Assembly: GCF_015910535.1 (NCBI RefSeq) | Contig: NZ_JACBJG010000007.1 | Location: forward strand, 62,001-126,000 | DNA: 64,000 nucleotides | Direction: 5' to 3' | From: Saccharomonospora sp. NB11 | Lineage (GTDB): Bacteria; Actinomycetota; Actinomycetes; Mycobacteriales; Pseudonocardiaceae | In this document: positions 1-64,000 of the stretch, in pieces | Numbering within the stretch: position 1 is the stretch's first letter | Layout of the letters: every line of letters starts with the position of its first letter | The notes under the pieces: model-generated | The model's input: the letters and a program-made list of their open reading frames with translations, nothing else | The model's database searches: none | Told to the model about the DNA's origin: nothing | Made by a program: the position numbers and the translations under genes

Positions 1-1770
1 GCGCAAACCTTGCGCACGTTGGCGGACGTCGCGGCGGTGCCCGACATCTTCGACGTCGTCGAGGCCGGTGGCCACCGGTTCATCGTCATGGAGTACGTCG
101 AGGGAACGAACCTGTGGACTTGGCTCGGCCAACGGCACCCCATGATCGTGCTCGACGAACCGACCGAGGCCGACTACCGGCGCTACGCCGACGAGGCCAC
201 CACCGTGCTGGCAGCGGTGGGCCGCGCGCTCGACGAGATCCACGAGCACGGCATCGGGTTCGGTGACATGAACTTCGGCAACGTCATCGTCCAGGACGAC
301 GGAGCCGTGCGTCTCGTCGATCTCGAAATGGCGTACGACCTCGCCGACGAGCACTACGAACCGGGCCTCGGCACGATCGGGTTCCTCCCCGGCAAGGGAG
401 CGACCGGACTGGAGATCGACGACTACGCGCTGGCTGCGTTGAAGCTCTCGCTGTTCTTCCCGATGGAGAAGCTGCGCATCTTCGACCAGTCCAAGTTGGA
501 CCTTCACTTGTCGATCTTGTCCTCGCGGTTCGGCCTGCCGGACGACGAGGTCGAGGACATCCGGCGCACGCTGACCGCGCGTCCGCCCGCGGTACGCAGC
601 GAGTTCGTCGGGGCTCCGCCGCAGCTCGACCTGACGGTGCCGGACGATCGTCGCGTCGCGGTCGAGTCGATGCAGGCCGCGATCCTCGCGTCGGCGACGC
701 CGGAGCGGACCGACCGGCTGTTCCCCGGGGACTCCGCGGGCTTCTCCCCGGGCGGGGGCCTCAACCTGGCCCACGGTGCGGCGGGCATCCTGTGGGCCCT
801 GCACCGGACGGGCGCGACGATCGATCCGACGCTCGAACGCTGGTTCGTCGACAGGGCGCGCGAGGGCAAACCGATGCCACCCGGCCTCTACACCGGGGCA
901 CACGGCGTCGCCTACGTCCTCGACCAGTTGGGTCACCGGGAGCTCGCGCTCGACGTGCTCGACCGACCCGACGCCCAGGAGGACGGTCTCGCCGCGATCG
1001 GGATGTACGGCGGGCTGGCGGGCGTGGGGCTGAACCTGCTGCACTTCACGGACGAGCCACGATTCGACGAACGGCGCGCGCGGGTGACCGAACGCCTCGT
1101 CGAGGCTCTCGACGGTCCCGCGCAGGACGGCGGGCCGGTGCGCTCCGACGGCGGGGACCGCGCGCCGTCGAAGACCGGGTTGCTGCACGGGTTCGCGGGT
1201 GTGGCGCTGTACTTCCTCGAACTGCACAGGCGCACCGGCGACGAGTCGGCGCTTAATCACGCCGTGACGGCGCTGCACCGGGATCTCGATCGGTGCGTGC
1301 GCACCGTCTCCGGGTCGTTGCAGGTGGAGGAGCCGGGACTCAGGACGAACTGCTACCTCTCGGTGGGCAGCGCCGGGATCGCCCTCGTGGCCGACGAGGT
1401 GCTCGACCATCGTCACGACGAGCGCATCGCGGACGCGGTGCCGTTGCTGTTGAAGGCCTGCTGCAGCGAGTTCGTGCTACAGCCCCAGCTGTTCGCGGGA
1501 CGGGCTGGGCTGCTGGCCGCGGTGTCGCGACACCTGTCCCGGGCGCGAAGCCGTGACACCGAGCTCGACGGTGCGGCGGTCGTGCGGCGCCATCTTTCGA
1601 ACCTGCGGTGGCATGCGTTGTCCTATCGGGGCGGTCTCACGTTCCCGGGGGAGTACTGCCTTCGCTTGTCGATGGATCTCGCGACGGGAACGGCGGGTGT
1701 GCTTCTCGCTCTCGCGGAAATGTCGGGTGAAGGAGTGTCGATCCTGCCGTTTCTCAGTTCGAAAATTTGA
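1..1770 (+). CDS. Class III lanthipeptide synthetase (LanKC), 5'-truncated by the window edge
   Basis: This bifunctional RiPP enzyme phosphorylates and eliminates Ser/Thr of a precursor peptide, then cyclises Cys onto the dehydroamino acids. The visible part begins inside the kinase domain, with a hinge-like FIVMEYVEG, a catalytic loop GDMNFGN and a metal-binding VDLE in place of DFG. A LanC-like cyclase follows with repeated GAAG, GAHGVA, GGLAG, LHGFAG and SVGSAG turns. Where class I, II and IV cyclases have the Cys-His zinc ligands (CHG), this protein reads QLFAGRAG, and no equivalent Cys pair is seen. That absence marks class III. The N-terminal lyase and the start of the kinase lie upstream of the window. 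Three precursor genes follow 218 nt downstream on the same strand. Confidence 0.93.
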   Translation, partial: AQTLRTLADVAAVPDIFDVVEAGGHRFIVMEYVEGTNLWTWLGQRHPMIVLDEPTEADYRRYADEATTVLAAVGRALDEIHEHGIGFGDMNFGNVIVQDDGAVRLVDLEMAYDLADEHYEPGLGTIGFLPGKGATGLEIDDYALAALKLSLFFPMEKLRIFDQSKLDLHLSILSSRFGLPDDEVEDIRRTLTARPPAVRSEFVGAPPQLDLTVPDDRRVAVESMQAAILASATPERTDRLFPGDSAGFSPGGGLNLAHGAAGILWALHRTGATIDPTLERWFVDRAREGKPMPPGLYTGAHGVAYVLDQLGHRELALDVLDRPDAQEDGLAAIGMYGGLAGVGLNLLHFTDEPRFDERRARVTERLVEALDGPAQDGGPVRSDGGDRAPSKTGLLHGFAGVALYFLELHRRTGDESALNHAVTALHRDLDRCVRTVSGSLQVEEPGLRTNCYLSVGSAGIALVADEVLDHRHDERIADAVPLLLKACCSEFVLQPQLFAGRAGLLAAVSRHLSRARSRDTELDGAAVVRRHLSNLRWHALSYRGGLTFPGEYCLRLSMDLATGTAGVLLALAEMSGEGVSILPFLSSKI

Positions 1771-1846
1771 TAACCCGCCGATCAACCGTAGGTCGGGGGC
1801 CGGTTGTCTGTTAGCTTTATTCCAGGAACGGAACGGGGAGGGAAGA

Positions 1847-1909
1847 ATGGTGAACCCGGACTCGCGGGCTCTCGGACTTCCCGGAGAAGAAGTTGAGCTT
1901 TCTCGCTGA
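1847..1909 (+). CDS. Possible 20-residue leader-type small ORF before the lanA genes
   Basis: An ATG sits 6 nt after a good ribosome-binding site (GGGAGGGAA), followed by 20 codons and TGA. The peptide (MVNPDSRALG... ending EVELSR) has no Cys and does not resemble the three precursors. It could be an upstream ORF acting on lanA expression, a decayed precursor, or chance. The surrounding 1771-1987 stretch is clearly more AT-rich than its neighbours and probably carries the lanA promoter. A weak inverted repeat (GTGATT at 1940, AATCAC at 1957) lies in it. Confidence 0.25.
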   Translation: MVNPDSRALGLPGEEVELSR

Positions 1910-1987
1910 TACGGACTTTCTCGCCGACGTATCGGTGTTGTGATTCGAATAATGGTAATCACGTGTTCCGGGAGGAGGTGCGCGGAA

Positions 1988-2074
1988 ATGTCGATCCTGG
2001 ACCTTCAGGTGCTCGAGGTTCCCGCGGCCGAGGCCGAGCTGCCCAACAGCACGGCTTCCGTCAACTGCGGCTGA
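1988..2074 (+). CDS. Class III lanthipeptide precursor A1 (core ...STASVNCG)
   Basis: 28-residue peptide with start ATG 7 nt after GGGAGGAGGTG. The leader opens SILDLQ, matching the ILxLQ-type recognition motif known in class III leaders, and continues LEVPAAEAELPN. The C-terminus STASVNCG contains exactly Ser-x2-Ser-x2-Cys, the pattern from which class III enzymes form labionin (or lanthionine). This is the most diverged of the three copies: it ends in Cys-Gly rather than Cys, and carries Val at the position that is Tyr or Trp in the others. No Gly-Gly leader cleavage site is present, so leader removal would need another protease. Confidence 0.85.
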   Translation: MSILDLQVLEVPAAEAELPNSTASVNCG

Positions 2075-2127
2075 ACCACGTCGAAGCGTGTGATGACGAC
2101 GAGTGTGTCGGAAGGAGGTGTTGAGTG

Positions 2128-2211
2128 ATGTCGATCCTGGACCTGCAGACCCTCGAGGTGCCGGCGGTCGAGGCCGAGCTGCCCAACAGCACGGCTTCCT
2201 ACAACTGCTGA
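2128..2211 (+). CDS. Class III lanthipeptide precursor A2 (core ...STASYNC)
   Basis: 27-residue peptide that starts with ATG after GAAGGAGG. The leader begins SILDLQTLEVP and the sequence ends LPNSTASYNC, again Ser-x2-Ser-x2-Cys, here with Tyr inside the second loop and Cys as the last residue. It is nearly identical to the next copy in both coding sequence and ribosome-binding region, so the pair is a recent tandem duplication. The product would be one of the smallest labionin-type cores. Without a LanD-type decarboxylase in view, there is no evidence for an avionin ending. Confidence 0.87.
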   Translation: MSILDLQTLEVPAVEAELPNSTASYNC

Positions 2212-2266
2212 GCGAGTGATCGAACAGCTCACTGAACTGCGACAACGTGGAAGGAGGTGTTGAGTG

Positions 2267-2350
2267 ATGTCGATCCTGGACCTGCAGACCCTCGAGGTTC
2301 CGGCGGTTGAGGCCGAGCTGCCCAACAGCACGGCGTCGTGGAACTGCTGA
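2267..2350 (+). CDS. Class III lanthipeptide precursor A3 (core ...STASWNC)
   Basis: 27-residue peptide, identical to A2 in protein sequence except Trp for Tyr two residues before the terminal Cys (STASWNC). It has the same upstream AAGGAGGTGTTGAGTG. The remaining differences from A2 are synonymous third-position changes plus the Trp codon, which suggests the protein is under selection while the loop residue diversifies. Trp is the glycosylated residue in the known labionin peptide NAI-112, and a glycosyltransferase gene follows about 100 nt downstream. Confidence 0.87.
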   Translation: MSILDLQTLEVPAVEAELPNSTASWNC

Positions 2351-2371
2351 GCCACTGCTCGGTAGCTGAGG

Positions 2372-2408
2372 GGCGGTGGAGGTGTGTCTCGGGTACGCCT
2401 CCACCGCC
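2372..2408 (+). terminator. Perfect 11-bp hairpin between lanA3 and the glycosyltransferase gene
   Basis: GGCGGTGGAGG pairs with CCTCCACCGCC across a 15-nt loop, with no T-run after it. Placed between precursor genes and a modifying enzyme, it probably acts as an attenuator or mRNA 3' stabiliser that gives excess precursor transcript. This role is inferred. Confidence 0.7.
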
Positions 2409-2454
2409 ACCTCCTCGTGGTCGGCGGAAACGAATCCGAGGAAAGGCGCGGTCG

Positions 2455-3783
2455 ATGAAGACGTTGCTCTACGCGTACGGATCGCGTGGTGACGTGCAGC
2501 CTTATCTCGCGTTGGCGTACGCGATGACGGAGGCGGGGCACGAGGTCATGCTCGCCGGGCCCGAGAGTTTTCGACCGCTGGCCGCGCGTTACGGGATTCC
2601 GTATTTTCCGCGTGACGAAGAACTGCTGAATTTCTATTACAACGACCCGGACGTCGCGGATTGGCTCCGTAATCAGGGGCACGATTACCGCGCGACCGCG
2701 AAGATTCGGAACCGCGCGCTCGCCAAACTGGGTGAGTTCATGGCGCCGCGGTTTCCGGCGATGTTGCGGGAATTGTCGGACGCGGCCGAGCAGTTCGGCC
2801 CCGACCTGATCGTCCAGTCGTACGAGATGTGGCCGTGGGAACAGGCTCACCACGTCGCCGAGCAGCGGCGGGTGCCGTACGCGGTCGCCACGTTGTTCCC
2901 CAACATGGTGCCGAACTTCTCGTACGCGGCGAAGTTCGTGCCGCCGCAGTGGCGCATGCCCGGGCTGCTCAAGAGGGCGACCTACGAACTCCCGAAGCTC
3001 GTCCGTCCCATCGGTCATCGGGACATCATGGAATGGCGGCGTCAGACGCTGGGCTTGCCGGATCGCAAGGGCGTCGATCCGTTGCGCACCGTCGACGGGC
3101 GGCCCGCTCCCGTGGTGCACGGATTCAGCTCCAGCCTCGTGCCGTCGGCGAAGGGGCTTCCGGCGAACGCCGTCACCACCGGGTTCTGGTACCTGCCCAC
3201 GCCGACGTCGTTCGAGCCCGCGCGGGATCTCGTGGACTTCCTCGACACGGGGTCCACGCCGGTGTGCGTCACCCTCGGCACGGTGCGGGGCACCGACCCG
3301 TACCGAGCGGGCGAGTTGGTCGTGGAGGCGCTGCGCCGCGCGGGCAGGCGAGCCGTGGTCATCAAGTCGAGGGGCAGCATCGAGATCCCGGACCCGCCGG
3401 AGGACGTGTTCGTCACCGACGACGTTCCCTATCCGTGGCTGCTGCCTCGGGTCGCCGCCGTCGTGCACGCGGCCGGTGTCGGCACCGTCAACGAGGCGCT
3501 GCGTGCGGGTGTGCCCCAGGTGGCGTGCCCGGTCCACAATGAACAGGCGTCCTGGGCGATGCGTGCCCACGCGATCGGTGTGGCTCCCAAACCGATCCGC
3601 AACCGCGACCTGACGCCGGACAACCTCGCGGCGGCGATCCGGCTCGCGACGACCGACCCGGGTATGGCCGCCAGGGCCGCCGAGCACGGTGAGGCCGTGC
3701 GGAAGGAGACCGGGGCGGCGACCGCTGCGGCCGTTCTGGCGCGTGTCCACGACCAGGCGACGACCGCGCCCCTGCGCCACTGA
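2455..3783 (+). CDS. GT1-family (UGT/MGT-like) glycosyltransferase in the lanthipeptide locus
   Basis: 442-residue GT-B fold enzyme. The N-terminus has the classic GSRGDVQPYLAL acceptor-domain motif (residues 9-20). The C-terminal nucleotide-sugar motif reads HAAGVGTVNEALRAGVPQ near residue 337, a variant of HGGxGTxxEAL. The family transfers sugars to small lipophilic or aromatic acceptors. The ATG is chosen because AGGAAAGG precedes it and the alignment motif begins at once; an upstream ATG in frame at 2338 lies inside lanA3. Position right behind three precursors suggests it glycosylates the finished lanthipeptide, perhaps the Tyr or Trp of A2 or A3. That role is inferred. Confidence 0.88.
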   Translation: MKTLLYAYGSRGDVQPYLALAYAMTEAGHEVMLAGPESFRPLAARYGIPYFPRDEELLNFYYNDPDVADWLRNQGHDYRATAKIRNRALAKLGEFMAPRFPAMLRELSDAAEQFGPDLIVQSYEMWPWEQAHHVAEQRRVPYAVATLFPNMVPNFSYAAKFVPPQWRMPGLLKRATYELPKLVRPIGHRDIMEWRRQTLGLPDRKGVDPLRTVDGRPAPVVHGFSSSLVPSAKGLPANAVTTGFWYLPTPTSFEPARDLVDFLDTGSTPVCVTLGTVRGTDPYRAGELVVEALRRAGRRAVVIKSRGSIEIPDPPEDVFVTDDVPYPWLLPRVAAVVHAAGVGTVNEALRAGVPQVACPVHNEQASWAMRAHAIGVAPKPIRNRDLTPDNLAAAIRLATTDPGMAARAAEHGEAVRKETGAATAAAVLARVHDQATTAPLRH

Positions 3784-3867
3784 TCACCGCGTGACGTCCT
3801 CGGTGCACCCGGCTCACGGGTTCGGGCAGACTGGAGGCTCGATCGGCCGCCGGACGCTGGGGGAGCG

Positions 3868-4761
3868 ATGCCCGCGATCTTCGACACCCACACCGACCTG
3901 ACCGTGGCCGGGGGCCCGGTGCGGCTGTATCGGGACGGGGCCGGGCCACCGCTGTTGCTCCTGCACGGAGCGATGCTCGACACCGCGGCCGGGGTGTGGC
4001 GCGACGTCGCCCCGGCGCTGGCGACGGAGTACGACGTGCACCTGGTCGATCTGCCTCGGCACGGCGGATCGCGACCCTGGTCGGGGACGCTCGACGACGC
4101 GTTCTTCCGTCGCTTCCTCGATCAGTTGCTCGACGTCCTCGACCTGCCTCGGGTCGCGTTGGTCGGGCTGTCGATGGGTGCCGGGATCGCCACCGGGTAC
4201 GCCCTCGACCACCCGGAGCGGGTCAGCGCGCTCGTCGCCGTCGGTCCCGGTGGACTGGGGGCGAAGCGGACGGCGCAGTTCCTCACATGGCTTACCCTGC
4301 GCACTCCGGGAGCAATGCGGCTGACCACCTGGGCGTTGGCGCGCTTTCCTCGGGCCGTCCGGGCGTCGATGGTGCGCAACCTGGTGGCGGGTGCGGACAC
4401 GCCGGGTTTCGACGCGATCGTCGGCGCCGTCGTCGAGGAGGCTTACGCCAAGCACGCGCACGGCGAACGGGCTCTCGACGACTGGCAGATCGAGTCGTAC
4501 GGGCCGTTCGCGATGCGCCTGGATCTGTTGCCGGAGCTGCCGAGGCTGGCCGTCCCGACGTTGTGGGTGCGTGGTGACCGAGACCCGTTGGTCGGCCACG
4601 CCGAGATGGCCGCCGCCGCCGAAGCGGCTCCGAACTCCCGCCTCGTCACGATGGCCGACGCCGGGCACATCGTGACCTACGACCGGCCGACCGAATTCAC
4701 GGCGTTGACCCGCGACTTCCTTCGAGCCACGCTCGGCGACGCCCGCCCCGACGGCCTTTGA
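3868..4761 (+). CDS. Alpha/beta hydrolase
   Basis: 297-residue alpha/beta hydrolase. It has an oxyanion-hole motif LLHGAM (about residue 32), nucleophile elbow GLSMGAG (Ser102), a helical cap, a likely acid in VRGDRDPLVG (about 237) and catalytic His in DAGHIV (about 268). It belongs to the broad esterase/C-C hydrolase group; the substrate cannot be named. It starts 84 nt after the glycosyltransferase on the same strand, so it may belong to the lanthipeptide transcription unit. If so, its role would be a tailoring or peptide-release hydrolysis, but simple adjacency is equally likely. Confidence 0.85.
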   Translation: MPAIFDTHTDLTVAGGPVRLYRDGAGPPLLLLHGAMLDTAAGVWRDVAPALATEYDVHLVDLPRHGGSRPWSGTLDDAFFRRFLDQLLDVLDLPRVALVGLSMGAGIATGYALDHPERVSALVAVGPGGLGAKRTAQFLTWLTLRTPGAMRLTTWALARFPRAVRASMVRNLVAGADTPGFDAIVGAVVEEAYAKHAHGERALDDWQIESYGPFAMRLDLLPELPRLAVPTLWVRGDRDPLVGHAEMAAAAEAAPNSRLVTMADAGHIVTYDRPTEFTALTRDFLRATLGDARPDGL

Positions 4762-4823
4762 GCAGCGCCATCCGGTGCGCAAATCCGTTGTCGAACGCGC
4801 CGTGCGGTGGGAAGGATCGGGGG

Positions 4824-5429
4824 ATGTACGCGTACCACTACCCGGCTCCCGCCCTCCGTCCCCAGCGAGCACTGCCGACGCTGCGCACCGATCGGTTGAC
4901 CCTGCGTCCCGTGCGCGTCGCGGATCTCGACGCGATCCACGGCTACCTCTCCCGCGAGGACGTGTGCCGGTACCTGCTGCACGAGCCGCTGTCGCGGGAC
5001 GAGGTGAAAGCCAAGCTCGTCGCCTGCGAACAGCGGACGACGCTGGAACAGCAGGGCGACTTCCTCCGGCTGGCGGTGGTGCCCGACGAGGTCGGTGCCG
5101 TGGTGGGGGACGTCGTTCTCGACACCCGGTCGGTCGAGAACGCCACGGTCGAGCTCGGGTGGGTGTTCTCCCCGGACGTGGCGGGCCGAGGCTATGCCAC
5201 GGAGGCGGCCGTGGCGCTGCGTGACTACGCCTTCGAGACGCTCGACGCCCACCGCATCGTGGCGCACCTGCACCCGGACAACACGGCGTCGTCGCGCCTG
5301 TGCGAGCGGCTGGGCATGCGCCACGAGGCGCTGCATCACGCCGACATGTGGCTCAAGGGGCATTGGGAGGACAGCAGCGTCTACGCGATCCTGCGTCACG
5401 AGTGGGCGGCGTCGTCGGCCGCCGAGTGA
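4824..5429 (+). CDS. GNAT N-acetyltransferase, RimJ/RimL-like
   Basis: 201 residues of the Acetyltransf_3 type. It begins with the typical LRTDRLTLRPVRVADLDAIHGYL and contains the acetyl-CoA pyrophosphate loop VAGRGYATEAAVALRDYAF and the C-terminal NTASSRLCERLGM. The family acetylates protein N-termini or small amines. The ATG used follows GGAAGGATCGGGGG; a more upstream ATG would add an unconserved 22-residue extension. It converges on the TetR gene with only 9 nt between stops. Confidence 0.85.
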   Translation: MYAYHYPAPALRPQRALPTLRTDRLTLRPVRVADLDAIHGYLSREDVCRYLLHEPLSRDEVKAKLVACEQRTTLEQQGDFLRLAVVPDEVGAVVGDVVLDTRSVENATVELGWVFSPDVAGRGYATEAAVALRDYAFETLDAHRIVAHLHPDNTASSRLCERLGMRHEALHHADMWLKGHWEDSSVYAILRHEWAASSAAE

Positions 5430-5438
5430 CCTCGACGG

Positions 5439-6026
5439 TCAGGGCGCAGTCGGTGGTGTCCCCGCGATACGAGTGACGAGGAAGTCGAGCCGTTCCTCCT
5501 GGGCATCCGGTGGGATCCGCCCGCTGTCGGCCAGGACGACCATGCCGTGCAACGCGCTCCAGGTGACTTCGGCGAACAGCTCGCGTCGCTGCTCGTCCGA
5601 GGGGAAGCAGTCGACGAACTCGGCGAACGCGGCACGCAGCGGGGGTGGCGTCTCGGCGTGGGCGAACTTCACGTCGGTCGGCAGGACGAACATGGCCTGG
5701 TAGAGGGCGGGGTGCTCGGCCGCGAACGCCAGGTAGGCGCGGCAGACGGCGCGCAGCGACTGCGGTGACTCGGGGGAGGCCAGCCGGGAACGGCGTAGGT
5801 AGGCCGCGAGTTCGTCGAAGCCCTCGACGGCCACGGCGCGCATGATGGCGTCCTTGCCGTCGAAGTGGCTGTAGAGCACGGGCTGGCTGTACTCGACGCG
5901 TTCGGCCAGCCGTCGCGTCGTCACCGCCTCCCAGCCTTCGGTCTCGGCCAGTTCGCGAGCGGCCGTGATGATCAGTTGATGGCGTCGGGCACGTTCCCGT
6001 TCGCGGCGTTCGGTGCGGGCGGACAT
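5439..6026 (-). CDS. TetR-family transcriptional regulator
   Basis: 195 residues. The N-terminal helix-turn-helix covers roughly residues 16-62 (RQLIITAARELAE, then TTRRLAERVEYSQPVLYSHF), and an all-helical ligand domain of the WHG-like type follows. A TAGAAT -10 lies 6 nt before the ATG, so the mRNA is probably leaderless. The operator overlaps that -10, implying autorepression. The divergent DUF4267-type membrane gene shares the control region and is the likely target. Confidence 0.9.
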   Translation of the reverse strand: MSARTERRERERARRHQLIITAARELAETEGWEAVTTRRLAERVEYSQPVLYSHFDGKDAIMRAVAVEGFDELAAYLRRSRLASPESPQSLRAVCRAYLAFAAEHPALYQAMFVLPTDVKFAHAETPPPLRAAFAEFVDCFPSDEQRRELFAEVTWSALHGMVVLADSGRIPPDAQEERLDFLVTRIAGTPPTAP

Positions 6027-6034
6027 GGCGTGAT

Positions 6035-6075
6035 TCTAGCAGTGCTAGACATTCTGTCAGTGCTAGCACTACAGT
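6035..6075. promoter_or_regulatory. Double palindromic operator and divergent promoters of the TetR gene and its neighbour
   Basis: Two palindromes sit side by side: TCTAGCA-G-TGCTAGA (6035-6049) and AGTGCTAGCACT (6059-6070). Both contain the direct repeat CAGTGCTAG, spaced 18 bp apart. The first overlaps the leaderless -10 (TAGAAT) of the TetR gene. The second abuts a TACAGT -10 (6070-6075) for the rightward membrane gene. The layout is that of a two-site TetR operator. Confidence 0.8.
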
Positions 6076-6131
6076 GGCGCCATTCGCGCTGCGGACGTCA
6101 CCGCGCGCACCGTCGAGAGGGGAAACAACCC

Positions 6132-6509
6132 ATGCTCGTCACTGTCGCCACCGCGTTCGCCGGACTGATCGGCGTCGCGATCGTCGCCCTCGGAGTGATC
6201 GCCTTCAGGGCTCCTCAGGCCGCGGCGGGGTTCGGCATCCCCGACACTCCCACCGAGGACCGGACCTTCCAGGCCTGGCTGTCGGTCAAGGCCGTCCGTG
6301 ACATCGCCTCGGGACTCTTCGTCTTCGTCCTGTTGCTCGCCGGGACACCCCGCTTGGTGGGCTGGTTCCTGCCGGCAGCCGCTCTCATTCCCCTCGGCGA
6401 CGCGCTGATCGTGCGGCGCAGCGACGGGCCGAGGACGGCCGTCTACGGCGTTCACGGCGCCACCGCCGTGGTGATGGTGGTGATCGGGGTGCTCCTGCTC
6501 GTCGCGTGA
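6132..6509 (+). CDS. Small four-helix membrane protein, DUF4267 type
   Basis: 125 residues with about four transmembrane segments. The first is VATAFAGLIGVAIVALGVIAF at the N-terminus, the last VVMVVIGVLLLVA at the C-terminus. Between them lies the conserved SVKAVRDIASGLFVF stretch seen in DUF4267 proteins. No enzymatic motif is visible. It is divergent from the TetR gene and shares its operator, so it is probably induced by the regulator's ligand. Confidence 0.75.
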   Translation: MLVTVATAFAGLIGVAIVALGVIAFRAPQAAAGFGIPDTPTEDRTFQAWLSVKAVRDIASGLFVFVLLLAGTPRLVGWFLPAAALIPLGDALIVRRSDGPRTAVYGVHGATAVVMVVIGVLLLVA

Positions 6510-6593
6510 GGCGCGTTTCGCAGCGTGCCGATGCGGGTACCGACGGTGGAGTGAACGTCAGAGTCGTCAGAGTGTCGACCGAGCCGGACCGCC

Positions 6594-8897
6594 GTGGGCA
6601 CGCGTGAGCGGCTCGCGGACCCGGTCCGACGGGTGGGGGTTCGCGTCGAAGGCGTGGTGCAGGGGGTCGGCTTCCGGCCGTTCGTGCACGGGCTGGCGCA
6701 GCGGTTCGGGCTCACCGGACACGTGGGCAACGACACCGAGGGAGTGGTGATCGAGGCCGAGGGGGCGCGCGAGGCGGTGTCCGCGTTCCTCAAGGCACTG
6801 CGTGTCGAAGCTCCCGTGCTGGCGACGGTCGACCGGGTCGACGTGGTCGACCTCGCGTGTCGGGGCGGCGACGGGTTCGTCATCGCCGACAGCGACATTC
6901 ACGGTCCACGTCGGACACTCGTGACCGCGGACTCGGCCACGTGCGAGGCGTGTCTGGCCGAGTTGTTCGACCCCCGCGGCCGGCGGTACCGCTACCCGTT
7001 CGTCAACTGCACCGACTGCGGGCCGCGTTACACGATCGTGCGCGACGTCCCCTACGACCGACCGAACACCACGATGGCCGCCTTCGACCTGTGTGCGGCG
7101 TGCGCGCGGGAGTACGACGACCCGACCGACCGCCGCTTCCACGCCCAACCGGTGTGCTGTCCCGAGTGCGGTCCGCGGTTGCGGCTCGTCGACGCCTCGG
7201 GACTCCCACTGGAGGGCGACCCGGTGTCACGGGTCGCGGAGTTGCTGCGTGCGGGCGCGGTGGTGGCCGTCAAGGGGCTCGGTGGTTACCACCTCGCGGT
7301 CGACGCGACGAACCCGTCGGCGGCGGCGACTCTGCGGGCGCGGAAACGCCGTGAGGACAAGGCGTTCGCCGTCATGGTCCCCACTCTCGACGACGCCCGC
7401 CGACTGTGTCATGTGGACGATATCGAGGCGCGAGTGCTCGCGGATCGCCGACGACCCATCGTGTTGCTCGACCGCCGTGCCTCCGGCGGCGTCGCCCCGG
7501 CGGTCGCACCCGGCACGCGCAGGCTCGGCCTCATGCTGCCGTACACGCCGCTGCATCACCTGCTGGTGCGGGAGGTCGGGACGCCACTCGTGCTCACCAG
7601 CGGCAACGTCTCCGACGAGCCCATCGCGTACACCGACGAGGACGCGGTGGCCCGCCTGGGCGGCATCGCCGACGCGTTCTGCGTGCACGACCGGCCGATC
7701 CACGTGCGCACCGACGACTCCGTGGTGAGCACGTGGCGCGGCACCGTCGTGATGGTCCGGCGTTCGCGCGGGTACGCGCCCGAGCCCGTCACCTGCGCGG
7801 CCGCGTTCCCGAGGCCCGTGCTCGCCTGCGGGGCCGAGCTGAAGAACACCGTGTGTCTGGCCTCGGGACGCAGGGCGGTGCTGTCGCACCACATCGGCGA
7901 CCTGAAGAACGTCGAGACGCTGCGTGCGTTCACCGAGGCCATCGAGCATCTCGCGCGACTCTTCGACATCCGGCCCGCCGTGGTGGCCCACGATCTGCAT
8001 CCCGACTACGCCTCCACGCGGTACGCGGTGGAGGAAAGCGGTCTCGACCCGGTCGGGGTGCAGCACCACCACGCCCACGTGGCGGCATGCCTGGCCGACA
8101 ACGGCCGCGACGACAGCGACGAGCGCGTGATCGGCGTCGCCTTCGACGGCACCGGGTACGGCACCGACGGAACGGTGTGGGGTGGGGAGTTCCTGCTCGC
8201 CACGTGTGCCGAGTTCGAGCGGGTCGGACACCTCGCGGCGGTGCCGATGCCGGGTGGGGACGTGGCAGTGCGGCAGCCGTGGCGGATGGCGGCCTCGTAC
8301 CTGCACGGCGTCGACGGAGCCGAGGCACTGCCCGTCGCGCGGCGGCAGGGCGCCCGCTGGGAGCAGGTGCGCCGGTTGCTCGACTCGCGACTGCCCGTGC
8401 CCCGCACGTCGAGTGCGGGGAGGCTCTTCGACGCCGTCGCGGCCGTGCTCGGCGTGCGCGACACCGTCACCTACGAGGGGCAGGCGGCGATCGGGCTGGA
8501 GCAACGAGCCGACCCGACATGTGCCGACGGCTACGAGGTGGGGATCGCCGACCGCGACGGCACGCTGATCGTCGACGGTCCCGGCCTCGTCCGGGCGGTG
8601 GTGGACGACCGGGGCCGGGGCAGTGAGCCCGCGGTGGTGGCGGCCCGGTTCCACAACGCTCTCGCCACCGCCGTGGGCCGGACCTGCCGGACGATCGCCG
8701 ACCGCACCGGCGTGCGCACGGTGGCGTTGTCGGGTGGCGTGTTCGCCAATCGGCTGCTGCTCACGCGCACGGCCGACGTGCTGGAGCGCGACGGCTTCAC
8801 CGTGCTGACCCATTCCCGGGTGCCGAGCAACGACGGTGGCATCAGTCTCGGGCAGGCCGTGGTGGTGGGTGCCCGCGACCGGGCGACACGCCGGTGA
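6594..8897 (+). CDS. hypF: Carbamoyltransferase HypF
   Basis: 767-residue enzyme that makes thiocarboxamide on HypE from carbamoyl phosphate, the source of the CN ligands of [NiFe] hydrogenase. Domains in order: acylphosphatase (VVQGVGFRPFVHGLA), two zinc fingers (CEACLAELF and NCTDCGPRY, then DLCAACAREY and CCPECGPRL), a YrdC-like nucleotide-binding domain, and a Kae1-like domain with the metal-binding HHHAHVAACLAD. The GTG start gives the expected family N-terminus. It stands apart from the other hyp genes, convergent to hypB. Confidence 0.96.
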   Translation: MGTRERLADPVRRVGVRVEGVVQGVGFRPFVHGLAQRFGLTGHVGNDTEGVVIEAEGAREAVSAFLKALRVEAPVLATVDRVDVVDLACRGGDGFVIADSDIHGPRRTLVTADSATCEACLAELFDPRGRRYRYPFVNCTDCGPRYTIVRDVPYDRPNTTMAAFDLCAACAREYDDPTDRRFHAQPVCCPECGPRLRLVDASGLPLEGDPVSRVAELLRAGAVVAVKGLGGYHLAVDATNPSAAATLRARKRREDKAFAVMVPTLDDARRLCHVDDIEARVLADRRRPIVLLDRRASGGVAPAVAPGTRRLGLMLPYTPLHHLLVREVGTPLVLTSGNVSDEPIAYTDEDAVARLGGIADAFCVHDRPIHVRTDDSVVSTWRGTVVMVRRSRGYAPEPVTCAAAFPRPVLACGAELKNTVCLASGRRAVLSHHIGDLKNVETLRAFTEAIEHLARLFDIRPAVVAHDLHPDYASTRYAVEESGLDPVGVQHHHAHVAACLADNGRDDSDERVIGVAFDGTGYGTDGTVWGGEFLLATCAEFERVGHLAAVPMPGGDVAVRQPWRMAASYLHGVDGAEALPVARRQGARWEQVRRLLDSRLPVPRTSSAGRLFDAVAAVLGVRDTVTYEGQAAIGLEQRADPTCADGYEVGIADRDGTLIVDGPGLVRAVVDDRGRGSEPAVVAARFHNALATAVGRTCRTIADRTGVRTVALSGGVFANRLLLTRTADVLERDGFTVLTHSRVPSNDGGISLGQAVVVGARDRATRR

Positions 8898-8947
8898 AAC
8901 CGGTCGTCGGCATCGGGTGGGGTGCCTTCGTGTTCGGCGAGGAACTG

Positions 8948-9009
8948 CGTGGCGGCGGGTGGATCGCGGCGCAACTCGCAGGCTGCGCCGCGATCCACCC
9001 GCCGCCACG
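8948..9009. terminator. Bidirectional terminator: 26-bp perfect hairpin between hypF and hypB
   Basis: Two 26-nt arms (8948-8973 and 8984-9009) are perfect inverted copies around a 10-nt loop. The hairpin sits in the 156-nt gap between the convergent hypF and hypB stops. There is no T-run on either strand, as is usual in actinobacteria. The arms are long enough that cruciform extrusion or transcript interference can be considered. Confidence 0.85.
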
Positions 9010-9053
9010 GTGTTGCTCGCCCGCTCACCGCCGCTTCAGGGCCCGGCGGGTGC

Positions 9054-9848
9054 TCACGAGGACGCCGACGGCACGGCCGACGACACCGACAGCGAGGACA
9101 CGGTCGAGGACTCCGACGATGCCGAGGACTCGGGCACGCCCGTCGCCTCGGCCGGCTGCAACTGCCGACGCAACCAGGAGAACCACTGAGACATGCCCTC
9201 GCCCGACACCGCCGAGGTCACCAGCAGCTCGGCGGCAGGATTGATCCGCTTGAGGTGCCGGGCGAAGTGGTCGACCTCGAATGTCAGGTACGGGATGAGA
9301 TCCGCCTTGGTGAGCACCACGAGGTCGGCCGCCCGGAACATGTGCGGGTACTTGAGCGGCTTGTCCTCGCCCTCGGTGGTGGAGGCCAGGACCACCCGTC
9401 GGCGCTCGCCCAGGTCGAACAGCGCCGGACACACCAGGTTGCCGACGTTCTCCACCACCACGAGCGACCGGTGCGGCGGGTCGAGTTCGCGCAGCGCCCT
9501 GGCCACCATGTCGGCGTCGAGGTGACATCCCGACCCCGTGTTGATCTGCACGACGCGGCAGCCCACCGCGCGCAGCCGGTCGGCGTCGAGCGAGCCCGCC
9601 TGATCACCCTCGACGGCACCGACGAAGGCGTCGACGGTCAACTCCCGCACCGTGCTCTCCAGCAGGGTCGTCTTGCCCGAGCCCGGCGCGCTCATCAGGT
9701 TGATCGCGAAGCACTCCCGGGAGGCGAGCCACGCCCGGTTCTTCTCGGCGAGTGCGTCGTTCTTCGCCAGCACGTCGCGTTCGACGGCCACCGTGTCGCG
9801 GTGCCCGGTGTCGATCTCGATGTCGTCACACCCGCAGGTCCCGCACAT
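9054..9848 (-). CDS. hypB: Hydrogenase nickel-insertion GTPase HypB
   Basis: 264-residue SIMIBI GTPase that drives nickel delivery into the hydrogenase large subunit. The N-terminus MCGTCGC carries the CxxCxC high-affinity metal site. The P-loop SAPGSGKTT is at residues 53-61, with ENVGNLVCP and LTKADL further on. The C-terminus ends in a Ser-rich tail of about 25 residues (SSASSESSTVSSLS...) not usual for the family. It is the last gene of the leftward operon and overlaps hypA by 23 nt. Confidence 0.96.
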   Translation of the reverse strand: MCGTCGCDDIEIDTGHRDTVAVERDVLAKNDALAEKNRAWLASRECFAINLMSAPGSGKTTLLESTVRELTVDAFVGAVEGDQAGSLDADRLRAVGCRVVQINTGSGCHLDADMVARALRELDPPHRSLVVVENVGNLVCPALFDLGERRRVVLASTTEGEDKPLKYPHMFRAADLVVLTKADLIPYLTFEVDHFARHLKRINPAAELLVTSAVSGEGMSQWFSWLRRQLQPAEATGVPESSASSESSTVSSLSVSSAVPSASS

Positions 9849-10179
9849 CGCGTTCCACCTCCACGTCCCGTATCCGCAGTTGTTGTCCCGATCTCACGTG
9901 TACGTCCATCGACCCGCACGAACAGGTGTCGAGGAACGACGACAGCTCCGACTCCGCCTCGCAGCGCGGACACCAGCCCCTGCCCGGCACGGTCTCGATC
10001 ACCAGCTCGGCGCCTTCCACCGGGGTGCCGCGGGTGACGGCGTCGAAGCAGAAGCGCAGTGCGTCGGCCTCCACACCGGACAGTGCGCCGACCTCCAGCC
10101 GCACCGACAGCACGCGGGCGCCACCGGTGTGGTCGACGACCGCGTCCACGACGCTCTGCGTGATCGACAGCTCGTGCAT
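9826..10179 (-). CDS. hypA: Hydrogenase nickel chaperone HypA
   Basis: 117 residues. It starts MHELSITQ, giving the N-terminal Met-His-Glu nickel site, and has a zinc ribbon. The first zinc pair is CPRC. The second reads TCSCGS, which is C-x-C rather than the usual C-x2-C, a small departure seen directly in the sequence. It delivers Ni to HypB and the large subunit. It begins 2 nt after the hypE stop and overlaps hypB. Confidence 0.94.
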   Translation of the reverse strand: MHELSITQSVVDAVVDHTGGARVLSVRLEVGALSGVEADALRFCFDAVTRGTPVEGAELVIETVPGRGWCPRCEAESELSSFLDTCSCGSMDVHVRSGQQLRIRDVEVERDVRDLRV

Positions 10180-10181
10180 GG

Positions 10182-11258
10182 TCAACAGATCCGGGGCAAG
10201 GGGTCGCCGACGAGCAGGTCGGCGATCCGGGTACCCCCGAACGCCGTGTTGAGCAGCACCGTGCCCGCGGGGTCGGGGCCGACCTTGCCGATCACGGCGG
10301 CCTGTGCGCCCTGGGGATGTCCGCGCAGCGCGGCGAGCGCCTCCTCGGCGTACGCGCCGTCGACCACCGCGACGAACCGGCCCTCGCACGCGACGTAGAG
10401 CGGGTCGATGCCCAGCAGCTCGCATGCACCCCGGACCTCGTCGCGCACCGGCACGGCGTCCTCGTCCACGACCACGGACACCTCGGCGGCGCGGGCGATC
10501 TCGTTCAGCACCGTCGCGACCCCGCCGCGCGTCGCGTCCCGCATGGCGCGCACCCCGGGCACGGCCAGCAGTCGAGCGCAGAGGTCGGCCAGCGGCGCGG
10601 TGTCGGACACGAGGTCCGACTCGATGTCGAGTTCACCGCGCGCGAGCATCACGGTGACGCCGTGATCGCCCACGGGGCCCGAGACCAGGACCGCGTCGCC
10701 GGGGCGAGCGGTGTGGATGCCCAGGGCCCGGTCGGTGGGCAGCAGGCCGATGCCCGTCGTGTTGACGTAGCAGCCGTCTCCGCTGCCGCGCCCGACGACC
10801 TTCGTGTCGCCGGTCACCAGCGTCACACCCACCGCGTCGGCGCACTCCCGCATCGAGGTCACGATGCGGCGCAAGTCGGTGATCGGGAAGCCTTCCTCCA
10901 GGATGAAGCCGCACGACAGATACGCGGGAGTGGCGCCCGCGACGGCCAGGTCGTTGACGGTGCCGTTCACGGCGAGGTCGCCGATGTTGCCGCCGGGGAA
11001 GAACAGCGGCGACACGACGTAGGAGTCGGTGGTCATGGCCAGCCGGGTGCCACCGAGCACGAGGTCGGCGGCGTCGCCGAGCGGTTCCAGCAGCGCGTTG
11101 CGGAACGCGTCGACGAACACCGCGTCGACCAGCGTCTGGGTCGCCTTGCCACCCGCGCCGTGTGCTGCCGTGACGCGCTCCTCCCGCACTCTCGGCTTGC
11201 GGCGGCGGGCCCGTTCGATGCGGTCGAGGACGTCCTCCTCGGTGCGCAGGGTGCTCAT
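10182..11258 (-). CDS. hypE: Hydrogenase CN-ligand synthesis protein HypE
   Basis: 358 residues of the PurM/AIR-synthase fold. HypF carbamoylates its C-terminal Cys, and HypE dehydrates this to a thiocyanate that supplies CN to iron. The protein ends in the diagnostic PRIC, so the acceptor Cys is intact. AAHGAGGKATQTLVD and TDSYVVSPLFFPGGNIGDLA are conserved ATP-site stretches. Its ATG overlaps the hypD stop by 4 nt (ATGA). Confidence 0.96.
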   Translation of the reverse strand: MSTLRTEEDVLDRIERARRRKPRVREERVTAAHGAGGKATQTLVDAVFVDAFRNALLEPLGDAADLVLGGTRLAMTTDSYVVSPLFFPGGNIGDLAVNGTVNDLAVAGATPAYLSCGFILEEGFPITDLRRIVTSMRECADAVGVTLVTGDTKVVGRGSGDGCYVNTTGIGLLPTDRALGIHTARPGDAVLVSGPVGDHGVTVMLARGELDIESDLVSDTAPLADLCARLLAVPGVRAMRDATRGGVATVLNEIARAAEVSVVVDEDAVPVRDEVRGACELLGIDPLYVACEGRFVAVVDGAYAEEALAALRGHPQGAQAAVIGKVGPDPAGTVLLNTAFGGTRIADLLVGDPLPRIC

Positions 11259-12397
11259 ACGGTGGTCGCCTCCTTGACGCGCCGACGGGTGAGGCGGCCG
11301 AAGTTGTAGTAGGCGGCGCACGCACCCTCCGGCGAGACCATGCAGGTGCCGATGGGGGTCTCCGGGGTGCACGCGGTGCCGAAGACCTTGCACTCCCACG
11401 GCTTCAGCACGCCCTTGAGCACCTCGCCGCACTGACACGACTTCGGGTCGGCGACCCGCACCCCGGGCAGGTCGAAGCGCTTCTCCGCGTCGAAGTTCGC
11501 GTACTCGTCGCGCAACTGCAACGCCGAGTGGGAGATGAAGCCCAACCCGCGCCACTCGAAGTAGGGGCGCAGGCGCATGGTGCGGGCGATCGCGTCGAGC
11601 GCCACCGGGTTGCCCTGCCACGGCACCACGCGGGCGTACTGGTTCTCCACCTCGCAGCGGCCCTCGTGCAACTGCCGGAGCAGCCGGTGCACCGACTGGA
11701 GGATGTCCAGCGGCTCGAACCCGGCCACCACGAGCGGCTTGCCGTAGTCGCGGGGGATGAACTCGTACGGGCGGCAGCCGATGACCGTGGAGACGTGTCC
11801 GGGCCCGAGGAACCCGTCGAGGCGCAGGTCGGGGGAGTCCAGGATCGCCTTGATGCCCGGAATGATCGTGACGTGGTTGCAGAACACCGAGAAGTTCTCG
11901 ATGCCTTCCCGCTCTGCGCGCAGCAGGGTCATGGCGGTGGACGGCGCGGTGGTCTCGAACCCGATCGCCATGAACACGACCTGCTTGTCGGGGTTCTGCT
12001 TGGCGATGCGCAGCGAGTCCAGCGGCGAGTACACCATGCGGATGTCGGTGCCCTCGGAGTTGGAGTCGAAGAACGTGCCGTTCGAGCCGGGCACCCGCAT
12101 CATGTCCCCGAACGACGTCATGATGACGTCGGGCAGGCTCGCGATGTGGATGGCGTCGTCGACCCGGCCCATCGGGATCACGCACACCGGGCAGCCGGGC
12201 CCGTGCACCAGCGAGACTTCCTCCGGCAGGTAGTCGGCGATCCCGTGCTTGTAGATCGTGTGGGTGTGCCCGCCGCACACCTCCATGAACTTGTACTCGC
12301 GGCCCGGCTCGCACAGCTCGGCGATCCGGGCCGCCAGCACCCGGGCCGTGTCCGAGTCGCGGTACTCGTCGACAAAGCGCATCCTCGCCGCCTTCAC
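11255..12397 (-). CDS. hypD: Hydrogenase Fe(CN)2CO assembly protein HypD
   Basis: 380-residue [4Fe-4S] scaffold on which, with HypC, the Fe(CN)2CO unit is assembled. Visible motifs are MEVCGGHTHT, VHGPGCPVC and IGFETTAPSTA, plus the C-terminal cysteine set (SCQCGEVL, WECKVFGTACTP). The GTG start overlaps the hypC stop (GTGA). An in-frame ATG five codons later is an alternative that would lose the overlap. Confidence 0.96.
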   Translation of the reverse strand: MKAARMRFVDEYRDSDTARVLAARIAELCEPGREYKFMEVCGGHTHTIYKHGIADYLPEEVSLVHGPGCPVCVIPMGRVDDAIHIASLPDVIMTSFGDMMRVPGSNGTFFDSNSEGTDIRMVYSPLDSLRIAKQNPDKQVVFMAIGFETTAPSTAMTLLRAEREGIENFSVFCNHVTIIPGIKAILDSPDLRLDGFLGPGHVSTVIGCRPYEFIPRDYGKPLVVAGFEPLDILQSVHRLLRQLHEGRCEVENQYARVVPWQGNPVALDAIARTMRLRPYFEWRGLGFISHSALQLRDEYANFDAEKRFDLPGVRVADPKSCQCGEVLKGVLKPWECKVFGTACTPETPIGTCMVSPEGACAAYYNFGRLTRRRVKEATTV

Positions 12398-12666
12398 TCG
12401 ATCATCGATTGACTCAGTGCGTCCATCTCGTCGGTGTAGGCACTGCCGAGCTCCTCCAGGTAGCGCAGGACGGCCGCGGCTTCCTGTTCGTCGATCTTGG
12501 ACAGTGCGAAACCGACGTGGATCAGGACCCAGTCGCCGGGGACGGGCGGGTCGTTCGACAGCAGACCGATATTGATCGCCCGGCGGACGCCACTGACGTG
12601 CACCCGCGCGAGGTCGGGTCGGTCGGGGAGGATCTCCACGACCTCACCGGGAATGCCGAGACACAT
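12394..12666 (-). CDS. hypC: Hydrogenase assembly chaperone HypC
   Basis: 90 residues starting MCLGIPGEVVEI. The Cys directly after Met is the essential ligand for the Fe(CN)2CO unit, so this ATG is chosen over the GTG three codons upstream; GAAAGGGG precedes it. It forms the scaffold complex with HypD, whose gene overlaps its stop. Its start lies inside the 3' end of the protease gene (23-nt overlap). Confidence 0.95.
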   Translation of the reverse strand: MCLGIPGEVVEILPDRPDLARVHVSGVRRAINIGLLSNDPPVPGDWVLIHVGFALSKIDEQEAAAVLRYLEELGSAYTDEMDALSQSMIE

Positions 12667-13156
12667 CGACGCCACCCCTTTCCAGTGCGTCGTGGACGAG
12701 TTCCCGCACGCGCCGCGCCGCTTCGTCCACGGCGGCGGCCACGGGGTCGCTCAGGCCCATGCCCTCGTCGAGGGTCAGCGGTTCGCAGCCCACCACGTAG
12801 ACGCGGCCGGGTGTCCCGCCGAGGCGCCGCAGCAGGGCCAGCACCGCCGCCGGGTGCATGCCGTGGGCGTCGAGCACCGGCCCCTCGGTGTGGGGGGTGC
12901 CGGTCGCGGGGTCCGCGTCGAGGACGTAGACCGTGCCGGGCGCCTCGCCGCGCTGCATCGCGTCGACGAAGATCGTGGTCTCGTACCCGCCGTCGAGCAG
13001 CTCGTAGGCCAGGTGGACGCCACGGATGCCGTAGTCGGCGACGACGGCTTCGGGCGGTAGGTCGCGGGTGGACAGTCGGGACACCACCTCGACGCCGAAC
13101 CCGTCGTCGCCGTGGAACACGTTGCCGATGCCGGCGATGAGCACCCTGCTCGTCAC
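12644..13156 (-). CDS. Hydrogenase maturation protease (HyaD/HybD family)
   Basis: 170-residue nickel-dependent endopeptidase. The N-terminal GIGNVFHGDDGFGVEVV carries the family's metal-binding acidic residue. IRGVHLAYELLDG and DAHGMHPAAVLALL supply further conserved acid/His positions. It would cut the hydrogenase large subunit after DPCLPCGVH, removing about 24 residues once nickel is in. The GTG start follows GGGGAGG and overlaps the stop of the upstream gene. Confidence 0.93.
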   Translation of the reverse strand: MTSRVLIAGIGNVFHGDDGFGVEVVSRLSTRDLPPEAVVADYGIRGVHLAYELLDGGYETTIFVDAMQRGEAPGTVYVLDADPATGTPHTEGPVLDAHGMHPAAVLALLRRLGGTPGRVYVVGCEPLTLDEGMGLSDPVAAAVDEAARRVRELVHDALERGGVDVSRHSR

Positions 13157-14418
13157 GGCCGCACCTCCCCGGGATAGGGCTCGACCTCGGCGGTCGTGAA
13201 GTACCGGTACCGCCGCTGGGCGAGCTGCCACTCCTCGGCCGGATCACCGTCCACGGTGACGGCGAGGAAACACGTGCCGTCGACGTCCTCCAGCACACTG
13301 CGCACGGTGGCCACCCGGCCGTCGACGAACATGTCCTGGGCGTCGGTGATCCGCTGCGCGCTGGCGTGCGGGCGCAGCACCACCTTGCTGCCCGGGCCGA
13401 TCTCGGTGTCGCCGACGCGCACCACGCGGACCCGGCCGTGCATCGACTCCCTCGGCTGGTGGGGGAGGTTCTCGACACGGTCGACGATCCGGCGGGCACG
13501 CTCGTCGGTGGCGCGCGCCTCGCGTTTCTCGGCGTCGGTGAGGGTGAGCGTGCGCAGGGTCAGCATCTCGTCGATCTCGCACGCGTCGAAGAAGTCGCCC
13601 TGACTCGCCGGGTCGACCTTCGGGTGGTCGTAGAGGATGATCGGCGAGGACAACATCACGTCGTCGCTGCCGACCGGACCCATCAGCACCGGCCAGGTGT
13701 GTTCGTTGACGCAGCCCTTCGCGTGCTCCTTCGCCCACTCCGGGGGGTCGAGCAGCGACAGGAACCGACCGCCCCGCACGGTGAGCATCGTGTGGGCCGC
13801 GATGAGCGAGTGTCGGAGTGCCTCGTCGCGGGTGTGGTGGGTGCAGTCGACGGTCACGGTGTTGGCCACCGTGATGTGCAGGCGCACGAGCCCGGGCAGT
13901 TGTTCGGCTCGGCACCGCAGCTCGGCGGTCAGGGGTTGCTTGCGCCGCACCACCCGTCCGCCGGCCACCCCGGTGATCGACTCGCCGCCCCGGACGACCA
14001 CGGGCAGGTACTGTTCGGACTCCAGCAGGCGGGCGATCGGCAGCGTGACCTCGTGTTCGCGCTCAACCGCCTCGTCCCACGGCAGGATCTCGTCCTCACC
14101 GACGATCAGTGCGTCGACCTCCCGATACCCGCCGGGGGAGTCCTCTCGTTCGATCTCCACCGTGCGCCGCTGGGCCTGCAGGAACCGCAGCCGCAGGTGC
14201 AGTTCGGCGTCCGGTTCCACCTCGGCGAGGCACTCCGTGCGGCACGTCGAGTGCTCGCCCGTGCCCGTCGCCGCGTAGGACGGCGGCACGAGGACCCCGA
14301 ACTGCCAGCGGGCGTGGTTCTTCTGCGCGCTCGCCCGGTACGGGTAGAGGACGTAGCCCTCGTAGAGCACCGCGTCCGCGACGGCCTTGACTCCCTCCAG
14401 CGCTGCTCCGTCGGTCAT
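13153..14418 (-). CDS. Conserved accessory protein of actinobacterial hydrogenase clusters, function unknown
   Basis: 421 residues with no recognised catalytic motif. It begins VLYEGYVLYPYRASAQKN and is rich in acidic and His residues (VDCTHHTRDEALRHSLIAAH). The C-terminal part (residues about 330-400) looks beta-rich, with RVRVVRVGDTEIGPGSKVVL. Proteins of this kind recur between gmhA-like and hyp genes in group 1h hydrogenase loci, as far as I recall. The 4-nt overlaps with both neighbours show tight co-translation. A role in maturation or assembly is inferred only from context. Confidence 0.8.
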   Translation of the reverse strand: MTDGAALEGVKAVADAVLYEGYVLYPYRASAQKNHARWQFGVLVPPSYAATGTGEHSTCRTECLAEVEPDAELHLRLRFLQAQRRTVEIEREDSPGGYREVDALIVGEDEILPWDEAVEREHEVTLPIARLLESEQYLPVVVRGGESITGVAGGRVVRRKQPLTAELRCRAEQLPGLVRLHITVANTVTVDCTHHTRDEALRHSLIAAHTMLTVRGGRFLSLLDPPEWAKEHAKGCVNEHTWPVLMGPVGSDDVMLSSPIILYDHPKVDPASQGDFFDACEIDEMLTLRTLTLTDAEKREARATDERARRIVDRVENLPHQPRESMHGRVRVVRVGDTEIGPGSKVVLRPHASAQRITDAQDMFVDGRVATVRSVLEDVDGTCFLAVTVDGDPAEEWQLAQRRYRYFTTAEVEPYPGEVRP

Positions 14419-15065
14419 CGCGCACCGTCCGCCGCGAGTTCCGCCAGCAGGTGGTAGATCGTCGTCTGTGCCTCCTGCACGCGGTGCACCGACGCGGAAG
14501 GGACCTCGAAGAGGAAGTCGATCGAGTCCAGCTCCGCCATGCGGCCCCCACCCTGGCCCGTGATGCCGACCGTGAGCATGCCGATCCGGCTCGCCTCGTC
14601 GAACGCGGCGAGCAGGTTCGCCGAGTTGCCGCTCGTGGACAGGCCCACCGCCACGTCGTCGGGGCGGCCGAACGCGGCGAGCTGTCGCGAGAAGACCAGG
14701 TCGAATCCCACGTCGTTGCTCAGGGCGGTGACGACGGCCGCCTCGGCGGTGAGCGCGAAGGCGGGCAACGGCGGCGTGCCGGGCGGCGGATCGAGGAACT
14801 GGGTGGTGAGGTCGGCCGCGTCGGTGGAGCTTCCGCCGTTGCCGAAGGCGAACAGCCGGCCGCCACGGGCGAACCGCGCGGCCATGGCGGCACCGCAGGT
14901 CGCGAGCCGATCGCCCTGCTCGCGGTGCACCCGCTGCCGCAGCTCCATGATCTCCCGCGCCTTGTCCTCGGTCGAGCGACGGACCTCGGCGAGCACCGCG
15001 TCGACCGACGTCGTCGCGGGGTCGTCGTAGAGGAACGGGTACAGCGAACTCATCGCATCGGTCAT
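14415..15065 (-). CDS. SIS-domain phosphoheptose isomerase-like protein (second copy)
   Basis: 216-residue SIS-domain protein with GmhA-like features: GGRLFAFGNGGSSTDAADLTTQF for the phosphosugar loop and LSTSGNSANLLAAF for the Ser-rich loop. The sugar-phosphate binding signature is well preserved. gmhA-like genes are a known companion of group 1h hydrogenase operons, but their job there is unexplained. It shares ATGA overlaps with both neighbours and is paralogous to the gene at 15277-15897. Confidence 0.88.
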   Translation of the reverse strand: MTDAMSSLYPFLYDDPATTSVDAVLAEVRRSTEDKAREIMELRQRVHREQGDRLATCGAAMAARFARGGRLFAFGNGGSSTDAADLTTQFLDPPPGTPPLPAFALTAEAAVVTALSNDVGFDLVFSRQLAAFGRPDDVAVGLSTSGNSANLLAAFDEASRIGMLTVGITGQGGGRMAELDSIDFLFEVPSASVHRVQEAQTTIYHLLAELAADGAR

Positions 15066-15280
15066 CGGGGCACCCCGATCGCTTCCTTGGCGTGCACCAG
15101 CAGTTCGGCTCCCGGGCGCAGGCACGCGGGGTCCACGAGCGCGACGCTGACCTCCTCGTGGCCCGACCCCGTGTCCACGAGGGCGAGATCGTCGCCGAGC
15201 AGCCGCAGGACGCGGACCGTCACGGCGCTGTCGGAGCAGGTCAGGCACACCTCGTCGGTGCAGTGGTCGTCGCGGGTCAT
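15062..15280 (-). CDS. HypC-like (HupF-family) small protein with internal CxxC
   Basis: 72 residues: an N-terminal extension MTRDDHCTDEVCLTCSDSAV, then the beta-barrel pattern VRVLRLLGDDLALVDTG and ending LVHAKEAIGV, close to HypC. Unlike true HypC, the Cys is not at position 2; instead CLTC lies at residues 12-15. It is a second, divergent HypC-family member in the operon, wedged between two SIS proteins with 4-nt overlaps on both sides. It may act as a partner-specific chaperone. Confidence 0.82.
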   Translation of the reverse strand: MTRDDHCTDEVCLTCSDSAVTVRVLRLLGDDLALVDTGSGHEEVSVALVDPACLRPGAELLVHAKEAIGVPR

Positions 15281-15897
15281 GACGCGGCCTTCTCGGTCAG
15301 CGCGCCCGGGTGTTCGAGGAACACGTGCACGAGTTCCCACAGGACGTGGTAGATCGTCACGTGCACCTCCTTGACGACCCTGGGGTCGTCGGAGTCGGCG
15401 CGGAGCACGTGGTCGACCGCCGCGCTGCGCGCCACCGCGCCACCGTCACCGCCCACGAGGGCGACGGTGAGCATGCCGAGGTCCCGCGCCCGCTCGAACC
15501 CACGGACCACGTTGGGGCAGTGGCCGTCCACGGACAGCCCGAGCGCGATGTCGTCGGGACCCGCGAGGTGGCGCAACTGGTGGGCGAACACCTCGTCGAA
15601 ACCCGCCCTGGCGGCGATGCCCGTCATGGTCGCCACGTCGGCGGTCAGCGACAGCGCAGGCAGCGCGCGTTTGCCGACGATCACGGGATGAACGAACTCC
15701 ACCGAGATGTGTTGCGCGTCGGTCGAGCCGCCTCCGTTTCCGAAGACGACGAGGGTGCCGCCGCGGTGGAACCGCGCGGCCATCGCGTGACAGGCCCGGG
15801 CCACCGGCTCGGCGTCGTCGAGCAACGTCTCCAGGGGGCGGCGACGGCGTGCGAACGCGGCGTCGACCCGGGCGGCGAGTGGATGACGGTCGGTCAA
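15277..15897 (-). CDS. SIS-domain phosphoheptose isomerase-like protein (first copy, start uncertain)
   Basis: 206 residues from a TTG start; no ATG or GTG is available between that point and the poorly conserved upstream part of the frame. The phosphosugar loop reads GGTLVVFGNGGGSTDAQH. The second loop is LGLSVDGHCPNVVRGF, where the usual Ser-Thr-Ser-Gly-Asn is replaced by SVDGHC, so isomerase activity may be lost in this copy. It is first in the leftward operon, facing hhyS across the divergent promoter region. Confidence 0.82.
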   Translation of the reverse strand: MTDRHPLAARVDAAFARRRRPLETLLDDAEPVARACHAMAARFHRGGTLVVFGNGGGSTDAQHISVEFVHPVIVGKRALPALSLTADVATMTGIAARAGFDEVFAHQLRHLAGPDDIALGLSVDGHCPNVVRGFERARDLGMLTVALVGGDGGAVARSAAVDHVLRADSDDPRVVKEVHVTIYHVLWELVHVFLEHPGALTEKAAS

Positions 15898-16135
15898 TGG
15901 TCGTCCCGACTTTCGGTGTCGATCACTGTGGACGGTCCGGGTGTGTCCGCCGGACCGGGATGACCTGACGTTACGATTCGCGTACTGCTGGCACAACTCG
16001 ATGTTCGGGCAGCAAAGTCGTTGCCACACAAGGCAAAACTCGGGTTTCTACCCCGCCGGTTCGCGGCCCAAACATGTCCACTCCGGACGTGAGCTCGGCC
16101 GTGCGATCTCGAACGCTCGCGCGCACTGTGGACCC
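15898..16135. promoter_or_regulatory. Divergent control region of the two hydrogenase operons
   Basis: This 238-nt gap is the only sizeable non-coding space in the island and must hold both promoters. It contains an inverted repeat GGTCCGG/CCGGACC (15934-15940 and 15950-15956, 9-nt loop). CACTGTGGAC occurs twice in direct orientation, at 15924 and 16125, near the two gene starts. No convincing -10/-35 pair could be assigned. Confidence 0.5.
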
Positions 16136-17188
16136 ATGACCACTCAGGCCAGCACCACCGGCGTCGACGAGGTGCACATCCTGTGGACGTCCGAAGGTAT
16201 GAGCTGTGACGGCGACACCGTGTCCGTGACCGCCGCGTCGTTGCCGAGCATCGAGGACGTGGTCCTGCAGGCCGTGCCCGGCATCCCCAAGGTGCACCTG
16301 CACAATAAGGTGCTCGCCTACGAGACCGGCGACGACTTCCTCCGACCGTTCTTCCAGGCCGCCAACGGAGAGCTCGACGCGCCGTTCATCCTCGTGGTGG
16401 AAGGGTCCATCCCCAACGAGAACATCCACGCCGAGGACGGCTTCTGGACCGCGATGGGCAACGACCCCGAGACCGGGCAGCCCAAGACGCTCAACCGGTG
16501 GCTCGACGAACTGGCCCCGAAAGCGTGGGCCGTCGTCGCAATTGGGACCTGCGCCACCTACGGCGGTATTCACGCGATGGCGGGAAACCCGACCGGCTGC
16601 ATGGGACTTGTCGACTACCTCGGTGAGGACTTCCGGTCGGCGGGCGGCCTCCCCGTGATCAACGTCCCCGGCTGTCCGGTGCAGCCGGACAACTTCATGG
16701 AGACCCTGCTCTGGGTGCTCCACCAGGCGGCGGGCCTCGCCCCGACCATCCCGCTGGACGATCAGCTCCGCCCGCAGTGGCTGTTCGGCAAGACGGTGCA
16801 CGAGGGGTGCGACCGGGCGGCCTACTACGAGCAGGCCGACTTCGCCCACGACTACAACTCGCCGAAGTGCCAGGTCAAGATCGGTTGCTGGGGACCGGTG
16901 GTCAACTGCAACGTCACCAAACGCGGCTGGATGGACGGCGTCGGCGGCTGCCCCAACGTCGGCGGTGTGTGCATCGGCTGCACCATGCCCGGGTTCCCCG
17001 ACAAGTTCATGCCGTTCATGGACGAACCGCCCGGGGGCTCGCTGTCCTCCGCGATGCTGCGCGTGTACGGGCCGCTCGTGCGCACGCTGCGCAGCATCAC
17101 CAACGCGACCGTCAACACCGAGCCGAAGTGGCGGCATCCCGGCGACAAGCTCACCACCGGCTACCAGCCCCGTTACCCCCGAGCCTGA
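16136..17188 (+). CDS. hhyS: Group 1h [NiFe] hydrogenase small subunit
   Basis: 350-residue electron-transfer subunit with Fe-S clusters. It has no Tat signal, fitting a cytoplasmic or membrane-associated group 1h enzyme. The proximal-cluster motif, C-x2-C in standard hydrogenases, reads SEGMSCDGD (Cys24, Asp27): Asp replaces the second Cys, as in the actinobacterial-type enzyme of Ralstonia eutropha. Further ligands are in GTCATYGG, NVPGCPV, EGCDRAAYY and CPNVGGVCIGCTMPGFP. This group scavenges atmospheric H2 for persistence. Confidence 0.95.
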   Translation: MTTQASTTGVDEVHILWTSEGMSCDGDTVSVTAASLPSIEDVVLQAVPGIPKVHLHNKVLAYETGDDFLRPFFQAANGELDAPFILVVEGSIPNENIHAEDGFWTAMGNDPETGQPKTLNRWLDELAPKAWAVVAIGTCATYGGIHAMAGNPTGCMGLVDYLGEDFRSAGGLPVINVPGCPVQPDNFMETLLWVLHQAAGLAPTIPLDDQLRPQWLFGKTVHEGCDRAAYYEQADFAHDYNSPKCQVKIGCWGPVVNCNVTKRGWMDGVGGCPNVGGVCIGCTMPGFPDKFMPFMDEPPGGSLSSAMLRVYGPLVRTLRSITNATVNTEPKWRHPGDKLTTGYQPRYPRA

Positions 17189-17209
17189 CCGAGCAGGAGC
17201 GACTCACTC

Positions 17210-19012
17210 ATGTCCCAGACCCAGCGCGAGGTGCACGCCACGACCCAGCGGGAGCTGGTCGAGGTCAACTTCGACCCGATCACGCGGATCATCGGCAACC
17301 TCGGCATCTACACGAAGGTGGACTTCACCAACAACGAGGTCGTCGAGTGTCGGAGCACCTCGTCGCTGTTCCGCGGCTACAGCGTGTTCATGAAGGGCAA
17401 GGACCCGCGCGACTCGCACTTCATCACGAGCCGCATCTGCGGCATCTGCGGCGACAACCACGCCGTGTGCTCGATCTACGCGCAGAACATGGCCTACGGC
17501 GTGAAGCCGCCGCCGCTGGCGGACCTCATCATCAACCTCGGCGAGGCCGCCGAGTTCATGTTCGACCACACGATCTTCCAGGACAACATGGTCTTCGTCG
17601 ACTTCTGCGAACGCATGGTCGCCGAGACCAACCCGGGACTGCTCCGGCGAGCGGAGACCACCGACGCACCCCGCGGCTCGGTGCACGGCTACCGCACCAT
17701 CGCCGACATCATGCGCGCGTTCAACCCGTTCGAGGGCGAGGTCTACAAGCGCGCACTGGAGATCAGCCGGATCACCCGGGAGATGTGCTGCCTGATGGAG
17801 GGTCGGCACGTGCACCCGTCCACGCTGTACCCCGGCGGGGTGGGCACCGTGGCGACCCCGCAGGTGTTCACCGACTACCTCTCGCGGCTGCTGCGGTGCC
17901 TCGACTTCATCAAGCAGGCCGTGGCCATGAACGACGACGTCTTCGACTTCTTCTACGACGCTCTCCCCGGCTACGAGGAGGTGGGACGTCGGCGCATCAT
18001 GCTCGGCTGCTGGGGCAGCTTCCAGAACCCGTACTCGGTGGACTACCGCTACGAGAACATGGCGAGCTGGGGCCGCGACATGTACGTCTCGCCCGGCATC
18101 GTGGTGGACGGCGAACTGCTCACCAACAACCTCGTCGACATCAACCTGGGCATGCGCATCCTGCTCGGCAGCTCCTACTACGACGACTGGGTGAACGAGC
18201 AGACGTTCGTGACCCGTGACCCGCTCGGCAACCCGGTCGACCAGCGGCACCCGTGGAACCAGACCACGCTGCCCGTGCCTCAGGCCCGTGACCTGGAGAA
18301 CGGCAACTACAGCTGGGTGATGAGCCCGCGTTGGTTCGACCCGGGCAGCCGGGAACACCTCGCACTCGACACGGGTGGCGGCCCGCTCGCCCGCCTGTGG
18401 TCGACGGCGTTGAACGGCCTGGTCGACACCCCGTACGTGAAGGCGACCGGCGGGGCCGTGCGCATCGACCTGCCCGCCACGCCCCAGACCCCCGAAGTGC
18501 GCCTGGAGTGGCGGCCCCCGAAGTACGCCAACACGCTCGAACGCAACCGGGCGCGGATGTACTTCGTCGCCTACGCCGCGGGCATGGCACTGCACTTCGT
18601 CGAGCAGGCGCTCGACGAGGTCCGTTCCGGCAACACCAAGGTCTTCGAGAACTTCGACGTGCCCGACGAGGCGATCGGGGTGGGCTTCCACGAGGCTGTG
18701 CGCGGCGTGCTGTCGCATCACCTCGTCATCCGCGACGGCAAGATCGCGAACTACCACCCCTACCCGCCGACGCCGTGGAACGCGAGTCCCCGCGACGTCT
18801 ACGGCACACCGGGGCCGTACGAGGACGCCGTGCAGGGCACCCCGATCTTCGAGGAGAACGGGCGGGAGAACTTCAAGGGCATCGACATCATGCGCACGGT
18901 GCGCAGCTTCGACCCGTGCCTGCCGTGCGGCGTGCACATGTACCTCGGTGAGGGGCAGGTGCTGAAGAAGGTCGCCTCGCCCACCTTCGGTGCCGCGCAC
19001 CCGGGGCAGTGA
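17210..19012 (+). CDS. hhyL: Group 1h [NiFe] hydrogenase large subunit
   Basis: 600 residues carrying the Ni-Fe site. The L1 motif RICGICGDNH supplies Cys77 and Cys80. The L2 motif DPCLPCGVH supplies Cys570 and Cys573, with His576 as the cleavage-site residue. The C-terminal 24 residues would be removed by the protease encoded in the divergent operon. FDPITRIIGNLGIYTKV at the N-terminus is typical of the group. AGGAG precedes the ATG, 21 nt after hhyS. Confidence 0.96.
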   Translation: MSQTQREVHATTQRELVEVNFDPITRIIGNLGIYTKVDFTNNEVVECRSTSSLFRGYSVFMKGKDPRDSHFITSRICGICGDNHAVCSIYAQNMAYGVKPPPLADLIINLGEAAEFMFDHTIFQDNMVFVDFCERMVAETNPGLLRRAETTDAPRGSVHGYRTIADIMRAFNPFEGEVYKRALEISRITREMCCLMEGRHVHPSTLYPGGVGTVATPQVFTDYLSRLLRCLDFIKQAVAMNDDVFDFFYDALPGYEEVGRRRIMLGCWGSFQNPYSVDYRYENMASWGRDMYVSPGIVVDGELLTNNLVDINLGMRILLGSSYYDDWVNEQTFVTRDPLGNPVDQRHPWNQTTLPVPQARDLENGNYSWVMSPRWFDPGSREHLALDTGGGPLARLWSTALNGLVDTPYVKATGGAVRIDLPATPQTPEVRLEWRPPKYANTLERNRARMYFVAYAAGMALHFVEQALDEVRSGNTKVFENFDVPDEAIGVGFHEAVRGVLSHHLVIRDGKIANYHPYPPTPWNASPRDVYGTPGPYEDAVQGTPIFEENGRENFKGIDIMRTVRSFDPCLPCGVHMYLGEGQVLKKVASPTFGAAHPGQ

Positions 19013-19018
19013 TCGACG

Positions 19019-19516
19019 ATGACCGCGACGTGGGACGTCGAGCGGGTGCGCCACGCACTCACCGAACTCGACGCGGGCCTGGCCGAGTTGGAGACCCGGG
19101 AGGACACGGGCGCGCTGCACGTCGTGCGCGCACTCGTCGAGGTGTACGGGGAGGCACTGAACCGCGTCCTGGCGCTCGCGGCCGAGGCCGCACCGGCACT
19201 GCCCGACGCGCTGGCGGAGGACGAGCTCGTCGGACACCTGTTGCTGGTGCACGACCTGCACCCGCACGATCCCGAGACCCGCATCCGGCGGGCGCTGGCC
19301 GAGCTGGCGCCGCACCTCTCCGCCGAGCTCACCGACTACGCCGACGGCACGGTCACGGTGTCGATCACGGGCCCGCCCCGGGGACTGAGCGCGGGGGAGA
19401 GCGTCGAGATCGTCCAGGGCACGGTGTACGCCGCCGCTCCTGAGGTGGCGGACGTGGTGGTGCGGCAGCGCAGCGAGCCCGCGTTCGTCCCGCTCACGTC
19501 GGTGCGGACGCGATGA
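19019..19516 (+). CDS. NifU C-terminal-like protein lacking cysteines
   Basis: 165 residues with the NifU-domain signature LLVHDLHPHDPETRIRRALAELAPHL, seen in NifU-like proteins beside Rieske and hydrogenase genes. There is no cysteine, so the CxxC scaffold of true NifU is missing and direct Fe-S assembly is unlikely. It begins 6 nt after hhyL and its stop overlaps the next start (ATGA). A partner role for electron transfer or assembly is inferred. Confidence 0.75.
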   Translation: MTATWDVERVRHALTELDAGLAELETREDTGALHVVRALVEVYGEALNRVLALAAEAAPALPDALAEDELVGHLLLVHDLHPHDPETRIRRALAELAPHLSAELTDYADGTVTVSITGPPRGLSAGESVEIVQGTVYAAAPEVADVVVRQRSEPAFVPLTSVRTR

Positions 19517-20175
19517 CCGGGTCGCTCACCGAGATGGTGACCGAGAGGCCGACCGGGGCACCTCCGACCACACGGCTGCGGGCGCTCGCGAGGACGCCCG
19601 CACCGCGGCAGCCCACGCGGCCGGTTCATCGCTGCGAGCTGTGCGGCGAGGTGCTGCCGGAGAGCCACCGGCACCTCGTGGAGCTGCCCGCCCGGCAACT
19701 GGCCTGCGCTTGCCGCGCGTGCGCGTTGCTGTTCGACCGGGACACCGCGGGCGAGTCTCCGCGGCGCTACCGCACGGTGCCGGACCAGCGGCAGCGGATC
19801 GCCGAACCGCTCGACGACGTGGCGTGGTCGGCGCTCGGGGTCCCGGTGCGGCTGGTGTTCGTGGTGCGGCACGAGGACGCCGGGGTGGCCGCCTACCACC
19901 CGAGCCCGCTCGGTGTCGTGGGCACGCCGGTGGAACCCGAGGCGTGGGAGCTGCTCACCCGACGAGTGCCCGAGGCGCGGAGCCTGCGTCCCGAGGTGAC
20001 GGCCCTGCTCGTGTACCGCGACCGGGGCGAACAGTGGCTCGTCGGCATCGACGAGTGCTATCGGCTCACCGCGCGGGTACGTCAGAGCTGGACCGGGATG
20101 ACAGGAGGTGACGAGGTATGGCGCGAGATCGATCGCTTCTTCGCCGAGTTGCGGGGCGACGCCGCTCCGGCCTGA
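19513..20175 (+). CDS. DUF5947-type hydrogenase-cluster protein with zinc-ribbon cysteines
   Basis: 220 residues. Two cysteine pairs (CELCGEVLP and CACRACALLFD, residues about 41-77) form a probable zinc ribbon. After it come the conserved PVRLVFVVRHEDAGVAAYHPSPLG and, near the end, WTGMTGGDEVWREIDRFF. The family accompanies group 1h hydrogenases and has no known activity. The 3' end contains the start and ribosome-binding site of the next small gene. Confidence 0.78.
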   Translation: MTGSLTEMVTERPTGAPPTTRLRALARTPAPRQPTRPVHRCELCGEVLPESHRHLVELPARQLACACRACALLFDRDTAGESPRRYRTVPDQRQRIAEPLDDVAWSALGVPVRLVFVVRHEDAGVAAYHPSPLGVVGTPVEPEAWELLTRRVPEARSLRPEVTALLVYRDRGEQWLVGIDECYRLTARVRQSWTGMTGGDEVWREIDRFFAELRGDAAPA

Positions 20176-20372
20176 GACTCGGCAGACCCGACGTGAGCGT
20201 CGACCTGCCGTCGCACACCCGCGGCGTGCGGCAGGGCAACAGCAAGGGCAACTACGCCAGACAACCCGGGCACCTGCCGGACGGGCGATCGACCGCCGCG
20301 CGCTCCACCGGCATCCGCGCGGCCTCGCGGGAGCCCCTCCTGCCCGGCATGCCGAACCTCTCGCCGCCGTGA
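20118..20372 (+). CDS. Small hydrogenase-cluster protein (84 aa), overlapping DUF5947
   Basis: ATG preceded by AGGAGGTGACGAGG inside the end of the previous gene (58-nt overlap). The protein has a basic N-terminus, then a distinctive conserved-looking stretch DLPSHTRGVRQGNSKGNY, QPGHLPDGRSTAARSTG and a terminal MPNLSPP. It is probably disordered, without Cys. Its stop overlaps the GTG of the next gene. Similar small proteins occur in other actinobacterial hydrogenase operons as far as I recall; the function is unknown. It is easily missed because of the double overlap. Confidence 0.75.
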   Translation: MARDRSLLRRVAGRRRSGLRLGRPDVSVDLPSHTRGVRQGNSKGNYARQPGHLPDGRSTAARSTGIRAASREPLLPGMPNLSPP

Positions 20373-21019
20373 CCGACACGCTGGCGCCGACCCCGGTGCT
20401 GTCGTGGGCCGTCACCGGGGTCGACACCGCGCCCGTGGCCGCTGTGCCCACGGTGCGCCTGCGGCTGCGCATCACCTGTGACCGGCCGGTGCGGTCACTG
20501 ACGCTCGCGGCCTCGGTGCGCATCGCGTCGACGTTGCGCGACTACACCGCCGACGAACGGACCCGGCTTCGAGGCGTTTTCGGCACCCCGGAGCAGTGGG
20601 CGGACGGGGTGCGGGAGCTGGTGTGGGCTCAGCCCGTGCTGCACGTCGCCGGGTTCACCGGGCACACCGAGGTGGACGTCCCACTGCCCTGCGGACAGGA
20701 CGTGGAGCTGGCGTCGGTGAGCTACCTGTCCGCGCTCGCGGGCGGTGACGTGCCGCTTCGTCTCCAGTTCAGCGGCACCGTGTTCACCGACCACGCGGGG
20801 CGGCTCGCCGTCGCGCGGCTGCCCTGGGACAGCGAGGTGACGTACCGGTTGCCGCTCGCGCACTGGGAGCAGGCGCGGAGCACGTACTTCGGGCGGCACC
20901 GGTGGGTGCGGGTCGACGAGTCGGTGTATCGACGGTTGCACGACTACCGCGTGCGCCGTGCGTTCCGCTCGCCGCGGGACGCGATCGAAGCATTGCTGGA
21001 CGAGTCCGGGAGGGTGTGA
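20369..21019 (+). CDS. DUF6084-type hydrogenase-cluster protein
   Basis: 216 residues from GTG (overlapping the preceding stop). It has a beta-rich N-terminal half beginning PTPVLSWAVTGVDTAPV, then FGTPEQWADGVRELVW, PLPCGQDVELASVSYLSAL and RWVRVDESVYRRLHDYR. No catalytic motif is seen. It belongs to the accessory gene set of group 1h hydrogenase operons. The stop and the next start share one base (TGATG). Confidence 0.75.
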   Translation: MTDTLAPTPVLSWAVTGVDTAPVAAVPTVRLRLRITCDRPVRSLTLAASVRIASTLRDYTADERTRLRGVFGTPEQWADGVRELVWAQPVLHVAGFTGHTEVDVPLPCGQDVELASVSYLSALAGGDVPLRLQFSGTVFTDHAGRLAVARLPWDSEVTYRLPLAHWEQARSTYFGRHRWVRVDESVYRRLHDYRVRRAFRSPRDAIEALLDESGRV

Positions 21020-21174
21020 TGGTGGTCGAGAAGGTGACGAAGCGGCGGTCGGGTCCTCGCCTGCGGCAGGTGGTCGTGCGCGCGGCGGCGGGACTGGCCG
21101 GAGCCGTGGTGCTGGGCGTCCTCGCGAGGGAAACCCCAGCCCTGGTCCGCTACGCGAAAATCCGCGCGATGTAG
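21019..21174 (+). CDS. 51-residue single-pass membrane protein (DUF6893-like)
   Basis: Short protein: basic N-terminus (MVVEKVTKRRSGPRLRQ), one hydrophobic helix (AAAGLAGAVVLGVLA) and the C-terminal PALVRYAKIRAM, which resembles DUF6893 small proteins. It is translationally coupled to the preceding gene and last in the hydrogenase operon. A role in anchoring or lipid contact of the soluble hydrogenase is possible but inferred. The first 21-bp repeat unit begins 17 nt after its stop. Confidence 0.7.
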   Translation: MVVEKVTKRRSGPRLRQVVVRAAAGLAGAVVLGVLARETPALVRYAKIRAM

Positions 21175-21191
21175 TGACCCAACCCTCGCGC

Positions 21192-21359
21192 GTGTCCGCG
21201 CCTCTCGCACGCGTGTCCGCCGCTCAGGAACGGGTGTCGGCATTTCCCGTCCGGGTCTCCGCACCTCAGGTACCCGTGTCCGCACTCCCCGTACGGATGT
21301 CGGCTCTTCGAGTACGGGCATCGGCTTTTCGCGTATCAGCCTCGGCACGTCCGGGACGA
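21192..21359. repeat. Eight forward 21-bp tandem repeats (GTGTCCGC family)
   Basis: Units start at 21192, 21213, 21234, 21255, 21276, 21297, 21318 and 21339, every 21 bp without a single slip. The consensus is GTGTCCGCNCYTC, a variable pair, then GTACGG. The last three are degenerate but in phase. The array follows the small membrane gene. Confidence 0.95.
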
Positions 21360-21395
21360 CCGGCGGACCGAGGCGACGTCAGCTCGGTCCGCCGG
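21360..21395. terminator. 13-bp perfect hairpin at the exact centre of the repeat dyad
   Basis: CCGGCGGACCGAG pairs with CTCGGTCCGCCGG around a 10-nt loop. Its axis (21377.5) coincides with the midpoint of the whole 21192-21562 array. It probably terminates transcription from both convergent genes. Confidence 0.85.
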
Positions 21396-21562
21396 CGGGC
21401 AAGCGTCCCGAGACGGCAGACAGGCATGCATGAGGTGCGGACACGTGTGCGCAACTGGCGGACACCTGTTCGTGGGTGGCGGACACGCGTCCACGAGGTG
21501 CGGACACGCGCGCACGAACTGCGGACACGCGTGCGCAGGCGGCGGACACGCCGGGCTCGGCT
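21395..21562. repeat. Eight inverted 21-bp tandem repeats (GCGGACAC family)
   Basis: Units start at 21395, 21416, 21437, 21458, 21479, 21500, 21521 and 21542, again exactly 21 bp apart. The two nearest the hairpin are degenerate (GCGGGCAA, GCAGACAG). The array is the inverted counterpart of the forward array and ends at the base before the methyltransferase stop codon. Confidence 0.95.
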
Positions 21563-22348
21563 TCAGCCCGGCTTGCGGGCCACGCAGAGCACCGACTGGC
21601 CGAACGGCACCGGGACCACCTTCTCGATCGCCCTGGTGACGGGGACAACGAACCGGTCGTAGATCGAGACGAGCCGCGGGTTCGGCGCCGTGGTCCCGCC
21701 CCTGCGCACGGCGGCCCACCAGGCGAAGGCGCCCAGGAAGTTCACCGGCCGGGACGTCTCCACGACCAGCCCTGCCTCACGCGCGGTGGCGGCCACCGTC
21801 GTGGGCGTGTACCGGCGGAAGTGACCCACCTTCCGGTCGAACTCGCCGTACAACTGCTGGTAGCCGGGAACGAACAGCACGATGTTGCCGCGCGGGGTCA
21901 ACGACTCGGAGAGCCGCCGCAGCGCGCCGATGTCGTCCTCGATGTGCTCCAGTACGTTGATCGCCACGAGCGTCTCGACCGGCTGGGCGAGCCTGGTGCC
22001 ACCGTCGATGTCGTACTGCTGGACCTCCACCTCGGGCCGGTCCGCGAAGCGCTGCTTGAGTTTCTGCACCGCACCCGAATCGACGTCGGTGACGACGTAA
22101 CGCTCGAAGCCGGTGAACTCGGACGCGAACTCGCCGAGCCCTGCACCCACCTCCAGCACGGTGCGTCCGCAGTGCGGGCGGATGAGTTCCCGTTGGTAGG
22201 CGAGGTATCGCGGTTTGCCGCTGTCGGTTTCGAGGTCACGCCCCGTCGCCGCTTCGAAAGCCGACGTCGTGGGGTCGGGCACCGAGTCGAGGGGGGTGCC
22301 CTCGCGGCGGGGGCTGTCGTCAGGGTGGCGGGACTGGTCTGTCGGCAC
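21563..22348 (-). CDS. Class I SAM-dependent methyltransferase
   Basis: 261 residues. Motif I VLEVGAGLGEFASEF and an acidic motif II-like VVTDVDSGAV bind SAM, and AINVLEHIEDDIGALRRL is the post-II region. The C-terminal HFRRYTPTTVAATAREAG is typical of Methyltransf_11/23 family members acting on lipids or sugars. The GTG start follows GGGAGGG. Substrate unknown. It is convergent with the hydrogenase operon, with the 21-bp repeat dyad between them. Confidence 0.85.
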   Translation of the reverse strand: MPTDQSRHPDDSPRREGTPLDSVPDPTTSAFEAATGRDLETDSGKPRYLAYQRELIRPHCGRTVLEVGAGLGEFASEFTGFERYVVTDVDSGAVQKLKQRFADRPEVEVQQYDIDGGTRLAQPVETLVAINVLEHIEDDIGALRRLSESLTPRGNIVLFVPGYQQLYGEFDRKVGHFRRYTPTTVAATAREAGLVVETSRPVNFLGAFAWWAAVRRGGTTAPNPRLVSIYDRFVVPVTRAIEKVVPVPFGQSVLCVARKPG

Positions 22349-22724
22349 GTGCCCTCCCGTGCTCCGGTCGAGTTGGTCCGTGATCCGGCTGTGTCCCGAC
22401 CGTAATGTACTCGGCCGACGGCGGCTCAGCGGCACACGGTGTGCGACCGGTGACGCACGACGCTCCCGCGTGACGGCGGGGCGGCGGAAAGAAGGAGTCA
22501 GAAGACGGACACGCCCCCACCCGAAGGCAGGGGCGTGTCCGAAGGAGAAAACGCCGGCACGCATGCGTCGCCTCTCGGCGAATGGCGCGACGCGGTTCCA
22601 GCCGAACGGTATTCCGCGAAGGCGAATAGTGATGGGGCCCGGGGACTGCCCATGCGTACCGACATCTGGTTCAACAGAGGCGGCTGCGTCGTTGTTCCGG
22701 CGAACGAATGGCGTGACTCACAGG
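22349..22724. other. Intergenic stretch between whiB and the methyltransferase
   Basis: No supported gene. It contains the 22507-22540 hairpin described separately and, to its left, the presumed promoter of the methyltransferase. A 22535-start GTG frame and its antisense partner have no family resemblance and weak start signals. Confidence 0.5.
22507..22540. terminator. Hairpin built from inverted GGACACG/CGTGTCC units, downstream of whiB
   Basis: GGACACGCCCC pairs perfectly with GGGGCGTGTCC over a 12-nt loop. It lies about 185 nt after the whiB stop on the whiB transcript. The arms end in the same GGACAC/GTGTCC sequence that heads the 21-bp repeat units. Confidence 0.7.
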
Positions 22725-22994
22725 TCACGCGGCTTCGTCGTCGACCTGGTCGGCATTGTGATCCCGCCGCACGAGATCACGTCGTTCGTCTTCGGTGAAT
22801 CCACCGAAGACTCCGTGGTCAAGGCCGTTGTCCACCGCGTACCGCAAGCACTGCTCACGAACGGGGCACCGGGCGCACACTGCCTTGGCCTTGGCTGTCT
22901 GCGCGGCACCCGGACCCATGTTCGACACGGGGAAGAACAATTCGGGATCTTCGTCGCGGCAGGCGGCACTGTGCCACCATTCCTCATTCGCCAC
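22725..22994 (-). CDS. WhiB-family Fe-S transcriptional regulator
   Basis: 89-residue Wbl protein. Four cluster cysteines are at 12, 40, 43 and 49 (ACRDEDP, AVCARCPVREQC), followed by the GVFGG turn (61-65) and a basic C-terminal DERRDLVRRD that contacts DNA. DPELFFPVSNMGPGAAQ resembles WhiB1 more than WhiB2, 3 or 7. The GTG start follows AAAGGAGG. Proteins of this group bind the sigma factor and sense NO or O2 through a [4Fe-4S] cluster. Confidence 0.93.
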   Translation of the reverse strand: MANEEWWHSAACRDEDPELFFPVSNMGPGAAQTAKAKAVCARCPVREQCLRYAVDNGLDHGVFGGFTEDERRDLVRRDHNADQVDDEAA

Positions 22995-23067
22995 GGTGCG
23001 CCGCCTCCTTTCGTCTTTGGCTGCTCTCGTCGGCAAACCCTGGAGACAACGCGCCGTGTCGAACGGG

Positions 23068-23988
23068 CTATTCCGGACGTGGTCTCCGTGGGACAGGAAT
23101 GCGACTCAGGTCATGTGCGACGACGATCTCGCCGTCGAACTCCTGCGCCGCTTGGTCGTGAAATGTGGTCATCGTCGAATAGCGTTGTGAGAAGTGCGTC
23201 AGAACGAGCGTGTGGACGCCGCTCTCCCGCGCGACGCGCCCGGCCTGGCGCGCCGTGAGGTGTCCGTAGCGGTGTGCCAGATCGGCCTCCTCGTCGAGGA
23301 ACGTCGCTTCGATCACGAGCAGGTCCGCGTCCTGTGCCAGGGCGAACACGTTGTCGCACAACCGGGTGTCCATCACGAACGCGAACCGCTGCCCGATGCG
23401 CGGCACGCTCACGTCCTCGACGGTCACGGTGCGTCCACCCACCGGCAGCGAGCCGGTCCGCAGCAGCTCCCCGACGGCCGGACCGCGGATTCCGTGCTGC
23501 TCCAGCAGGTGCGGCACCATGGTGCGTCCGTCCGGTTCGACGAGCCGATACCCGAACGCCTCGACGGGATGGTCGAGTCGCAGGGCGGACAGCTCGCCGA
23601 AGTCGCCGGAGGCCACGACTCCGTCGTCGGTCACGGGTTCCGCCACGAGATCGGTCGTCTCGTGGAACACACTCGCGTGCCGCAACCGGTCGAAGTAGTC
23701 CTGTCCCGACGCTGGGTAGTGCGCGTGCACGCGGGCGACGCCGTCCAACGACAGGCGTTGGACGACGCCCGGCAGGCCGAGGCAGTGGTCACCGTGGAAG
23801 TGCGTCAGGCAGATCCGGGTGATCGCACTCGCCGGGACCCCGGCGAAGATGAGCTGCCGTTGCGTTCCCTCGCCCGGGTCGAACAGCAGGCCCAGGGAGT
23901 CCCACCGCAGCAGGTATCCGTTGTGGTTGCGAGCCCGGGACGGCACCTGGCTCCCGGTTCCCAGGGCGATCAGTTCGCGGTTCGACAC
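23068..23988 (-). CDS. rnz: Ribonuclease Z (metallo-beta-lactamase fold)
   Basis: 306 residues. The zinc motif HFHGDH is at residues 63-68. [20 protein letters not shown] at the N-terminus is the RNase Z signature, and [15 protein letters not shown] and LTHFSQRY supply the distal His residues. It processes tRNA 3' ends lacking encoded CCA. TACCGT lies 6 nt before the GTG start, suggesting a leaderless transcript. Confidence 0.93.
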
Positions 23989-24449
23989 GCGACGACGGTA
24001 AGGGCAGCGGCACGCCGCGCGCACGCGAATTCAGCGCCCGCAGCCCCGCCGACGTCGTGTCTCGGCCGGGCCGAGAACATCGCCGAAAAGTTGCCCGAGG
24101 ACGGGTCACACCCTCGTGGTGGCCGAGAACACCCGGCCGCACTTCCCGTACCGCGTGGGGTCGCCCTTCGCCTCGCCGTCGTCAGGACGCGCGGTGACCG
24201 GTCGGTGGCCGCACCCACTTTCTGCGGGCGGCGTCGCGCACGGATGCGTCGCGGGTCGGGGCCACGGGCTGAGGCGTCGTCAGCGCTGGGACCAGCGGTG
24301 CCATGTGTCTCCTTCCTCTGGTCATGCGGTACGGCCGGTGGCCGGCTGTCGTGGTCACCCGGTCGGGTAACCGGTGGGCGCGAGTTCTACTCCTCCTTGT
24401 TTTCTGCACGACGTGGCCGACCGGGCGCGTGAGGCGCATACTGCTGAGC
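23989..24449. other. 461-nt gene-free stretch between rnz and dinB
   Basis: No supported ORF. A palindrome TCTCGGCC-G-GGCCGAGA lies at 24060-24076, in the region where a damage-responsive operator for the polymerase gene could sit, but it does not look like a LexA box. An upstream in-frame ATG for the polymerase at 24303 is not favoured. Confidence 0.5.
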
Positions 24450-25502
24450 GTGTCCACTCCGGACTGGGTGCTGCACGTGGACCTCGACCAGTTCATCGCG
24501 GCGGTCGAGATCGCGCGGCATCCCGAGCTGCGGGGCAAGCCCGTCGTCGTCGGAGGTTCCGGCGACCCGACCCAGCGTGGTGTCGTGGCCACTGCGTCCT
24601 ACGAGGCCAGGGAGTACGGAGTGCACTCGGGGATGCCGCTGCGCACCGCAGCTCGTCGCTGCCCCGACGCGGTGTTCGTCGCCTCCGACCCGCCCGCGTA
24701 CGAGGAGGTGTCGGAACGGGTCATGGCGGTGCTGCGCGAGTTTCCCGTGGTGGTCGAGGTCGCGGGCTGGGACGAGGCGTTCCTCGGTGTCTCGGGCCCG
24801 GTCGCCGACGATCCCGAAGCGCTCGCCCACGCCGTCCGGGGTGCGGTGGCCGAGCGAACCGGACTGTCGTGCGCGGTGGGGATCGGCGACAACAAGCACA
24901 CCGCCAAGCTGGCCACGGGCTTCGCCAAACCGGGCGGTGTCTTCCGGCTGACCAGGCGGAACTGGGACGAGGTGATGGCGCACCGCCCTACCGACGCCCT
25001 CTGGGGAGTGGGGTCGAAGACCCGGCGCAGGCTCGCCGAGCTGGGGTACTCGACGGTGGCCGAGCTGGCCGCTGCCGACCCCGACCGGCTGGCGGCGGAA
25101 CTCGGTCCCACGCTCGGGCCGTACTTCCGTGCCCTCGCCCACGGGCTGGGCGATCGCGAGGTCACCGCGACGCCGTACGTGCCGAAGTCCCGCAGTCGCG
25201 AGACGACGTTCCAGCGCAACATCGACGATCCACAGGAGTTGCGGGAGCAGCTCCGACTGCTGGTGCGCCGCGTGGCCGACGACGTCGTGGAGGACGGACG
25301 GCCCGCCGCGCGTGTCGCCGTGAAGGTGCGCTTCGCGCCGTTCGTCACCCGCACACGCAGCGTCACGCTGCCTCGGCCCACGAGCGACGTCTCGGTGCTG
25401 GCGCGCGCGGCCGACGACGTGTTCGGACGCTTCACGATGGACCGTCCGGTGCGGCTGCTCGGAGTGCGTGCGGAGTTCGTCCGTGACCCCGAACCGGAAT
25501 GA
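24450..25502 (+). CDS. dinB: Y-family DNA polymerase IV
   Basis: 350 residues. Metal-binding residues Asp11/Asp13 are in HVDLDQF and Asp108/Glu109 in GWDEAF; the usual SxDE is replaced by GWDE. Palm, HhH thumb (LWGVGSKTRRRLAELGYSTVAEL) and little-finger domain are complete. The C-terminus carries no obvious beta-clamp peptide. It is an error-prone translesion polymerase. The GTG start is chosen because VLHVDLDQF should lie near the N-terminus; its ribosome-binding site is weak. Confidence 0.92.
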   Translation: MSTPDWVLHVDLDQFIAAVEIARHPELRGKPVVVGGSGDPTQRGVVATASYEAREYGVHSGMPLRTAARRCPDAVFVASDPPAYEEVSERVMAVLREFPVVVEVAGWDEAFLGVSGPVADDPEALAHAVRGAVAERTGLSCAVGIGDNKHTAKLATGFAKPGGVFRLTRRNWDEVMAHRPTDALWGVGSKTRRRLAELGYSTVAELAAADPDRLAAELGPTLGPYFRALAHGLGDREVTATPYVPKSRSRETTFQRNIDDPQELREQLRLLVRRVADDVVEDGRPAARVAVKVRFAPFVTRTRSVTLPRPTSDVSVLARAADDVFGRFTMDRPVRLLGVRAEFVRDPEPE

Positions 25503-25647
25503 CGCCGGACACACCGGCGTTGCACCACACGCGCGTCACCGCTGTCGTTACGCTGCACTACGCTGATGCGGCACTCGAACAGTTGACCGAAACCGTTCGA
25601 CGCGCCCGTCACGATTTCCGCGTATCACGACCTGGGAGAGCGACCAC

Positions 25648-27705
25648 GTGACTGCCTCTGCTGAGAACCTCTACGGGGCCGACGACCTGACGCACCTCGA
25701 AGGTCTCGAAGCGGTGCGCAAGCGGCCCGGCATGTACATCGGGTCCACCGACAGTCGCGGGGTCAATCACCTCTTCAACGAGATCGTCGACAACTCCACC
25801 GACGAGGGCGTCGCGGGTCACGCCACCAAGATCGTGGTCACGCTGCACGCCGACGGCAGCGTCGAGGTCGCCGACGACGGGCGCGGCATCCCCACCGGCA
25901 CCCACGGCAAGTCCGGGTTGAGCGGGGTCGAGCTGGTGCTCACCCGGCTGCACGCGGGCGGCAAGTTCGGCGGGTCCGGGTACAAGGCCTCCGGTGGTCT
26001 GCACGGGGTGGGCGCCTCGGCGGTCAACGCGCTGTCGTTGCGGTTCGACGTCCTGGTGAAGCGTGACGGCAAGGTGCACGAGATGTCGTTCGCGCGCGGT
26101 GTCCCGGGCGTGTTCGACGGGCCGGGTCCCAAGGCGAAGTTCACGCCGCAGTCGGGGCTGCGGCTCGTGCGGAAGATGAAGCGTGGCGAGGCCACGGGCA
26201 CCACCATCCGCTACTGGTACGACGCCCGGTACTTCGAGAAGGGCGCGGCGCTCGACGTGGAGCTGGTGCGCGCGAAGCTGCGGCACACCGCCTTCCTCGT
26301 GCCCGGCGTCACGTACGTGCTGCGCACCGCCACCGACTCGGCGATCAACGAGGAGACCTACCACTACCCCGACGGGTTGGTCGACATGGTCGAGTTTCTC
26401 GCGCCGGCGGGCGATCGCGCCGTCAGCGGCACCCAGCTCATCACCGGTGAGGGCACCTACAAGGAGAACGCGGCCGACGCCAACGGCGTCATGCAGTCCA
26501 ATGTGGAACGGCGGGCCGAGGTCGAGGTCGCGCTGCGGTGGGGAACCGGGTACGAGCGCACCGTCGAGTGCTTCACCAACACCATCCGCAACGTCCACGG
26601 TGGAACACACCGGAAGGGCTTCGAACGCGGCCTGGTGCGCGCGGTGCACGACGCGATCTCACGGACCCGCGGCCTGCTGAAGGCCAAGGAGGAACCGCCG
26701 ATCCTCGACGACGTCTGCGAGGGCCTCACCGCCGTCGTACACGTGCGCATCCCGGAGCCGCAGTTCACGTCGCAGACCAAGGACGAGCTGTCCACGGCCG
26801 GGATCACCAAGGTCGTCCAGGGACTCGTCGAGAAGCACATCAAGGCGTGGGCCGACGACCGCAAGACCCGCAGCGAGGCCAAGACGGTCCTGCAGAAGAT
26901 CGTCGACGCCTCGCGCGTGCGACTGACGCAGAAGCAGCAGAAGGACGCCGCCCGCCGCAAGACCGCGCTCGAAGGCGCCGCGATGCCGCCCAAGCTGGTG
27001 GACTGCCGCAGCACCGGCGTCTCGCGCAGCGAGCTGTTCCTCGTGGAGGGTGACAGCGCGCTCGGCTCGGCCCGGATGGCGCGCGTGTCGGAGTACCAGG
27101 CGCTGCTGCCGCTGCGCGGCAAGATCCTCAACGTGCAGAAGGCCAACCTCGGCGAAGCGCTCAAGAACGCCGAGATCGCCTCGATCGTGCAGGTGCTGGG
27201 CGCGGGCACGGGGCGCACCTTCGACGTCTCCGCCATGCGCTACGGCCGCGTGATCCTCATGGCCGACGCCGACGTCGACGGCTCGCACATCCGGACGCTG
27301 CTCATCACGCTCTTCGCGCGCTACATGCGCCCGGTGATCGCCGAGGGCAGGTTGTACGCGGCGATGCCGCCCCTGCACAAGATCGTCACCAAGGGGCGGA
27401 AGCCGGAGACCTTCTACACCTACACCGAGCGGGAGATGGAAGCGAAGGTCGCCGAGCTGGAGCAGGCGGGCAAGCAGGTCGTGAAGCCGGTGCCGCGCTT
27501 CAAGGGCCTCGGTGAGATGGACGCCGAGGAACTGTGGGAGACCACGATGAACCCGGCCACACGCTCGGTGCGCCGCATCACGCTCGACGACGCCGACGCC
27601 GCCGAGGCCGCGCTGGAACTGCTCATGGGCGAGAAGGTCGAACCCCGCCGCAAGTGGCTCATCACCTCGGCCGAGCGGGTCAACCAGGCCGCGATCGACA
27701 TCTGA
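25648..27705 (+). CDS. parE: DNA topoisomerase IV subunit B (ParE-type)
   Basis: 685-residue GHKL ATPase subunit. ATP-site motifs are EIVDNSTDEG, DDGRGIP and GGLHGVGASAVNALS. The TOPRIM domain has LVEGDSALG and the metal-binding DADVDGSHI. It pairs with the ParC-type subunit 25 nt downstream. The pair could be called a second gyrase, but position next to dinB away from dnaA, and the B subunit sequence, favour the actinobacterial topo IV. GTG start after GGGAGAG. Confidence 0.93.
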   Translation: MTASAENLYGADDLTHLEGLEAVRKRPGMYIGSTDSRGVNHLFNEIVDNSTDEGVAGHATKIVVTLHADGSVEVADDGRGIPTGTHGKSGLSGVELVLTRLHAGGKFGGSGYKASGGLHGVGASAVNALSLRFDVLVKRDGKVHEMSFARGVPGVFDGPGPKAKFTPQSGLRLVRKMKRGEATGTTIRYWYDARYFEKGAALDVELVRAKLRHTAFLVPGVTYVLRTATDSAINEETYHYPDGLVDMVEFLAPAGDRAVSGTQLITGEGTYKENAADANGVMQSNVERRAEVEVALRWGTGYERTVECFTNTIRNVHGGTHRKGFERGLVRAVHDAISRTRGLLKAKEEPPILDDVCEGLTAVVHVRIPEPQFTSQTKDELSTAGITKVVQGLVEKHIKAWADDRKTRSEAKTVLQKIVDASRVRLTQKQQKDAARRKTALEGAAMPPKLVDCRSTGVSRSELFLVEGDSALGSARMARVSEYQALLPLRGKILNVQKANLGEALKNAEIASIVQVLGAGTGRTFDVSAMRYGRVILMADADVDGSHIRTLLITLFARYMRPVIAEGRLYAAMPPLHKIVTKGRKPETFYTYTEREMEAKVAELEQAGKQVVKPVPRFKGLGEMDAEELWETTMNPATRSVRRITLDDADAAEAALELLMGEKVEPRRKWLITSAERVNQAAIDI

Positions 27706-27730
27706 CGAGGACAGGAAGCGACGACTAGTC

Positions 27731-30214
27731 ATGGCACGGCGCAAGAACCCGACCACCCGCGTCGATCCCTCCGCCTTCGACCAGGCGGGCGCGCGGGTCT
27801 TCGACAACCCGGTGAAGACCGAGATCGAGGACTCGTACCTGGAGTACGCGTACTCGGTCATCCACTCCAGGGCGTTGCCGGACGCGCGTGACGGCCTCAA
27901 GCCGGTGCACCGCCGCATCCTCTACTCGATGCACGAGAACGGCTACCGCCCGAACCACGCCTACGTGAAGTCGTCCCGCGTGGTCGGTGACGTGATGGGC
28001 CGCTACCACCCGCACGGTGACACGGCGATCTACGACGCCATGGTGCGGCTGGCGCAGGACTTCTCCATGAACGTGCCGCTGGTGGACGGGCACGGCAACT
28101 TCGGAAGCCCCGACGACGGGCCTGCCGCCTCGCGATACACCGAGGCGCGCATGTCGCCCGAAGCGATGCTGCTCGTCGGCGAGCTGGGTGAGGAGACCGT
28201 CGACTTCCGCCCGAACTACGACGGCTCGCTCGCCGAGCCGTCGGTGTTGCCCGCGGCCTTCCCGAACCTGCTGGTCAACGGCACGTCCGGCATCGCGGTG
28301 GGCATGGCCACCAACATGATCCCGCACAACCTCGGCGAGGTCGTCGCCGCGGCCCGGTGGCTCATCAACCACCCGAACGCCTCGCTCGACAAGCTCATGG
28401 AGTTCGTCCCGGGTCCCGACCTCCCGACCGGCGGCCAGCTCTTGGGGCTCGACCAGGTGCGCAAGGCGTACGAGACCGGCCGTGGCGTCGTCCGGATGCG
28501 CGCGAAGGTCACCACCGGACCGATCGAGGGCAGCCGCAGGCAGGGCATCACCGTCACCGAACTGCCCTACGGCGTCGGCCCCGAGAAGGTGATCGAGCGC
28601 ATCACCGACGAGGTCAACAAGACCAAGCGGCTCACCGGCATCGCCGACGTCAAGGACCTCACCGACCGCGAAAACGGCACGAAGCTCGTCATCGAGTGCA
28701 AGGTCGGGGTCAACCCGCAGGCGCTGCTCGCCGACCTCTACCGGCTCACGCCGCTGGAGCAGTCGTTCGGCATCAACAACCTGGTGCTGGTCGACGGGCA
28801 GCCGCGCACCCTCGGTCTGAAGGAACTGCTGGAGGTCTTCCTCAAGCACCGCTACGAGGTCGTCACCCGACGCACCCGGTACCGGCGGCGCAAGCGCGAG
28901 GAGCGGCTGCACCTCGTCGAGGGTTTGCTGATCGCGCTGCTCGATATCGACAAGGTGATCAAGCTGATCCGGGGCAGCGAGAACGCGCAGGCCGCCAAGG
29001 AAGGCCTGATGAAGCGGTTCAAGCTGTCCGAGACCCAGGCCGCCTACATCCTCGACACGCCGCTGCGCAGGCTCACCAAGTACGACAAGATCGAGCTGGA
29101 GGCCGAGCAGGACCGGCTCCGTGAGGAGATCGCCGAACTGTCGGCCATCCTCGACGACGAGAAGGTGCTGAAGAAGGTCGTCTCCAAGGAGCTGGCGGCC
29201 GTGGCCAAGGAGTTCGCCGCCCCACGCCGGACGTCCCTCATCGACGGCGACCTCAAGGAGGTTCTGGAGGCGTCGAAGCCGGCCGGGCCGCTGGAGGTCG
29301 CCGACGACCCGTGCCAGGTCATCCTGTCCGCCACCGGGCTGGTGGCGAGGACGGCCGCCGAGTCGGAGGAGGCCGTGGAGGGGCGCAGGCGCAGCGGCCG
29401 GGCCCGCCACGACGCGATCGCCGCGATGGTGCACACCACCGCGCGAGGTCAGGTGCTGCTCGTGACCAACCGCGGGCGCGCGTTCAAGACCGACGTGCTG
29501 CCCCTGCCGGTGCTGCCGCAGTCGTCGGGCACGGTGTCGCTGCGCGGCGGGATGACCGTGCAGGAACTCGTGCCGCTGGAGAAGGGTGAACGCGTCGTCG
29601 GCCTCGCGCCGCTCGGTGAGCAGGCCGAGGGCTCGCCCGGCCTGGCGTTGGGCACGCGCGCGGGTGTCGTGAAGGTGTGCGCCCCCGACTGGCCGGTGCG
29701 CGCCGACGAGTTCGACGTCATCACGCTCAAGGACGGCGACGAGATCGTCGGGGCGACGTGGCTCACCGACGGCACCGAGACCCTGGTGTTCGTGACGTCG
29801 CAGGCGTCCCTGCTGCGGTACGAGGCCTCGCTCGTGCGGCCGCAGGGCCTTCGAGGTGGCGGCATCGCGGGAATCAGCCTGAGCAAGGACGCCGAGGTGG
29901 TCTTCTTCGGCGCCGTGCGTACCGACGACGACCAGCACGGCGAACCGCTGGTCGTCACCGCCACCGGGGAGACCGTCAAGGTCACGCCGTTCTCGGAGTA
30001 CCCGGCGAAGGGCCGGGCGACCGCGGGTGTGCGTGCCCACCGGTTCCTCAAGGGTGAGTCGCGGCTCACGCTGGCCTGGGTCGGTCCGAGGCCCATCGCG
30101 TCGTCGAAGCGTGGTGAGTCCGCCGAACTGCCCGAACCGGACCCGCGCCGCGACGGCTCGGGAACCGCGCACCCGACCCCGGACGTGATCGGCCACCACA
30201 TCGAACGCCCCTGA
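27731..30214 (+). CDS. parC: DNA topoisomerase IV subunit A (ParC-type)
   Basis: 827 residues. The breakage-reunion domain contains ALPDARDGLKPVHRRIL, YHPHGDTAIYD and the catalytic Tyr in SRYTEARMS. A coiled-coil gate and a beta-pinwheel C-terminal domain follow (VLLVTNRGRAFKTDVLPL, VKVCAPDWPV). The gyrase-specific QRRGGKG box is absent, consistent with ParC rather than GyrA. ATG after AGGAAG. Confidence 0.94.
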   Translation: MARRKNPTTRVDPSAFDQAGARVFDNPVKTEIEDSYLEYAYSVIHSRALPDARDGLKPVHRRILYSMHENGYRPNHAYVKSSRVVGDVMGRYHPHGDTAIYDAMVRLAQDFSMNVPLVDGHGNFGSPDDGPAASRYTEARMSPEAMLLVGELGEETVDFRPNYDGSLAEPSVLPAAFPNLLVNGTSGIAVGMATNMIPHNLGEVVAAARWLINHPNASLDKLMEFVPGPDLPTGGQLLGLDQVRKAYETGRGVVRMRAKVTTGPIEGSRRQGITVTELPYGVGPEKVIERITDEVNKTKRLTGIADVKDLTDRENGTKLVIECKVGVNPQALLADLYRLTPLEQSFGINNLVLVDGQPRTLGLKELLEVFLKHRYEVVTRRTRYRRRKREERLHLVEGLLIALLDIDKVIKLIRGSENAQAAKEGLMKRFKLSETQAAYILDTPLRRLTKYDKIELEAEQDRLREEIAELSAILDDEKVLKKVVSKELAAVAKEFAAPRRTSLIDGDLKEVLEASKPAGPLEVADDPCQVILSATGLVARTAAESEEAVEGRRRSGRARHDAIAAMVHTTARGQVLLVTNRGRAFKTDVLPLPVLPQSSGTVSLRGGMTVQELVPLEKGERVVGLAPLGEQAEGSPGLALGTRAGVVKVCAPDWPVRADEFDVITLKDGDEIVGATWLTDGTETLVFVTSQASLLRYEASLVRPQGLRGGGIAGISLSKDAEVVFFGAVRTDDDQHGEPLVVTATGETVKVTPFSEYPAKGRATAGVRAHRFLKGESRLTLAWVGPRPIASSKRGESAELPEPDPRRDGSGTAHPTPDVIGHHIERP

Positions 30215-30221
30215 CGCCGGC

Positions 30222-30238
30222 CCCGCCCGCCGGGCGGG
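30222..30238 (+). terminator. GC hairpin directly after parC
   Basis: CCCGCC pairs with GGCGGG around a 5-nt loop, 8 nt after the parC stop. It is the probable end of the parE-parC transcript, before the 21-bp repeats begin. Confidence 0.6.
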
Positions 30239-30272
30239 TCCTGGCGGGTAGGGCCTGGCGGCGGGGCGCGGC

Positions 30273-30503
30273 GTGTCCGCGCCCCGTGACGTCGTGTCCT
30301 CAGGTTGTGACGTCGTGTCCTCACTCTGGGAACGCGTGTCCGCACCCCATGGCGTCGTGTCCGCGCTTCGGCAACGTGTGTTCGCACCCCTCGACACTGT
30401 GTCCCGAGTACATGGATGCGTGTCCGCGGTTTGTGGCGTCGCGTCTGGTCGTCGGGGACGCTTGTCCGCACTGCATGAACACGTTTTCGACGCGCCACGT
30501 CTG
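30273..30503. repeat. Eleven forward 21-bp repeats (GTGTCCGC family) after parC
   Basis: Unit starts at 30273, 30294, 30315, 30336, 30357, 30378, 30399, 30420, 30441, 30462 and 30483, every 21 bp. The units read GTGTCCGC, GTGTCCTC, GTGTTCGC and so on, degenerating rightward. The first begins 58 nt after the stop codon. Confidence 0.93.
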
Positions 30504-30805
30504 CCGGAGCCGCGTGTGGAAGACGCCGTGTCCACCGGAGCCCCACGAATCTCGAAGCGTTGCTTCCCGCTCAACCGGCTCACTCCCCAGCCTCTGCTGA
30601 GTTCGTTGCGGCGAGGGCCTTGTTGGTGATTTCGATGTGGCCACCACGCTGCCGGCCACATCGCTGCTGCCCGCCCGCCACGGTCCTGCCTCGACTCGCT
30701 CGCTTCGCCGCCGCGCCATTCCCCAGACATGCTGTCGCGGCGCGAGGACACGCGATCGGGAGCTCGGCCACACGGCGCTGAATCGAGAACTTTCGACCCC
30801 GCCGC
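30504..30805. other. Centre of the parC-rluA repeat region, no gene seen
   Basis: About 300 nt without a supported ORF. Degenerate repeat traces occur at both edges (GTGTCCAC at 30528, GAGGACAC at 30744). No strong hairpin like that in the 21360 dyad was found in between. Confidence 0.5.
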
Positions 30806-30910
30806 GCGGACGCGATGTCCCAGAGCGCGGACTTGTGCCTTCGGTGCGCGGACACGGTCTCGCAGACTGCGGACACGGTGTCGGGGACTGCGGACACGCC
30901 CGGCTACAGT
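30806..30910. repeat. Five inverted 21-bp repeats (GCGGACAC family) before rluA
   Basis: Units at 30806, 30827, 30848, 30869 and 30890, exactly 21 bp apart. Unlike the other inverted arrays, this one lies upstream of a rightward gene. Its last unit contains the TACAGT -10 (30905-30910) of the rluA-like gene. Confidence 0.92.
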
Positions 30911-30917
30911 GCGGGGC

Positions 30918-31859
30918 ATGAGACGTGTGCGGCGACCGCCTTCACCGCTGCCGCAACGCGACGGCCTCGACGCCGCCCGCATCCGCCTTCCCGCCCGCGG
31001 GCCGTGGCCGACGGTGCGCGACTACCTCGTTGTCAAGCTCGACCGCCTCCCGCCCGAACGTATCGACGCGATGCTGCGGGACTCCTGCTTCGTCACGCAG
31101 GACGGGCCGATCACGCCGGACACCGAGTTCCTGCCGAACACGCACATCTGGTTCCATCGCGAGCTGCCCGACGAACCAGCGGTTCCGTTCGAGCTCGACG
31201 TCGTGCACGCGGACGACGACCTGGTCGTCGCCGACAAACCACACTTCCTCGCCACCACGCCGCGCGGCAGCCACGTGCGCGAGACAGCCCTGGTACGCCT
31301 CCGCCGCGATTTGGGAATCCGCGACCTCGCGCCCGTGCACCGGCTCGACCGCGTCACCGCCGGACTGCTGCTGTTCGTGACTCGCCGCGAGCTGCGCGCG
31401 CCCTACCAGCAGCTCTTCCAGAACCGGTTGGTGCGCAAGGAGTACGAGGCGGTGGCCCCGTATGACTCGGAGCTGGAGCTGCCCCGGACGGTCCGCAGTC
31501 GGATCGTGAAGAAGCGTGGCGTGTGGACGGCAAAGGAGGTACCGGGGTCGCCGAACGCCGAGACACGTGTGGAGCTGCTCGACCACGCCGACGGACTCGG
31601 CCGGTACCGTCTGCTCCCCGTCACGGGCCGCACCCACCAGCTGCGCGTGCACTTGACCAGCCTCGGCATCCCGATTCTCGGCGACACGCTCTACCCCGAG
31701 GTGCGCGAGACGGCACCCGATGACTTCTCCCGACCCCTGCAACTGCTCGCCAAGGTTTTGGAGTTCGACGACCCCCTCACCGGCGAGCGCCGTCGGTTCG
31801 AGAGTCGCCGCACACTCCTGGCATGGCAGGACCACGACGCCTGGCTGGCCTCGCCCTGA
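30918..31859 (+). CDS. RluA-family RNA pseudouridine synthase
   Basis: 313 residues. An N-terminal S4-like segment (TVRDYLVVKLDRLPPERIDAML) precedes the catalytic domain with HRLDRVTAGLLLF (catalytic Asp), VRKEYEAVA and TGRTHQLRVH. It isomerises uridine in rRNA or tRNA; the target site cannot be told. TACAGT ends 7 nt before the ATG and there is no ribosome-binding site, so the transcript is probably leaderless. Confidence 0.92.
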   Translation: MRRVRRPPSPLPQRDGLDAARIRLPARGPWPTVRDYLVVKLDRLPPERIDAMLRDSCFVTQDGPITPDTEFLPNTHIWFHRELPDEPAVPFELDVVHADDDLVVADKPHFLATTPRGSHVRETALVRLRRDLGIRDLAPVHRLDRVTAGLLLFVTRRELRAPYQQLFQNRLVRKEYEAVAPYDSELELPRTVRSRIVKKRGVWTAKEVPGSPNAETRVELLDHADGLGRYRLLPVTGRTHQLRVHLTSLGIPILGDTLYPEVRETAPDDFSRPLQLLAKVLEFDDPLTGERRRFESRRTLLAWQDHDAWLASP

Positions 31860-31899
31860 ACCGTCCTGCCTATGCGTCGACGCTGCCCTCAGCACAGAC

Positions 31900-32430
31900 G
31901 GCTCCGTTTCACATCGCTGGAGCTACGAACGGCTCCGTCAAGCACCCCAGGCGAAGCACGACCGGCTCCGCGCAAGCGGTCGAACGGTCTGGCGGTCAGA
32001 CGAAACAGAGTGCGAACGGCTCCGCTAGATGCCGCTCGGATCACGAATGGCTCCGTCGAGTCCAGCTCGAACTGCGAATGGTGCCGCTGCACCTAGGACT
32101 GCGGACGGCCCGGACACGGCTCGGACTGCGAACGGCGGCTTCGGAGAACGAACGGCCTCGCTGATCGGCGGCTTCGGAGAACGAACGGCTCCGCTGATCG
32201 CGGCCCGGAGCGCGACGGGCTCCGCAGAAGGCCGTGAACAGCATGCGAGCGGCTCCACTGAGCACTGCTGAGGCGCGAAGGGCTCCGCAGACGCCACAGA
32301 CCAAGCGCGAACGGCTCCGCAGACGCCACAGACCAAGCGCGAACGGATCCGCTGAACGCCGCGGAAGCCTGAACGGCTCCGTTGAGCGCGGCTGCTCAGG
32401 TAACGAACGGTGCCGTCCACCGCGCTCGGC
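31900..32430. repeat. About 17 tandem repeats of ~32 bp (GAACGGCTCCG family)
   Basis: The core GAACGGCTCCG recurs with its GGCTCC at 31900, 31931, 31964, (31986), 32018, 32049, 32080, (32107, 32134, 32154), 32187, 32218, 32251, 32281, 32313, 32345, 32375 and 32409. Most steps are 30-34 bp; those in brackets are degenerate or out of phase. Two local duplications are nearly exact: a 32-nt unit at 32281-32345 and a unit with CGGCTTCGGAGAACGAACGG near 32137-32187. The array follows the rluA-like gene. Confidence 0.9.
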
Positions 32431-32472
32431 GACGTCCGTGCTGCACATTCAGCTGGCACCGAATCAGCGAGT

Positions 32473-32734
32473 GCAGACACGCGTCCGCCAGGCGCGGGCA
32501 TGCGTACAGAAGGTGCGGGCACGGGTGCAGAAGACGCGGGCACGGGTGCGGGAAGTGCGGACACGGGTGCGGGAAGTGCGGGCACGCGAGCGTGAGCCGC
32601 GGGCATGCGTACCCCGACCGGGGACACGAGTGCGGGAAGTGCGGACACGCGCGCACGCTGCAGACACACGCGCACGCTGTAGGCACACGCACGCCGCCGG
32701 CACCTCCGCCGGGGTGCCGACACACGCTTCAGGG
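32473..32734. repeat. Inverted 21-bp repeats (GCGGRCAC family) ending in the SorC-type gene
   Basis: Nine units at exact 21-bp steps: 32473, 32494, 32515, 32536, 32557, 32578, 32599, 32620 and 32641. After these the step shortens to about 19 bp (32660, 32679, 32696-32716). Several units read GCGGGCAC rather than GCGGACAC. The last unit covers the regulator's stop codon. Confidence 0.92.
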
Positions 32735-33712
32735 GGTTGGGGGGCGTTGCTCCGCCAGCGTGATGACTCGGCGGGCCGTGTCGTGGTCGGTGACGAGGGT
32801 CGTCACCGTGCCCGAGCGCAGCACGGCGTCGATCGCCTCCGCCTTGGGCGTGGTGTAGCCGAGGGCGATCACGTCCGGGACCCGGCCGAGTTCGGCGTGG
32901 CTGATGGCGAGCACGTGGTGGGACAGGCCCGTGTCGAGAGCGTTGCCGTCCGCGTCGAACAGTCGGGCTGCCACTTCGGCCTTCGCGCCACGACGTGCGA
33001 TGTTCTCGCGCTCGGCCACCGACAGCGCGTCGTACACAGTGGACTCACCTGCCTCCCAGGCCCCGATGCTCACGACCGCCTTGGTGAGGTCGCGGAAGCG
33101 GCGGAACGTCTCCACGATGCCCGGCTGTCGGCGCAGGATGTCCGTGGTGCGACGGTCGGGCAGCACGAGCGGCGCGTAGATCGGGTACGCCTCGCCGCCC
33201 GACACCCCGGCGAGCCGGGACACGGTCTCCACGGAGCGGTCGCGGCGGTCCAACCCGGCCTGTACGCCGCACAGTTGCACGATGGGGCAGCGGGGCAGCG
33301 TGCGGATGTGTTCGGTCATGACGTTCACGGACCGAGCCCACGACAGGCCGATGACGTCGTCGGCGGTGGCGATCTCCGACAGCACCCGAGCGGCGAGCGC
33401 GCCGATGCGTTGGCGCAGTTCCGGCTTGGTCTCCGGCTTCACCGCTCGTTCGAGCACGAAGGCGCGGTCGAGGCCGTAGGCGGCGCGCAGTTCCTCGGAC
33501 AGGGTCGCCTCGACGGGTTCGGGCAGCGTGAACTCGATGCGGACCAGTCCGGTCTGTCGTGCCTTGTCGAGAAGTCGGGCGACTTTGAACCGGCTCATGC
33601 CGATGTCGTTCGCGATGTCCGACTTCGATTCGCCGAGGACGTAGAAGCGGTGGGCGATGGCGGCCACCTCGACGGCGTCGAACAGCGACCAGGAACGATT
33701 CCGCGCGCTCAT
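32729..33712 (-). CDS. SorC-family sugar-responsive transcriptional regulator
   Basis: 327 residues. The N-terminal helix-turn-helix (KSDIANDIGMSRFKVARLLDKA, residues about 30-51) is followed by the SorC sugar-phosphate binding domain, with IGLSWARSV, CPIVQLCGVQAG and VSIGAWEAGESTVYDAL. TAGAGT lies 6 nt before the ATG, so the mRNA is probably leaderless. The start codon sits inside the palindrome GCTCATATGAGC. It is divergent from the dehydrogenase/ABC operon and is its likely regulator. Confidence 0.9.
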   Translation of the reverse strand: MSARNRSWSLFDAVEVAAIAHRFYVLGESKSDIANDIGMSRFKVARLLDKARQTGLVRIEFTLPEPVEATLSEELRAAYGLDRAFVLERAVKPETKPELRQRIGALAARVLSEIATADDVIGLSWARSVNVMTEHIRTLPRCPIVQLCGVQAGLDRRDRSVETVSRLAGVSGGEAYPIYAPLVLPDRRTTDILRRQPGIVETFRRFRDLTKAVVSIGAWEAGESTVYDALSVAERENIARRGAKAEVAARLFDADGNALDTGLSHHVLAISHAELGRVPDVIALGYTTPKAEAIDAVLRSGTVTTLVTDHDTARRVITLAEQRPPTP

Positions 33713-33841
33713 ATGAGCACTCTAGCGCGATTTCCGCTCCGAGCTGTTGACGGATCAATACGAAGAGTCGTTCAATGCCTGCACATCTGAGAGTAATTCT
33801 GTCGTACGCGCTCGTTTGAGCGCAAGAAAGGTGGGCCGCCC
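33713..33841. promoter_or_regulatory. Divergent control region of the SorC-type gene and the polyol operon
   Basis: It holds TTGACGGATCAA (33747-33758) with a further TTCAA half-site, and an inverted repeat GCGCTC-gttt-GAGCGC (33808-33823). The latter lies just before the AAAGGTGGG ribosome-binding site of the dehydrogenase. These are candidate SorC operators. Confidence 0.55.
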
Positions 33842-34840
33842 ATGCGTGCCGCAGTCGTGGACCAGCCCGGAACGGTCCGGGTCGCTGACGTTCCGGACCC
33901 CGAACCCGGGCCCGCCGACGTCGTGGTGAAGGTCGGCGCGTGCGGCATCTGCGGCACCGACGTGCACATCGCCGACGGCCACTTCCCACCCACGCCGTAC
34001 CCGATCGTCCCGGGACACGAGTTCGCGGGCGAGATCGTCGAAGTGGGTCCCGAGGCTCCCGGCGGCTGGGCGGTCGGCGACCGGGTGGCGGTCGACCCGT
34101 CGCTGTTCTGCGGGCACTGCGGCCCCTGCCGGGCCGGGCACGGGAACCTGTGCGCCAACTGGGCTGCGACGGGTGACACCGTGGACGGAGCGTTCGCCGA
34201 GTACGTCGCCGTGCCCGCCGCCACCTGCTACCGCATGCCCGACGACATGACGTACGCGCAGGGCGCGCTCGTGGAGCCGGTGTCGTGTGCGGTGCACGGA
34301 GTCCGTCGCGTCGGTGTCGAGGCGGGGGAGCGGTTCCTCGTCATGGGCGCGGGCACGATGGGGCTGATTCTGCAGCAACTGCTTCAGCGGGCGGGCGCCC
34401 ACGTCACCGTGGTGGACCGCAACGCCGATCGCCTGCCGAGGGCGACGTCGCTCGGCGCCGCCGCGGTCGCCACGGACGCGGCCGAGCTGGACGGTGAGAC
34501 CTTCGACGTGGCGGTGGACTGCACGGGCGCGGCTCCCGCGATCGAGGCCGCGTTCGACAAGCTGCGCCGGGGCGGGCGATTCCTCGTCTTCGGGGTCGCG
34601 CCGGAACAGGACCGCGTGGCGTTGTCGCCGTTCCGCATCTACAACGACGAGATCACGATCGTAGGATCGATGGCGGTGCTGCACAGCTTCGGCGCCGCGC
34701 TCGACCTGGTCGCCGGTGGGGCCGTCGACACCGACGCGCTCGTGACGCACTCGTTGCCGCTGGAGCGGTTCCCCGACGCGCTCGACCTCATGCGCGGCGG
34801 CACGGGACTCAAGATTCAGGTCGTTCCTGAAGGGAAGTGA
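33842..34840 (+). CDS. Zinc-dependent medium-chain alcohol/polyol dehydrogenase
   Basis: 332 residues. The catalytic zinc motif is GACGICGTDVHIADG with GHEFAGEIVEVG. The structural zinc site is CGHCGPCRAGHGNLC. The Rossmann NAD-binding segment is FLVMGAGTMGLIL. It is closest to sorbitol/arabinitol-type dehydrogenases by motif pattern. As first gene of an ABC operon under a SorC regulator, it probably oxidises the imported polyol; the exact substrate is not determinable. Confidence 0.88.
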   Translation: MRAAVVDQPGTVRVADVPDPEPGPADVVVKVGACGICGTDVHIADGHFPPTPYPIVPGHEFAGEIVEVGPEAPGGWAVGDRVAVDPSLFCGHCGPCRAGHGNLCANWAATGDTVDGAFAEYVAVPAATCYRMPDDMTYAQGALVEPVSCAVHGVRRVGVEAGERFLVMGAGTMGLILQQLLQRAGAHVTVVDRNADRLPRATSLGAAAVATDAAELDGETFDVAVDCTGAAPAIEAAFDKLRRGGRFLVFGVAPEQDRVALSPFRIYNDEITIVGSMAVLHSFGAALDLVAGGAVDTDALVTHSLPLERFPDALDLMRGGTGLKIQVVPEGK

Positions 34841-34844
34841 GCGC

Positions 34845-36206
34845 ATGCTGCGAGCACCGCGTGGACATCGGCGTCACCGCGTGCCGTTGCTGCTGGTCGC
34901 CGTCCTGCTCGCTCTCACGGGGTGTGCGGGCGCGGGAGCGGTCGGCACGGGTGGCCGCTCACTCGTCGTCGCGATCGTGGCCAATCCGCAGATGAACGAC
35001 GCGATCGCGTTGTCCGACCGGTTCGAGCGGGAACACGGGGTCGAGCTGACGTTCGTGTCGTTGCCGGAGAACCAGGCGCGAGCGAAGATCACGGCCTCGA
35101 CCGCCACCCAGGGCGGCGAGTTCGACATCGTCATGATCAGCAACTACGAGACCCCGCAATGGGCGGCGAACGGGTGGCTGACCGATCTGGGCCCGTACCT
35201 GGCGGCCGACCCCGACTACGACGTCGACGACTTCATCCCCAGCATCCGCGAGTCCTTGTCGTACGAGGGATCGATGTACGCGGTGCCGTTCTACGGCGAG
35301 TCGTCGTTCCTCGCCTACCGCAAGGACCTCTTCGCCGAGGCGGGCCTGGCGATGCCCGAACGGCCGACGTGGCAACAGATCGCGGAGTTCGCCGCCGTGC
35401 TGGACGACGACGAGGCGGGGATCGCCGGGATCTGCCTGCGCGGCAAGCCCGGTTGGGGTGAGAGCCTCGCGCCGTTGACGACGGTCGTGAACACCTTCGG
35501 CGGCCGGTGGTTCGACGAGAATTGGAACGCGCAGCTCACCTCGCCCGAGTTCCGGGAGGCGACGCAGTTCTACGTCGACCTGGTGCGCGAGCACGGCGAG
35601 GTGGGCGCGTCGAGTGCGGGCTTCTCCGAGTGCGGCACGCGGTACACGCAGGGCCAGGCCGCCATGTGGTACGACGCGACCGTCATGGCGGGCACCAACG
35701 AGGATCCGGCGTCCAGCAAGGTGGTCGGCAAGTCCGGCTACGCGCCCGCGCCGGTGGTCGACACGGAGGCCAGCGGCTGGCTCTACACGTGGTCGCTGGC
35801 GATTCCGGCGAGCGCGGAGAACCCCGACCTGGCGTGGGAGTTCATGAGCTGGATGACCGACAAGGACTACGTGCGCCTGGTCGGTGAGGAACTGGGCTGG
35901 AACCGGGTGCCGCCGGGCTGTCGACAGTCCACCTACGACATTCCCGAGTACCGCGAGGCCGCGAGCGCGTACGCCGACGCGACGCTCGACGGCATCCGCC
36001 ACGCGAACCAAGCCGAGACCATGACCCGGCCGGTGCCGTACGACGGCATCCAGTTCGTCGGCATACCCGAGTTCCAGGACCTCGGCACTCGGGTGAGCCA
36101 GCAGATCTCCGCGGCCATCGCAGGGCAGCAGACCGTGGAGGAGGCGCTGGAGCAGTCCCAGTCCTACGCCGACACCGTGGGCGAGTCGTACCGGGAGAGT
36201 CGATGA
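34845..36206 (+). CDS. ABC sugar/polyol-binding lipoprotein (family 1 SBP)
   Basis: 453 residues with a signal peptide and lipobox LALTGCAG, then a MalE-type binding fold (VAIVANPQMNDAIALSDRFEREHG, FDIVMISNYETPQWAANGWL, AVPFYGESSFLAYRKDLF). It captures the substrate outside the membrane and hands it to the two permeases that follow. It starts 4 nt after the dehydrogenase stop and overlaps the next gene by 4 nt (ATGA). Confidence 0.92.
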   Translation: MLRAPRGHRRHRVPLLLVAVLLALTGCAGAGAVGTGGRSLVVAIVANPQMNDAIALSDRFEREHGVELTFVSLPENQARAKITASTATQGGEFDIVMISNYETPQWAANGWLTDLGPYLAADPDYDVDDFIPSIRESLSYEGSMYAVPFYGESSFLAYRKDLFAEAGLAMPERPTWQQIAEFAAVLDDDEAGIAGICLRGKPGWGESLAPLTTVVNTFGGRWFDENWNAQLTSPEFREATQFYVDLVREHGEVGASSAGFSECGTRYTQGQAAMWYDATVMAGTNEDPASSKVVGKSGYAPAPVVDTEASGWLYTWSLAIPASAENPDLAWEFMSWMTDKDYVRLVGEELGWNRVPPGCRQSTYDIPEYREAASAYADATLDGIRHANQAETMTRPVPYDGIQFVGIPEFQDLGTRVSQQISAAIAGQQTVEEALEQSQSYADTVGESYRESR

Positions 36207-37129
36207 CGACAGTTCTGGCCGAGGAGGCGACCACGCGGCAGGTGCAGCCCCGCCCGCGTCGTCGGGAGAATCCGTGGAAACGGCGGGCGCCGTTGCTGCC
36301 CGCGCTCGTCTTCACCATCGCCGTCACGCAGGTGCCGTTCCTGCTGACGGTGGTCTACTCGTTCCAGTCGTGGAACCTGGTGCGGCCGGGGTCGCAGCAC
36401 TTCGTCGGGTTCGACAACTACGTCGACGTGCTCACCGACAGCCAGTTCCGCGGCGCCATGCTCAACACGGTGCTGTTGACCGTGGTGTGCGTGTTCGTGT
36501 CGATGGCGCTGGGGCTGGGGTTGGCGTTGCTGCTCGACCGGGCGTTCCCCGGGCGCGCGGTGGTGCGGACGCTGATCATCACGCCGTTCCTCATCCTGCC
36601 CGCCGCAGGGGCGCTGCTGTGGAAGACCACGATGTTCGACCCCACCTACGGGCTCGTGAACTTCGTGTTCGGCGCGGACGTCGACTGGTTGTCGGAGTAT
36701 CCGCTGGCGTCGGTGATGGCTCAGGTCGTGTGGCAGTGGACGCCGTTCATGACGCTGCTGATCCTCGCCGGGTTGCAGGCCCAGTCGAAGGAGGTGCTGG
36801 AGGCGGCGCAGATGGACGGCGCGGGCCGGTGGCGCACGTTCGCGTCGGTGACGTTGCCGCAGCTCGCCCGGTACCTGCAGTTGGCCGCGCTGCTCGGCGC
36901 GATCTACATCGTCAACTCGTTCGACGCGATCTATCTGATGACCCAGGGCGGGCCCGGCACGGCCAGCACCAACCTGCCGTTCTACATCTACCAGCGGGCC
37001 TTCGAGGGTTTCGACGTCGGTCAGTCGTCGGCGATGGGGGTCATCGTGGTGGTGTTGACGCTGCTGGTGGCCACGTTCGCGCTGCGCCTGATGTTCCGGT
37101 CGTTCGACGTGAGCGGAGGCGTGAAGTGA
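36203..37129 (+). CDS. ABC transporter permease, MalF/UgpA type
   Basis: 308 residues with about six transmembrane helices. The cytoplasmic EAA loop is EVLEAAQMDGAGRWRTFASVTLPQL. The N-terminus carries a long basic tail (QVQPRPRRRENPWKRR) before the first helix. It forms the channel with the next permease. No ATPase gene follows; in many actinobacteria a shared MsiK-type ATPase serves such systems. Confidence 0.92.
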   Translation: MTTVLAEEATTRQVQPRPRRRENPWKRRAPLLPALVFTIAVTQVPFLLTVVYSFQSWNLVRPGSQHFVGFDNYVDVLTDSQFRGAMLNTVLLTVVCVFVSMALGLGLALLLDRAFPGRAVVRTLIITPFLILPAAGALLWKTTMFDPTYGLVNFVFGADVDWLSEYPLASVMAQVVWQWTPFMTLLILAGLQAQSKEVLEAAQMDGAGRWRTFASVTLPQLARYLQLAALLGAIYIVNSFDAIYLMTQGGPGTASTNLPFYIYQRAFEGFDVGQSSAMGVIVVVLTLLVATFALRLMFRSFDVSGGVK

Positions 37130-37935
37130 AGCTGGGGCGGGCGTCGTTGACCGCGTTCACCTGGGTGGTCGCGGTGTTGTTCGTGTTCCCGGTCGTGTGG
37201 ATGGTGGTGACGGCGTTCAAGCGCGAGGCCGACGCCTACACCGATCCGCCGTCGGTGGTCTTCACCCCGACCTGGGAGCAGTTCGCCGGCGTGGTCGAGC
37301 GGGGTTTCCTTCCCTACCTCGCCAACTCGGCGTTCGTCACGGTGACCTCGACGGTGTTCGTGCTGTTGTTGGGCATCCCCGCGGCGTACGCGCTGTCGCT
37401 GGCGCCGATCAAGCGCACCGAGAACGCGTTGGGCTTCTTCCTGTCGACGAAGATGCTGCCGATCGTCGCGGCGATCATCCCGCTCTACGTGATCTCGCAG
37501 AACGTGCGGCTGCTCGACCACGTGTGGGCGCTGGTCGTCCTCTACACCGCGATGAACCTGCCGTTGGCGGTGTGGATGATGCGGTCGTTCCTGCTGGAAG
37601 TGCCCAAGGAGATGATCGAGGCGGCGCGGATCGACGGGGCGTCGTTGCCGATGCTGCTGCGTCGCGTGGTGCTGCCGGTGGTGGCTCCCGGTATCGCGGC
37701 CACGGCGTTGATCTGCGTGATCTTCTCGTGGACGGAGTTCTTCTACGCGATCAACCTGACGGCGGCGCGTGCGGGGACGGTGCCGGTGTTCTTGTCCGGC
37801 TTCATCACGAGCGAGGGCCTCTACTGGGCGCAACTGTCGGCCGCCGCGCTGCTCGCGTCGCTGCCGGTGATGATCATCGGCTGGATCGCGCAGAAACACC
37901 TCGTGCGTGGCCTGTCCATGGGCGCGGTGAAGTAG
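37126..37935 (+). CDS. ABC transporter permease, MalG/UgpE type
   Basis: 269 residues with about six membrane helices and EAA loop EMIEAARIDGASLPMLLRRVVLP. The GTG start overlaps the preceding stop (GTGA). It is the last gene of the operon, and the operon has no ATP-binding subunit. Confidence 0.92.
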   Translation: MKLGRASLTAFTWVVAVLFVFPVVWMVVTAFKREADAYTDPPSVVFTPTWEQFAGVVERGFLPYLANSAFVTVTSTVFVLLLGIPAAYALSLAPIKRTENALGFFLSTKMLPIVAAIIPLYVISQNVRLLDHVWALVVLYTAMNLPLAVWMMRSFLLEVPKEMIEAARIDGASLPMLLRRVVLPVVAPGIAATALICVIFSWTEFFYAINLTAARAGTVPVFLSGFITSEGLYWAQLSAAALLASLPVMIIGWIAQKHLVRGLSMGAVK

Positions 37936-38036
37936 GCCGCCGACCGCGCCACCGCGGGCGGAGGGTTGATCACGCCGAGTCCGGGAATCCGGAGGGCGTC
38001 ACCGTCGTCGCGGTGTGCAGCGGGAGGTGAGCGGTC

Positions 38037-38414
38037 GTGCGTGGGCTGGTCGTGGGGGTGGTCGTCGGCGTCGCCGCGGTGACGGGTCTGCTCACGGGGT
38101 GTGGCGGGGGCGACGCCCCCTCGGAGCCGGTGTCACCGCCTCCCACGACGTCCCTGGGGCCGACGGAGTCGACGACTCCCCGGCCCGTCGAGGTGACCGC
38201 ACGCGGCACCGTGGAGCGCGGGGTCGAGCCGAACTGCCTCGTGTTGGCCGCCGACGACCGGGAGTACCTCCTGTTGGAGGCCGGGCCCGAGATGCGTCCG
38301 GGCGTGGAGGTCACGGTGCGGGGCACGACACGACCGGACCTGCCCACCACCTGCATGCAGGGAACGCCCCTCGTCGTCGACCGCGTCGAATCGGTCGAGG
38401 GAGGTCCCTCGTGA
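38037..38414 (+). CDS. Small lipoprotein of unknown function
   Basis: 125 residues. It has a hydrophobic signal and lipobox GLLTGCGG (Cys near residue 22), a Pro/Thr/Ser-rich linker, then a compact beta-type domain with two cysteines (VEPNCLVLAADDREYLLL, PTTCMQGTPLVV) that may form a disulfide. GTG start after GGGAGGTGA. No homologue recognised. It precedes the stress-protein gene by 28 nt and may be co-transcribed. Confidence 0.75.
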   Translation: MRGLVVGVVVGVAAVTGLLTGCGGGDAPSEPVSPPPTTSLGPTESTTPRPVEVTARGTVERGVEPNCLVLAADDREYLLLEAGPEMRPGVEVTVRGTTRPDLPTTCMQGTPLVVDRVESVEGGPS

Positions 38415-38442
38415 CGCGGAAGTACTCGGCCGGGGAGCGGCC

Positions 38443-39360
38443 ATGAGCAGGCAGTGGTCGACGGACTGGTCGCCGACGGACGCGCGAGGCTCGGTGCTCG
38501 CGTGCTTCGACGGGTCCGACGGCGGGCGACGTGCGGTGTGGTGGGCCGCAGGAGAAGCTGCGTCACGCCGGTGCCCGCTGGTGATCGTGTGGTCGTTGGA
38601 GTGGGACACCCCGGGCGCACGGGGTGAGCGACTCGAAGCCGGGGACGCCGTCGAGGGCACGCGGGGAATCCTGCGGCAGCTCGCCGACGACTGTCGTGCG
38701 TTGCATCCGGAACTCACGGTGCTGACCACGCTGCCCGACGGCGCGCCCGAGGTCACGGTCACCGAGCTCACCGAGGACGTCGAGCCCGTGATGGTGGTGG
38801 CGGGTGCCTCGGGCCGCGGCGCGCTGTCGCGCATGCTGCTCGGGTCGACGGTGGCGTACTTCGCTCGGTTCCTGCCGCAACCCCTGGTTGTCGTGCGCGG
38901 CGCACCCGCGCCACTGCAGGCGCCCGTCGTCGTGGGGATCGACGGGTCGGGCACCAGCGTGCGGGCCGTCGAGTTCGCACTCACCTTCGCCGAACGGCAC
39001 GGTGTCCCGGTGCGGGCCGTGCATTCGTGGACGGACTGGCCGTTGGACGTCTACGCCACCGCGCCGCCTGGCCAGGCGGGGCTCTACCACGTGGACGACG
39101 CCGTCCAGGAGATCGCGCGGGAACAGCTCACCCGGGCGGCCGAACGGCACCCGAACGTCACGGTGCAGTGGGACGCGGTCACCGAACGGCCGACCCACGC
39201 GTTGCTCGACCGCAGCGAGGGCGCCCGGCTGCTCGTGGTCGGCAGTCACGGCCGAGGCCGGATGACCCGAGCCCTGCTCGGCTCGGTGAGTCACGCGGTG
39301 CTCTACCACGCCCCGTGTCCGGTGGCGGTGCTCCGCCGCCACGAGGACGAGGACGACTAG
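38443..39360 (+). CDS. Tandem universal stress protein (UspA family)
   Basis: 305 residues with two Usp domains. Each ends in an ATP-binding G-x2-G-x9-G-S/T pattern: GASGRGALSRMLLGSTVAY in the first and GSHGRGRMTRALLGSVSHA in the second. In mycobacteria such proteins belong to the hypoxia/dormancy response; a link to the hydrogenase lifestyle here is inferred only. Confidence 0.92.
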   Translation: MSRQWSTDWSPTDARGSVLACFDGSDGGRRAVWWAAGEAASRRCPLVIVWSLEWDTPGARGERLEAGDAVEGTRGILRQLADDCRALHPELTVLTTLPDGAPEVTVTELTEDVEPVMVVAGASGRGALSRMLLGSTVAYFARFLPQPLVVVRGAPAPLQAPVVVGIDGSGTSVRAVEFALTFAERHGVPVRAVHSWTDWPLDVYATAPPGQAGLYHVDDAVQEIAREQLTRAAERHPNVTVQWDAVTERPTHALLDRSEGARLLVVGSHGRGRMTRALLGSVSHAVLYHAPCPVAVLRRHEDEDD

Positions 39361-39435
39361 GAGCCTCCAGCCGGTCCAGTCGTTGACCCGGACGGTGGTT
39401 CTCCGCGGGGGCGGCGACGAAAGGCCCCATACCGA

Positions 39436-40572
39436 TCACCGTGGCTCGTCGTCCTTCACGCCGTCCTCCGGTGGTTCGCGGGGTGGTTCCTCCGACTCCG
39501 CCGCCTCCTCCGCCTCGATCTTGCTGCGGGCCGCGGTGTGTTCGGCGACAGCCAGGACCACGCCGCGGACGGCGGCCACGACGGGTACCGCGAACAGTGC
39601 ACCCGCGATGCCGCCTTCTGCGCCACCGATCACCAGCGCGACCAGCACCACGGCGGGGTGCAGGTTGCTGAAGTTGCCCTGCAGCAGAGGATGCAGCACC
39701 TGCCCTTCGAGCTGCTGCACGGCCAGCACGACGCCCAGGATGATGAGCGCGGCGACGAAGCCGTTGCTGACCAGTGTCACGGCGACCGCGAGGAAGCCGG
39801 AGACCACCGCGCCCACGTACGGGATGAAACCGCCGACGAACGTCAGCGCGGCGAGAGGAACGGCCAGGGGGACACCCACCACGGCGAGGCCGATGCCGAT
39901 GCCGAGCGCGTCGATGAGCGCCACGAGTGCCGTCACCCGCACGTAGAGCACGACCCCGCGGTAGGCGCGGCGTCCGGCATCGTCGACGACGGCGCGGGTG
40001 GTGGGTCGCCAGGGGACCAGGGTCGCCGCCCACAGTCGTGGCCCCGCGTACAGGAACATGATGAACAGCACGAGCGCGATCACCAGGCCCACCAGGAACG
40101 CGCCGACGGTGCTGAACGCGGTGACGGCCTGGCCGAGCACCTCGCCCTGGTTGCTGCCGAGCCAGTCCTGCACCCGGCTGAGGAGGTCCGTGCTGAAGGG
40201 CAGTGAGCTGTCGGCGAGCCAGGTTTCGAGCCGTTCGATGCTCTCGATCACGCGGAGTCGGAGCTCGTCGTAGGAGTCGATGATCGAGAAGACCACGACC
40301 GCCAGCAGACCGCCGACGACGACGAGCCCGAGGACGAGCGCGGCGAGGACCGCGAGCGAGCGCGGCCAGCGACGGCGGACGAGCCAGCCGACGACGGGTT
40401 CGAGCATCGCGGTGAGCAACAGCGCCACGAACAGCGGGATGAGCACGTAGCTCAGTTGCTTGACGATGTTGCGCAACGCCCACAGCGCGCCGAACACCAG
40501 GAGGAACTGCGCGGAGAAGAGGGCTGCGCGACGGAGCGTGCCGGCGGTGAACCTCACGGCCGGCTCGGACAT
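39436..40572 (-). CDS. AI-2E family transporter
   Basis: 378-residue membrane protein with about eight helices in the AI-2E/PerM arrangement: two N-terminal helices, a soluble segment (residues about 90-150) and a C-terminal block with VGGFIPYVGAVVSG, typical of the family. The acidic C-terminal tail (EEAAESEEPPREPPEDG) is hydrophilic. Substrates are varied in this family and cannot be inferred. ATG after GGAGGTGCC. Confidence 0.88.
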   Translation of the reverse strand: MSEPAVRFTAGTLRRAALFSAQFLLVFGALWALRNIVKQLSYVLIPLFVALLLTAMLEPVVGWLVRRRWPRSLAVLAALVLGLVVVGGLLAVVVFSIIDSYDELRLRVIESIERLETWLADSSLPFSTDLLSRVQDWLGSNQGEVLGQAVTAFSTVGAFLVGLVIALVLFIMFLYAGPRLWAATLVPWRPTTRAVVDDAGRRAYRGVVLYVRVTALVALIDALGIGIGLAVVGVPLAVPLAALTFVGGFIPYVGAVVSGFLAVAVTLVSNGFVAALIILGVVLAVQQLEGQVLHPLLQGNFSNLHPAVVLVALVIGGAEGGIAGALFAVPVVAAVRGVVLAVAEHTAARSKIEAEEAAESEEPPREPPEDGVKDDEPR

Positions 40573-41025
40573 GGCACCTCCAGCGACGCCTACGCGATCT
40601 GTGAGCGCGGATTGCCACGCGGTGAGGAGGTGAAACGCGAGCCAGCCGACCGAGCGTTACCGCACCGTGCCCGGTGACCGTTTGTCACCGCAAGGGGAGG
40701 GGTAGTCCCCCGACATGGGCGTGGTGACGGACACAGTGCAGCGAGCGCGCGACACGCGGCGTTGCCACGAGGGTTCGGCGTCCCGGTCGGGCTGTCACGT
40801 CGGGGCGACGGCGGCGTACCCGATGGTGAGCGCGGGCGACACCGTGGTGACCGCCGAGGCGAGTCGACCGCTCGCGCAGGACTCCGTCACGAGTCCGTTG
40901 CGAGCTCCGTTCACCCGGTACGCCGAGGCCGCGGGCGAGGCAAACCTGACCGAGTCGGGGCGAAGACACCTGCACGTAGCCGACTCACGGACCAACGACG
41001 ATTGAACGGGCTTCGGGAGTGCGCG
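40573..41025. other. 453-nt stretch before the DUF3040 gene, no confident gene
   Basis: A 96-codon frame from ATG 40715 to 41005 ends 20 nt before the DUF3040 start and is preceded at some distance by GGGGAGGGG. Its protein has no recognisable domain and ordinary codon structure is not evident. It is left as a weak candidate only. Confidence 0.4.
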
Positions 41026-41316
41026 ATGTTGAGCCACCACGAACGGCGGGAGTTGGAACGGATACAGGAGTGGTTCGAGTACGACGACCCGCACCTCGCC
41101 AAGGCACTCGGGCAGGTCGGAACGCCCGGTGGTTGGGCCCGCTCCCGCACGCTCCGCTATGCGGTCGACGCGCTCGCCATCGCCCTCATCGTGCTGGGCG
41201 TGGTGACGCTCAACTTCGGGTTGATCTTCTTCGGTGCGGTGTGCCTGGCGGCGGCGGCCTGCCTGCACGTCACCCGTTGGAACAACGCTCCGGTGCGGCA
41301 CCGGCGCCTGGAGTGA
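41026..41316 (+). CDS. DUF3040 family membrane protein
   Basis: 96 residues. It begins MLSHHERRELERIQEWFEYDD, the diagnostic DUF3040 N-terminus, and has two transmembrane helices (ALAIALIVLGVVTLNFGLIFF and the following segment). It is a common small actinobacterial membrane protein without known function. Convergent with purC, 4 nt apart. Confidence 0.88.
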   Translation: MLSHHERRELERIQEWFEYDDPHLAKALGQVGTPGGWARSRTLRYAVDALAIALIVLGVVTLNFGLIFFGAVCLAAAACLHVTRWNNAPVRHRRLE

Positions 41317-41320
41317 CGCG

Positions 41321-42163
41321 TCAGGACTGCCAGGTGCGCCCGGTGAGTCGCTCGTACACGTCGATGTAGCGGCTGCGGGTCACTTCCACCACGTCGGGCG
41401 GCACGGCGGGACCGGGGGGTGTCTTGTCCCAGCCCGTGGAGGTGGCCCAGTCGCGGACGAGCTGCTTGTCGAAGGAGTCCTGCGGGCGGCCCGGCTCCCA
41501 GCTGTGGGCGGGCCAGAACCGGGACGAGTCGGAGGTGAGGACTTCGTCTCCGAGAGTGAGGGTGCCGTCGGAGTCCCAGCCGAACTCCAGCTTGGTGTCG
41601 GCCACGATGATGCCGCGTTCGAATGCGTACTCGGCGCCCTCGCGGTAGATGCGCAAGGTCAACTCGCGCAGTCGTTCGGCGGTCTCACGGCCCTCCTGCG
41701 CGACGACGTCGTCGAACGTGATCGGCAGGTCGTGGCCCGCGTCGGCCTTCGTCGTGGGGGTGAAGATCGGTTCGGGCAGCTTGCTGCCCTCCTCCAGGCC
41801 GGGTGGGAGGGGAACGCCGCACACGCTGGAGGTGCGCCGGTACTCCGCCAGTGCCGAACCTGTGAGGTAGCCGCGGGCCACGCATTCCACCTTGATCATG
41901 GTGAGGGGGCGGCAGCGGATGGCCCGCCCCGCGAACTCGGCGGGCACGTCGGTGGCCGAGATCAGGTGGTTGGGCACGATGTCGCGGAAACGCTCGAACC
42001 ACCACACCGAGAGTTGGGTGAGCAACGCGCCTTTGTCGGGAATGGGCGTGGGCAGTGGCACGTCGTACACCGACACGCGGTCGGACGCGACGAGCAGGAG
42101 GTCGCCTCGGTCCTCGTACAGATCGCGGACCTTGCCCGCATGCAGGTGCTTCACGCGCGTCAT
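41321..42163 (-). CDS. purC: Phosphoribosylaminoimidazole-succinocarboxamide synthase
   Basis: 280-residue SAICAR synthetase of de novo purine synthesis. Motifs: GKVRDLYEDRGDLLLVASDRVS, VECVARGYLTGSALAEY, DTKLEFGWDSDG and the C-terminal LTSDSSRFWPA. The ATG is the one giving MTRVKHLHAGKVRDLY; the frame extends 12 codons further upstream without conservation. Confidence 0.96.
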   Translation of the reverse strand: MTRVKHLHAGKVRDLYEDRGDLLLVASDRVSVYDVPLPTPIPDKGALLTQLSVWWFERFRDIVPNHLISATDVPAEFAGRAIRCRPLTMIKVECVARGYLTGSALAEYRRTSSVCGVPLPPGLEEGSKLPEPIFTPTTKADAGHDLPITFDDVVAQEGRETAERLRELTLRIYREGAEYAFERGIIVADTKLEFGWDSDGTLTLGDEVLTSDSSRFWPAHSWEPGRPQDSFDKQLVRDWATSTGWDKTPPGPAVPPDVVEVTRSRYIDVYERLTGRTWQS

Positions 42164-42464
42164 CGTAGTTGGCCCTCGACTGCCGTCGACCGGGCCCACG
42201 GGCGGGGGAGACGCCGGTTGTGGCTCACATCACGCACTGGCCACAGTGGACTGACGCGGGGCAGCGCGGCGCGACGCGGCGCGGGTCGTGGTGGCGTAAT
42301 TTCCGGCCCCCCTACAGGGATTCTGTGCGTTTTCCATGATCGTGACAGACTGCGCTCGGCTCGTTACATCGGAAGTTCCCGGTCAGTAGGATCGCCGTCG
42401 TCGGGAAACCGAATTCCCTTCGGTGCGCGTGGCGCCGGCGGATCTTGAGGAGGCGTGCTCGACA
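42164..42464. promoter_or_regulatory. Divergent promoter region of purC and the DUF574 methyltransferase
   Basis: About 300 nt without a gene. For the rightward gene a possible -10 TAGGAT is at 42387. A block rich in GCGGCGCG at 42258-42286 has no clear role. No purine riboswitch pattern was recognised. Confidence 0.4.
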
Positions 42465-43286
42465 GTGGCGATGCCCCGAGGAGCACTGAACCCGGACGGG
42501 CCCAGTGGCGCCGTCCTGCCCAACATTGCCCGTATCCGGAACTTCTGGCTGGGCGGTGCGAACCACGGTGAGGCAGACCGGGAGATGGCCGACCAGATCG
42601 GAGTCTGCGCGCCGTACATCCCCTACCTCGTCCGCAAACAGCGCGAGCTCGTCCGTCGGCAGGTGCGGTTCCTCGTCGAGGAAGGAGTGACCCAGTTCCT
42701 CGACCTCGGTTCGGGGTTGCCCGACGAGGGCTACGTGCATCACGTGGCCCAGGCGGCCGATCCCGAGTGCCGGGTGGCGTATGTGGACGCCGACCCGTCG
42801 ATCGCCGGTGACAGCAAGGAGTTGTTGGAGGGATCGGTCGGCACGCGGTTCGTGGTGGCGGACTGCCGCGACGTCGAGGGCGTGTTGTCCCACGACGACG
42901 TCCGAGCCGTGCTCGATCCGACCCGGCCGTTCGTCGTGCTCATGACCGAGCTGCTGTTGCACATCCCCGATTCCGAGGGCGCCGACGAGTTCGTCGCCTC
43001 GTGGGTGGACGCGCTGCCCAGCGGCGGCTACCTCGCGATCTCCCACTTCGGTGAGGACGAACAGGTCCTCGAAGGACTGCGGCTCTTCGAGAACCTCAGG
43101 TTCGGTCGGTTCCCCGAGGTGAGTCTGCGCTCGCGGGAGCGGGTCGCGCAGTTCTTCGCGGGACTCGACCTGGTCGAGCCCGGCGTGGTGCCCGCGCCGT
43201 TGTGGCGGCCCGACCCCGGCGACGACGAGGACCTGCGCAACCCCGACGAGGTGCGGATGTTCGCCGGGATCGGGCGCAAGAGCTGA
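42465..43286 (+). CDS. SAM-dependent methyltransferase, DUF574 (Methyltransf_19) type
   Basis: 273 residues. It has the family's N-terminal NIARIRNFWLGGANH and the variant SAM motif FLDLGSGLPDEG. GTG at this position is favoured by GAGGAGG 11 nt upstream; an ATG two codons later is the alternative. Members are very numerous in actinomycetes and mostly uncharacterised. It converges on the UbiA-family gene with 3 nt between stops. Confidence 0.88.
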   Translation: MAMPRGALNPDGPSGAVLPNIARIRNFWLGGANHGEADREMADQIGVCAPYIPYLVRKQRELVRRQVRFLVEEGVTQFLDLGSGLPDEGYVHHVAQAADPECRVAYVDADPSIAGDSKELLEGSVGTRFVVADCRDVEGVLSHDDVRAVLDPTRPFVVLMTELLLHIPDSEGADEFVASWVDALPSGGYLAISHFGEDEQVLEGLRLFENLRFGRFPEVSLRSRERVAQFFAGLDLVEPGVVPAPLWRPDPGDDEDLRNPDEVRMFAGIGRKS

Positions 43287-43289
43287 CCG

Positions 43290-44195
43290 TCACACGGCCA
43301 GCGCGACGCCCACGACGGCGACGTCCGCGGCGAGCACCACGGGCATGACGGTGCGGCGCAGCCAGGTGGAACTCACCGGCGCGCCGACCGACACCCGGTG
43401 GGTGAGCAGGACGGCCGAGCCCGTGAACAGCGCGTGTCCCGTGGCCACCACCAGCGTCGCGACGAGACCGCCGAGCCACCACGATCCCCACACCAGGACG
43501 GCGAGGCCACCGAGCAGCAGCAGGCAGGCCAGCCGCAACGCCCCGACGGGACCACGCCGCACACTCGTGGTTCGCATGCCCGCCGCGGCGTCGGCGGCGG
43601 CGTCGGGCACCGACCACCACACGACTCGCGCCGCCGCGAGCACGGTGAGCCCGGCGAGCACCAACGCGGTCGGGGGCGGCAGGTCGGGTTGCAGGGCGGC
43701 GTGGGTGAGCAGGCTCGGCAACATCACGACACCGCAGGCGAACACCAACGCCCCCACCAGTCCTCGCGACTTCAGCCGCACCGGCTCGACGTTGTAGAAC
43801 ACGTGGGCGAGCAGCACGCCCGCGGCGGCGAGCACCACCGCGATGTGTCCGGTGTGGAGGGACACGACGAGTGCCAGCACCAGGCCCGCCATGGCCTCTC
43901 CGAGCACGAGTGCGTAGCCTCGGCGGGCACCGAGGCGCGCGGCGGCCGACGAGAGCGTCGACCGCTCGGGATGTCGGGCGTCGCTGTCGAGGTCGACGAC
44001 CGTGTTGAGCACCAGACCCGCTTCCACGAGCAGCACCGCCGACACCACGGAGGCCAGTGCGGGCCAACTCAGCACGTCCGCCGGTGTCGCCGCGGCGAAG
44101 CACGCGCCCCACAACGCCTGACACACCGTGTTCAGCCAGAACGGGAACTCCAGCCGGTGGACGGCGGCGAGTTCCCTCGCGGTCAGTCGCGACAT
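43290..44195 (-). CDS. UbiA-superfamily membrane prenyltransferase / possible terpene synthase
   Basis: 301 residues with about eight or nine membrane helices. The first aspartate-rich motif is NTVVDLDSD (Asn64, Asp68, Asp72) and the second DAAAD with downstream GMRTT (Asp198, Asp202); both are intact. UbiA enzymes attach prenyl groups to aromatics, and some act as terpene cyclases. The gene is last in an operon with a P450 and a class II diterpene cyclase, which favours a terpene role. The start overlaps the P450 stop by 13 nt. Confidence 0.85.
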   Translation of the reverse strand: MSRLTARELAAVHRLEFPFWLNTVCQALWGACFAAATPADVLSWPALASVVSAVLLVEAGLVLNTVVDLDSDARHPERSTLSSAAARLGARRGYALVLGEAMAGLVLALVVSLHTGHIAVVLAAAGVLLAHVFYNVEPVRLKSRGLVGALVFACGVVMLPSLLTHAALQPDLPPPTALVLAGLTVLAAARVVWWSVPDAAADAAAGMRTTSVRRGPVGALRLACLLLLGGLAVLVWGSWWLGGLVATLVVATGHALFTGSAVLLTHRVSVGAPVSSTWLRRTVMPVVLAADVAVVGVALAV

Positions 44196-45439
44196 GCGGT
44201 CACCCGCACGCGGAGCCGGGAGGACGGGGCCATCGCGTGGCCGCGCAGTTGCAGCCTGCCTGCGGCAGGGTTGAGACACCGCCACTCTCTGCGCCGCAGC
44301 ACGGACGCGGTGATCAGGCGCAGCTCCAGCATCGCGAGCTGGCTGCCCAGGCACCGCCGCGCGCCGCCGCCGAACGGGAGGTAGACCGACGGCGGGTGCT
44401 TGCGGCCGAGGAACCGGGACGGGTCGAAGCGCAACGGCTGCGGGAACGCGTCGTCCTGGCGGTGGGCGAGGTAGATGCTCGTGGTCAGCGTCGTGCCCGC
44501 CGGGAACGTGCGGCCGAGAAGCCGGGCCGGGCAGCGGAGTCGCCGGTTCTCCGCCACCGTCACCGGAGGCGCGAGCCGCAGCGACTCGGAGATGACCGCG
44601 GTGAGCAGCGGGGCCGCCGACGCCGTCGGCACGTCGTCGCTCGTGGCGTCGAGTTCGTCGAGCACGTCGTGCCGCAGTGACTCGTCGACCGCGAGCCGGT
44701 ACAGCGTCCACGCCGCCGCCGACGCGGTGGTCTCGTGACCGGCGAACAGCAGGGACACGAGCTGGTCGCGCAGCTCGGCGTCGTTGTCGCGGAGATCGGC
44801 CAGGGGGCCGTCGGCGTTCAGCAGCAACGACGCCAGCGTCGCGGGCTCGCGCGTGCTCCCGGAGCGGGCCCAGTCCACGAGTCGGCCGTCGAGGTCGGCA
44901 CTCGACCGGGGCAGGCCACCGCGCAGGAACCGGTGTGCGAGGGTGCGGGGCCGCGAGCCGAGGGCGTCGTCGATCCAGGACGTGAAGTCGTCGAGTACCG
45001 CCTCGGTCCGCCGATCCGTGTCGCCGAGCACCAGCCGCGCGATGATCCGGAGCGCGACCTGGCGGGTCCAGTCGGCCAACACGACGGTCTGCCCCACGGT
45101 CAACGCGTCGACGGCGTCGTGGACGGTCTCCGCGATCAGCGGTGCGTAGGTGGTCAGCCGACGACCTCGCAGCGGCGGCCCGAGCACCTTGCGGTACGCG
45201 GTGTGGCGCGGGCCGTCGACCCAGAGCAGCGAGTGTTCGCCGAACAGCGGCCGGAGGCTGCGACTGCCCGGGTGGTCCAGCTCGCTGTCCGAGGCGAACA
45301 ACCACTCGATCGTCTCGGGGTCCCACAACAGCAGTTTCGGTGGATCGTCGGCGAGGCGGACGTGCCGTTCGGCAACGGTGCGGTGCGCGTCCAGGAACGG
45401 CAGCGTCCGCAACGCCATGCGTAGTTCGGTGCGGTTCAT
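44183..45439 (-). CDS. Cytochrome P450
   Basis: 418 residues. It has I-helix AGHETT (233-238), ExxR in ESLR (285-288), and heme loop FGGGARRCLG with Cys363 as the thiolate ligand. No fused reductase is present and no ferredoxin gene lies nearby. It sits between the DxDD cyclase and the UbiA-family gene with coding overlaps on both sides, so the probable substrate is the diterpene made by the cluster. Confidence 0.92.
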   Translation of the reverse strand: MNRTELRMALRTLPFLDAHRTVAERHVRLADDPPKLLLWDPETIEWLFASDSELDHPGSRSLRPLFGEHSLLWVDGPRHTAYRKVLGPPLRGRRLTTYAPLIAETVHDAVDALTVGQTVVLADWTRQVALRIIARLVLGDTDRRTEAVLDDFTSWIDDALGSRPRTLAHRFLRGGLPRSSADLDGRLVDWARSGSTREPATLASLLLNADGPLADLRDNDAELRDQLVSLLFAGHETTASAAAWTLYRLAVDESLRHDVLDELDATSDDVPTASAAPLLTAVISESLRLAPPVTVAENRRLRCPARLLGRTFPAGTTLTTSIYLAHRQDDAFPQPLRFDPSRFLGRKHPPSVYLPFGGGARRCLGSQLAMLELRLITASVLRRREWRCLNPAAGRLQLRGHAMAPSSRLRVRVTACRD

Positions 45440-47046
45440 CCCACTCCGGTTCCCACGGGGAGGGTGGCGTCGGCGAGCAGTGGTGCGGTGCGCGGGTCGG
45501 TGTGTGCCGCGTACAACGCGGCCAGCATCTCGACCCGGATGATGCGGGTCGGCGTGTAGACGTCCTTGTCGTGCCACAACGGCGGGTGCGGGCGCTCGTC
45601 AGTCCAGTGCCGCAGCAGTGTGCGGGCGCCGCGTTCGGCTGCCGGGGCGATGCGTTCGTCGGTGACCTCGCTCGCCCGTAGCAGCAGCCGGACCGCGTAC
45701 GCGGTCTCCTCCCGGGTCGGCTCCCACGTGCCCCAGCGCCCACCGTCCTGTTCGGTCGCGAGCACCCAGTCCACGGCGCGGCGCACGGCGTCGGCTGCCG
45801 CGGGGCCGCCGTGCCGGGCCAACGCGACGGCACAGCAGACGGTGGCGTAGTAGGGCGAGGCGTGCCACTTGTCGGTCCAACTGCCGTCCGGATGTTGCTG
45901 GTCGACGAGCCAGCCCACGACCGTCTCCAGACGTTCGGCGCACCAGCGGCGCTGGGTGTCGTCGAGCACCGTGCTGGAGGCCGGGAGGGCGAGGGTGCTG
46001 CCCAGCGCCTGCACGGTGTGGGCGTTCGCCGTGGTCGACGGGGTGCGTTCCTCCGGGAAGCAGAAGAAGTGGTCGCCGCGGTCGAATCCGCGCAGCACGT
46101 CGGGGGAGCGAGGGCTGCCGAGCAGGGCGAGGGCGAGCAGCCCGGTGGCGGTGTCGTCGACGTCGACGGGCAGACCGTCCCCGCCCGCGGCGCCGTCGTC
46201 CCCGAACGCGGCGTGGAGGCTGCTGACGAGTTCGTCCAACACGGGACGCGGCGCCGTGAGCGGCACGCCCGTGTCGAGCAGTGTGGACAGTACCCACGAG
46301 CGTTCGAACAGCATCAGCGGCGCGGCGACGGGCACACCGCCGTTCGTGTGCTGCACCGACAGCAGGTAGGCGACACCCGGGTGGCTTCCCTCCCGTAGCA
46401 CGTCGTCGCCGAGCCACGCGGCGGTGGCAGCGGGCGAGCAGCCGACGAGCCGATCGTCCACAGGACGCACGGACCGTGCGCCTCGGACGGACGGACCGAA
46501 CAGTTCGAGCGAGTGCCAGAGCTTCTCCGGGACGGGATGGCCTTGCGCGAGCGCGTCGCGGATCGCCTCCAGCAGCTCGGGTCGGGTCCCGGGTGGCTCG
46601 GGCAGTGTCGGGCGGCCGAGCCGCGCGAGGTGGGCGTTCACCTCGGACAGCAGCGCGGGCACCATGATCTCCACCGCCACGGTGTCCGGCAGCGCGTCCA
46701 GGTCGGCGAGGCGGCGGGACAACGCCTCGACACCGCGGTCGGCCGCCGACGCCACTGCGGGGTCGGCGTCGGCGCGGTTCCGTTCGGTCAACAGCGCCTC
46801 GGTGGCGCTCAGGGTGGTGACGAGGTCGTACTCGGCCGGGCCGCCCCACGCGCCGTCGCCGCGTTGCTCGCGGAGCAGGAACGCGACCCGTTGTCGGTGG
46901 TGTGGCAGCGACGGCGCCAGCGCGACGAGCCGCGCGGTCTCGTAGACACACGGCTCGAACTGCCCGTTCGGGTCGGCGGCCATGTCGGTGAGCAGGGTTC
47001 GAACTGTCTCGGCCGTACGGTCCAGCCAGGACACTCGCGGTGTCAT
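45436..47046 (-). CDS. Class II diterpene cyclase (DxDD type)
   Basis: 536-residue prenyltransferase/squalene-cyclase fold. The protonating DVDD motif is at residues 295-298. Repeated QW-like turns are present (REQRGDGAWGG, QQHPDGSWTD, EQDGGRWGTW). No class I DDxxD is visible, so the diphosphate is kept. The family protonates geranylgeranyl diphosphate to labdane- or halimane-type diphosphates, as Rv3377c does. The ATG follows GAGGAG at 8 nt. No GGPP synthase is present in the window, so precursor comes from elsewhere. Confidence 0.88.
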   Translation of the reverse strand: MTPRVSWLDRTAETVRTLLTDMAADPNGQFEPCVYETARLVALAPSLPHHRQRVAFLLREQRGDGAWGGPAEYDLVTTLSATEALLTERNRADADPAVASAADRGVEALSRRLADLDALPDTVAVEIMVPALLSEVNAHLARLGRPTLPEPPGTRPELLEAIRDALAQGHPVPEKLWHSLELFGPSVRGARSVRPVDDRLVGCSPAATAAWLGDDVLREGSHPGVAYLLSVQHTNGGVPVAAPLMLFERSWVLSTLLDTGVPLTAPRPVLDELVSSLHAAFGDDGAAGGDGLPVDVDDTATGLLALALLGSPRSPDVLRGFDRGDHFFCFPEERTPSTTANAHTVQALGSTLALPASSTVLDDTQRRWCAERLETVVGWLVDQQHPDGSWTDKWHASPYYATVCCAVALARHGGPAAADAVRRAVDWVLATEQDGGRWGTWEPTREETAYAVRLLLRASEVTDERIAPAAERGARTLLRHWTDERPHPPLWHDKDVYTPTRIIRVEMLAALYAAHTDPRTAPLLADATLPVGTGVG

Positions 47047-47195
47047 GTGTGACACTCCTCGGCAGCCACGTCGGGATGAAATTTGTCCGCGATCGGGTAG
47101 TCGATCGGCCACCGAACGTAGCATCGTTGCCCGCGGTGCGACATGATCTTGATCCGAACGGAGCAGTGGTCCTTCGTCGAGGAGAAGGCCCGTCC

Positions 47196-49232
47196 TCACT
47201 GCTCGGACGTGGTGACGCGGAACTCCGCACTCGTGCCCGTGAACTCCCGCACCGTCGACGACAGATCCTTCGCGTCCCCGTGGTAGCGGATGCGATAGGT
47301 GCCCGCGGGTGCGTCGGCCGGGACCGTCCACGTGGCGGTCACCTTGGACGCGGAGATGCCGTGCCGCTTCCACGTCAGCGTGGTCGAGGCGTCACCGTCG
47401 TCGGCGATCCGTCGCCACTCGCCGTCCTCCCACCGCTGCACCTCCAGGTACGTGCTGCCACGGTGCAGGTCGTTGCCGGGATGGGCGCCGGAGAACACGA
47501 CGCTCGCCGTCTCTCCCGGCAGGTACACCGACCTGGGCTGCGTGAGCACGTCCCCGAATCGGGTGCCGAGGACGGGAGTGTCGAGAACGACGCCGGGCTG
47601 CAGCACGAGCTGGCGCGACGACAGGTCCGGCGGCGCGGTGCCGACGGGCAGCGTGGTGCCGTCGCGCAGGGCGGTGGCGAGATCGTGCGCGGTCTGTCGG
47701 AACGCGTCCAGCTCCCATCGGCCGAACAACGTCGACCCGCCCTCGTAGTGCTGGGCGTCGTACTCCTCGGGGGTCGTCACGTAGTGGGCGTAGCCGTTGC
47801 TGTACCCGGCGACGAGCACGTCCCGGACGTCGGCGCCCACCACGTCGGCGACGGTCCGACGCAGTCGCAGCCCGGCGGAGATCGTCACCTCGCCGGGGAT
47901 CGCGACGAGGTACAGGGACCCGATGCGCACGAGCTGCACCGGGACGCGCTCCGTCACCCACGGGTAGAGGTCGTTCATGGCCCCGATGGGCACGGCCACG
48001 GCCTTCGGTGCCTGGCAGTCGCGCAGTTCGGGCGACACCTCGTAGAGGATCTTGTCGGACACCAGGTCGAGCACGGGATTGTCGCCCTCGGCGAACAGCG
48101 GGAACGCGGGGCCGTCCTCCGTGCTGCCCGCGGCCATCGCCGCTCCCACGGCCGGATCACACGTGCGGTGTTCGCGCCCGTCGCCGGTGAATTCCGGCCG
48201 GACAGTGACGTCGGAGAGGTCGATGTAGACGGTCGCGGCGTCGAGGCCACCGCTCACCGGCGTGGTGGGCCGGTCGAGCTGCGCCGCCGCGGCGCGGTAC
48301 TGCCGCAGTCCGATCTCGGCGGTTCGGTGCCGGTCCTCGGGGGTGGGCGACGGGGCGAGATCCAGGTTGGGGGACATGTCGCCCGCGTTGGTCTGGGCGA
48401 ACGCGGCCACGAAGTCCGGGGAGGCGTCGTCGAGGTAGTCGACGCCCTCGACCTGACGTTCCCAGTGGTAGGCGGCGTAGCCCTTGTTGTCGGCGCTGAT
48501 CAGCCGATTGTCGCCCGACATGCTTGTGTTGTGCGTCGGGAACCAGTTGATCGCTCCGACGGGTTCGCCGTCGCGTTCGATGCGCAGCAGTGTCGTCTGC
48601 GGATCGATCGCGTCCGGGAAGAATGCGCGGTCGTCCTCGGGGTTGTGGTCGAACGCCTCGCGCGACCGGTTGGCGCTCGCGCCGGTCAGCTCACCGTGCG
48701 TGAGCCGCAGCGTCGAGGGAGCGAGGTCGTCGTGCGCGCGGTGGACGGAGTCGAGGATGCCGTCGGTGATCGCGTCGAACGTCTTCTGGTGGAAGCCCAG
48801 CGTGGTGAGGTTGTAGAGCAGGTGATGGGAGTAGCCGCCGGGGCCCGAGTGCGTGTGGGTGGCGGTGATCAGCACGTTCTGTTCGTCGTAGAGGTCGCCG
48901 TACTCGTCGGCGAGCCGGTCGAGCACTGCCTGGTGCACGCTGGAGAAGATCATCGGGGAGTCGACGACGACCAGCAGTACGCGCTCGTCCGTCGCCTGGT
49001 CGACGATGACGAACGACCGAGCATGCAGGCGCGTGTGCAGTCCTTCGGCCTGCTGGTCGAGTCGGCCGTAGCCCATCATGCCGACCTCGGCGATCTCGCC
49101 GGTGGCGTCGGCGATGCCGCGTCCGACGAGGTAGCCCTCGTCGGAGGGGGTGGCCTGTGCCGCGGGGGCGAGGGTGATCGCCAGTGCCGTCGCGGCGGAC
49201 AGTGCGCCCAGCCGCCGAAGTCGCTTCCGCAT
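47196..49232 (-). CDS. Secreted neutral ceramidase
   Basis: 678 residues. A Sec-type signal (RRLGALSAATALAITLAPAAQA) is followed by the ceramidase fold: ATHTHSGPGGYSHHLLYNL with zinc-binding His, and NAGDMSPN containing the catalytic Ser. The C-terminal beta-sandwich ends FTGTSAEFRV. It cleaves N-acyl-sphingosine to sphingosine and fatty acid outside the cell. Bacteria rarely make ceramide, so it probably acts on host or environmental lipid. Confidence 0.93.
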   Translation of the reverse strand: MRKRLRRLGALSAATALAITLAPAAQATPSDEGYLVGRGIADATGEIAEVGMMGYGRLDQQAEGLHTRLHARSFVIVDQATDERVLLVVVDSPMIFSSVHQAVLDRLADEYGDLYDEQNVLITATHTHSGPGGYSHHLLYNLTTLGFHQKTFDAITDGILDSVHRAHDDLAPSTLRLTHGELTGASANRSREAFDHNPEDDRAFFPDAIDPQTTLLRIERDGEPVGAINWFPTHNTSMSGDNRLISADNKGYAAYHWERQVEGVDYLDDASPDFVAAFAQTNAGDMSPNLDLAPSPTPEDRHRTAEIGLRQYRAAAAQLDRPTTPVSGGLDAATVYIDLSDVTVRPEFTGDGREHRTCDPAVGAAMAAGSTEDGPAFPLFAEGDNPVLDLVSDKILYEVSPELRDCQAPKAVAVPIGAMNDLYPWVTERVPVQLVRIGSLYLVAIPGEVTISAGLRLRRTVADVVGADVRDVLVAGYSNGYAHYVTTPEEYDAQHYEGGSTLFGRWELDAFRQTAHDLATALRDGTTLPVGTAPPDLSSRQLVLQPGVVLDTPVLGTRFGDVLTQPRSVYLPGETASVVFSGAHPGNDLHRGSTYLEVQRWEDGEWRRIADDGDASTTLTWKRHGISASKVTATWTVPADAPAGTYRIRYHGDAKDLSSTVREFTGTSAEFRVTTSEQ

Positions 49233-49241
49233 CGCGCCTAC

Positions 49242-49255
49242 CTACAACGTCGTAG
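49242..49255. promoter_or_regulatory. Near-palindrome before the ceramidase start
   Basis: CTACAACGTCGTAG is palindromic at 12 of 14 positions, about 10 nt upstream of the ceramidase ATG on its own strand. It is a candidate operator; the regulator is unknown. Confidence 0.45.
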
Positions 49256-49323
49256 ATATGAATGAGATTCACGATTGTGCGCGAGCGGTGATCGGTGGCG
49301 CAAGAGGCAGACCCGCGAACGGC

Positions 49324-50661
49324 CTAGCCGCCCCAGTCCGGACGCAGCGGCATCGACGCCTCGCCGGACGGCGCCGGTTTCACGCCGAGCACCTGGTGCA
49401 ACTCGATGCGACGCCGTTCGAACGACAGGCGCGACGCGGCCATGTAGAGCGCCCACACCCGCGCCCGACGCAGCCCCGCCTCCCGTACGGCCTCGTCCCA
49501 GTGCGCGTCGAGATTGGCGCACCAGGCCGCGAGCGTCCGCGCGTAGTGCTCGCGCAGGTTTTCCTCGTGCCGCACCTCGAAACCGTTGTCCTGCATGGCC
49601 GACACGATCGTGCCGACCCCTTCCAGCTCGCCGTCGGGGAACACATACCGGTCGATGAACGGCCCGGTGCGGTGCGACTCGTGGGTGGTCGGCCGGGTGA
49701 TGCAATGGTTGAGCAGGCGTCCGCCCTCGCGCAGCCGCGCCGCCAGGAAGCGGAAGTACGCGGGCAGGTTGCGGGCGCCGACGTGTTCGGTGAGGCCGAT
49801 GGAGGACACGGCGTCGAACCCGTGCTCGGTGACGTCGCGGTAGTCGCCGTGCCGTACCTCGGCGCGGTCGTCGAGACCCCGGCGTCGCAGCTTCCGCTGC
49901 GCCCACGACGCCTGTTCGCGCGACAGCGTGACTCCCACGGCGTGCACCCCGTAGTGCTCCGCGGCGTGCGCGACCATGCCTCCCCAGCCGCAGCCGACGT
50001 CGAGCAACCGCATGCCGGGCCGCAGTCCCAACTTGCGACACACGAGGTCGAACTTGTGGAACTGCGCCTGCTCCAGCGTCGCGTCGGGAGCCGGGTAGCA
50101 CGCGCAGGTGTAGGCCATCGACGGCCCGAGCACCAGCTCGTAGAACCGGTTCGACACGTCGTAGTGCTGCGCGATCGCCCTGCTGTCGCGGCCCTTCGAG
50201 TGCCGGAGCCCGTCGAGGGTGCGACGCAGCCGACTCGGTGCTTCCTCCGGCGGGGGCGGGAGCAACCTCAGGTGCCGGGGGCCCAGGTCGCGCAGGATCG
50301 TCCACTTGGCCGCGGTGTCGAGTCCTTCCACCACGCCGCTCGTCGCCCGCAACACGGAGTACAGATCGCCCACGACGTCGAGCGCGCCCGTGACGTACGC
50401 CCTGGCGAGGCCGAGTTCACCGGGCGCGGACAGCAGATACGACAGTGCCGCGGGCGAGCGCACCTCGATGCGCAACGACGCGTCGCGCGCACCGGCGCTG
50501 CTGCCGTCGTACGCGGTGACCGCCACGGGAGCGTCGTCGCGCAGGAACCGCGCGAGCGTGGTGCAGACACCGGTTGCGGCTGCCTGCACCGGCTCCGGCG
50601 TGACGGGAGTCCGGATCGGCTCGTTCGCGTTCGTCCAGGTGTCGGGCGCTGCGTTGCCCAT
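49324..50661 (-). CDS. tmsB: Cyclopropane-fatty-acid-synthase-like methyltransferase (TmsB/BfaB type)
   Basis: 445 residues. The core has the SAM motif LLDVGCGWGGMVAHAAE, with YDVSNRFYELVLGPSMAYTCACY before it and GLTEHVGARNLPAYF after, typical of CFA synthases. Next to an FAD-dependent reductase homologous to TmsA/BfaA, it most likely methylates the double bond of oleoyl lipid at C10, the first step to 10-methylstearic (tuberculostearic) acid. The ATG is taken as the nearest start with AAGGGAG at a sound distance. Confidence 0.85.
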   Translation of the reverse strand: MGNAAPDTWTNANEPIRTPVTPEPVQAAATGVCTTLARFLRDDAPVAVTAYDGSSAGARDASLRIEVRSPAALSYLLSAPGELGLARAYVTGALDVVGDLYSVLRATSGVVEGLDTAAKWTILRDLGPRHLRLLPPPPEEAPSRLRRTLDGLRHSKGRDSRAIAQHYDVSNRFYELVLGPSMAYTCACYPAPDATLEQAQFHKFDLVCRKLGLRPGMRLLDVGCGWGGMVAHAAEHYGVHAVGVTLSREQASWAQRKLRRRGLDDRAEVRHGDYRDVTEHGFDAVSSIGLTEHVGARNLPAYFRFLAARLREGGRLLNHCITRPTTHESHRTGPFIDRYVFPDGELEGVGTIVSAMQDNGFEVRHEENLREHYARTLAAWCANLDAHWDEAVREAGLRRARVWALYMAASRLSFERRRIELHQVLGVKPAPSGEASMPLRPDWGG

Positions 50662-50698
50662 CGGGCTCACACTCCCTTCGGCACACCGCATCGCGGTG

Positions 50699-52123
50699 TC
50701 ACTCGGCTCGGACGCACTTGTCGTAGAGGTTCAGCAGTCGGTCGTCGGGGTCGTAACGGCGCTTGACGCGGTCGTAGACCGCGCCGTTGTAGAGCTGCCA
50801 GAAGGTGCTCTCGTCGTAGAACGCCTCCGAGTACAGCGACTTGCGCCCACCGAGTTCGGTGACCTTCTCCTCGACCAGCCGGTTGTGCGCGTCGGGTCGG
50901 GTGCCCGGGCGGATGGGCACGGTTCCCCAGAATCCGAAGTTGACGTACAGCGTGTGCGGGTCGAGTTCGTACAGCGGCCACTGCCGGTCGGGGTGGCGTT
51001 GCCGGACCGGACAGAGCCACACCGGCCGCAGCGGCACCTCGGCCAGCAGGAAGTCGAGGAACTCACTCGCCCGGTCCACCGGCACCTCGACGTCCTGGAT
51101 CACGGCCTCGCGTCGTGGCCGTCCCAGCAGTCGGTGGACGCGGTCGGACAACCGGTAGCGGCGGTCGAGCGACACGAGCTTCCAGTACCGTTCCGAGCGG
51201 AGTCGCTGCGGTCCGAGCAGCAGCCGCACCGGCCGGTACTGCGCGCCGAAGGCCCGCGAGCACCAGAACCAGTCGGTGTCCCACCGCCACAGGTAGTCCC
51301 GGACGGGCAGGTAGTCGATGTCGTGCTCGCGGATCGAGCGGTAGTAGATGTCGAGCCACGTGTAGTCGCTGACCCGGGGAGCCTCGTCGGTGAAGGTGCC
51401 CAGCGTCAGGTACAACTCGTCCTCGCCGAACACGGTGCCGTCGACGAAGTCGGCCCGACCCTCGGCGCAGATCGCGGCCAGTTCCGCGAACGCGGCCCGC
51501 GGGTCGCTGTACCGCACGTGGCGCAATCGCACGTACGGGCGGACGGGTTCCAGCTCCACCCGCAGCCGCAGCGCGTACCCGAGCGTCCCGTACGAGTTGG
51601 GGAAGGCGAAGAACAGGTCGGCGTGCTCGTTGTCCGGGCGCGCGAGCACCACCTCGCCGTCGCCGGTGAGGACGTCGAGTTCCAGCACCGACTCGTGCGG
51701 CATCCCGTTGCGGAACGACGACGACTCGATGCCGAGGCCCGTGACCGCGCCGCCCACGGTGATGGTCTTCAACTGCGGCACCACCATCGGCATCAGGCCG
51801 TGCGGCAGGGTGGCGTCGACCAACTGCTCGTAGGTGACCATGCCCTCGACGTCCGCGGTGCGTGCCACGGGGTCGACGTCGAGCACGTGGGTCAGCCCGG
51901 AGACGTCCAGGCCCGGAGTGTCACGGCGGCGTCGGGAACGGAAGAGGTTCGACGTCGACTTGGCGAGGCGGACGGGGGAGTCCGGCGGCTGCGCGACGAA
52001 CTGGGCCCGCACCGACTCCACTCGTTCGGCGTAGCCGGGTGCGAGCGGCCGTGTCGCGGCCGACGGCGTGTCCGGCTCCCGAGATGACGCAGACCGATTG
52101 TCCAGCACCATGCGTTCCAGCAT
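50699..52123 (-). CDS. tmsA: FAD-binding reductase of 10-methyl fatty acid synthesis (TmsA/BfaA type)
   Basis: 474 residues, FAD_binding_4 fold with VVPQLKTITVGGAVTGLGIES as the flavin-binding stretch, and a C-terminal domain ending RRYDPDDRLLNLYDKCV. Homologues (Rv0449c, TmsA) reduce the 10-methylene intermediate made by TmsB. The pair has a 37-nt gap. The small TmsC is not seen. Start is uncertain between MLERMVLD and the Met four codons later. Confidence 0.85.
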   Translation of the reverse strand: MLERMVLDNRSASSREPDTPSAATRPLAPGYAERVESVRAQFVAQPPDSPVRLAKSTSNLFRSRRRRDTPGLDVSGLTHVLDVDPVARTADVEGMVTYEQLVDATLPHGLMPMVVPQLKTITVGGAVTGLGIESSSFRNGMPHESVLELDVLTGDGEVVLARPDNEHADLFFAFPNSYGTLGYALRLRVELEPVRPYVRLRHVRYSDPRAAFAELAAICAEGRADFVDGTVFGEDELYLTLGTFTDEAPRVSDYTWLDIYYRSIREHDIDYLPVRDYLWRWDTDWFWCSRAFGAQYRPVRLLLGPQRLRSERYWKLVSLDRRYRLSDRVHRLLGRPRREAVIQDVEVPVDRASEFLDFLLAEVPLRPVWLCPVRQRHPDRQWPLYELDPHTLYVNFGFWGTVPIRPGTRPDAHNRLVEEKVTELGGRKSLYSEAFYDESTFWQLYNGAVYDRVKRRYDPDDRLLNLYDKCVRAE

Positions 52124-52163
52124 CGCCCCTGGTGGCGGGTGGTGCAGGACGAGCGGCGCCGGG

Positions 52164-52514
52164 TCACTCGGTGTTCTCGCCGGTTGGCTCGACCGGGCGG
52201 TCACCCTCCAGTTCGGCCAGGCGCTGCTTCAGGCGGGCGAGTTCGGTGTTCGCCGCGTCGAGTTCCCGTTCCAACTGCAGGATGCGGCGGGCCGACACGA
52301 GGTTGTGTCCCTCGTCGAACAGTTCTCGCAGTCGTCCGGCCAGGCCGAGCTGATGGCGGGAGTAGCGACGATGGCCACCGCTCGACCGCTGCGGCGTGAC
52401 GACACCCGCGTTGTCGAGACTGCGCAGGAACGGTTGCTCCACCCCGAGCAGCTCGGCGGCCTGGCCTGTGCTGAAGGCGGGGTAGTGCTCGTCGTCGAGC
52501 TTCCGCAGGTCCAT
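52164..52514 (-). CDS. MerR-type small DNA-binding protein upstream of tmsA
   Basis: 116 residues. The winged helix begins FSTGQAAELLGVEQPFLRSLDNAGVVTP, followed by HRRYSRHQL. A C-terminal coiled coil (LELERELDAANTELARLKQRLAELEG, read approximately) serves dimerisation. No effector domain is present. It precedes tmsA by 40 nt on the same strand, so it may be co-transcribed and may regulate the 10-methyl fatty acid genes. Confidence 0.88.
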   Translation of the reverse strand: MDLRKLDDEHYPAFSTGQAAELLGVEQPFLRSLDNAGVVTPQRSSGGHRRYSRHQLGLAGRLRELFDEGHNLVSARRILQLERELDAANTELARLKQRLAELEGDRPVEPTGENTE

Positions 52515-52576
52515 CGCGGCACTCCCGGTGCAAGGTCGTTCGACACCAGCGCGAGCATTTTACCTGTCTCGGTCGG

Positions 52577-52605
52577 TTGACCCAATCTTCAGTGCTCGCT
52601 ATAAG
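52577..52605 (+). promoter_or_regulatory. Consensus-like sigma70 promoter for the 52651 gene
   Basis: TTGACC at 52577 and TATAAG at 52600 are separated by exactly 17 nt, an unusually good vegetative promoter for this genome. Transcription would start near 52612, giving a leader of about 40 nt. The region also drives the leftward MerR-type gene. Confidence 0.7.
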
Positions 52606-52650
52606 TTTTATGCGATCAGTAGGCAGGTAAACCGGTAACACTCGATAGAA

Positions 52651-53085
52651 GTGGGTGACACTGTCGTGACTGTTCTGGATTCCCCGGTGCCCTCTCGGCC
52701 TTCGACGACCACGACGCTCGACGACGCGGGCGCCGCCGTGGACCGCGTCGGTCGGAGCGTGCGGCGGACCTGCTCCGCGCTCGCGCGGCGCACCGACGAC
52801 GTGCAGGCTCTCCGGGACGCCGTGCGCAGCGCCGCCCGACTCACCCGCGCGCTGGCCACGGCCGTGGACGGCATCGCCGAGCATGCCCGTGACATCGGGG
52901 AGCCGACCGCCACCGACGACCTCGTGGCCGACCTCGCGGCGCTTCGCAACTGTCTCGCCACGGGTGCTGCCGTGGTGGACCCGGCGCTCGATGATCTCCG
53001 CGAATGGACCACCCCCGACGCCGACCGCGAGTTCGCGCGGCGCTACCAGGAGTGGGCGGCCGCGAGCACCCCCGCCGGGTCGTAG
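52651..53085 (+). CDS. Hypothetical helical protein
   Basis: 144 residues from GTG (a second GTG five codons on is possible). It is Ala/Asp/Arg-rich and almost entirely helical by appearance (AALRRTD-like heptads, DDLVADLAALRNCLATG), without membrane helix or metal motif. No family recognised. It has a strong promoter just upstream. The 3' end overlaps the convergent FAD oxidase gene by 43 nt. Confidence 0.6.
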   Translation: MGDTVVTVLDSPVPSRPSTTTTLDDAGAAVDRVGRSVRRTCSALARRTDDVQALRDAVRSAARLTRALATAVDGIAEHARDIGEPTATDDLVADLAALRNCLATGAAVVDPALDDLREWTTPDADREFARRYQEWAAASTPAGS

Positions 53086-54395
53086 CGCCGACGCGCGGTC
53101 TCCAGCGCCGACCCGGCGTCCCCGAGCTGACGCGCCCAGTCGACGCAGCCCTTCGGCACCGCACTGCCGGGATACACCGTTCCTCCGGCCGCCGTGACGA
53201 GGTCGGCCAGCATCGCGTTGCGTTCGAGTCGGCGCGCCAGATCGATCGGGTCGTGCGGGTCGGCGACGGTCAACAGCCCGAACAACCACACCGGTTCCCC
53301 CGACGTCGAGGTCGGCAGGCGCAGCAGGGGAGTGGTGACGCGGTCGGGTCGCAGCGGGTAGAGCAGCACCGTGTCCGAATCGGACACCTTCCACGTGTCG
53401 CGCACCTGCCCGACGATCTCGGCCACCTCGGTGCCGGGCAGGAACACCGTGAGCCACGGGTGCGGCCGGTACCACTCGCCGTTGTCCCGCAGTCGACGTT
53501 CCCCGTCGGCCATCCGGTCGCAGAACTCGCCGTAGCCGTACTCGGTCACCTCGGTGAGTGACGGGTCGAACGACAGGTCGGCCAACAGCTTCTCGTCGTC
53601 CACATCGGACGGCAACAGGTAGTACGTGGTCGCGTCGAGCCGGTACAGCCACGACCCGTCCACTCGGAGCACGCGGCCCTCCACGTGATCGAACCGGTCC
53701 TGCTCGACCACCGTGCGTTGGTCGGCGAGGAACGTGTCGAGCTCGCGGTAGTACAGCTTGCGGCGGCGAGCGCTGCGAGCCGCGGTGCCGAGTGACACCG
53801 TCGCGCGGGTGATCACTCCACACCGGCCCGAACCCGCCCGGACCGCGTCGAAGAGGTCGCGGTTCTGCTCCGCCGAACACCGCACGACCTCGCCGGCGCC
53901 GGTCACCACCTCCAGCTCCCGGACGGTGTCCGTCTGAGCCCCGTGCCGGTGGCTCGCCCCGCCGAGCCCGCCGACCGAGAGCGTGCCGCCCACCGAGAGA
54001 CCGAGATGGTCGGGCAGCACTCTCGGCGTCAGACCGCGTGCGAGCGCCGATTCCGTGACTCGCCGCCAGGAAGCGCCCGCGTCGGCCACCACTTCCCGGC
54101 CGACCCCGGGATGAACCCGGGCCAGGCCGCTCAGGTCCATCACCAGGCCACCCTCGACGAGACTCTGGCCGAAGCACGAGTGGCCGGTGCCACGCAGCGC
54201 CACGGGAGTGCCGGTGTCCGACGCGAAGGTGAGCACAGCGGCGACCTCGGACGCGTGGGCCGGGCGGACCACCGTGCCAGGCCGGGCGTGCACGAGCCCG
54301 CCCCAGTCGCGGGAGAACCGGGCAAGGGTTGCGTCGTCGTCGACGACGTGGAGGTGGCCGGGGACAGTGCGGGAAAGGTGAGCGGCGAGCGACAC
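53043..54395 (-). CDS. FAD-dependent oxidase with cytokinin-dehydrogenase-like C-terminus
   Basis: 450 residues. The PCMH-type FAD domain has RGTGHSCFGQS, whose His is the usual covalent flavin attachment site. A conserved LGLSVGGTLSVGGLGGASHRHG follows, and the substrate-domain end reads RYDPAGVLAAAHSW, as in cytokinin dehydrogenases and related oxidases. TACAGT lies 6 nt before the GTG start, so the mRNA is probably leaderless. Substrate unknown. Confidence 0.87.
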   Translation of the reverse strand: MSLAAHLSRTVPGHLHVVDDDATLARFSRDWGGLVHARPGTVVRPAHASEVAAVLTFASDTGTPVALRGTGHSCFGQSLVEGGLVMDLSGLARVHPGVGREVVADAGASWRRVTESALARGLTPRVLPDHLGLSVGGTLSVGGLGGASHRHGAQTDTVRELEVVTGAGEVVRCSAEQNRDLFDAVRAGSGRCGVITRATVSLGTAARSARRRKLYYRELDTFLADQRTVVEQDRFDHVEGRVLRVDGSWLYRLDATTYYLLPSDVDDEKLLADLSFDPSLTEVTEYGYGEFCDRMADGERRLRDNGEWYRPHPWLTVFLPGTEVAEIVGQVRDTWKVSDSDTVLLYPLRPDRVTTPLLRLPTSTSGEPVWLFGLLTVADPHDPIDLARRLERNAMLADLVTAAGGTVYPGSAVPKGCVDWARQLGDAGSALETARRRYDPAGVLAAAHSW

Positions 54396-54613
54396 GGCGT
54401 GACTGTAGCGGCCCCTGCCCGGGCGGCCCCGGGACGTGCCCGGGAACGCCGCATGGCTCGATCCGACGTCCTGGCGCGCATTCACACGGATGCAGGCTGA
54501 AACCCCGGCGGAGGCGAACCGATCTTCACCAGATCAGGACGTCCGGTCGGTGTGTTTTTCCTCTCTCCGGCCGGGTATCTCCTGCAAGATCAACCGTGCG
54601 AGAGGAGCGAGCG

Positions 54614-54757
54614 ATGCGCGACGTCGACCCCCACCGGACCGATTCCACCGAATCCTCGGACAACGCGGCGACCGGGCAGTCCAGCGGCGGAGTCGTTGCC
54701 ACCGCCGGGTTCGACGACGACGACCTGGAGCCGACCATCGTGCGAGGCCGCGAGTAA
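54614..54757 (+). CDS. 47-residue acidic peptide of unknown function
   Basis: ATG 6 nt after AGAGGAGCG, TAA stop, and a strong hairpin 7 nt later: a complete small gene. The sequence is Ser/Thr/Asp-rich in its first half (DSTESSDNAATGQSSGG) and ends FDDDDLEPTIVRGRE. No Cys and no membrane helix. It could be a disordered regulatory peptide or an unmodified-looking RiPP precursor, but no modifying enzyme is adjacent. Confidence 0.6.
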   Translation: MRDVDPHRTDSTESSDNAATGQSSGGVVATAGFDDDDLEPTIVRGRE

Positions 54758-54764
54758 CGACACA

Positions 54765-54810
54765 TCGGCCCACCAGCGTGCCACCGCTCGCGGTGTCCGT
54801 GGTGGGCCGA
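54765..54810. terminator. Bidirectional terminator with nested stems
   Basis: Outer arms TCGGCCCACCA and TGGTGGGCCGA (54765-54775, 54800-54810) pair perfectly. Inside them CACCGC pairs with GCGGTG over two nucleotides. It lies between the small rightward gene and the leftward small gene and can serve both. Confidence 0.85.
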
Positions 54811-54840
54811 ACGGCGACGTTTCCGAACGTGCTCGCTCAG

Positions 54841-55059
54841 TCAGGCTCCCGACTCGCCGGAGGGTTCGTCGCCGACGCTCTCGACCGGTTCCTCGACGGA
54901 GCTGCCGAAGGGCGGAGCCGCGGGGTCGTCGTCGGCGGGTGGTTCCGGGTCCCGCCACTCCTCGGCGCGGGTCGGCCGGTTGCCCTTGAGCATCCCCTGC
55001 ATTTCGGCCTTCAGTTCCTCGTCCTCCCGCGGACCGTGGGTGTCGCTCTCACGGTGCAT
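54841..55059 (-). CDS. Conserved small acidic actinobacterial protein
   Basis: 72 residues from ATG after AAGGGAGG. HGPREDEELKAEMQGMLKG and NRPTRAEEWRDPEPPADDDP are patterns I recognise from numerous actinobacterial hypothetical proteins. The C-terminal half is Pro/Glu/Ser-rich and surely disordered. No function known. Confidence 0.78.
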   Translation of the reverse strand: MHRESDTHGPREDEELKAEMQGMLKGNRPTRAEEWRDPEPPADDDPAAPPFGSSVEEPVESVGDEPSGESGA

Positions 55060-55182
55060 GTGCGCCTCCCTTCGGTCTCTCGACTTCCCGTGCCACGCCG
55101 ACGGGAAACGCCGGGTTGATCTCGGCGCCCTCGGGTATCCGGTGGCCGTCCGCCGACGATCCGCGAGGAGGGACACGGGCAG

Positions 55183-55416
55183 ATGACGTCGCAAAACCCG
55201 GACCCCGATCCGCGCAGCACTCCCGGACTCGAACCCGGTGGTGGTGTCAGCCCCGGCGACACGCCGCCCGACTCCGGTCAGACCTCCGGTCTCTCCCATC
55301 CGCAGCCGCGTCCCAGCCGGAAGATGTCGATCGCGTGGCTCGTCACGATCGTCGTGGTCGTGGCGCTCATCGCCGGGTTCTTCCTGACCTACCTGATCGT
55401 CTACCTGACGCGGTGA
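55183..55416 (+). CDS. DUF6480 family single-pass membrane protein
   Basis: 77 residues. NPDPDPRSTPGLEPGGGVSPG at the N-terminus is diagnostic of DUF6480, followed by a Pro-rich linker and a C-terminal helix MSIAWLVTIVVVVALIAGFF. GAGGAGG precedes the ATG. It ends 31 nt before the NADH dehydrogenase and may share its transcript. Confidence 0.85.
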   Translation: MTSQNPDPDPRSTPGLEPGGGVSPGDTPPDSGQTSGLSHPQPRPSRKMSIAWLVTIVVVVALIAGFFLTYLIVYLTR

Positions 55417-55447
55417 CCCGTTCACGCCGACCGGCGAGGAGGTCCGT

Positions 55448-56740
55448 GTGCCCACACGCATTCTGATCATCGGGGGCGGCTACGTCGGCCTCTACACCGC
55501 GCTCAAGCTCCAGCGGGGACTACGGTCCGGCGAGGCCGAGGTCACGGTGGTCAATCCCGAGAACTACATGATCTACCGACCGCTGCTGCCCGAGGTGGCG
55601 TCCGGCACGCTCGAACCCCGACACGCGGTCGTGCCCCTGCGGGCGGTGCTGCGGAAGGCGCGCTTCGTCTCCGGTGCCCTGACCGGGCTCGACACCGCCG
55701 CGAGGACCGCCACCGTGCAGCCCATCGCCGGACCGGACCTGACGCTGGGCTACGACGAACTCGTGCTCGCGTTGGGCGCCAGATCCAAGCTGCTGCCGGT
55801 GCCCGGGCTCGTCGAGAACGGCATCGGGTTCAACTCGCTGGAAGAGGCCGCCCACCTGCGCGACCACGTGCTGCGGCAGTTGGAGATCGCGTCGGCGACC
55901 ACCGATCACGAGCTACGGCGACGCGCGTTGACCTTCGTGTTCGTCGGTGGCGGCTACACCGGTGTCGAGGCGATCGCCGAGCTGCAGGACATGGCAGTCG
56001 ACGTGCTGGAGGGTTACCCGGAACTCGACCGATCGGAGATGCGCTGGATCCTCGTCGAGGCGATGGACCGCATCCTCGGCACCGTCAGCGCCGACCTCGC
56101 CGACCTCGCGACCACCGAACTCACCGGGCGCGGCATCGACATCCGCACCGGGACGCTGTTGGAGTCGGCGGAGAACGGCGTGCTGCAGTTGTCCGACGGC
56201 ACGAAACTCGCGTCCGACACGCTGGTGTGGGTCGCCGGCACCCGACCCCAACCGATCCTCGGCGAGCTGGGGCTGCCCGTGGACGACCGAGGCAGACTCG
56301 TCGTCGACGGCACCATGCGGGTCGACGGGTACGCCGACATCTGGTCGGCGGGCGACTGCGCGGCTGTGCCCGACCCGGAGCAGGGCGGCACCTGCCCGCC
56401 CACGGCCCAGCACGCGGTGCGGCAGGCACAACAGCTCGGCGAGAACCTGCTGCTGACGTTGCGAGGGCACGCCCCCAAGCCGTTCCAGTACAACAGCCGG
56501 GGCGAGTTCGTGACGCTCGGCAAGAACAAGGCCGTGGGCGAGGTGGGCGGTCACAAGGTGAACGGCACGTTGGCGTGGACACTGCGCCGCGCGTACTACG
56601 CCACGCAGATCCCGACGTGGAACCGCACGGCGCGGGTGCTGTGCGACTGGGCGGTCGGCATGCCCTTCGGCCACGACGTCGTGAACTTCGGCTCCCGTGA
56701 AGAACCCCGAGGAGCCTTCCGGCAAGCCGCGAAAAAGTAA
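55448..56740 (+). CDS. Type II NADH:quinone oxidoreductase (NDH-2-like)
   Basis: 430-residue two-dinucleotide flavoprotein. The FAD loop ILIIGGGYVGLYTA is at residues 5-18, the NAD loop FVFVGGGYTGVEAIAEL at about 160, and the second FAD motif IWSAGDCAAVPD at about 297. The C-terminus has no clear membrane helix, as in other NDH-2 enzymes that bind peripherally. It passes electrons from NADH to menaquinone without proton pumping. The first 21-bp repeat unit starts 2 nt after its stop. Confidence 0.9.
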   Translation: MPTRILIIGGGYVGLYTALKLQRGLRSGEAEVTVVNPENYMIYRPLLPEVASGTLEPRHAVVPLRAVLRKARFVSGALTGLDTAARTATVQPIAGPDLTLGYDELVLALGARSKLLPVPGLVENGIGFNSLEEAAHLRDHVLRQLEIASATTDHELRRRALTFVFVGGGYTGVEAIAELQDMAVDVLEGYPELDRSEMRWILVEAMDRILGTVSADLADLATTELTGRGIDIRTGTLLESAENGVLQLSDGTKLASDTLVWVAGTRPQPILGELGLPVDDRGRLVVDGTMRVDGYADIWSAGDCAAVPDPEQGGTCPPTAQHAVRQAQQLGENLLLTLRGHAPKPFQYNSRGEFVTLGKNKAVGEVGGHKVNGTLAWTLRRAYYATQIPTWNRTARVLCDWAVGMPFGHDVVNFGSREEPRGAFRQAAKK

Positions 56741-56742
56741 CC

Positions 56743-56868
56743 GTGTCCGCGAGTTGCGCGCGCGTGTCCGCACTTCCCGCACACGTGTCCGCGAGTTGCG
56801 TACTCGTGTCCTCGCTTGACGCACGCGTGTCCGGTCTCCCCGGACGCGAGATCGCACGTCCCGGACCC
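56743..56868. repeat. Six forward 21-bp repeats (GTGTCCGC family) after the NDH-2 gene
   Basis: Unit starts 56743, 56764, 56785, 56806, 56827 and 56848 (the last degenerate), every 21 bp. GTGTCCGC heads the first three and decays rightward. Confidence 0.93.
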
Positions 56869-56887
56869 GTCTCAACGGCGTGCGTCG

Positions 56888-57103
56888 CGCCCGGTGTGTG
56901 CGTTCGCGGCGTGGGAGGCGGAGGTCGAGCACTCACGGCGCCTCGAGCGTGAGGCACCGTCGCTCGACGTCACCGGGTACGACTCACGCTCGGGCGAGCA
57001 GGTGTCGCTGCGGCTCGTGCTGCACCTGATCCACGAGTACGCGCGTCACAACGGGCACGCCGACTTCCTGCGGGAGGGCCTCGACGGCACCGTTGGCGCC
57101 TGA
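56888..57103 (+). pseudogene. C-terminal remnant of a DUF664 (DinB-like) protein
   Basis: The frame encodes AFAAWEAEVEHSRRLEREA, then SGEQVSLRLVLHLIHEYARH and NGHADFLREGLDGTVG before TGA. This is the typical C-terminal third of DUF664 mycothiol-dependent DinB proteins (normally about 170 residues). The N-terminal two thirds are missing and are replaced on the left by the 21-bp repeat array. No start codon with a ribosome-binding site gives a sensible protein. Confidence 0.75.
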
Positions 57104-57251
57104 CAACGGTGTCGAACGGCGCCGGTCTCGACCTCGGGGCTGCGCGTTGAGGCTGCGTGGCCTGTTCCGGTTCTGGGGAACGGGCACGCGGGTGGGCCGA
57201 TCTTCGGCAGAGGTGCCTCTCATCTGGCACGTGCAGATGTGCGCGCGAGGT

Positions 57252-57398
57252 GGGGACATCCGTGCGCAGCTCGCGGACACGCGTACAGGAGATGGGGACA
57301 CGGCGGCGCGAGGTGCCGACTCGGGTGCACAAACTGCGGACACGCGTGCCGGAATTGGGGACACGCGTGCGCAGCTCGCGGACACGGCGTCAGTTGGG
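57252..57398. repeat. Seven inverted 21-bp repeats (GCGGACAC family) overlapping the greA-type stop
   Basis: Units at 57252, 57273, 57294, 57315, 57336, 57357 and 57378, each 21 bp. GCGGACAC alternates with GGGGACAC. The last unit covers the stop codon and final codons of the leftward gene. The 57104-57251 stretch to the left holds no gene. Confidence 0.93.
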
Positions 57399-57854
57399 GA
57401 GAGTGAGTTTCACCAGTTGGGCCGTGGCTTCGCCTCGCGGGGTGCGGTAGGTGACGGTGTCGCCCTCCGACGCGCCCGCGAGCGCGTGGCCCAGCGGGCT
57501 GTCCGCCGTCAACGACGACGTGTCGTCGTCCTCCGCCTCGTCGGCGAAGCCGACCACCACCATGTCCTCGGTGCTGCCGTCGTCGAAGCGCAACGTGACC
57601 CGCGTTCCCGACGGCAGCCCCTGCTCCTGCTCGGCGCTCGGTCCGCCGTACAGCAGGTCGGTGATCTCGGCGATGCGTCGGTCGAGCCGCGACACCACTT
57701 CGGCGCGCTCCAGCAGGTCGGCCTGGTCGGCGCTGTCGCCGAGCGGGTCCTCACCGAGCTTCGGCGCCAGGGACTCGCGTTGCGTGCGCAGCGAGTCGAG
57801 CTCGCGCTCCAGACGGGCGCGGGTGGCCTGGCTCAAACCTGGGGTCGACGTCAT
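57390..57854 (-). CDS. greA: GreA/GreB-family transcription factor
   Basis: 154 residues: an N-terminal coiled coil (ATRARLERELDSLRTQRESL to VVSRLDRRIAEITDLL) with an acidic tip segment LGEDPLGDSADQAD, then the FKBP-like C-terminal domain (TRVTLRFDDGSTEDMVVVGF, SPLGHALAGASEGDTVTY). Such proteins reach into the RNA polymerase secondary channel; it may be the GreA itself or an antagonistic paralogue of the Rv3788 kind. The Met giving MTSTPGLS is preferred; one three codons upstream is possible. Confidence 0.83.
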   Translation of the reverse strand: MTSTPGLSQATRARLERELDSLRTQRESLAPKLGEDPLGDSADQADLLERAEVVSRLDRRIAEITDLLYGGPSAEQEQGLPSGTRVTLRFDDGSTEDMVVVGFADEAEDDDTSSLTADSPLGHALAGASEGDTVTYRTPRGEATAQLVKLTLPN

Positions 57855-57996
57855 GGACCCCATTGTCCGGCCAGGCCGCCCGCCTCGCCACGCGTCTGCG
57901 ATCAAACGCCCGCGACCGGCTTCGTGCTGTCCTCCTGCCGTGGAGTCGGTCGAACGCCGCGACCGGCCCCGCGCCGTCCTCCTGCCGTGGGGCCGA

Positions 57997-60342
<2,346 letters not shown>

Positions 60343-60386
60343 GAGACCGAATTGTGCCTGCTGCGCTCCGCGCTCATGATGGCCCC

Positions 60387-62075
60387 ATGACCGAAACCGG
60401 CGCGGTCGGCCGGGTCGATCCGAAGCCGCGCAGCCGCGACGTCACCGACGGACTGGAGCGCACGGCCGCGAGAGCGATGTTGCGGGCCGTGGGCATGGGT
60501 GACGCGGACTTCGCGAAGCCCCAGGTCGGCATCGCCTCGTCGTGGAACGAGATCACCCCGTGCAACCTGTCGCTGCGCAGGCTGGCGGAAGCGAGCAAGC
60601 AGGGCGTGCACGCGGGAGGCGGGTATCCGCTGGAGTTCGGCACGTTGTCGGTGTCGGACGGGATCAGCATGGGGCACCGGGGCATGCACTTCTCGTTGGT
60701 GTCGCGGGAGGTCATCGCCGACTCGGTGGAGACGGTGCTGGAGGCGGAACGGCTCGACGGCGCCGTGTTGCTGGCCGGGTGTGACAAGAGCCTGCCCGGC
60801 ATGCTGATGGCCGCCGCGCGCACCGACGTGGCCGCCGTGTTCGTGTACGCGGGGTCGACGCTGCCGGGCCGACTCGACGGCCGCGAGGTCACCATCATCG
60901 ACGCGTTCGAGGCGGTGGGGGCGTGTCGGCGTGGGTTGATCGGCGAGGACGACGTCGACCGGGTCGAACGTGCCGTGTGTCCCGGGGAGGGAGCGTGCGG
61001 CGGCATGTACACGGCCAACACGATGGCGTGCGCGGCCGAGGCGTTGGGGATGTCGTTGCCCGGGTCGGCCAGCCCGCCGTCGGTGGACCGCCGTCGCGAC
61101 GGGTTCGCGCGCGCGAGCGGGGAGGCGGTGGTGGGGATGTTGCGTCGCGGCCTCACCGCGCGCGACGTCCTCACCCGGGAGGCGTTCGAGAACGCCATCG
61201 CGGTGGTGATGGCGCTCGGTGGCTCGACCAACGCGGTACTGCACCTGCTGGCCATCGCCCACGAGGCCGAGGTGCCGTTGGAGTTGGACGACTTCGCGCG
61301 GGTGGGCGACCGGGTCCCGCACCTCGCGGACGTCAAACCGTTCGGCGAGTACGTGATGACGGCCGTCGACCGCGTGGGTGGCGTGCCGGTGGTGATGCAG
61401 GCGTTGCTGGACGCGGGACTCGTGCACGGCGACTGCCTGACGGTCACCGGGCGGACGGTGGCGGAGAACCTGGCCGAGCTGCGGCCGGGGGAGCTGGACG
61501 GCACGGTGGTGCGCTCCCTGGCCGACCCGATCCACGCCTCGGGCGGCATCACGATCCTGCACGGCAGCCTCGCGCCGGAGGGCGCGGTGGTGAAGAGCGC
61601 GGGATTCGACCGGCCCCGCTTCGAGGGGCGGGCCCGGGTGTTCGACGGCGAGCAGGCGGCGATGGCGGCGTTGCCGGAGCTCGTGGCGGGCGACGTCGTG
61701 GTCATCCGTCACGAGGGGCCGCGTGGTGGCCCGGGCATGCGGGAGATGCTGGCCGTCACGGGGGCGATCAAGGGTGCGGGGCTGGGGCGTGACGTCCTGC
61801 TGCTCACCGACGGTCGGTTCTCGGGCGGCACTACCGGCCTGTGCATCGGGCACGTCGCGCCCGAGGCCGCGCACGGCGGTCCGATCGCGTTCGTCCGGGA
61901 CGGTGACCGGATCGTCGTCGACCTGGAGAGCCGGACGTTGGACCTGCTCGTCGACGACGCCGAGCTCGCCCGGCGCCGGGAGGGCTGGCGGGCGCCGGAG
62001 GTGGAGCACCGAGGCGTGCTGGGCAAGTACGCGCGGCTCGTGGGGTCGGCGTCGCGGGGAGCGGTGTGCTCGTGA
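60387..62075 (+). CDS. ilvD: Dihydroxy-acid dehydratase
   Basis: 562-residue Fe-S dehydratase of branched-chain amino acid synthesis. Cluster cysteines lie in [22 protein letters not shown] and [13 protein letters not shown]. The metal-binding/catalytic end [21 protein letters not shown] is intact. The start MTETGAV is chosen because the longer frame overlaps the tex promoter. Divergent from tex with 44 nt between starts. Confidence 0.95.
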
Positions 62076-62081
62076 GGGCCG

Positions 62082-62930
62082 TCAGCGGCCCAGCTTGTCC
62101 TCGATCCAGCTCACCCCGAACTCGACCACGTCGGCCGCCTCGAACAGGTGGCTCGGCGCGGCGCCGACCCGGCGGCTGTGTCCGACGCCCGCCGCCAGCA
62201 GGTCACGGCCGATGACGCCGAACGGGTCGTCGTCCGGTCCGACGACGGGCGAGTAGTCGAACGCCCCGTTCTCGGAGTCGATGTCGGTGAACGTGCGCCA
62301 CACGCGTTCGCCGTCCACCCGGATCGGCATCTCGTACGAGATGTGGATCTTGCCGGGTGCGTCGGCGATGGCCTCCGCGTGGTGCAGCAACGTGAGGGTG
62401 TCCAGCGGCGCGCCGAGCAACAGCACCCGACCACCGACCTCGGTCAGTCGAGCGAGCGGGCTGCCCGGCCCGTGCGGGTCGTCCCAGGGGTGGTCGGCCA
62501 TCAGCTCCTCGGCGCGACGGCCGAGCGCGGCGAAGCTGACGTCGGGGTGCCTGCTGCGGACGGCACCGGGCCAGCGACGCAACGCCTCGGGCAGCCGACC
62601 GTTGTCGTGGTCGGCCTCGCTGAGCTGCGGGTCGAAGGCGGGATGCTCCGCCCGCACCCGCTCCTGCCATTCCGGCGGCCACGTGACGAAGTCGTACGGT
62701 GGAGCGTCGTTCCAGCCACACGTGACCATGAGCGTCCCACGTGGACCGACCACGTCCTGCAGCGCCTGGATGAGCGTGGTGGGGCCGCCCGCGACGTAGC
62801 CGATCGCGGACATCCGGGTGTGGAACATGACCGTGTCGCCCTCCCGCAGCCCGAGCGCGGTGAGGTCGGCGCGAAGCCTGCTGCGGGTGACGGGACCGTC
62901 GCTGCGTCGCAGCAGCGCGAAGGTGTCCAT
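62082..62930 (-). CDS. Aminoglycoside 3-N-acetyltransferase (AAC(3)) family protein
   Basis: 282 residues. LGLREGDTVMFHTRMSAIGYVAGGPTTLI at the N-terminus, PRGTLMVTCGW, HPDVSFAALGRRAEEL and LLGAPLDTLTLLHHAEAIA match the AAC(3) fold in order. Chromosomal members may acetylate aminoglycosides or other substrates. TAGACT lies 7 nt before the ATG without a ribosome-binding site, suggesting leaderless expression. Confidence 0.88.
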   Translation of the reverse strand: MDTFALLRRSDGPVTRSRLRADLTALGLREGDTVMFHTRMSAIGYVAGGPTTLIQALQDVVGPRGTLMVTCGWNDAPPYDFVTWPPEWQERVRAEHPAFDPQLSEADHDNGRLPEALRRWPGAVRSRHPDVSFAALGRRAEELMADHPWDDPHGPGSPLARLTEVGGRVLLLGAPLDTLTLLHHAEAIADAPGKIHISYEMPIRVDGERVWRTFTDIDSENGAFDYSPVVGPDDDPFGVIGRDLLAAGVGHSRRVGAAPSHLFEAADVVEFGVSWIEDKLGR

Positions 62931-63068
62931 GGCTCGAAGTCTAGGTCCGCTGCCCCGACCGGATGAATCCGAAATCGGAGTTTCGGACACGCCCTCACGG
63001 AGCCCGATTCTGTCGGCGCCCGCTGATAGTCAAAAGAGATATCGAGCATGACCCCGGGGAGGCGGCAC

Positions 63069-63455
63069 ATGGTGAAGGCACTGGTGGCCACATCGGCGAC
63101 GCAGGGCTATCGCGACAACGATTACCACTGGTGTGTCGAGGGCGAGTTGGTGTGGATCGCGCCGACGTGTGCGCAGGACCGCTACGACCCGGACGGCGGA
63201 TGCGGTTGCGGGCGGGGCTTCGCCGGGTTGTCGTCGCACCGTGCCACCACCACCGCCATGGTGCGCACCCTGCACGGCATCACCCGCGCGGACTACATCA
63301 TGGTGCTGCGGTCCAGTGTGGAGGAACAGGGCTACGAGATCGACGACGTGGAGGCACTGGCCGACTCGTTGCTCGACCTCGTGGCCGACCTGCCCGACGG
63401 TGCGGTGCTGGAACACCGCCTCGACTACGTGCAGGTGCGGCAGCGCGTGCCGTGA
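63069..63455 (+). CDS. DUF7715-like hypothetical protein
   Basis: 128 residues. It has a Cys cluster TCAQDRYDPDGGCGCGRGFAG (residues about 33-53) that could bind a metal, and an Asp/Glu-rich C-terminal half ending RLDYVQVRQRVP. The ATG at this position follows GGGGAGG; an ATG seven codons upstream lacks one. The family is common in actinobacteria with no known role. Confidence 0.7.
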   Translation: MVKALVATSATQGYRDNDYHWCVEGELVWIAPTCAQDRYDPDGGCGCGRGFAGLSSHRATTTAMVRTLHGITRADYIMVLRSSVEEQGYEIDDVEALADSLLDLVADLPDGAVLEHRLDYVQVRQRVP

Positions 63456-63492
63456 CGGCAGGTCGAGGGTGGCCGGGAGCGAGGGCTCTCGC

Positions 63493-64000
63493 TCAGGGTT
63501 GCGGGCCGGGGCCGGGGGACCACCAGCCGGGTCGGACGTCGCGTTCCCGCTGGATCGTGGGCGGGTCTCCCGCCTCGTACGGTTCGACGGCGTACAGCGC
63601 GCCCCACGGCTGGTCCACCTCACCCGCGAGGTAGCTCGGGATCTCGGGCTTCGCGGCGACCTCGTCGAGGTTGCCCAGCATGCCTCCCGCGGTGGCGCTC
63701 GCCCAGCCCGCTTCGTCGGCGAGTGATCCCGCCGTGAGGTGGTAGCCGGGCAGGCGCAGAACGCCGTCGGCGATGGTCGTGGGGGTGAGACACGGGTAGA
63801 CGAACGACGCGGGCCAGTCGACGTAGACGGGAGTGTCGCCGACCGCTTCCGTGAGGGTTGTGAACGTCGGTGCGCGGGGCGCGGTCGCGGCCACCCAGCC
63901 GTCGGTGGTGAGGTCGTCGTCGACGAGAACGAGCCGGACCGCGTCGGCGTCGGCCGGGACGTCGGCCGCCCACAGGCGCGCGTCCTCCCACTCTCCGGTG
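63493..64000 (-). CDS. Arabinosyltransferase (Emb family), C-terminal part; 5' end outside the window
   Basis: The last 168 codons. They match the C-terminal carbohydrate-binding region of EmbA/B/C: VPADADAVRLVLVDDDL, WVAATAPRAPTFTTLTE, PVYVDWPASFVYPCLTP, GGMLGNLDEVAAKPEIPSYL and WWSPGPGP at the very end. The enzyme polymerises arabinan of the cell-wall arabinogalactan from decaprenyl-phosphoryl arabinose. Its presence is a strong taxonomic signal for an arabinogalactan-containing actinobacterium. Confidence 0.9.
   Translation of the reverse strand, partial: TGEWEDARLWAADVPADADAVRLVLVDDDLTTDGWVAATAPRAPTFTTLTEAVGDTPVYVDWPASFVYPCLTPTTIADGVLRLPGYHLTAGSLADEAGWASATAGGMLGNLDEVAAKPEIPSYLAGEVDQPWGALYAVEPYEAGDPPTIQRERDVRPGWWSPGPGPQP

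Follow-up and report, generated by a model that had tools for sequence, protein, structure and literature searches.

What do three very short lanthipeptide precursor genes, lying in a row beside one synthetase gene, give rise to in Saccharomonospora sp. NB11? The window analysed here, the whole stretch of 64,000 nucleotides, opens inside a biosynthetic gene cluster: its edge cuts the class III synthetase gene (LanKC), whose 5′ part lies outside it, and the rest of the cluster is found upstream in the same genome. The original prediction, made within the window, saw a plain set of minimal class III peptides. With the upstream genes taken into account, the locus is probably a hybrid lipid/RiPP cluster, predicted to produce N-acylated, probably labionin-bridged lipopeptides of 8 residues that may also be glycosylated.

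The precursor array and its synthetase

The three open reading frames (MSILDLQVLEVPAAEAELPNSTASVNCG, A1; MSILDLQTLEVPAVEAELPNSTASYNC, A2; MSILDLQTLEVPAVEAELPNSTASWNC, A3; Table 1) proved to be genuine class III precursor genes, as had been predicted. They encode peptides of 27–28 amino acids, A1 and A2 match the Pfam family RamS, and the NCBIfam SapB/AmfS profile (NF033212, cut-off 25 bits) scores A1 at 25.3 bits, with A3 also above the cut-off and A2 just under it. The same strong ribosome-binding site, AGGAGG, stands 9 nt 5′ of each ATG. The genes form a three-copy tandem repeat (unit 113 nt, spacing 140/139 nt), and arrays of the same kind are present in other genomes. A chance array of open reading frames is excluded by the family matches, the ribosome-binding sites and this conservation. 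All three peptides combine a leader motif ILDLQ (LxLQ type) with a core STASxNC. The other sequence features originally described were likewise borne out, namely a single Ser-x2-Ser-x2-Cys unit per precursor, a ring residue that changes from Val to Tyr to Trp, and nothing after Cys except one Gly in A1. A2 and A3 are indeed nearly identical: the genes differ by four synonymous and one nonsynonymous nucleotide, so that Tyr/Trp is the sole difference between the proteins.

The proposal of one synthetase for the whole array agrees with the gene order, in which LanKC adjoins the array upstream and A1 begins 218 bp past its end. The best family match of the enzyme is NF038151. It aligns over most of its length to solved class III LanKC structures, and where the two align, the lyase positions Lys/His/Lys/Asp/Arg and the kinase positions Lys and Asp of these structures are conserved. 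A promoter scan gave no sigma-70-like promoter near the array. Between A3 and the following glycosyltransferase (GT) gene lies a long, G+C-rich hairpin without a U-run; the corresponding 90-nt stretch has a minimum free energy of −47.7 kcal/mol (z −3.68), and 0 of 200 shuffles were equally stable. It is possibly an attenuator or a processing site, and could set precursor expression against that of the downstream genes.

Pro is common at position −1 of the putative core throughout the precursor family. A prolyl oligopeptidase gene adjoins the related cluster of genome G098, and the window's genome carries one elsewhere; such enzymes are known in class III maturation, according to work cited in PMC8960859. 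Taken together, Pro(−1) and the peptidase make a core of 8 residues (9 in A1) likely. The original prediction regarded so short a core as exceptional for class III, a claim that has to be given up: lipolanthine cores also have 8 residues with the same spacing, as in nocaviogua (Ala1-Avi2-Val3-Ser4-Avi5-Asn6-Gly7-Avi8; PMC10435860), and the minimal core is therefore not new.

Table 1. Location of the features discussed, in the window unless another genome region is named.
Feature	Location	Strand	Supporting data
LanKC, 3′ part, class III synthetase (lyase-kinase-cyclase)	1..1770	+	NF038151 E 1.5e-163 on truncated part
LanKC, full gene	G000:C27:61170-63770		
Precursor array, n=3	1988-2350		
Precursor A1, core NSTASVNCG	1988..2074 incl. 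stop	+	RamS E 1.5e-5; AGGAGG 9 nt upstream
Precursor A2, core NSTASYNC	2128..2211 incl. stop	+	RamS E 9.9e-5; NF033212 24.9 bits; AGGAGG upstream; 113-nt repeat unit
Precursor A3, core NSTASWNC	2267..2350 incl. stop	+	NF033212 26.3 bits; AGGAGG upstream; unit 92% identical to A2
Hairpin	2368-2413	+	
GT-B glycosyltransferase (EryCIII-like/MGT type)	2455..3783	+	PF06722 E 2.4e-11
Second GNAT-family acetyltransferase	4824-5429		ordinary PF13302 match
ORFs resembling HypF, HypB, HypA, HypE, HypD	6594-12397		translations alone
Prolyl oligopeptidase, window's genome	C6:82967		
LanD-like flavoprotein gene, G009	L049 (G009:C16) 2582-3172		
Three precursor copies, G754	L098 (G754) ~640-900		
PKS/GNAT/LanKC/precursor locus, G939	L096 (G939:C1:1806001-1826000) 4304-19465		

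Lipid genes at the locus and in related clusters

Upstream on the precursor strand lies a GNAT acyltransferase gene, followed 11 bp later by a type I polyketide synthase (PKS) with the domains KS-AT-DH-KR-ACP, in which no thioesterase domain was detected; LanKC comes 580 bp after the PKS on the same strand. The AT domain carries a VASH motif, which we take to denote the methylmalonyl type. A point against the predicted use of long acyl chains by the GNAT is that its closest solved relatives are spermidine-type acetyltransferases. The acyltransferase of the goadvionins is a GNAT, too. On the opposite strand, upstream, there are genes for an ABC exporter (lipid-type), an SfLAP protein and an ACP, along with an AMP-ligase-like stretch; this strand also encodes a thiamine-dependent enzyme, an aldehyde dehydrogenase, a FabF-like ketosynthase and another AMP-ligase. 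The GNAT, PKS and acyl-ligase genes, all outside the stretch on which the original prediction was based, together indicate a lipidated product. Further 3′, beyond the GT and a hydrolase, the window holds a second GNAT-family gene that is not clearly part of the cluster, and then open reading frames whose translations resemble hydrogenase maturation proteins.

Related precursors were collected from 20 actinobacterial clusters and comprise 29 distinct cores, all of which have Ser2, Ser5 and Cys8. When precursors alone were searched for, 12 of 390 family genomes matched, 11 of them with 8-residue cores; in 10 of these 11 clusters the array and a GNAT gene are no more than about 10 kb apart, and in the eleventh (G098) the distance is ~12 kb. 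The GNAT is absent from all 21 control LanKC loci, 19 of which gave precursors, without exception of the two-ring kind. A GNAT-based scan added Prauserella, Kutzneria, Amycolatopsis, Saccharopolyspora, Crossiella, Frankia, Streptomyces, Nakamurella and others, and in a class-wide sample the GNAT occurred in 8 of 395 genomes. Overall, ~20 LanKC clusters from many genera combine the GNAT with 8-residue cores, some of them having a type I PKS and others not; since about half of these clusters were found through the GNAT itself, the association was judged on the 11 precursor-found clusters, which alone test it. LanKC is present in 229 of 386 family genomes, and the short-core kind is thus a minority.

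In the LanKC tree, the window's enzyme groups with that of a sister species (G009) and next with those of G098 and G077, with full support. A single origin of all short-core LanKC enzymes is not supported, as the tree needs two changes. The G098 and G077 clusters repeat the gene order of the window with the addition of FabI and the decarboxylase LanD between PKS and LanKC, and their precursors end in LP-[SA]STGSITC (cores SSTGSITC and ASTGSITC, with terminal Cys). GT homologues follow the array in G009, G098 and G077, hence also next to these aromatic-free cores, so that the case for a GT acting mainly on Trp/Tyr is weak. A divergent short-core set is seen in G754, where three copies with the cores LSGISSDC and LSSVSVDC, with Asp at position 7, lie beside GNAT and LanKC.

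Comparison with known systems and alternative readings

The closest known compounds are the lipolanthines (microvionin, nocavionin and nocaviogua), which share with the window cluster a LanKC, an 8-residue core and the arrangement Ser2-x2-Ser5-x2-Cys8 (PMC10435860, PMC10373908). Microvionin, which is active on MRSA (PMC10435860), and nocavionin bear an N-terminal fatty acyl group (PMC10373908); lipolanthine acyl groups are PKS/FAS-derived, and genes for such a chain, together with a putative acyltransferase, are present here. The two would differ at the C-terminus. Lipolanthine avionin is made with LanD (MicD), whereas searches of the window's genome with PF02441 and a LanD protein found no LanD, the only PF02441 match being a 471-aa ORF of CoaBC size, and the Gly after Cys in A1 would block such an enzyme. 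Without LanD in the genome, labionin is expected at the C-terminus in place of avionin, and the cluster is filed as lipolanthine-like instead of as a lipolanthine. It stands apart from the known kinds by lacking LanD and by having a GT and three precursor copies in a row.

N-terminal lipidation is described for the goadvionins and the lipoavitides as well, both of them class III peptides (PMC13060382). In the former an acyltransferase condenses polyketide and peptide (Kozakai 2020, as cited in PMC10435860 and PMC13060382), and the window cluster differs from them in the absence of LanD; the latter involve non-modular fatty acid synthase genes, to judge from the title of Ren 2024, as opposed to the type I PKS found here. 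With respect to the sugar, a GT also belongs to the cluster of the class III lanthipeptide NAI-112. Its deoxyhexose is attached to Trp (PMC10373908; AplG, PMC12328550), whereas the GT studied here also accompanies clusters without Trp or Tyr. NAI-112 differs, too, in having the longer core.

Besides G098 and G077, which carry LanD, the G009 contig has a LanD-like flavoprotein gene ~38 kb from the precursor array, beside which no lanthipeptide synthetase was seen. Near the cluster LanD is missing from most other short-core genomes as well. Residues beyond Cys occur in clusters devoid of LanD (CG in A1, CG and CGG in G939, CFNA in Kutzneria), which fits a relaxed C-terminus, although the numbers are small. 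A true lipolanthine with avionin, in which an unrecognised or remote enzyme decarboxylates the terminal Cys of A2 and A3, would agree with the exact ending of these two precursors in Cys and with the LanD genes of the sister clusters and the G009 contig. We nevertheless consider it improbable, given the lack of a LanD-like gene in the window's genome, the CysGly end of A1, and the situation in G939, whose cores extend beyond Cys and whose sole PF02441 match (410 aa) is of CoaBC size.

It is similarly improbable that the peptides form an unlipidated minimal set, as originally envisaged, with GNAT and PKS belonging to a separate neighbouring cluster. LanKC, precursors and GT do form a unit, and the gap between PKS and LanKC would allow such a division, but the conserved GNAT/KS context speaks against it, as does the retention of the GNAT in short-core clusters of many genera and its absence from the control loci. 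A lanthionine-only product or a signalling or morphogenetic peptide of the SapB/AmfS kind, to which the profile scores near the cut-off might point, is the least probable reading: SapB/AmfS morphogens have a two-ring core as opposed to one S-x-x-S-x-x-C unit, the SapB-type precursors of the control loci are two-ringed with longer cores, and lipid genes are not part of control SapB-type loci.

A proposed pathway and the Tyr/Trp pair

The preferred reading, that of an N-acylated lipopeptide, suggests the following route. LanKC would bind the leader helix of the precursors, phosphorylate Ser2 and Ser5 and eliminate the phosphates, and addition of Cys8 would close one bicyclic labionin. Labionin-type rings are plausible for A1–A3, the sequence being compatible with labionin and lanthionine alike. 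Cleavage of the leader after the conserved Pro(−1) would release the core, onto whose N-terminus the GNAT would move the PKS/FAS chain from its carrier protein. The GT may attach a sugar; as its homologues accompany cores without an aromatic residue, the acyl chain is a likelier site for it than Tyr/Trp. The product would leave the cell as an amphiphile, with labionin rather than avionin at the C-terminus.

Whether the three copies serve as a small natural library, which is possible, is a question on which the related arrays bear. The sister species G009 has NSSASYNC and NSSASWNC, its Trp copies being seen only partially (the leader of one is altered, and a contig end truncates the other). G939, a member of another family whose LanKC sits on a long, far branch, has GSSVSYNCG and NSSASWNCGG. 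This recurrence argues against neutral duplicates, and the Tyr/Trp pair may be selected or maintained rather than belong to a random library; shared ancestry or transfer of precursors might also account for it. A two- or three-component system in which the Tyr, Trp (and Val) peptides act together would be compatible with the lipopeptide reading and draws support from the occurrence of the pair in both G009 and the distant G939. Given that most related clusters hold copies without it, we regard such cooperation as rather unlikely. At the G939 locus, these precursors come after two PKS, a GNAT and a LanKC; next is an NRPS-like protein that has AMP-binding, condensation and PP-binding domains. 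This locus, from a distant family of actinobacteria, is possibly a hybrid of the RiPP, polyketide and NRP types.

The wider reading, a LanD-less lipolanthine-like branch of glycosylated, N-acylated labionin octapeptides with a functional Tyr/Trp pair in many actinobacterial genera, is put forward tentatively and with low confidence. Such a branch may be under-counted: the large lanthipeptide mining study of Walker et al. discarded ORFs of less than 30 aa (PMC7268733), and precursors of the length found here fall outside that survey. The paired Tyr/Trp cores bear on whether precursor copies amount to a library or to a cooperating pair. If the proposed reading is true, lipidated one-bicycle lanthipeptides would be not just a handful of compounds but a broad family of the actinobacteria, many members of which could do without the decarboxylase that was thought to define them.

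Follow-up and report, generated by a model that had tools for sequence, protein, structure and literature searches.

A likely three-gene diterpenoid operon of the PtmT2-P450-PtmT1 kind in Saccharomonospora sp. NB11, with a UbiA-superfamily protein in the predicted role of class I synthase

The window analysed here, a stretch of 64,000 nucleotides from Saccharomonospora sp. NB11, contains three overlapping genes coding for a class II diterpene cyclase, a P450 and a UbiA-superfamily membrane protein, with no recognised class I terpene synthase among them. This raises the question of which enzyme carries forward the diphosphate made by such a cyclase, and whether the UbiA protein does so as a terpene synthase or acts in another capacity. 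The evidence assembled below makes it likely that these genes constitute a diterpenoid operon of the PtmT2-P450-PtmT1 kind, in which GGPP would be converted to ent-copalyl diphosphate (ent-CPP), then to a diterpene by the UbiA-type enzyme, and finally hydroxylated by the P450.

All three genes lie on the minus strand. The cyclase gene (cyc; 45436-47046; 536 aa, ATG start) overlaps by 4 nt (ATGA) the P450 gene (44183-45439; 418 aa), which overlaps by 13 nt the gene for the UbiA protein (43290-44195; 301 aa). Their products match, all above cut-off, the Pfam families SQHop_cyclase_C, p450 (168 bits) and UbiA (77 bits), and display respectively a DVDD motif, the P450 motifs FAGHETT, ESLR and FGGGARRCLG, and both Asp motifs of the UbiA superfamily, confirming the coordinates, families and motifs of the original prediction throughout. 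A search of NCBIfam returned no specific name for any of the three. In comparisons with four relatives, the dN/dS ratios were 0.12-0.39 for the cyclase and P450 and 0.26-0.56 for the UbiA protein, which is the least constrained and fastest-evolving of the three. As these ratios are well below 1 for each gene, the genes are intact, real and under purifying selection.

The DVDD motif of the cyclase (residues 295-298, D295-V-D297-D298) is invariant in 24 relatives. Its best match in the PDB is the ent-CPP synthase PtmT2 (5bp8; E 8e-114), with 50% identity across 503 aligned residues, followed by Tpn2 (1e-83) and Rv3377c (7e-26). The residues required in Tpn2, namely those of the DxxxxE motif, H180, H342, K383 and Y489, align with D121/E126, H178, H343, K393 and Y497 of the window cyclase, while the position of Tpn2 Gly485, a switch between labdane and clerodane products, is occupied by D493, with an Asp also found there in PtmT2. 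The presence of the required residues, taken together with the Asp at the switch position, predicts a labdane diphosphate as the product. This is most likely ent-CPP, with the ent configuration drawn from kinship only. In a quick tree of cyclases PtmT2 groups with four other sequences (89% SH-aLRT support) and is placed beside the main operon clade. The window enzyme is best described as a predicted ent-copalyl diphosphate synthase of the PtmT2 subfamily.

This relationship extends to the neighbouring genes. Among 393 genomes of a large genus, a single one (G1172) encodes PtmT2 at 97% identity, and from this match itself the genus is judged to be Streptomyces. Its locus (L221) has the order cyclase-P450-UbiA seen in the window, with overlaps of 1 nt and 4 nt; the UbiA protein scores 354 bits with the operon UbiA model, and, on the opposite side of the cyclase, a class I synthase is encoded ~2.1 kb away, in the position expected for PtmT3. 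The P450 and UbiA genes of this locus would correspond to ptmO5 and ptmT1, an identification made from family, position and kinship and not from an annotated record. The window P450 shares a clade and 48% identity with this putative PtmO5, the label being a matter of position. In the P450 tree, the L221 protein is one of six members of a fully supported group (SH-aLRT) within the clade of operon P450s. A search of the PDB with the ptm-type P450 recovered no close chain. PtmT1 is a dedicated ent-atiserene synthase (PMC10847714), the platensimycin/platencin diterpene synthases have been described as canonical and UbiA-type (PMC10301674), and PtmO5 hydroxylates C11 of ent-kauranol (PMC8180501). 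A 2022 survey assigned a "likely UbiA cyclase" partner to 14% of 342 actinobacterial ent-CPP synthase clusters (PMC9814783). Judged by sequence kinship, the three window genes match the core of the platencin pathway gene for gene, and in order. The suggestion that the combination itself points to something unprecedented does not stand, given the same three-gene order in the platencin-type cluster and the survey just cited. With PtmT1 characterised and UbiA cyclases already counted in PMC9814783, this kind of pathway is known, and what is added here is its evolutionary context.

The operon had been described as lacking a class I synthase and a GGPP synthase. This is true of the operon itself; three PF00348 prenyl diphosphate synthases are encoded on other contigs of the genome, and one of them, adjacent to a squalene-hopene cyclase-like gene, resembles the GGPP synthase IdsB. 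Profile searches of the whole genome with PF19086 and PF03936 detected no class I terpene synthase, and the possibility that one is hidden at another site was rejected on this ground. The same two models, both of which give matches in other members of the family, gave none in any of the nine genomes (the window's included) that combine this cyclase with this UbiA protein, leaving in all nine no recognised class I synthase able to serve in place of UbiA. The UbiA gene adjoins the cyclase in eight of these genomes and lies elsewhere in the ninth (G156).

The motifs of the UbiA protein, N64xxxD68xxxD72 and D198xxxD202, are invariant in 26 relatives, and its AlphaFold model (pLDDT 95.5) retrieved UbiA structures as the only strong matches in a Foldseek search. 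To our knowledge, very few bacterial UbiA-type terpene synthases have been characterised. Most proteins of the superfamily are prenyltransferases, and the Asp motifs fit either chemistry; in NCBIfam, the highest-ranking models are those for generic prenyltransferases and chlorophyll synthase, none of them reaching its cut-off, and a methyltransferase gene is linked to the operon. These observations could be read to mean that the protein couples an acceptor with the bicyclic diphosphate (or with GGPP), yielding a meroterpenoid that the P450 and methyltransferase would decorate. However, in a maximum-likelihood tree of 54 proteins (IQ-TREE, careful setting), 38 window-type proteins and the protein in the PtmT1 position form one group with support of 99/99. 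The PtmT1-position protein is nested within the window-type clade, and its forced exclusion is rejected (p-AU 0.007). Moreover, no acceptor-making gene was found to accompany the operon in distant genera. We hence regard the prenyltransferase reading as unlikely. Of the two roles that the original prediction had offered for UbiA, the nesting makes coupling of the bicyclic diphosphate to an acceptor the less likely one, and the role of class I diterpene synthase partner of the cyclase is well supported.

The same tree bears on whether the window UbiA could be a prenyltransferase with a housekeeping role in quinone, heme or cell-wall synthesis, present here by chance, as its superfamily membership would allow. 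The genome encodes five other UbiA-family proteins, namely heme O synthase, MenA, DPPR synthase, an SCO3242/EboC-type protein and one without assignment; all five, along with ten distant proteins, fall outside the operon clade, although some of the housekeeping branches are long and the exact positions of these outside sequences are uncertain. The phylogeny that had been proposed for UbiA thus shows no grouping with a housekeeping quinone enzyme, MenA being a separate and distant gene, and a housekeeping role, which we hold to be extremely improbable, was rejected on the tree and the separate MenA. H13, E100, W193 and P197 are common to the window protein and the PtmT1-position protein and absent from the MenA of the genome. 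The two former proteins share only 33% identity, which leaves room for PtmT1-type chemistry to have arisen late in the history of the clade. As UbiA evolves faster than the cyclase and P450, the skeleton made in the window may differ from that of the known relative. Beyond the window's family, no UbiA match among 394 genomes sampled across the class scores above 66 bits, and these matches branch outside the operon clade; plasmid records yielded no UbiA relative in our searches.

Within the window's family, the operon is present in 35 fetched loci that represent at least 14 genera, named Saccharomonospora among them; these loci were chosen from the best cyclase matches and are not a random sample. 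Across 86 cyclase loci, a UbiA gene occurs within 2.5 kb in 35, a class I synthase in 29 and neither in 21, and the two occur together only in the ptm-type locus. Cyclase loci with neither partner, and a genome (G255, locus L109) that keeps the cyclase beside a Methyltransf_19 gene without an adjacent P450 and UbiA, a UbiA relative being encoded elsewhere in that genome, could be taken to indicate that UbiA is catalytically minor or acts elsewhere, with the CPP dephosphorylated to a bicyclic alcohol prior to oxidation by the P450. Such a scheme is very improbable, given that UbiA is retained across genera, its Asp motifs unchanged and its dN/dS under 1, and is translationally coupled to the P450 in most loci. 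In one genome (G515, locus L073, cyclase at 8735-10375), an operon-type cyclase and P450 occur without UbiA, and a class I synthase is encoded at a distance of ~1.7 kb; this looks like a swap of the class I partner.

Two further genomes show distinct arrangements. In G411 (L091, 8736-15798) a distant cyclase (32%) is accompanied by a PtmT1-clade UbiA gene 4-5 kb away and by other P450s, making this another type of cluster that draws on the same clade of UbiA proteins. In G306 the entire cyclase-P450-UbiA operon occurs twice, the copies having diverged (L064 and L065).

The cyclase occurs in nearly every sampled genome of two genera, a pattern closer to that of a conserved lineage trait than to that of a trait peculiar to particular strains.

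Convergent with the UbiA gene, across a gap of 3 bp, is a gene for a SAM-dependent methyltransferase (Methyltransf_19, PF04672, 227 bits; 42423-43286, plus strand). This tail-to-tail arrangement recurs in 29/36 operon loci, including those of genera in which the other flanking genes differ. The operon-linked Methyltransf_19 proteins group together, and seven further copies encoded in these loci fall outside; the group has two other members, whose genes likewise adjoin the cyclase. By gene neighbourhood and kinship, then, the methyltransferase is co-inherited with the operon. It is possibly a fourth member of the system, and that it methylates the operon product is our guess.

The remaining flanks of the operon (ceramidase, CMAS, SAICAR synthetase and similar) contain no ptm tailoring set. 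The neutral ceramidase gene (47196-49232, minus strand) lies directly upstream of the operon and is kept there in Saccharomonospora and a few related genera, and not in others. Beyond it, a CMAS-type methyltransferase adjoins an FAD_binding_4 oxidoreductase (49324-52204, minus strand), a pair which we take to resemble that making 10-methyl fatty acids. An FAD oxidase with a cytokinin dehydrogenase substrate-binding domain (53043-54485, minus strand) is unusual in such a bacterium.

In the pathway that we favour, with the UbiA protein as class I partner, GGPP would be supplied by a prenyl diphosphate synthase encoded elsewhere. The DVDD cyclase would protonate GGPP and fold it into the presumed labdane diphosphate, most likely ent-CPP. 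The Asp motifs of UbiA would hold Mg2+ as the diphosphate is removed, and the resulting cation would cyclise to a polycyclic diterpene. The skeleton is ent-atiserene in the one characterised relative, and in the window it might be another ent-CPP-derived one. The P450 would then hydroxylate this skeleton, and methylation of the product by the linked Methyltransf_19 enzyme is possible. The final product is probably a small oxidised diterpene; no reported structure for it, and no paper on the operon or its product in Saccharomonospora, Saccharopolyspora or their family, was found in the open literature, many papers being available by subscription only.

The analysis delineates a clade of ~38 UbiA-type proteins, drawn from at least 14 genera, to which the one protein of known product belongs; this clade offers a panel for learning how the UbiA fold cyclises copalyl diphosphate. 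The analysis also adds a co-inherited methyltransferase to the picture of the pathway and suggests an origin for the platencin core. As a speculative extension, about which we are doubtful, the operon might make a conserved lineage metabolite in nearly all members of several Pseudonocardiaceae genera by means of the cyclase, UbiA-type synthase, P450 and a dedicated Methyltransf_19 enzyme, with skeletons varying from genus to genus as UbiA diverges fastest, and the Streptomyces platencin core might have been recruited from there.

Several known systems resemble the operon or its proteins in part. MenA, CtaB and DPPR synthase share the membrane fold and Asp motifs of the window UbiA but are products of separate genes outside the operon clade. 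In the tuberculosinyl diphosphate pathway of Rv3377c/Rv3378c a non-canonical enzyme likewise acts after a class II cyclase; however, Rv3377c is far more distant from the window cyclase (94 bits versus 384 for PtmT2) and Rv3378c is not a UbiA protein, and a pathway of this type was rejected as its cyclase is too distant. Tpn2/Cyc1, which makes terpentedienyl diphosphate, has the fold family, DxDD motif and conserved His, Lys and Tyr of the window cyclase, but possesses Gly485 where the latter has the labdane-type Asp, and its system uses the canonical class I partner Tpn3 in place of UbiA. The closest counterpart is the ptm cluster of Streptomyces platensis. Unlike this cluster, the window is without a PtmT3-type class I synthase and the many tailoring genes, and has the linked Methyltransf_19 gene instead; the PtmT2-P450-PtmT1 core itself is shared, with the same families in the same order, overlapping reading frames, cyclases at ~50% identity, P450s at 48%, and UbiA proteins of the same clade.
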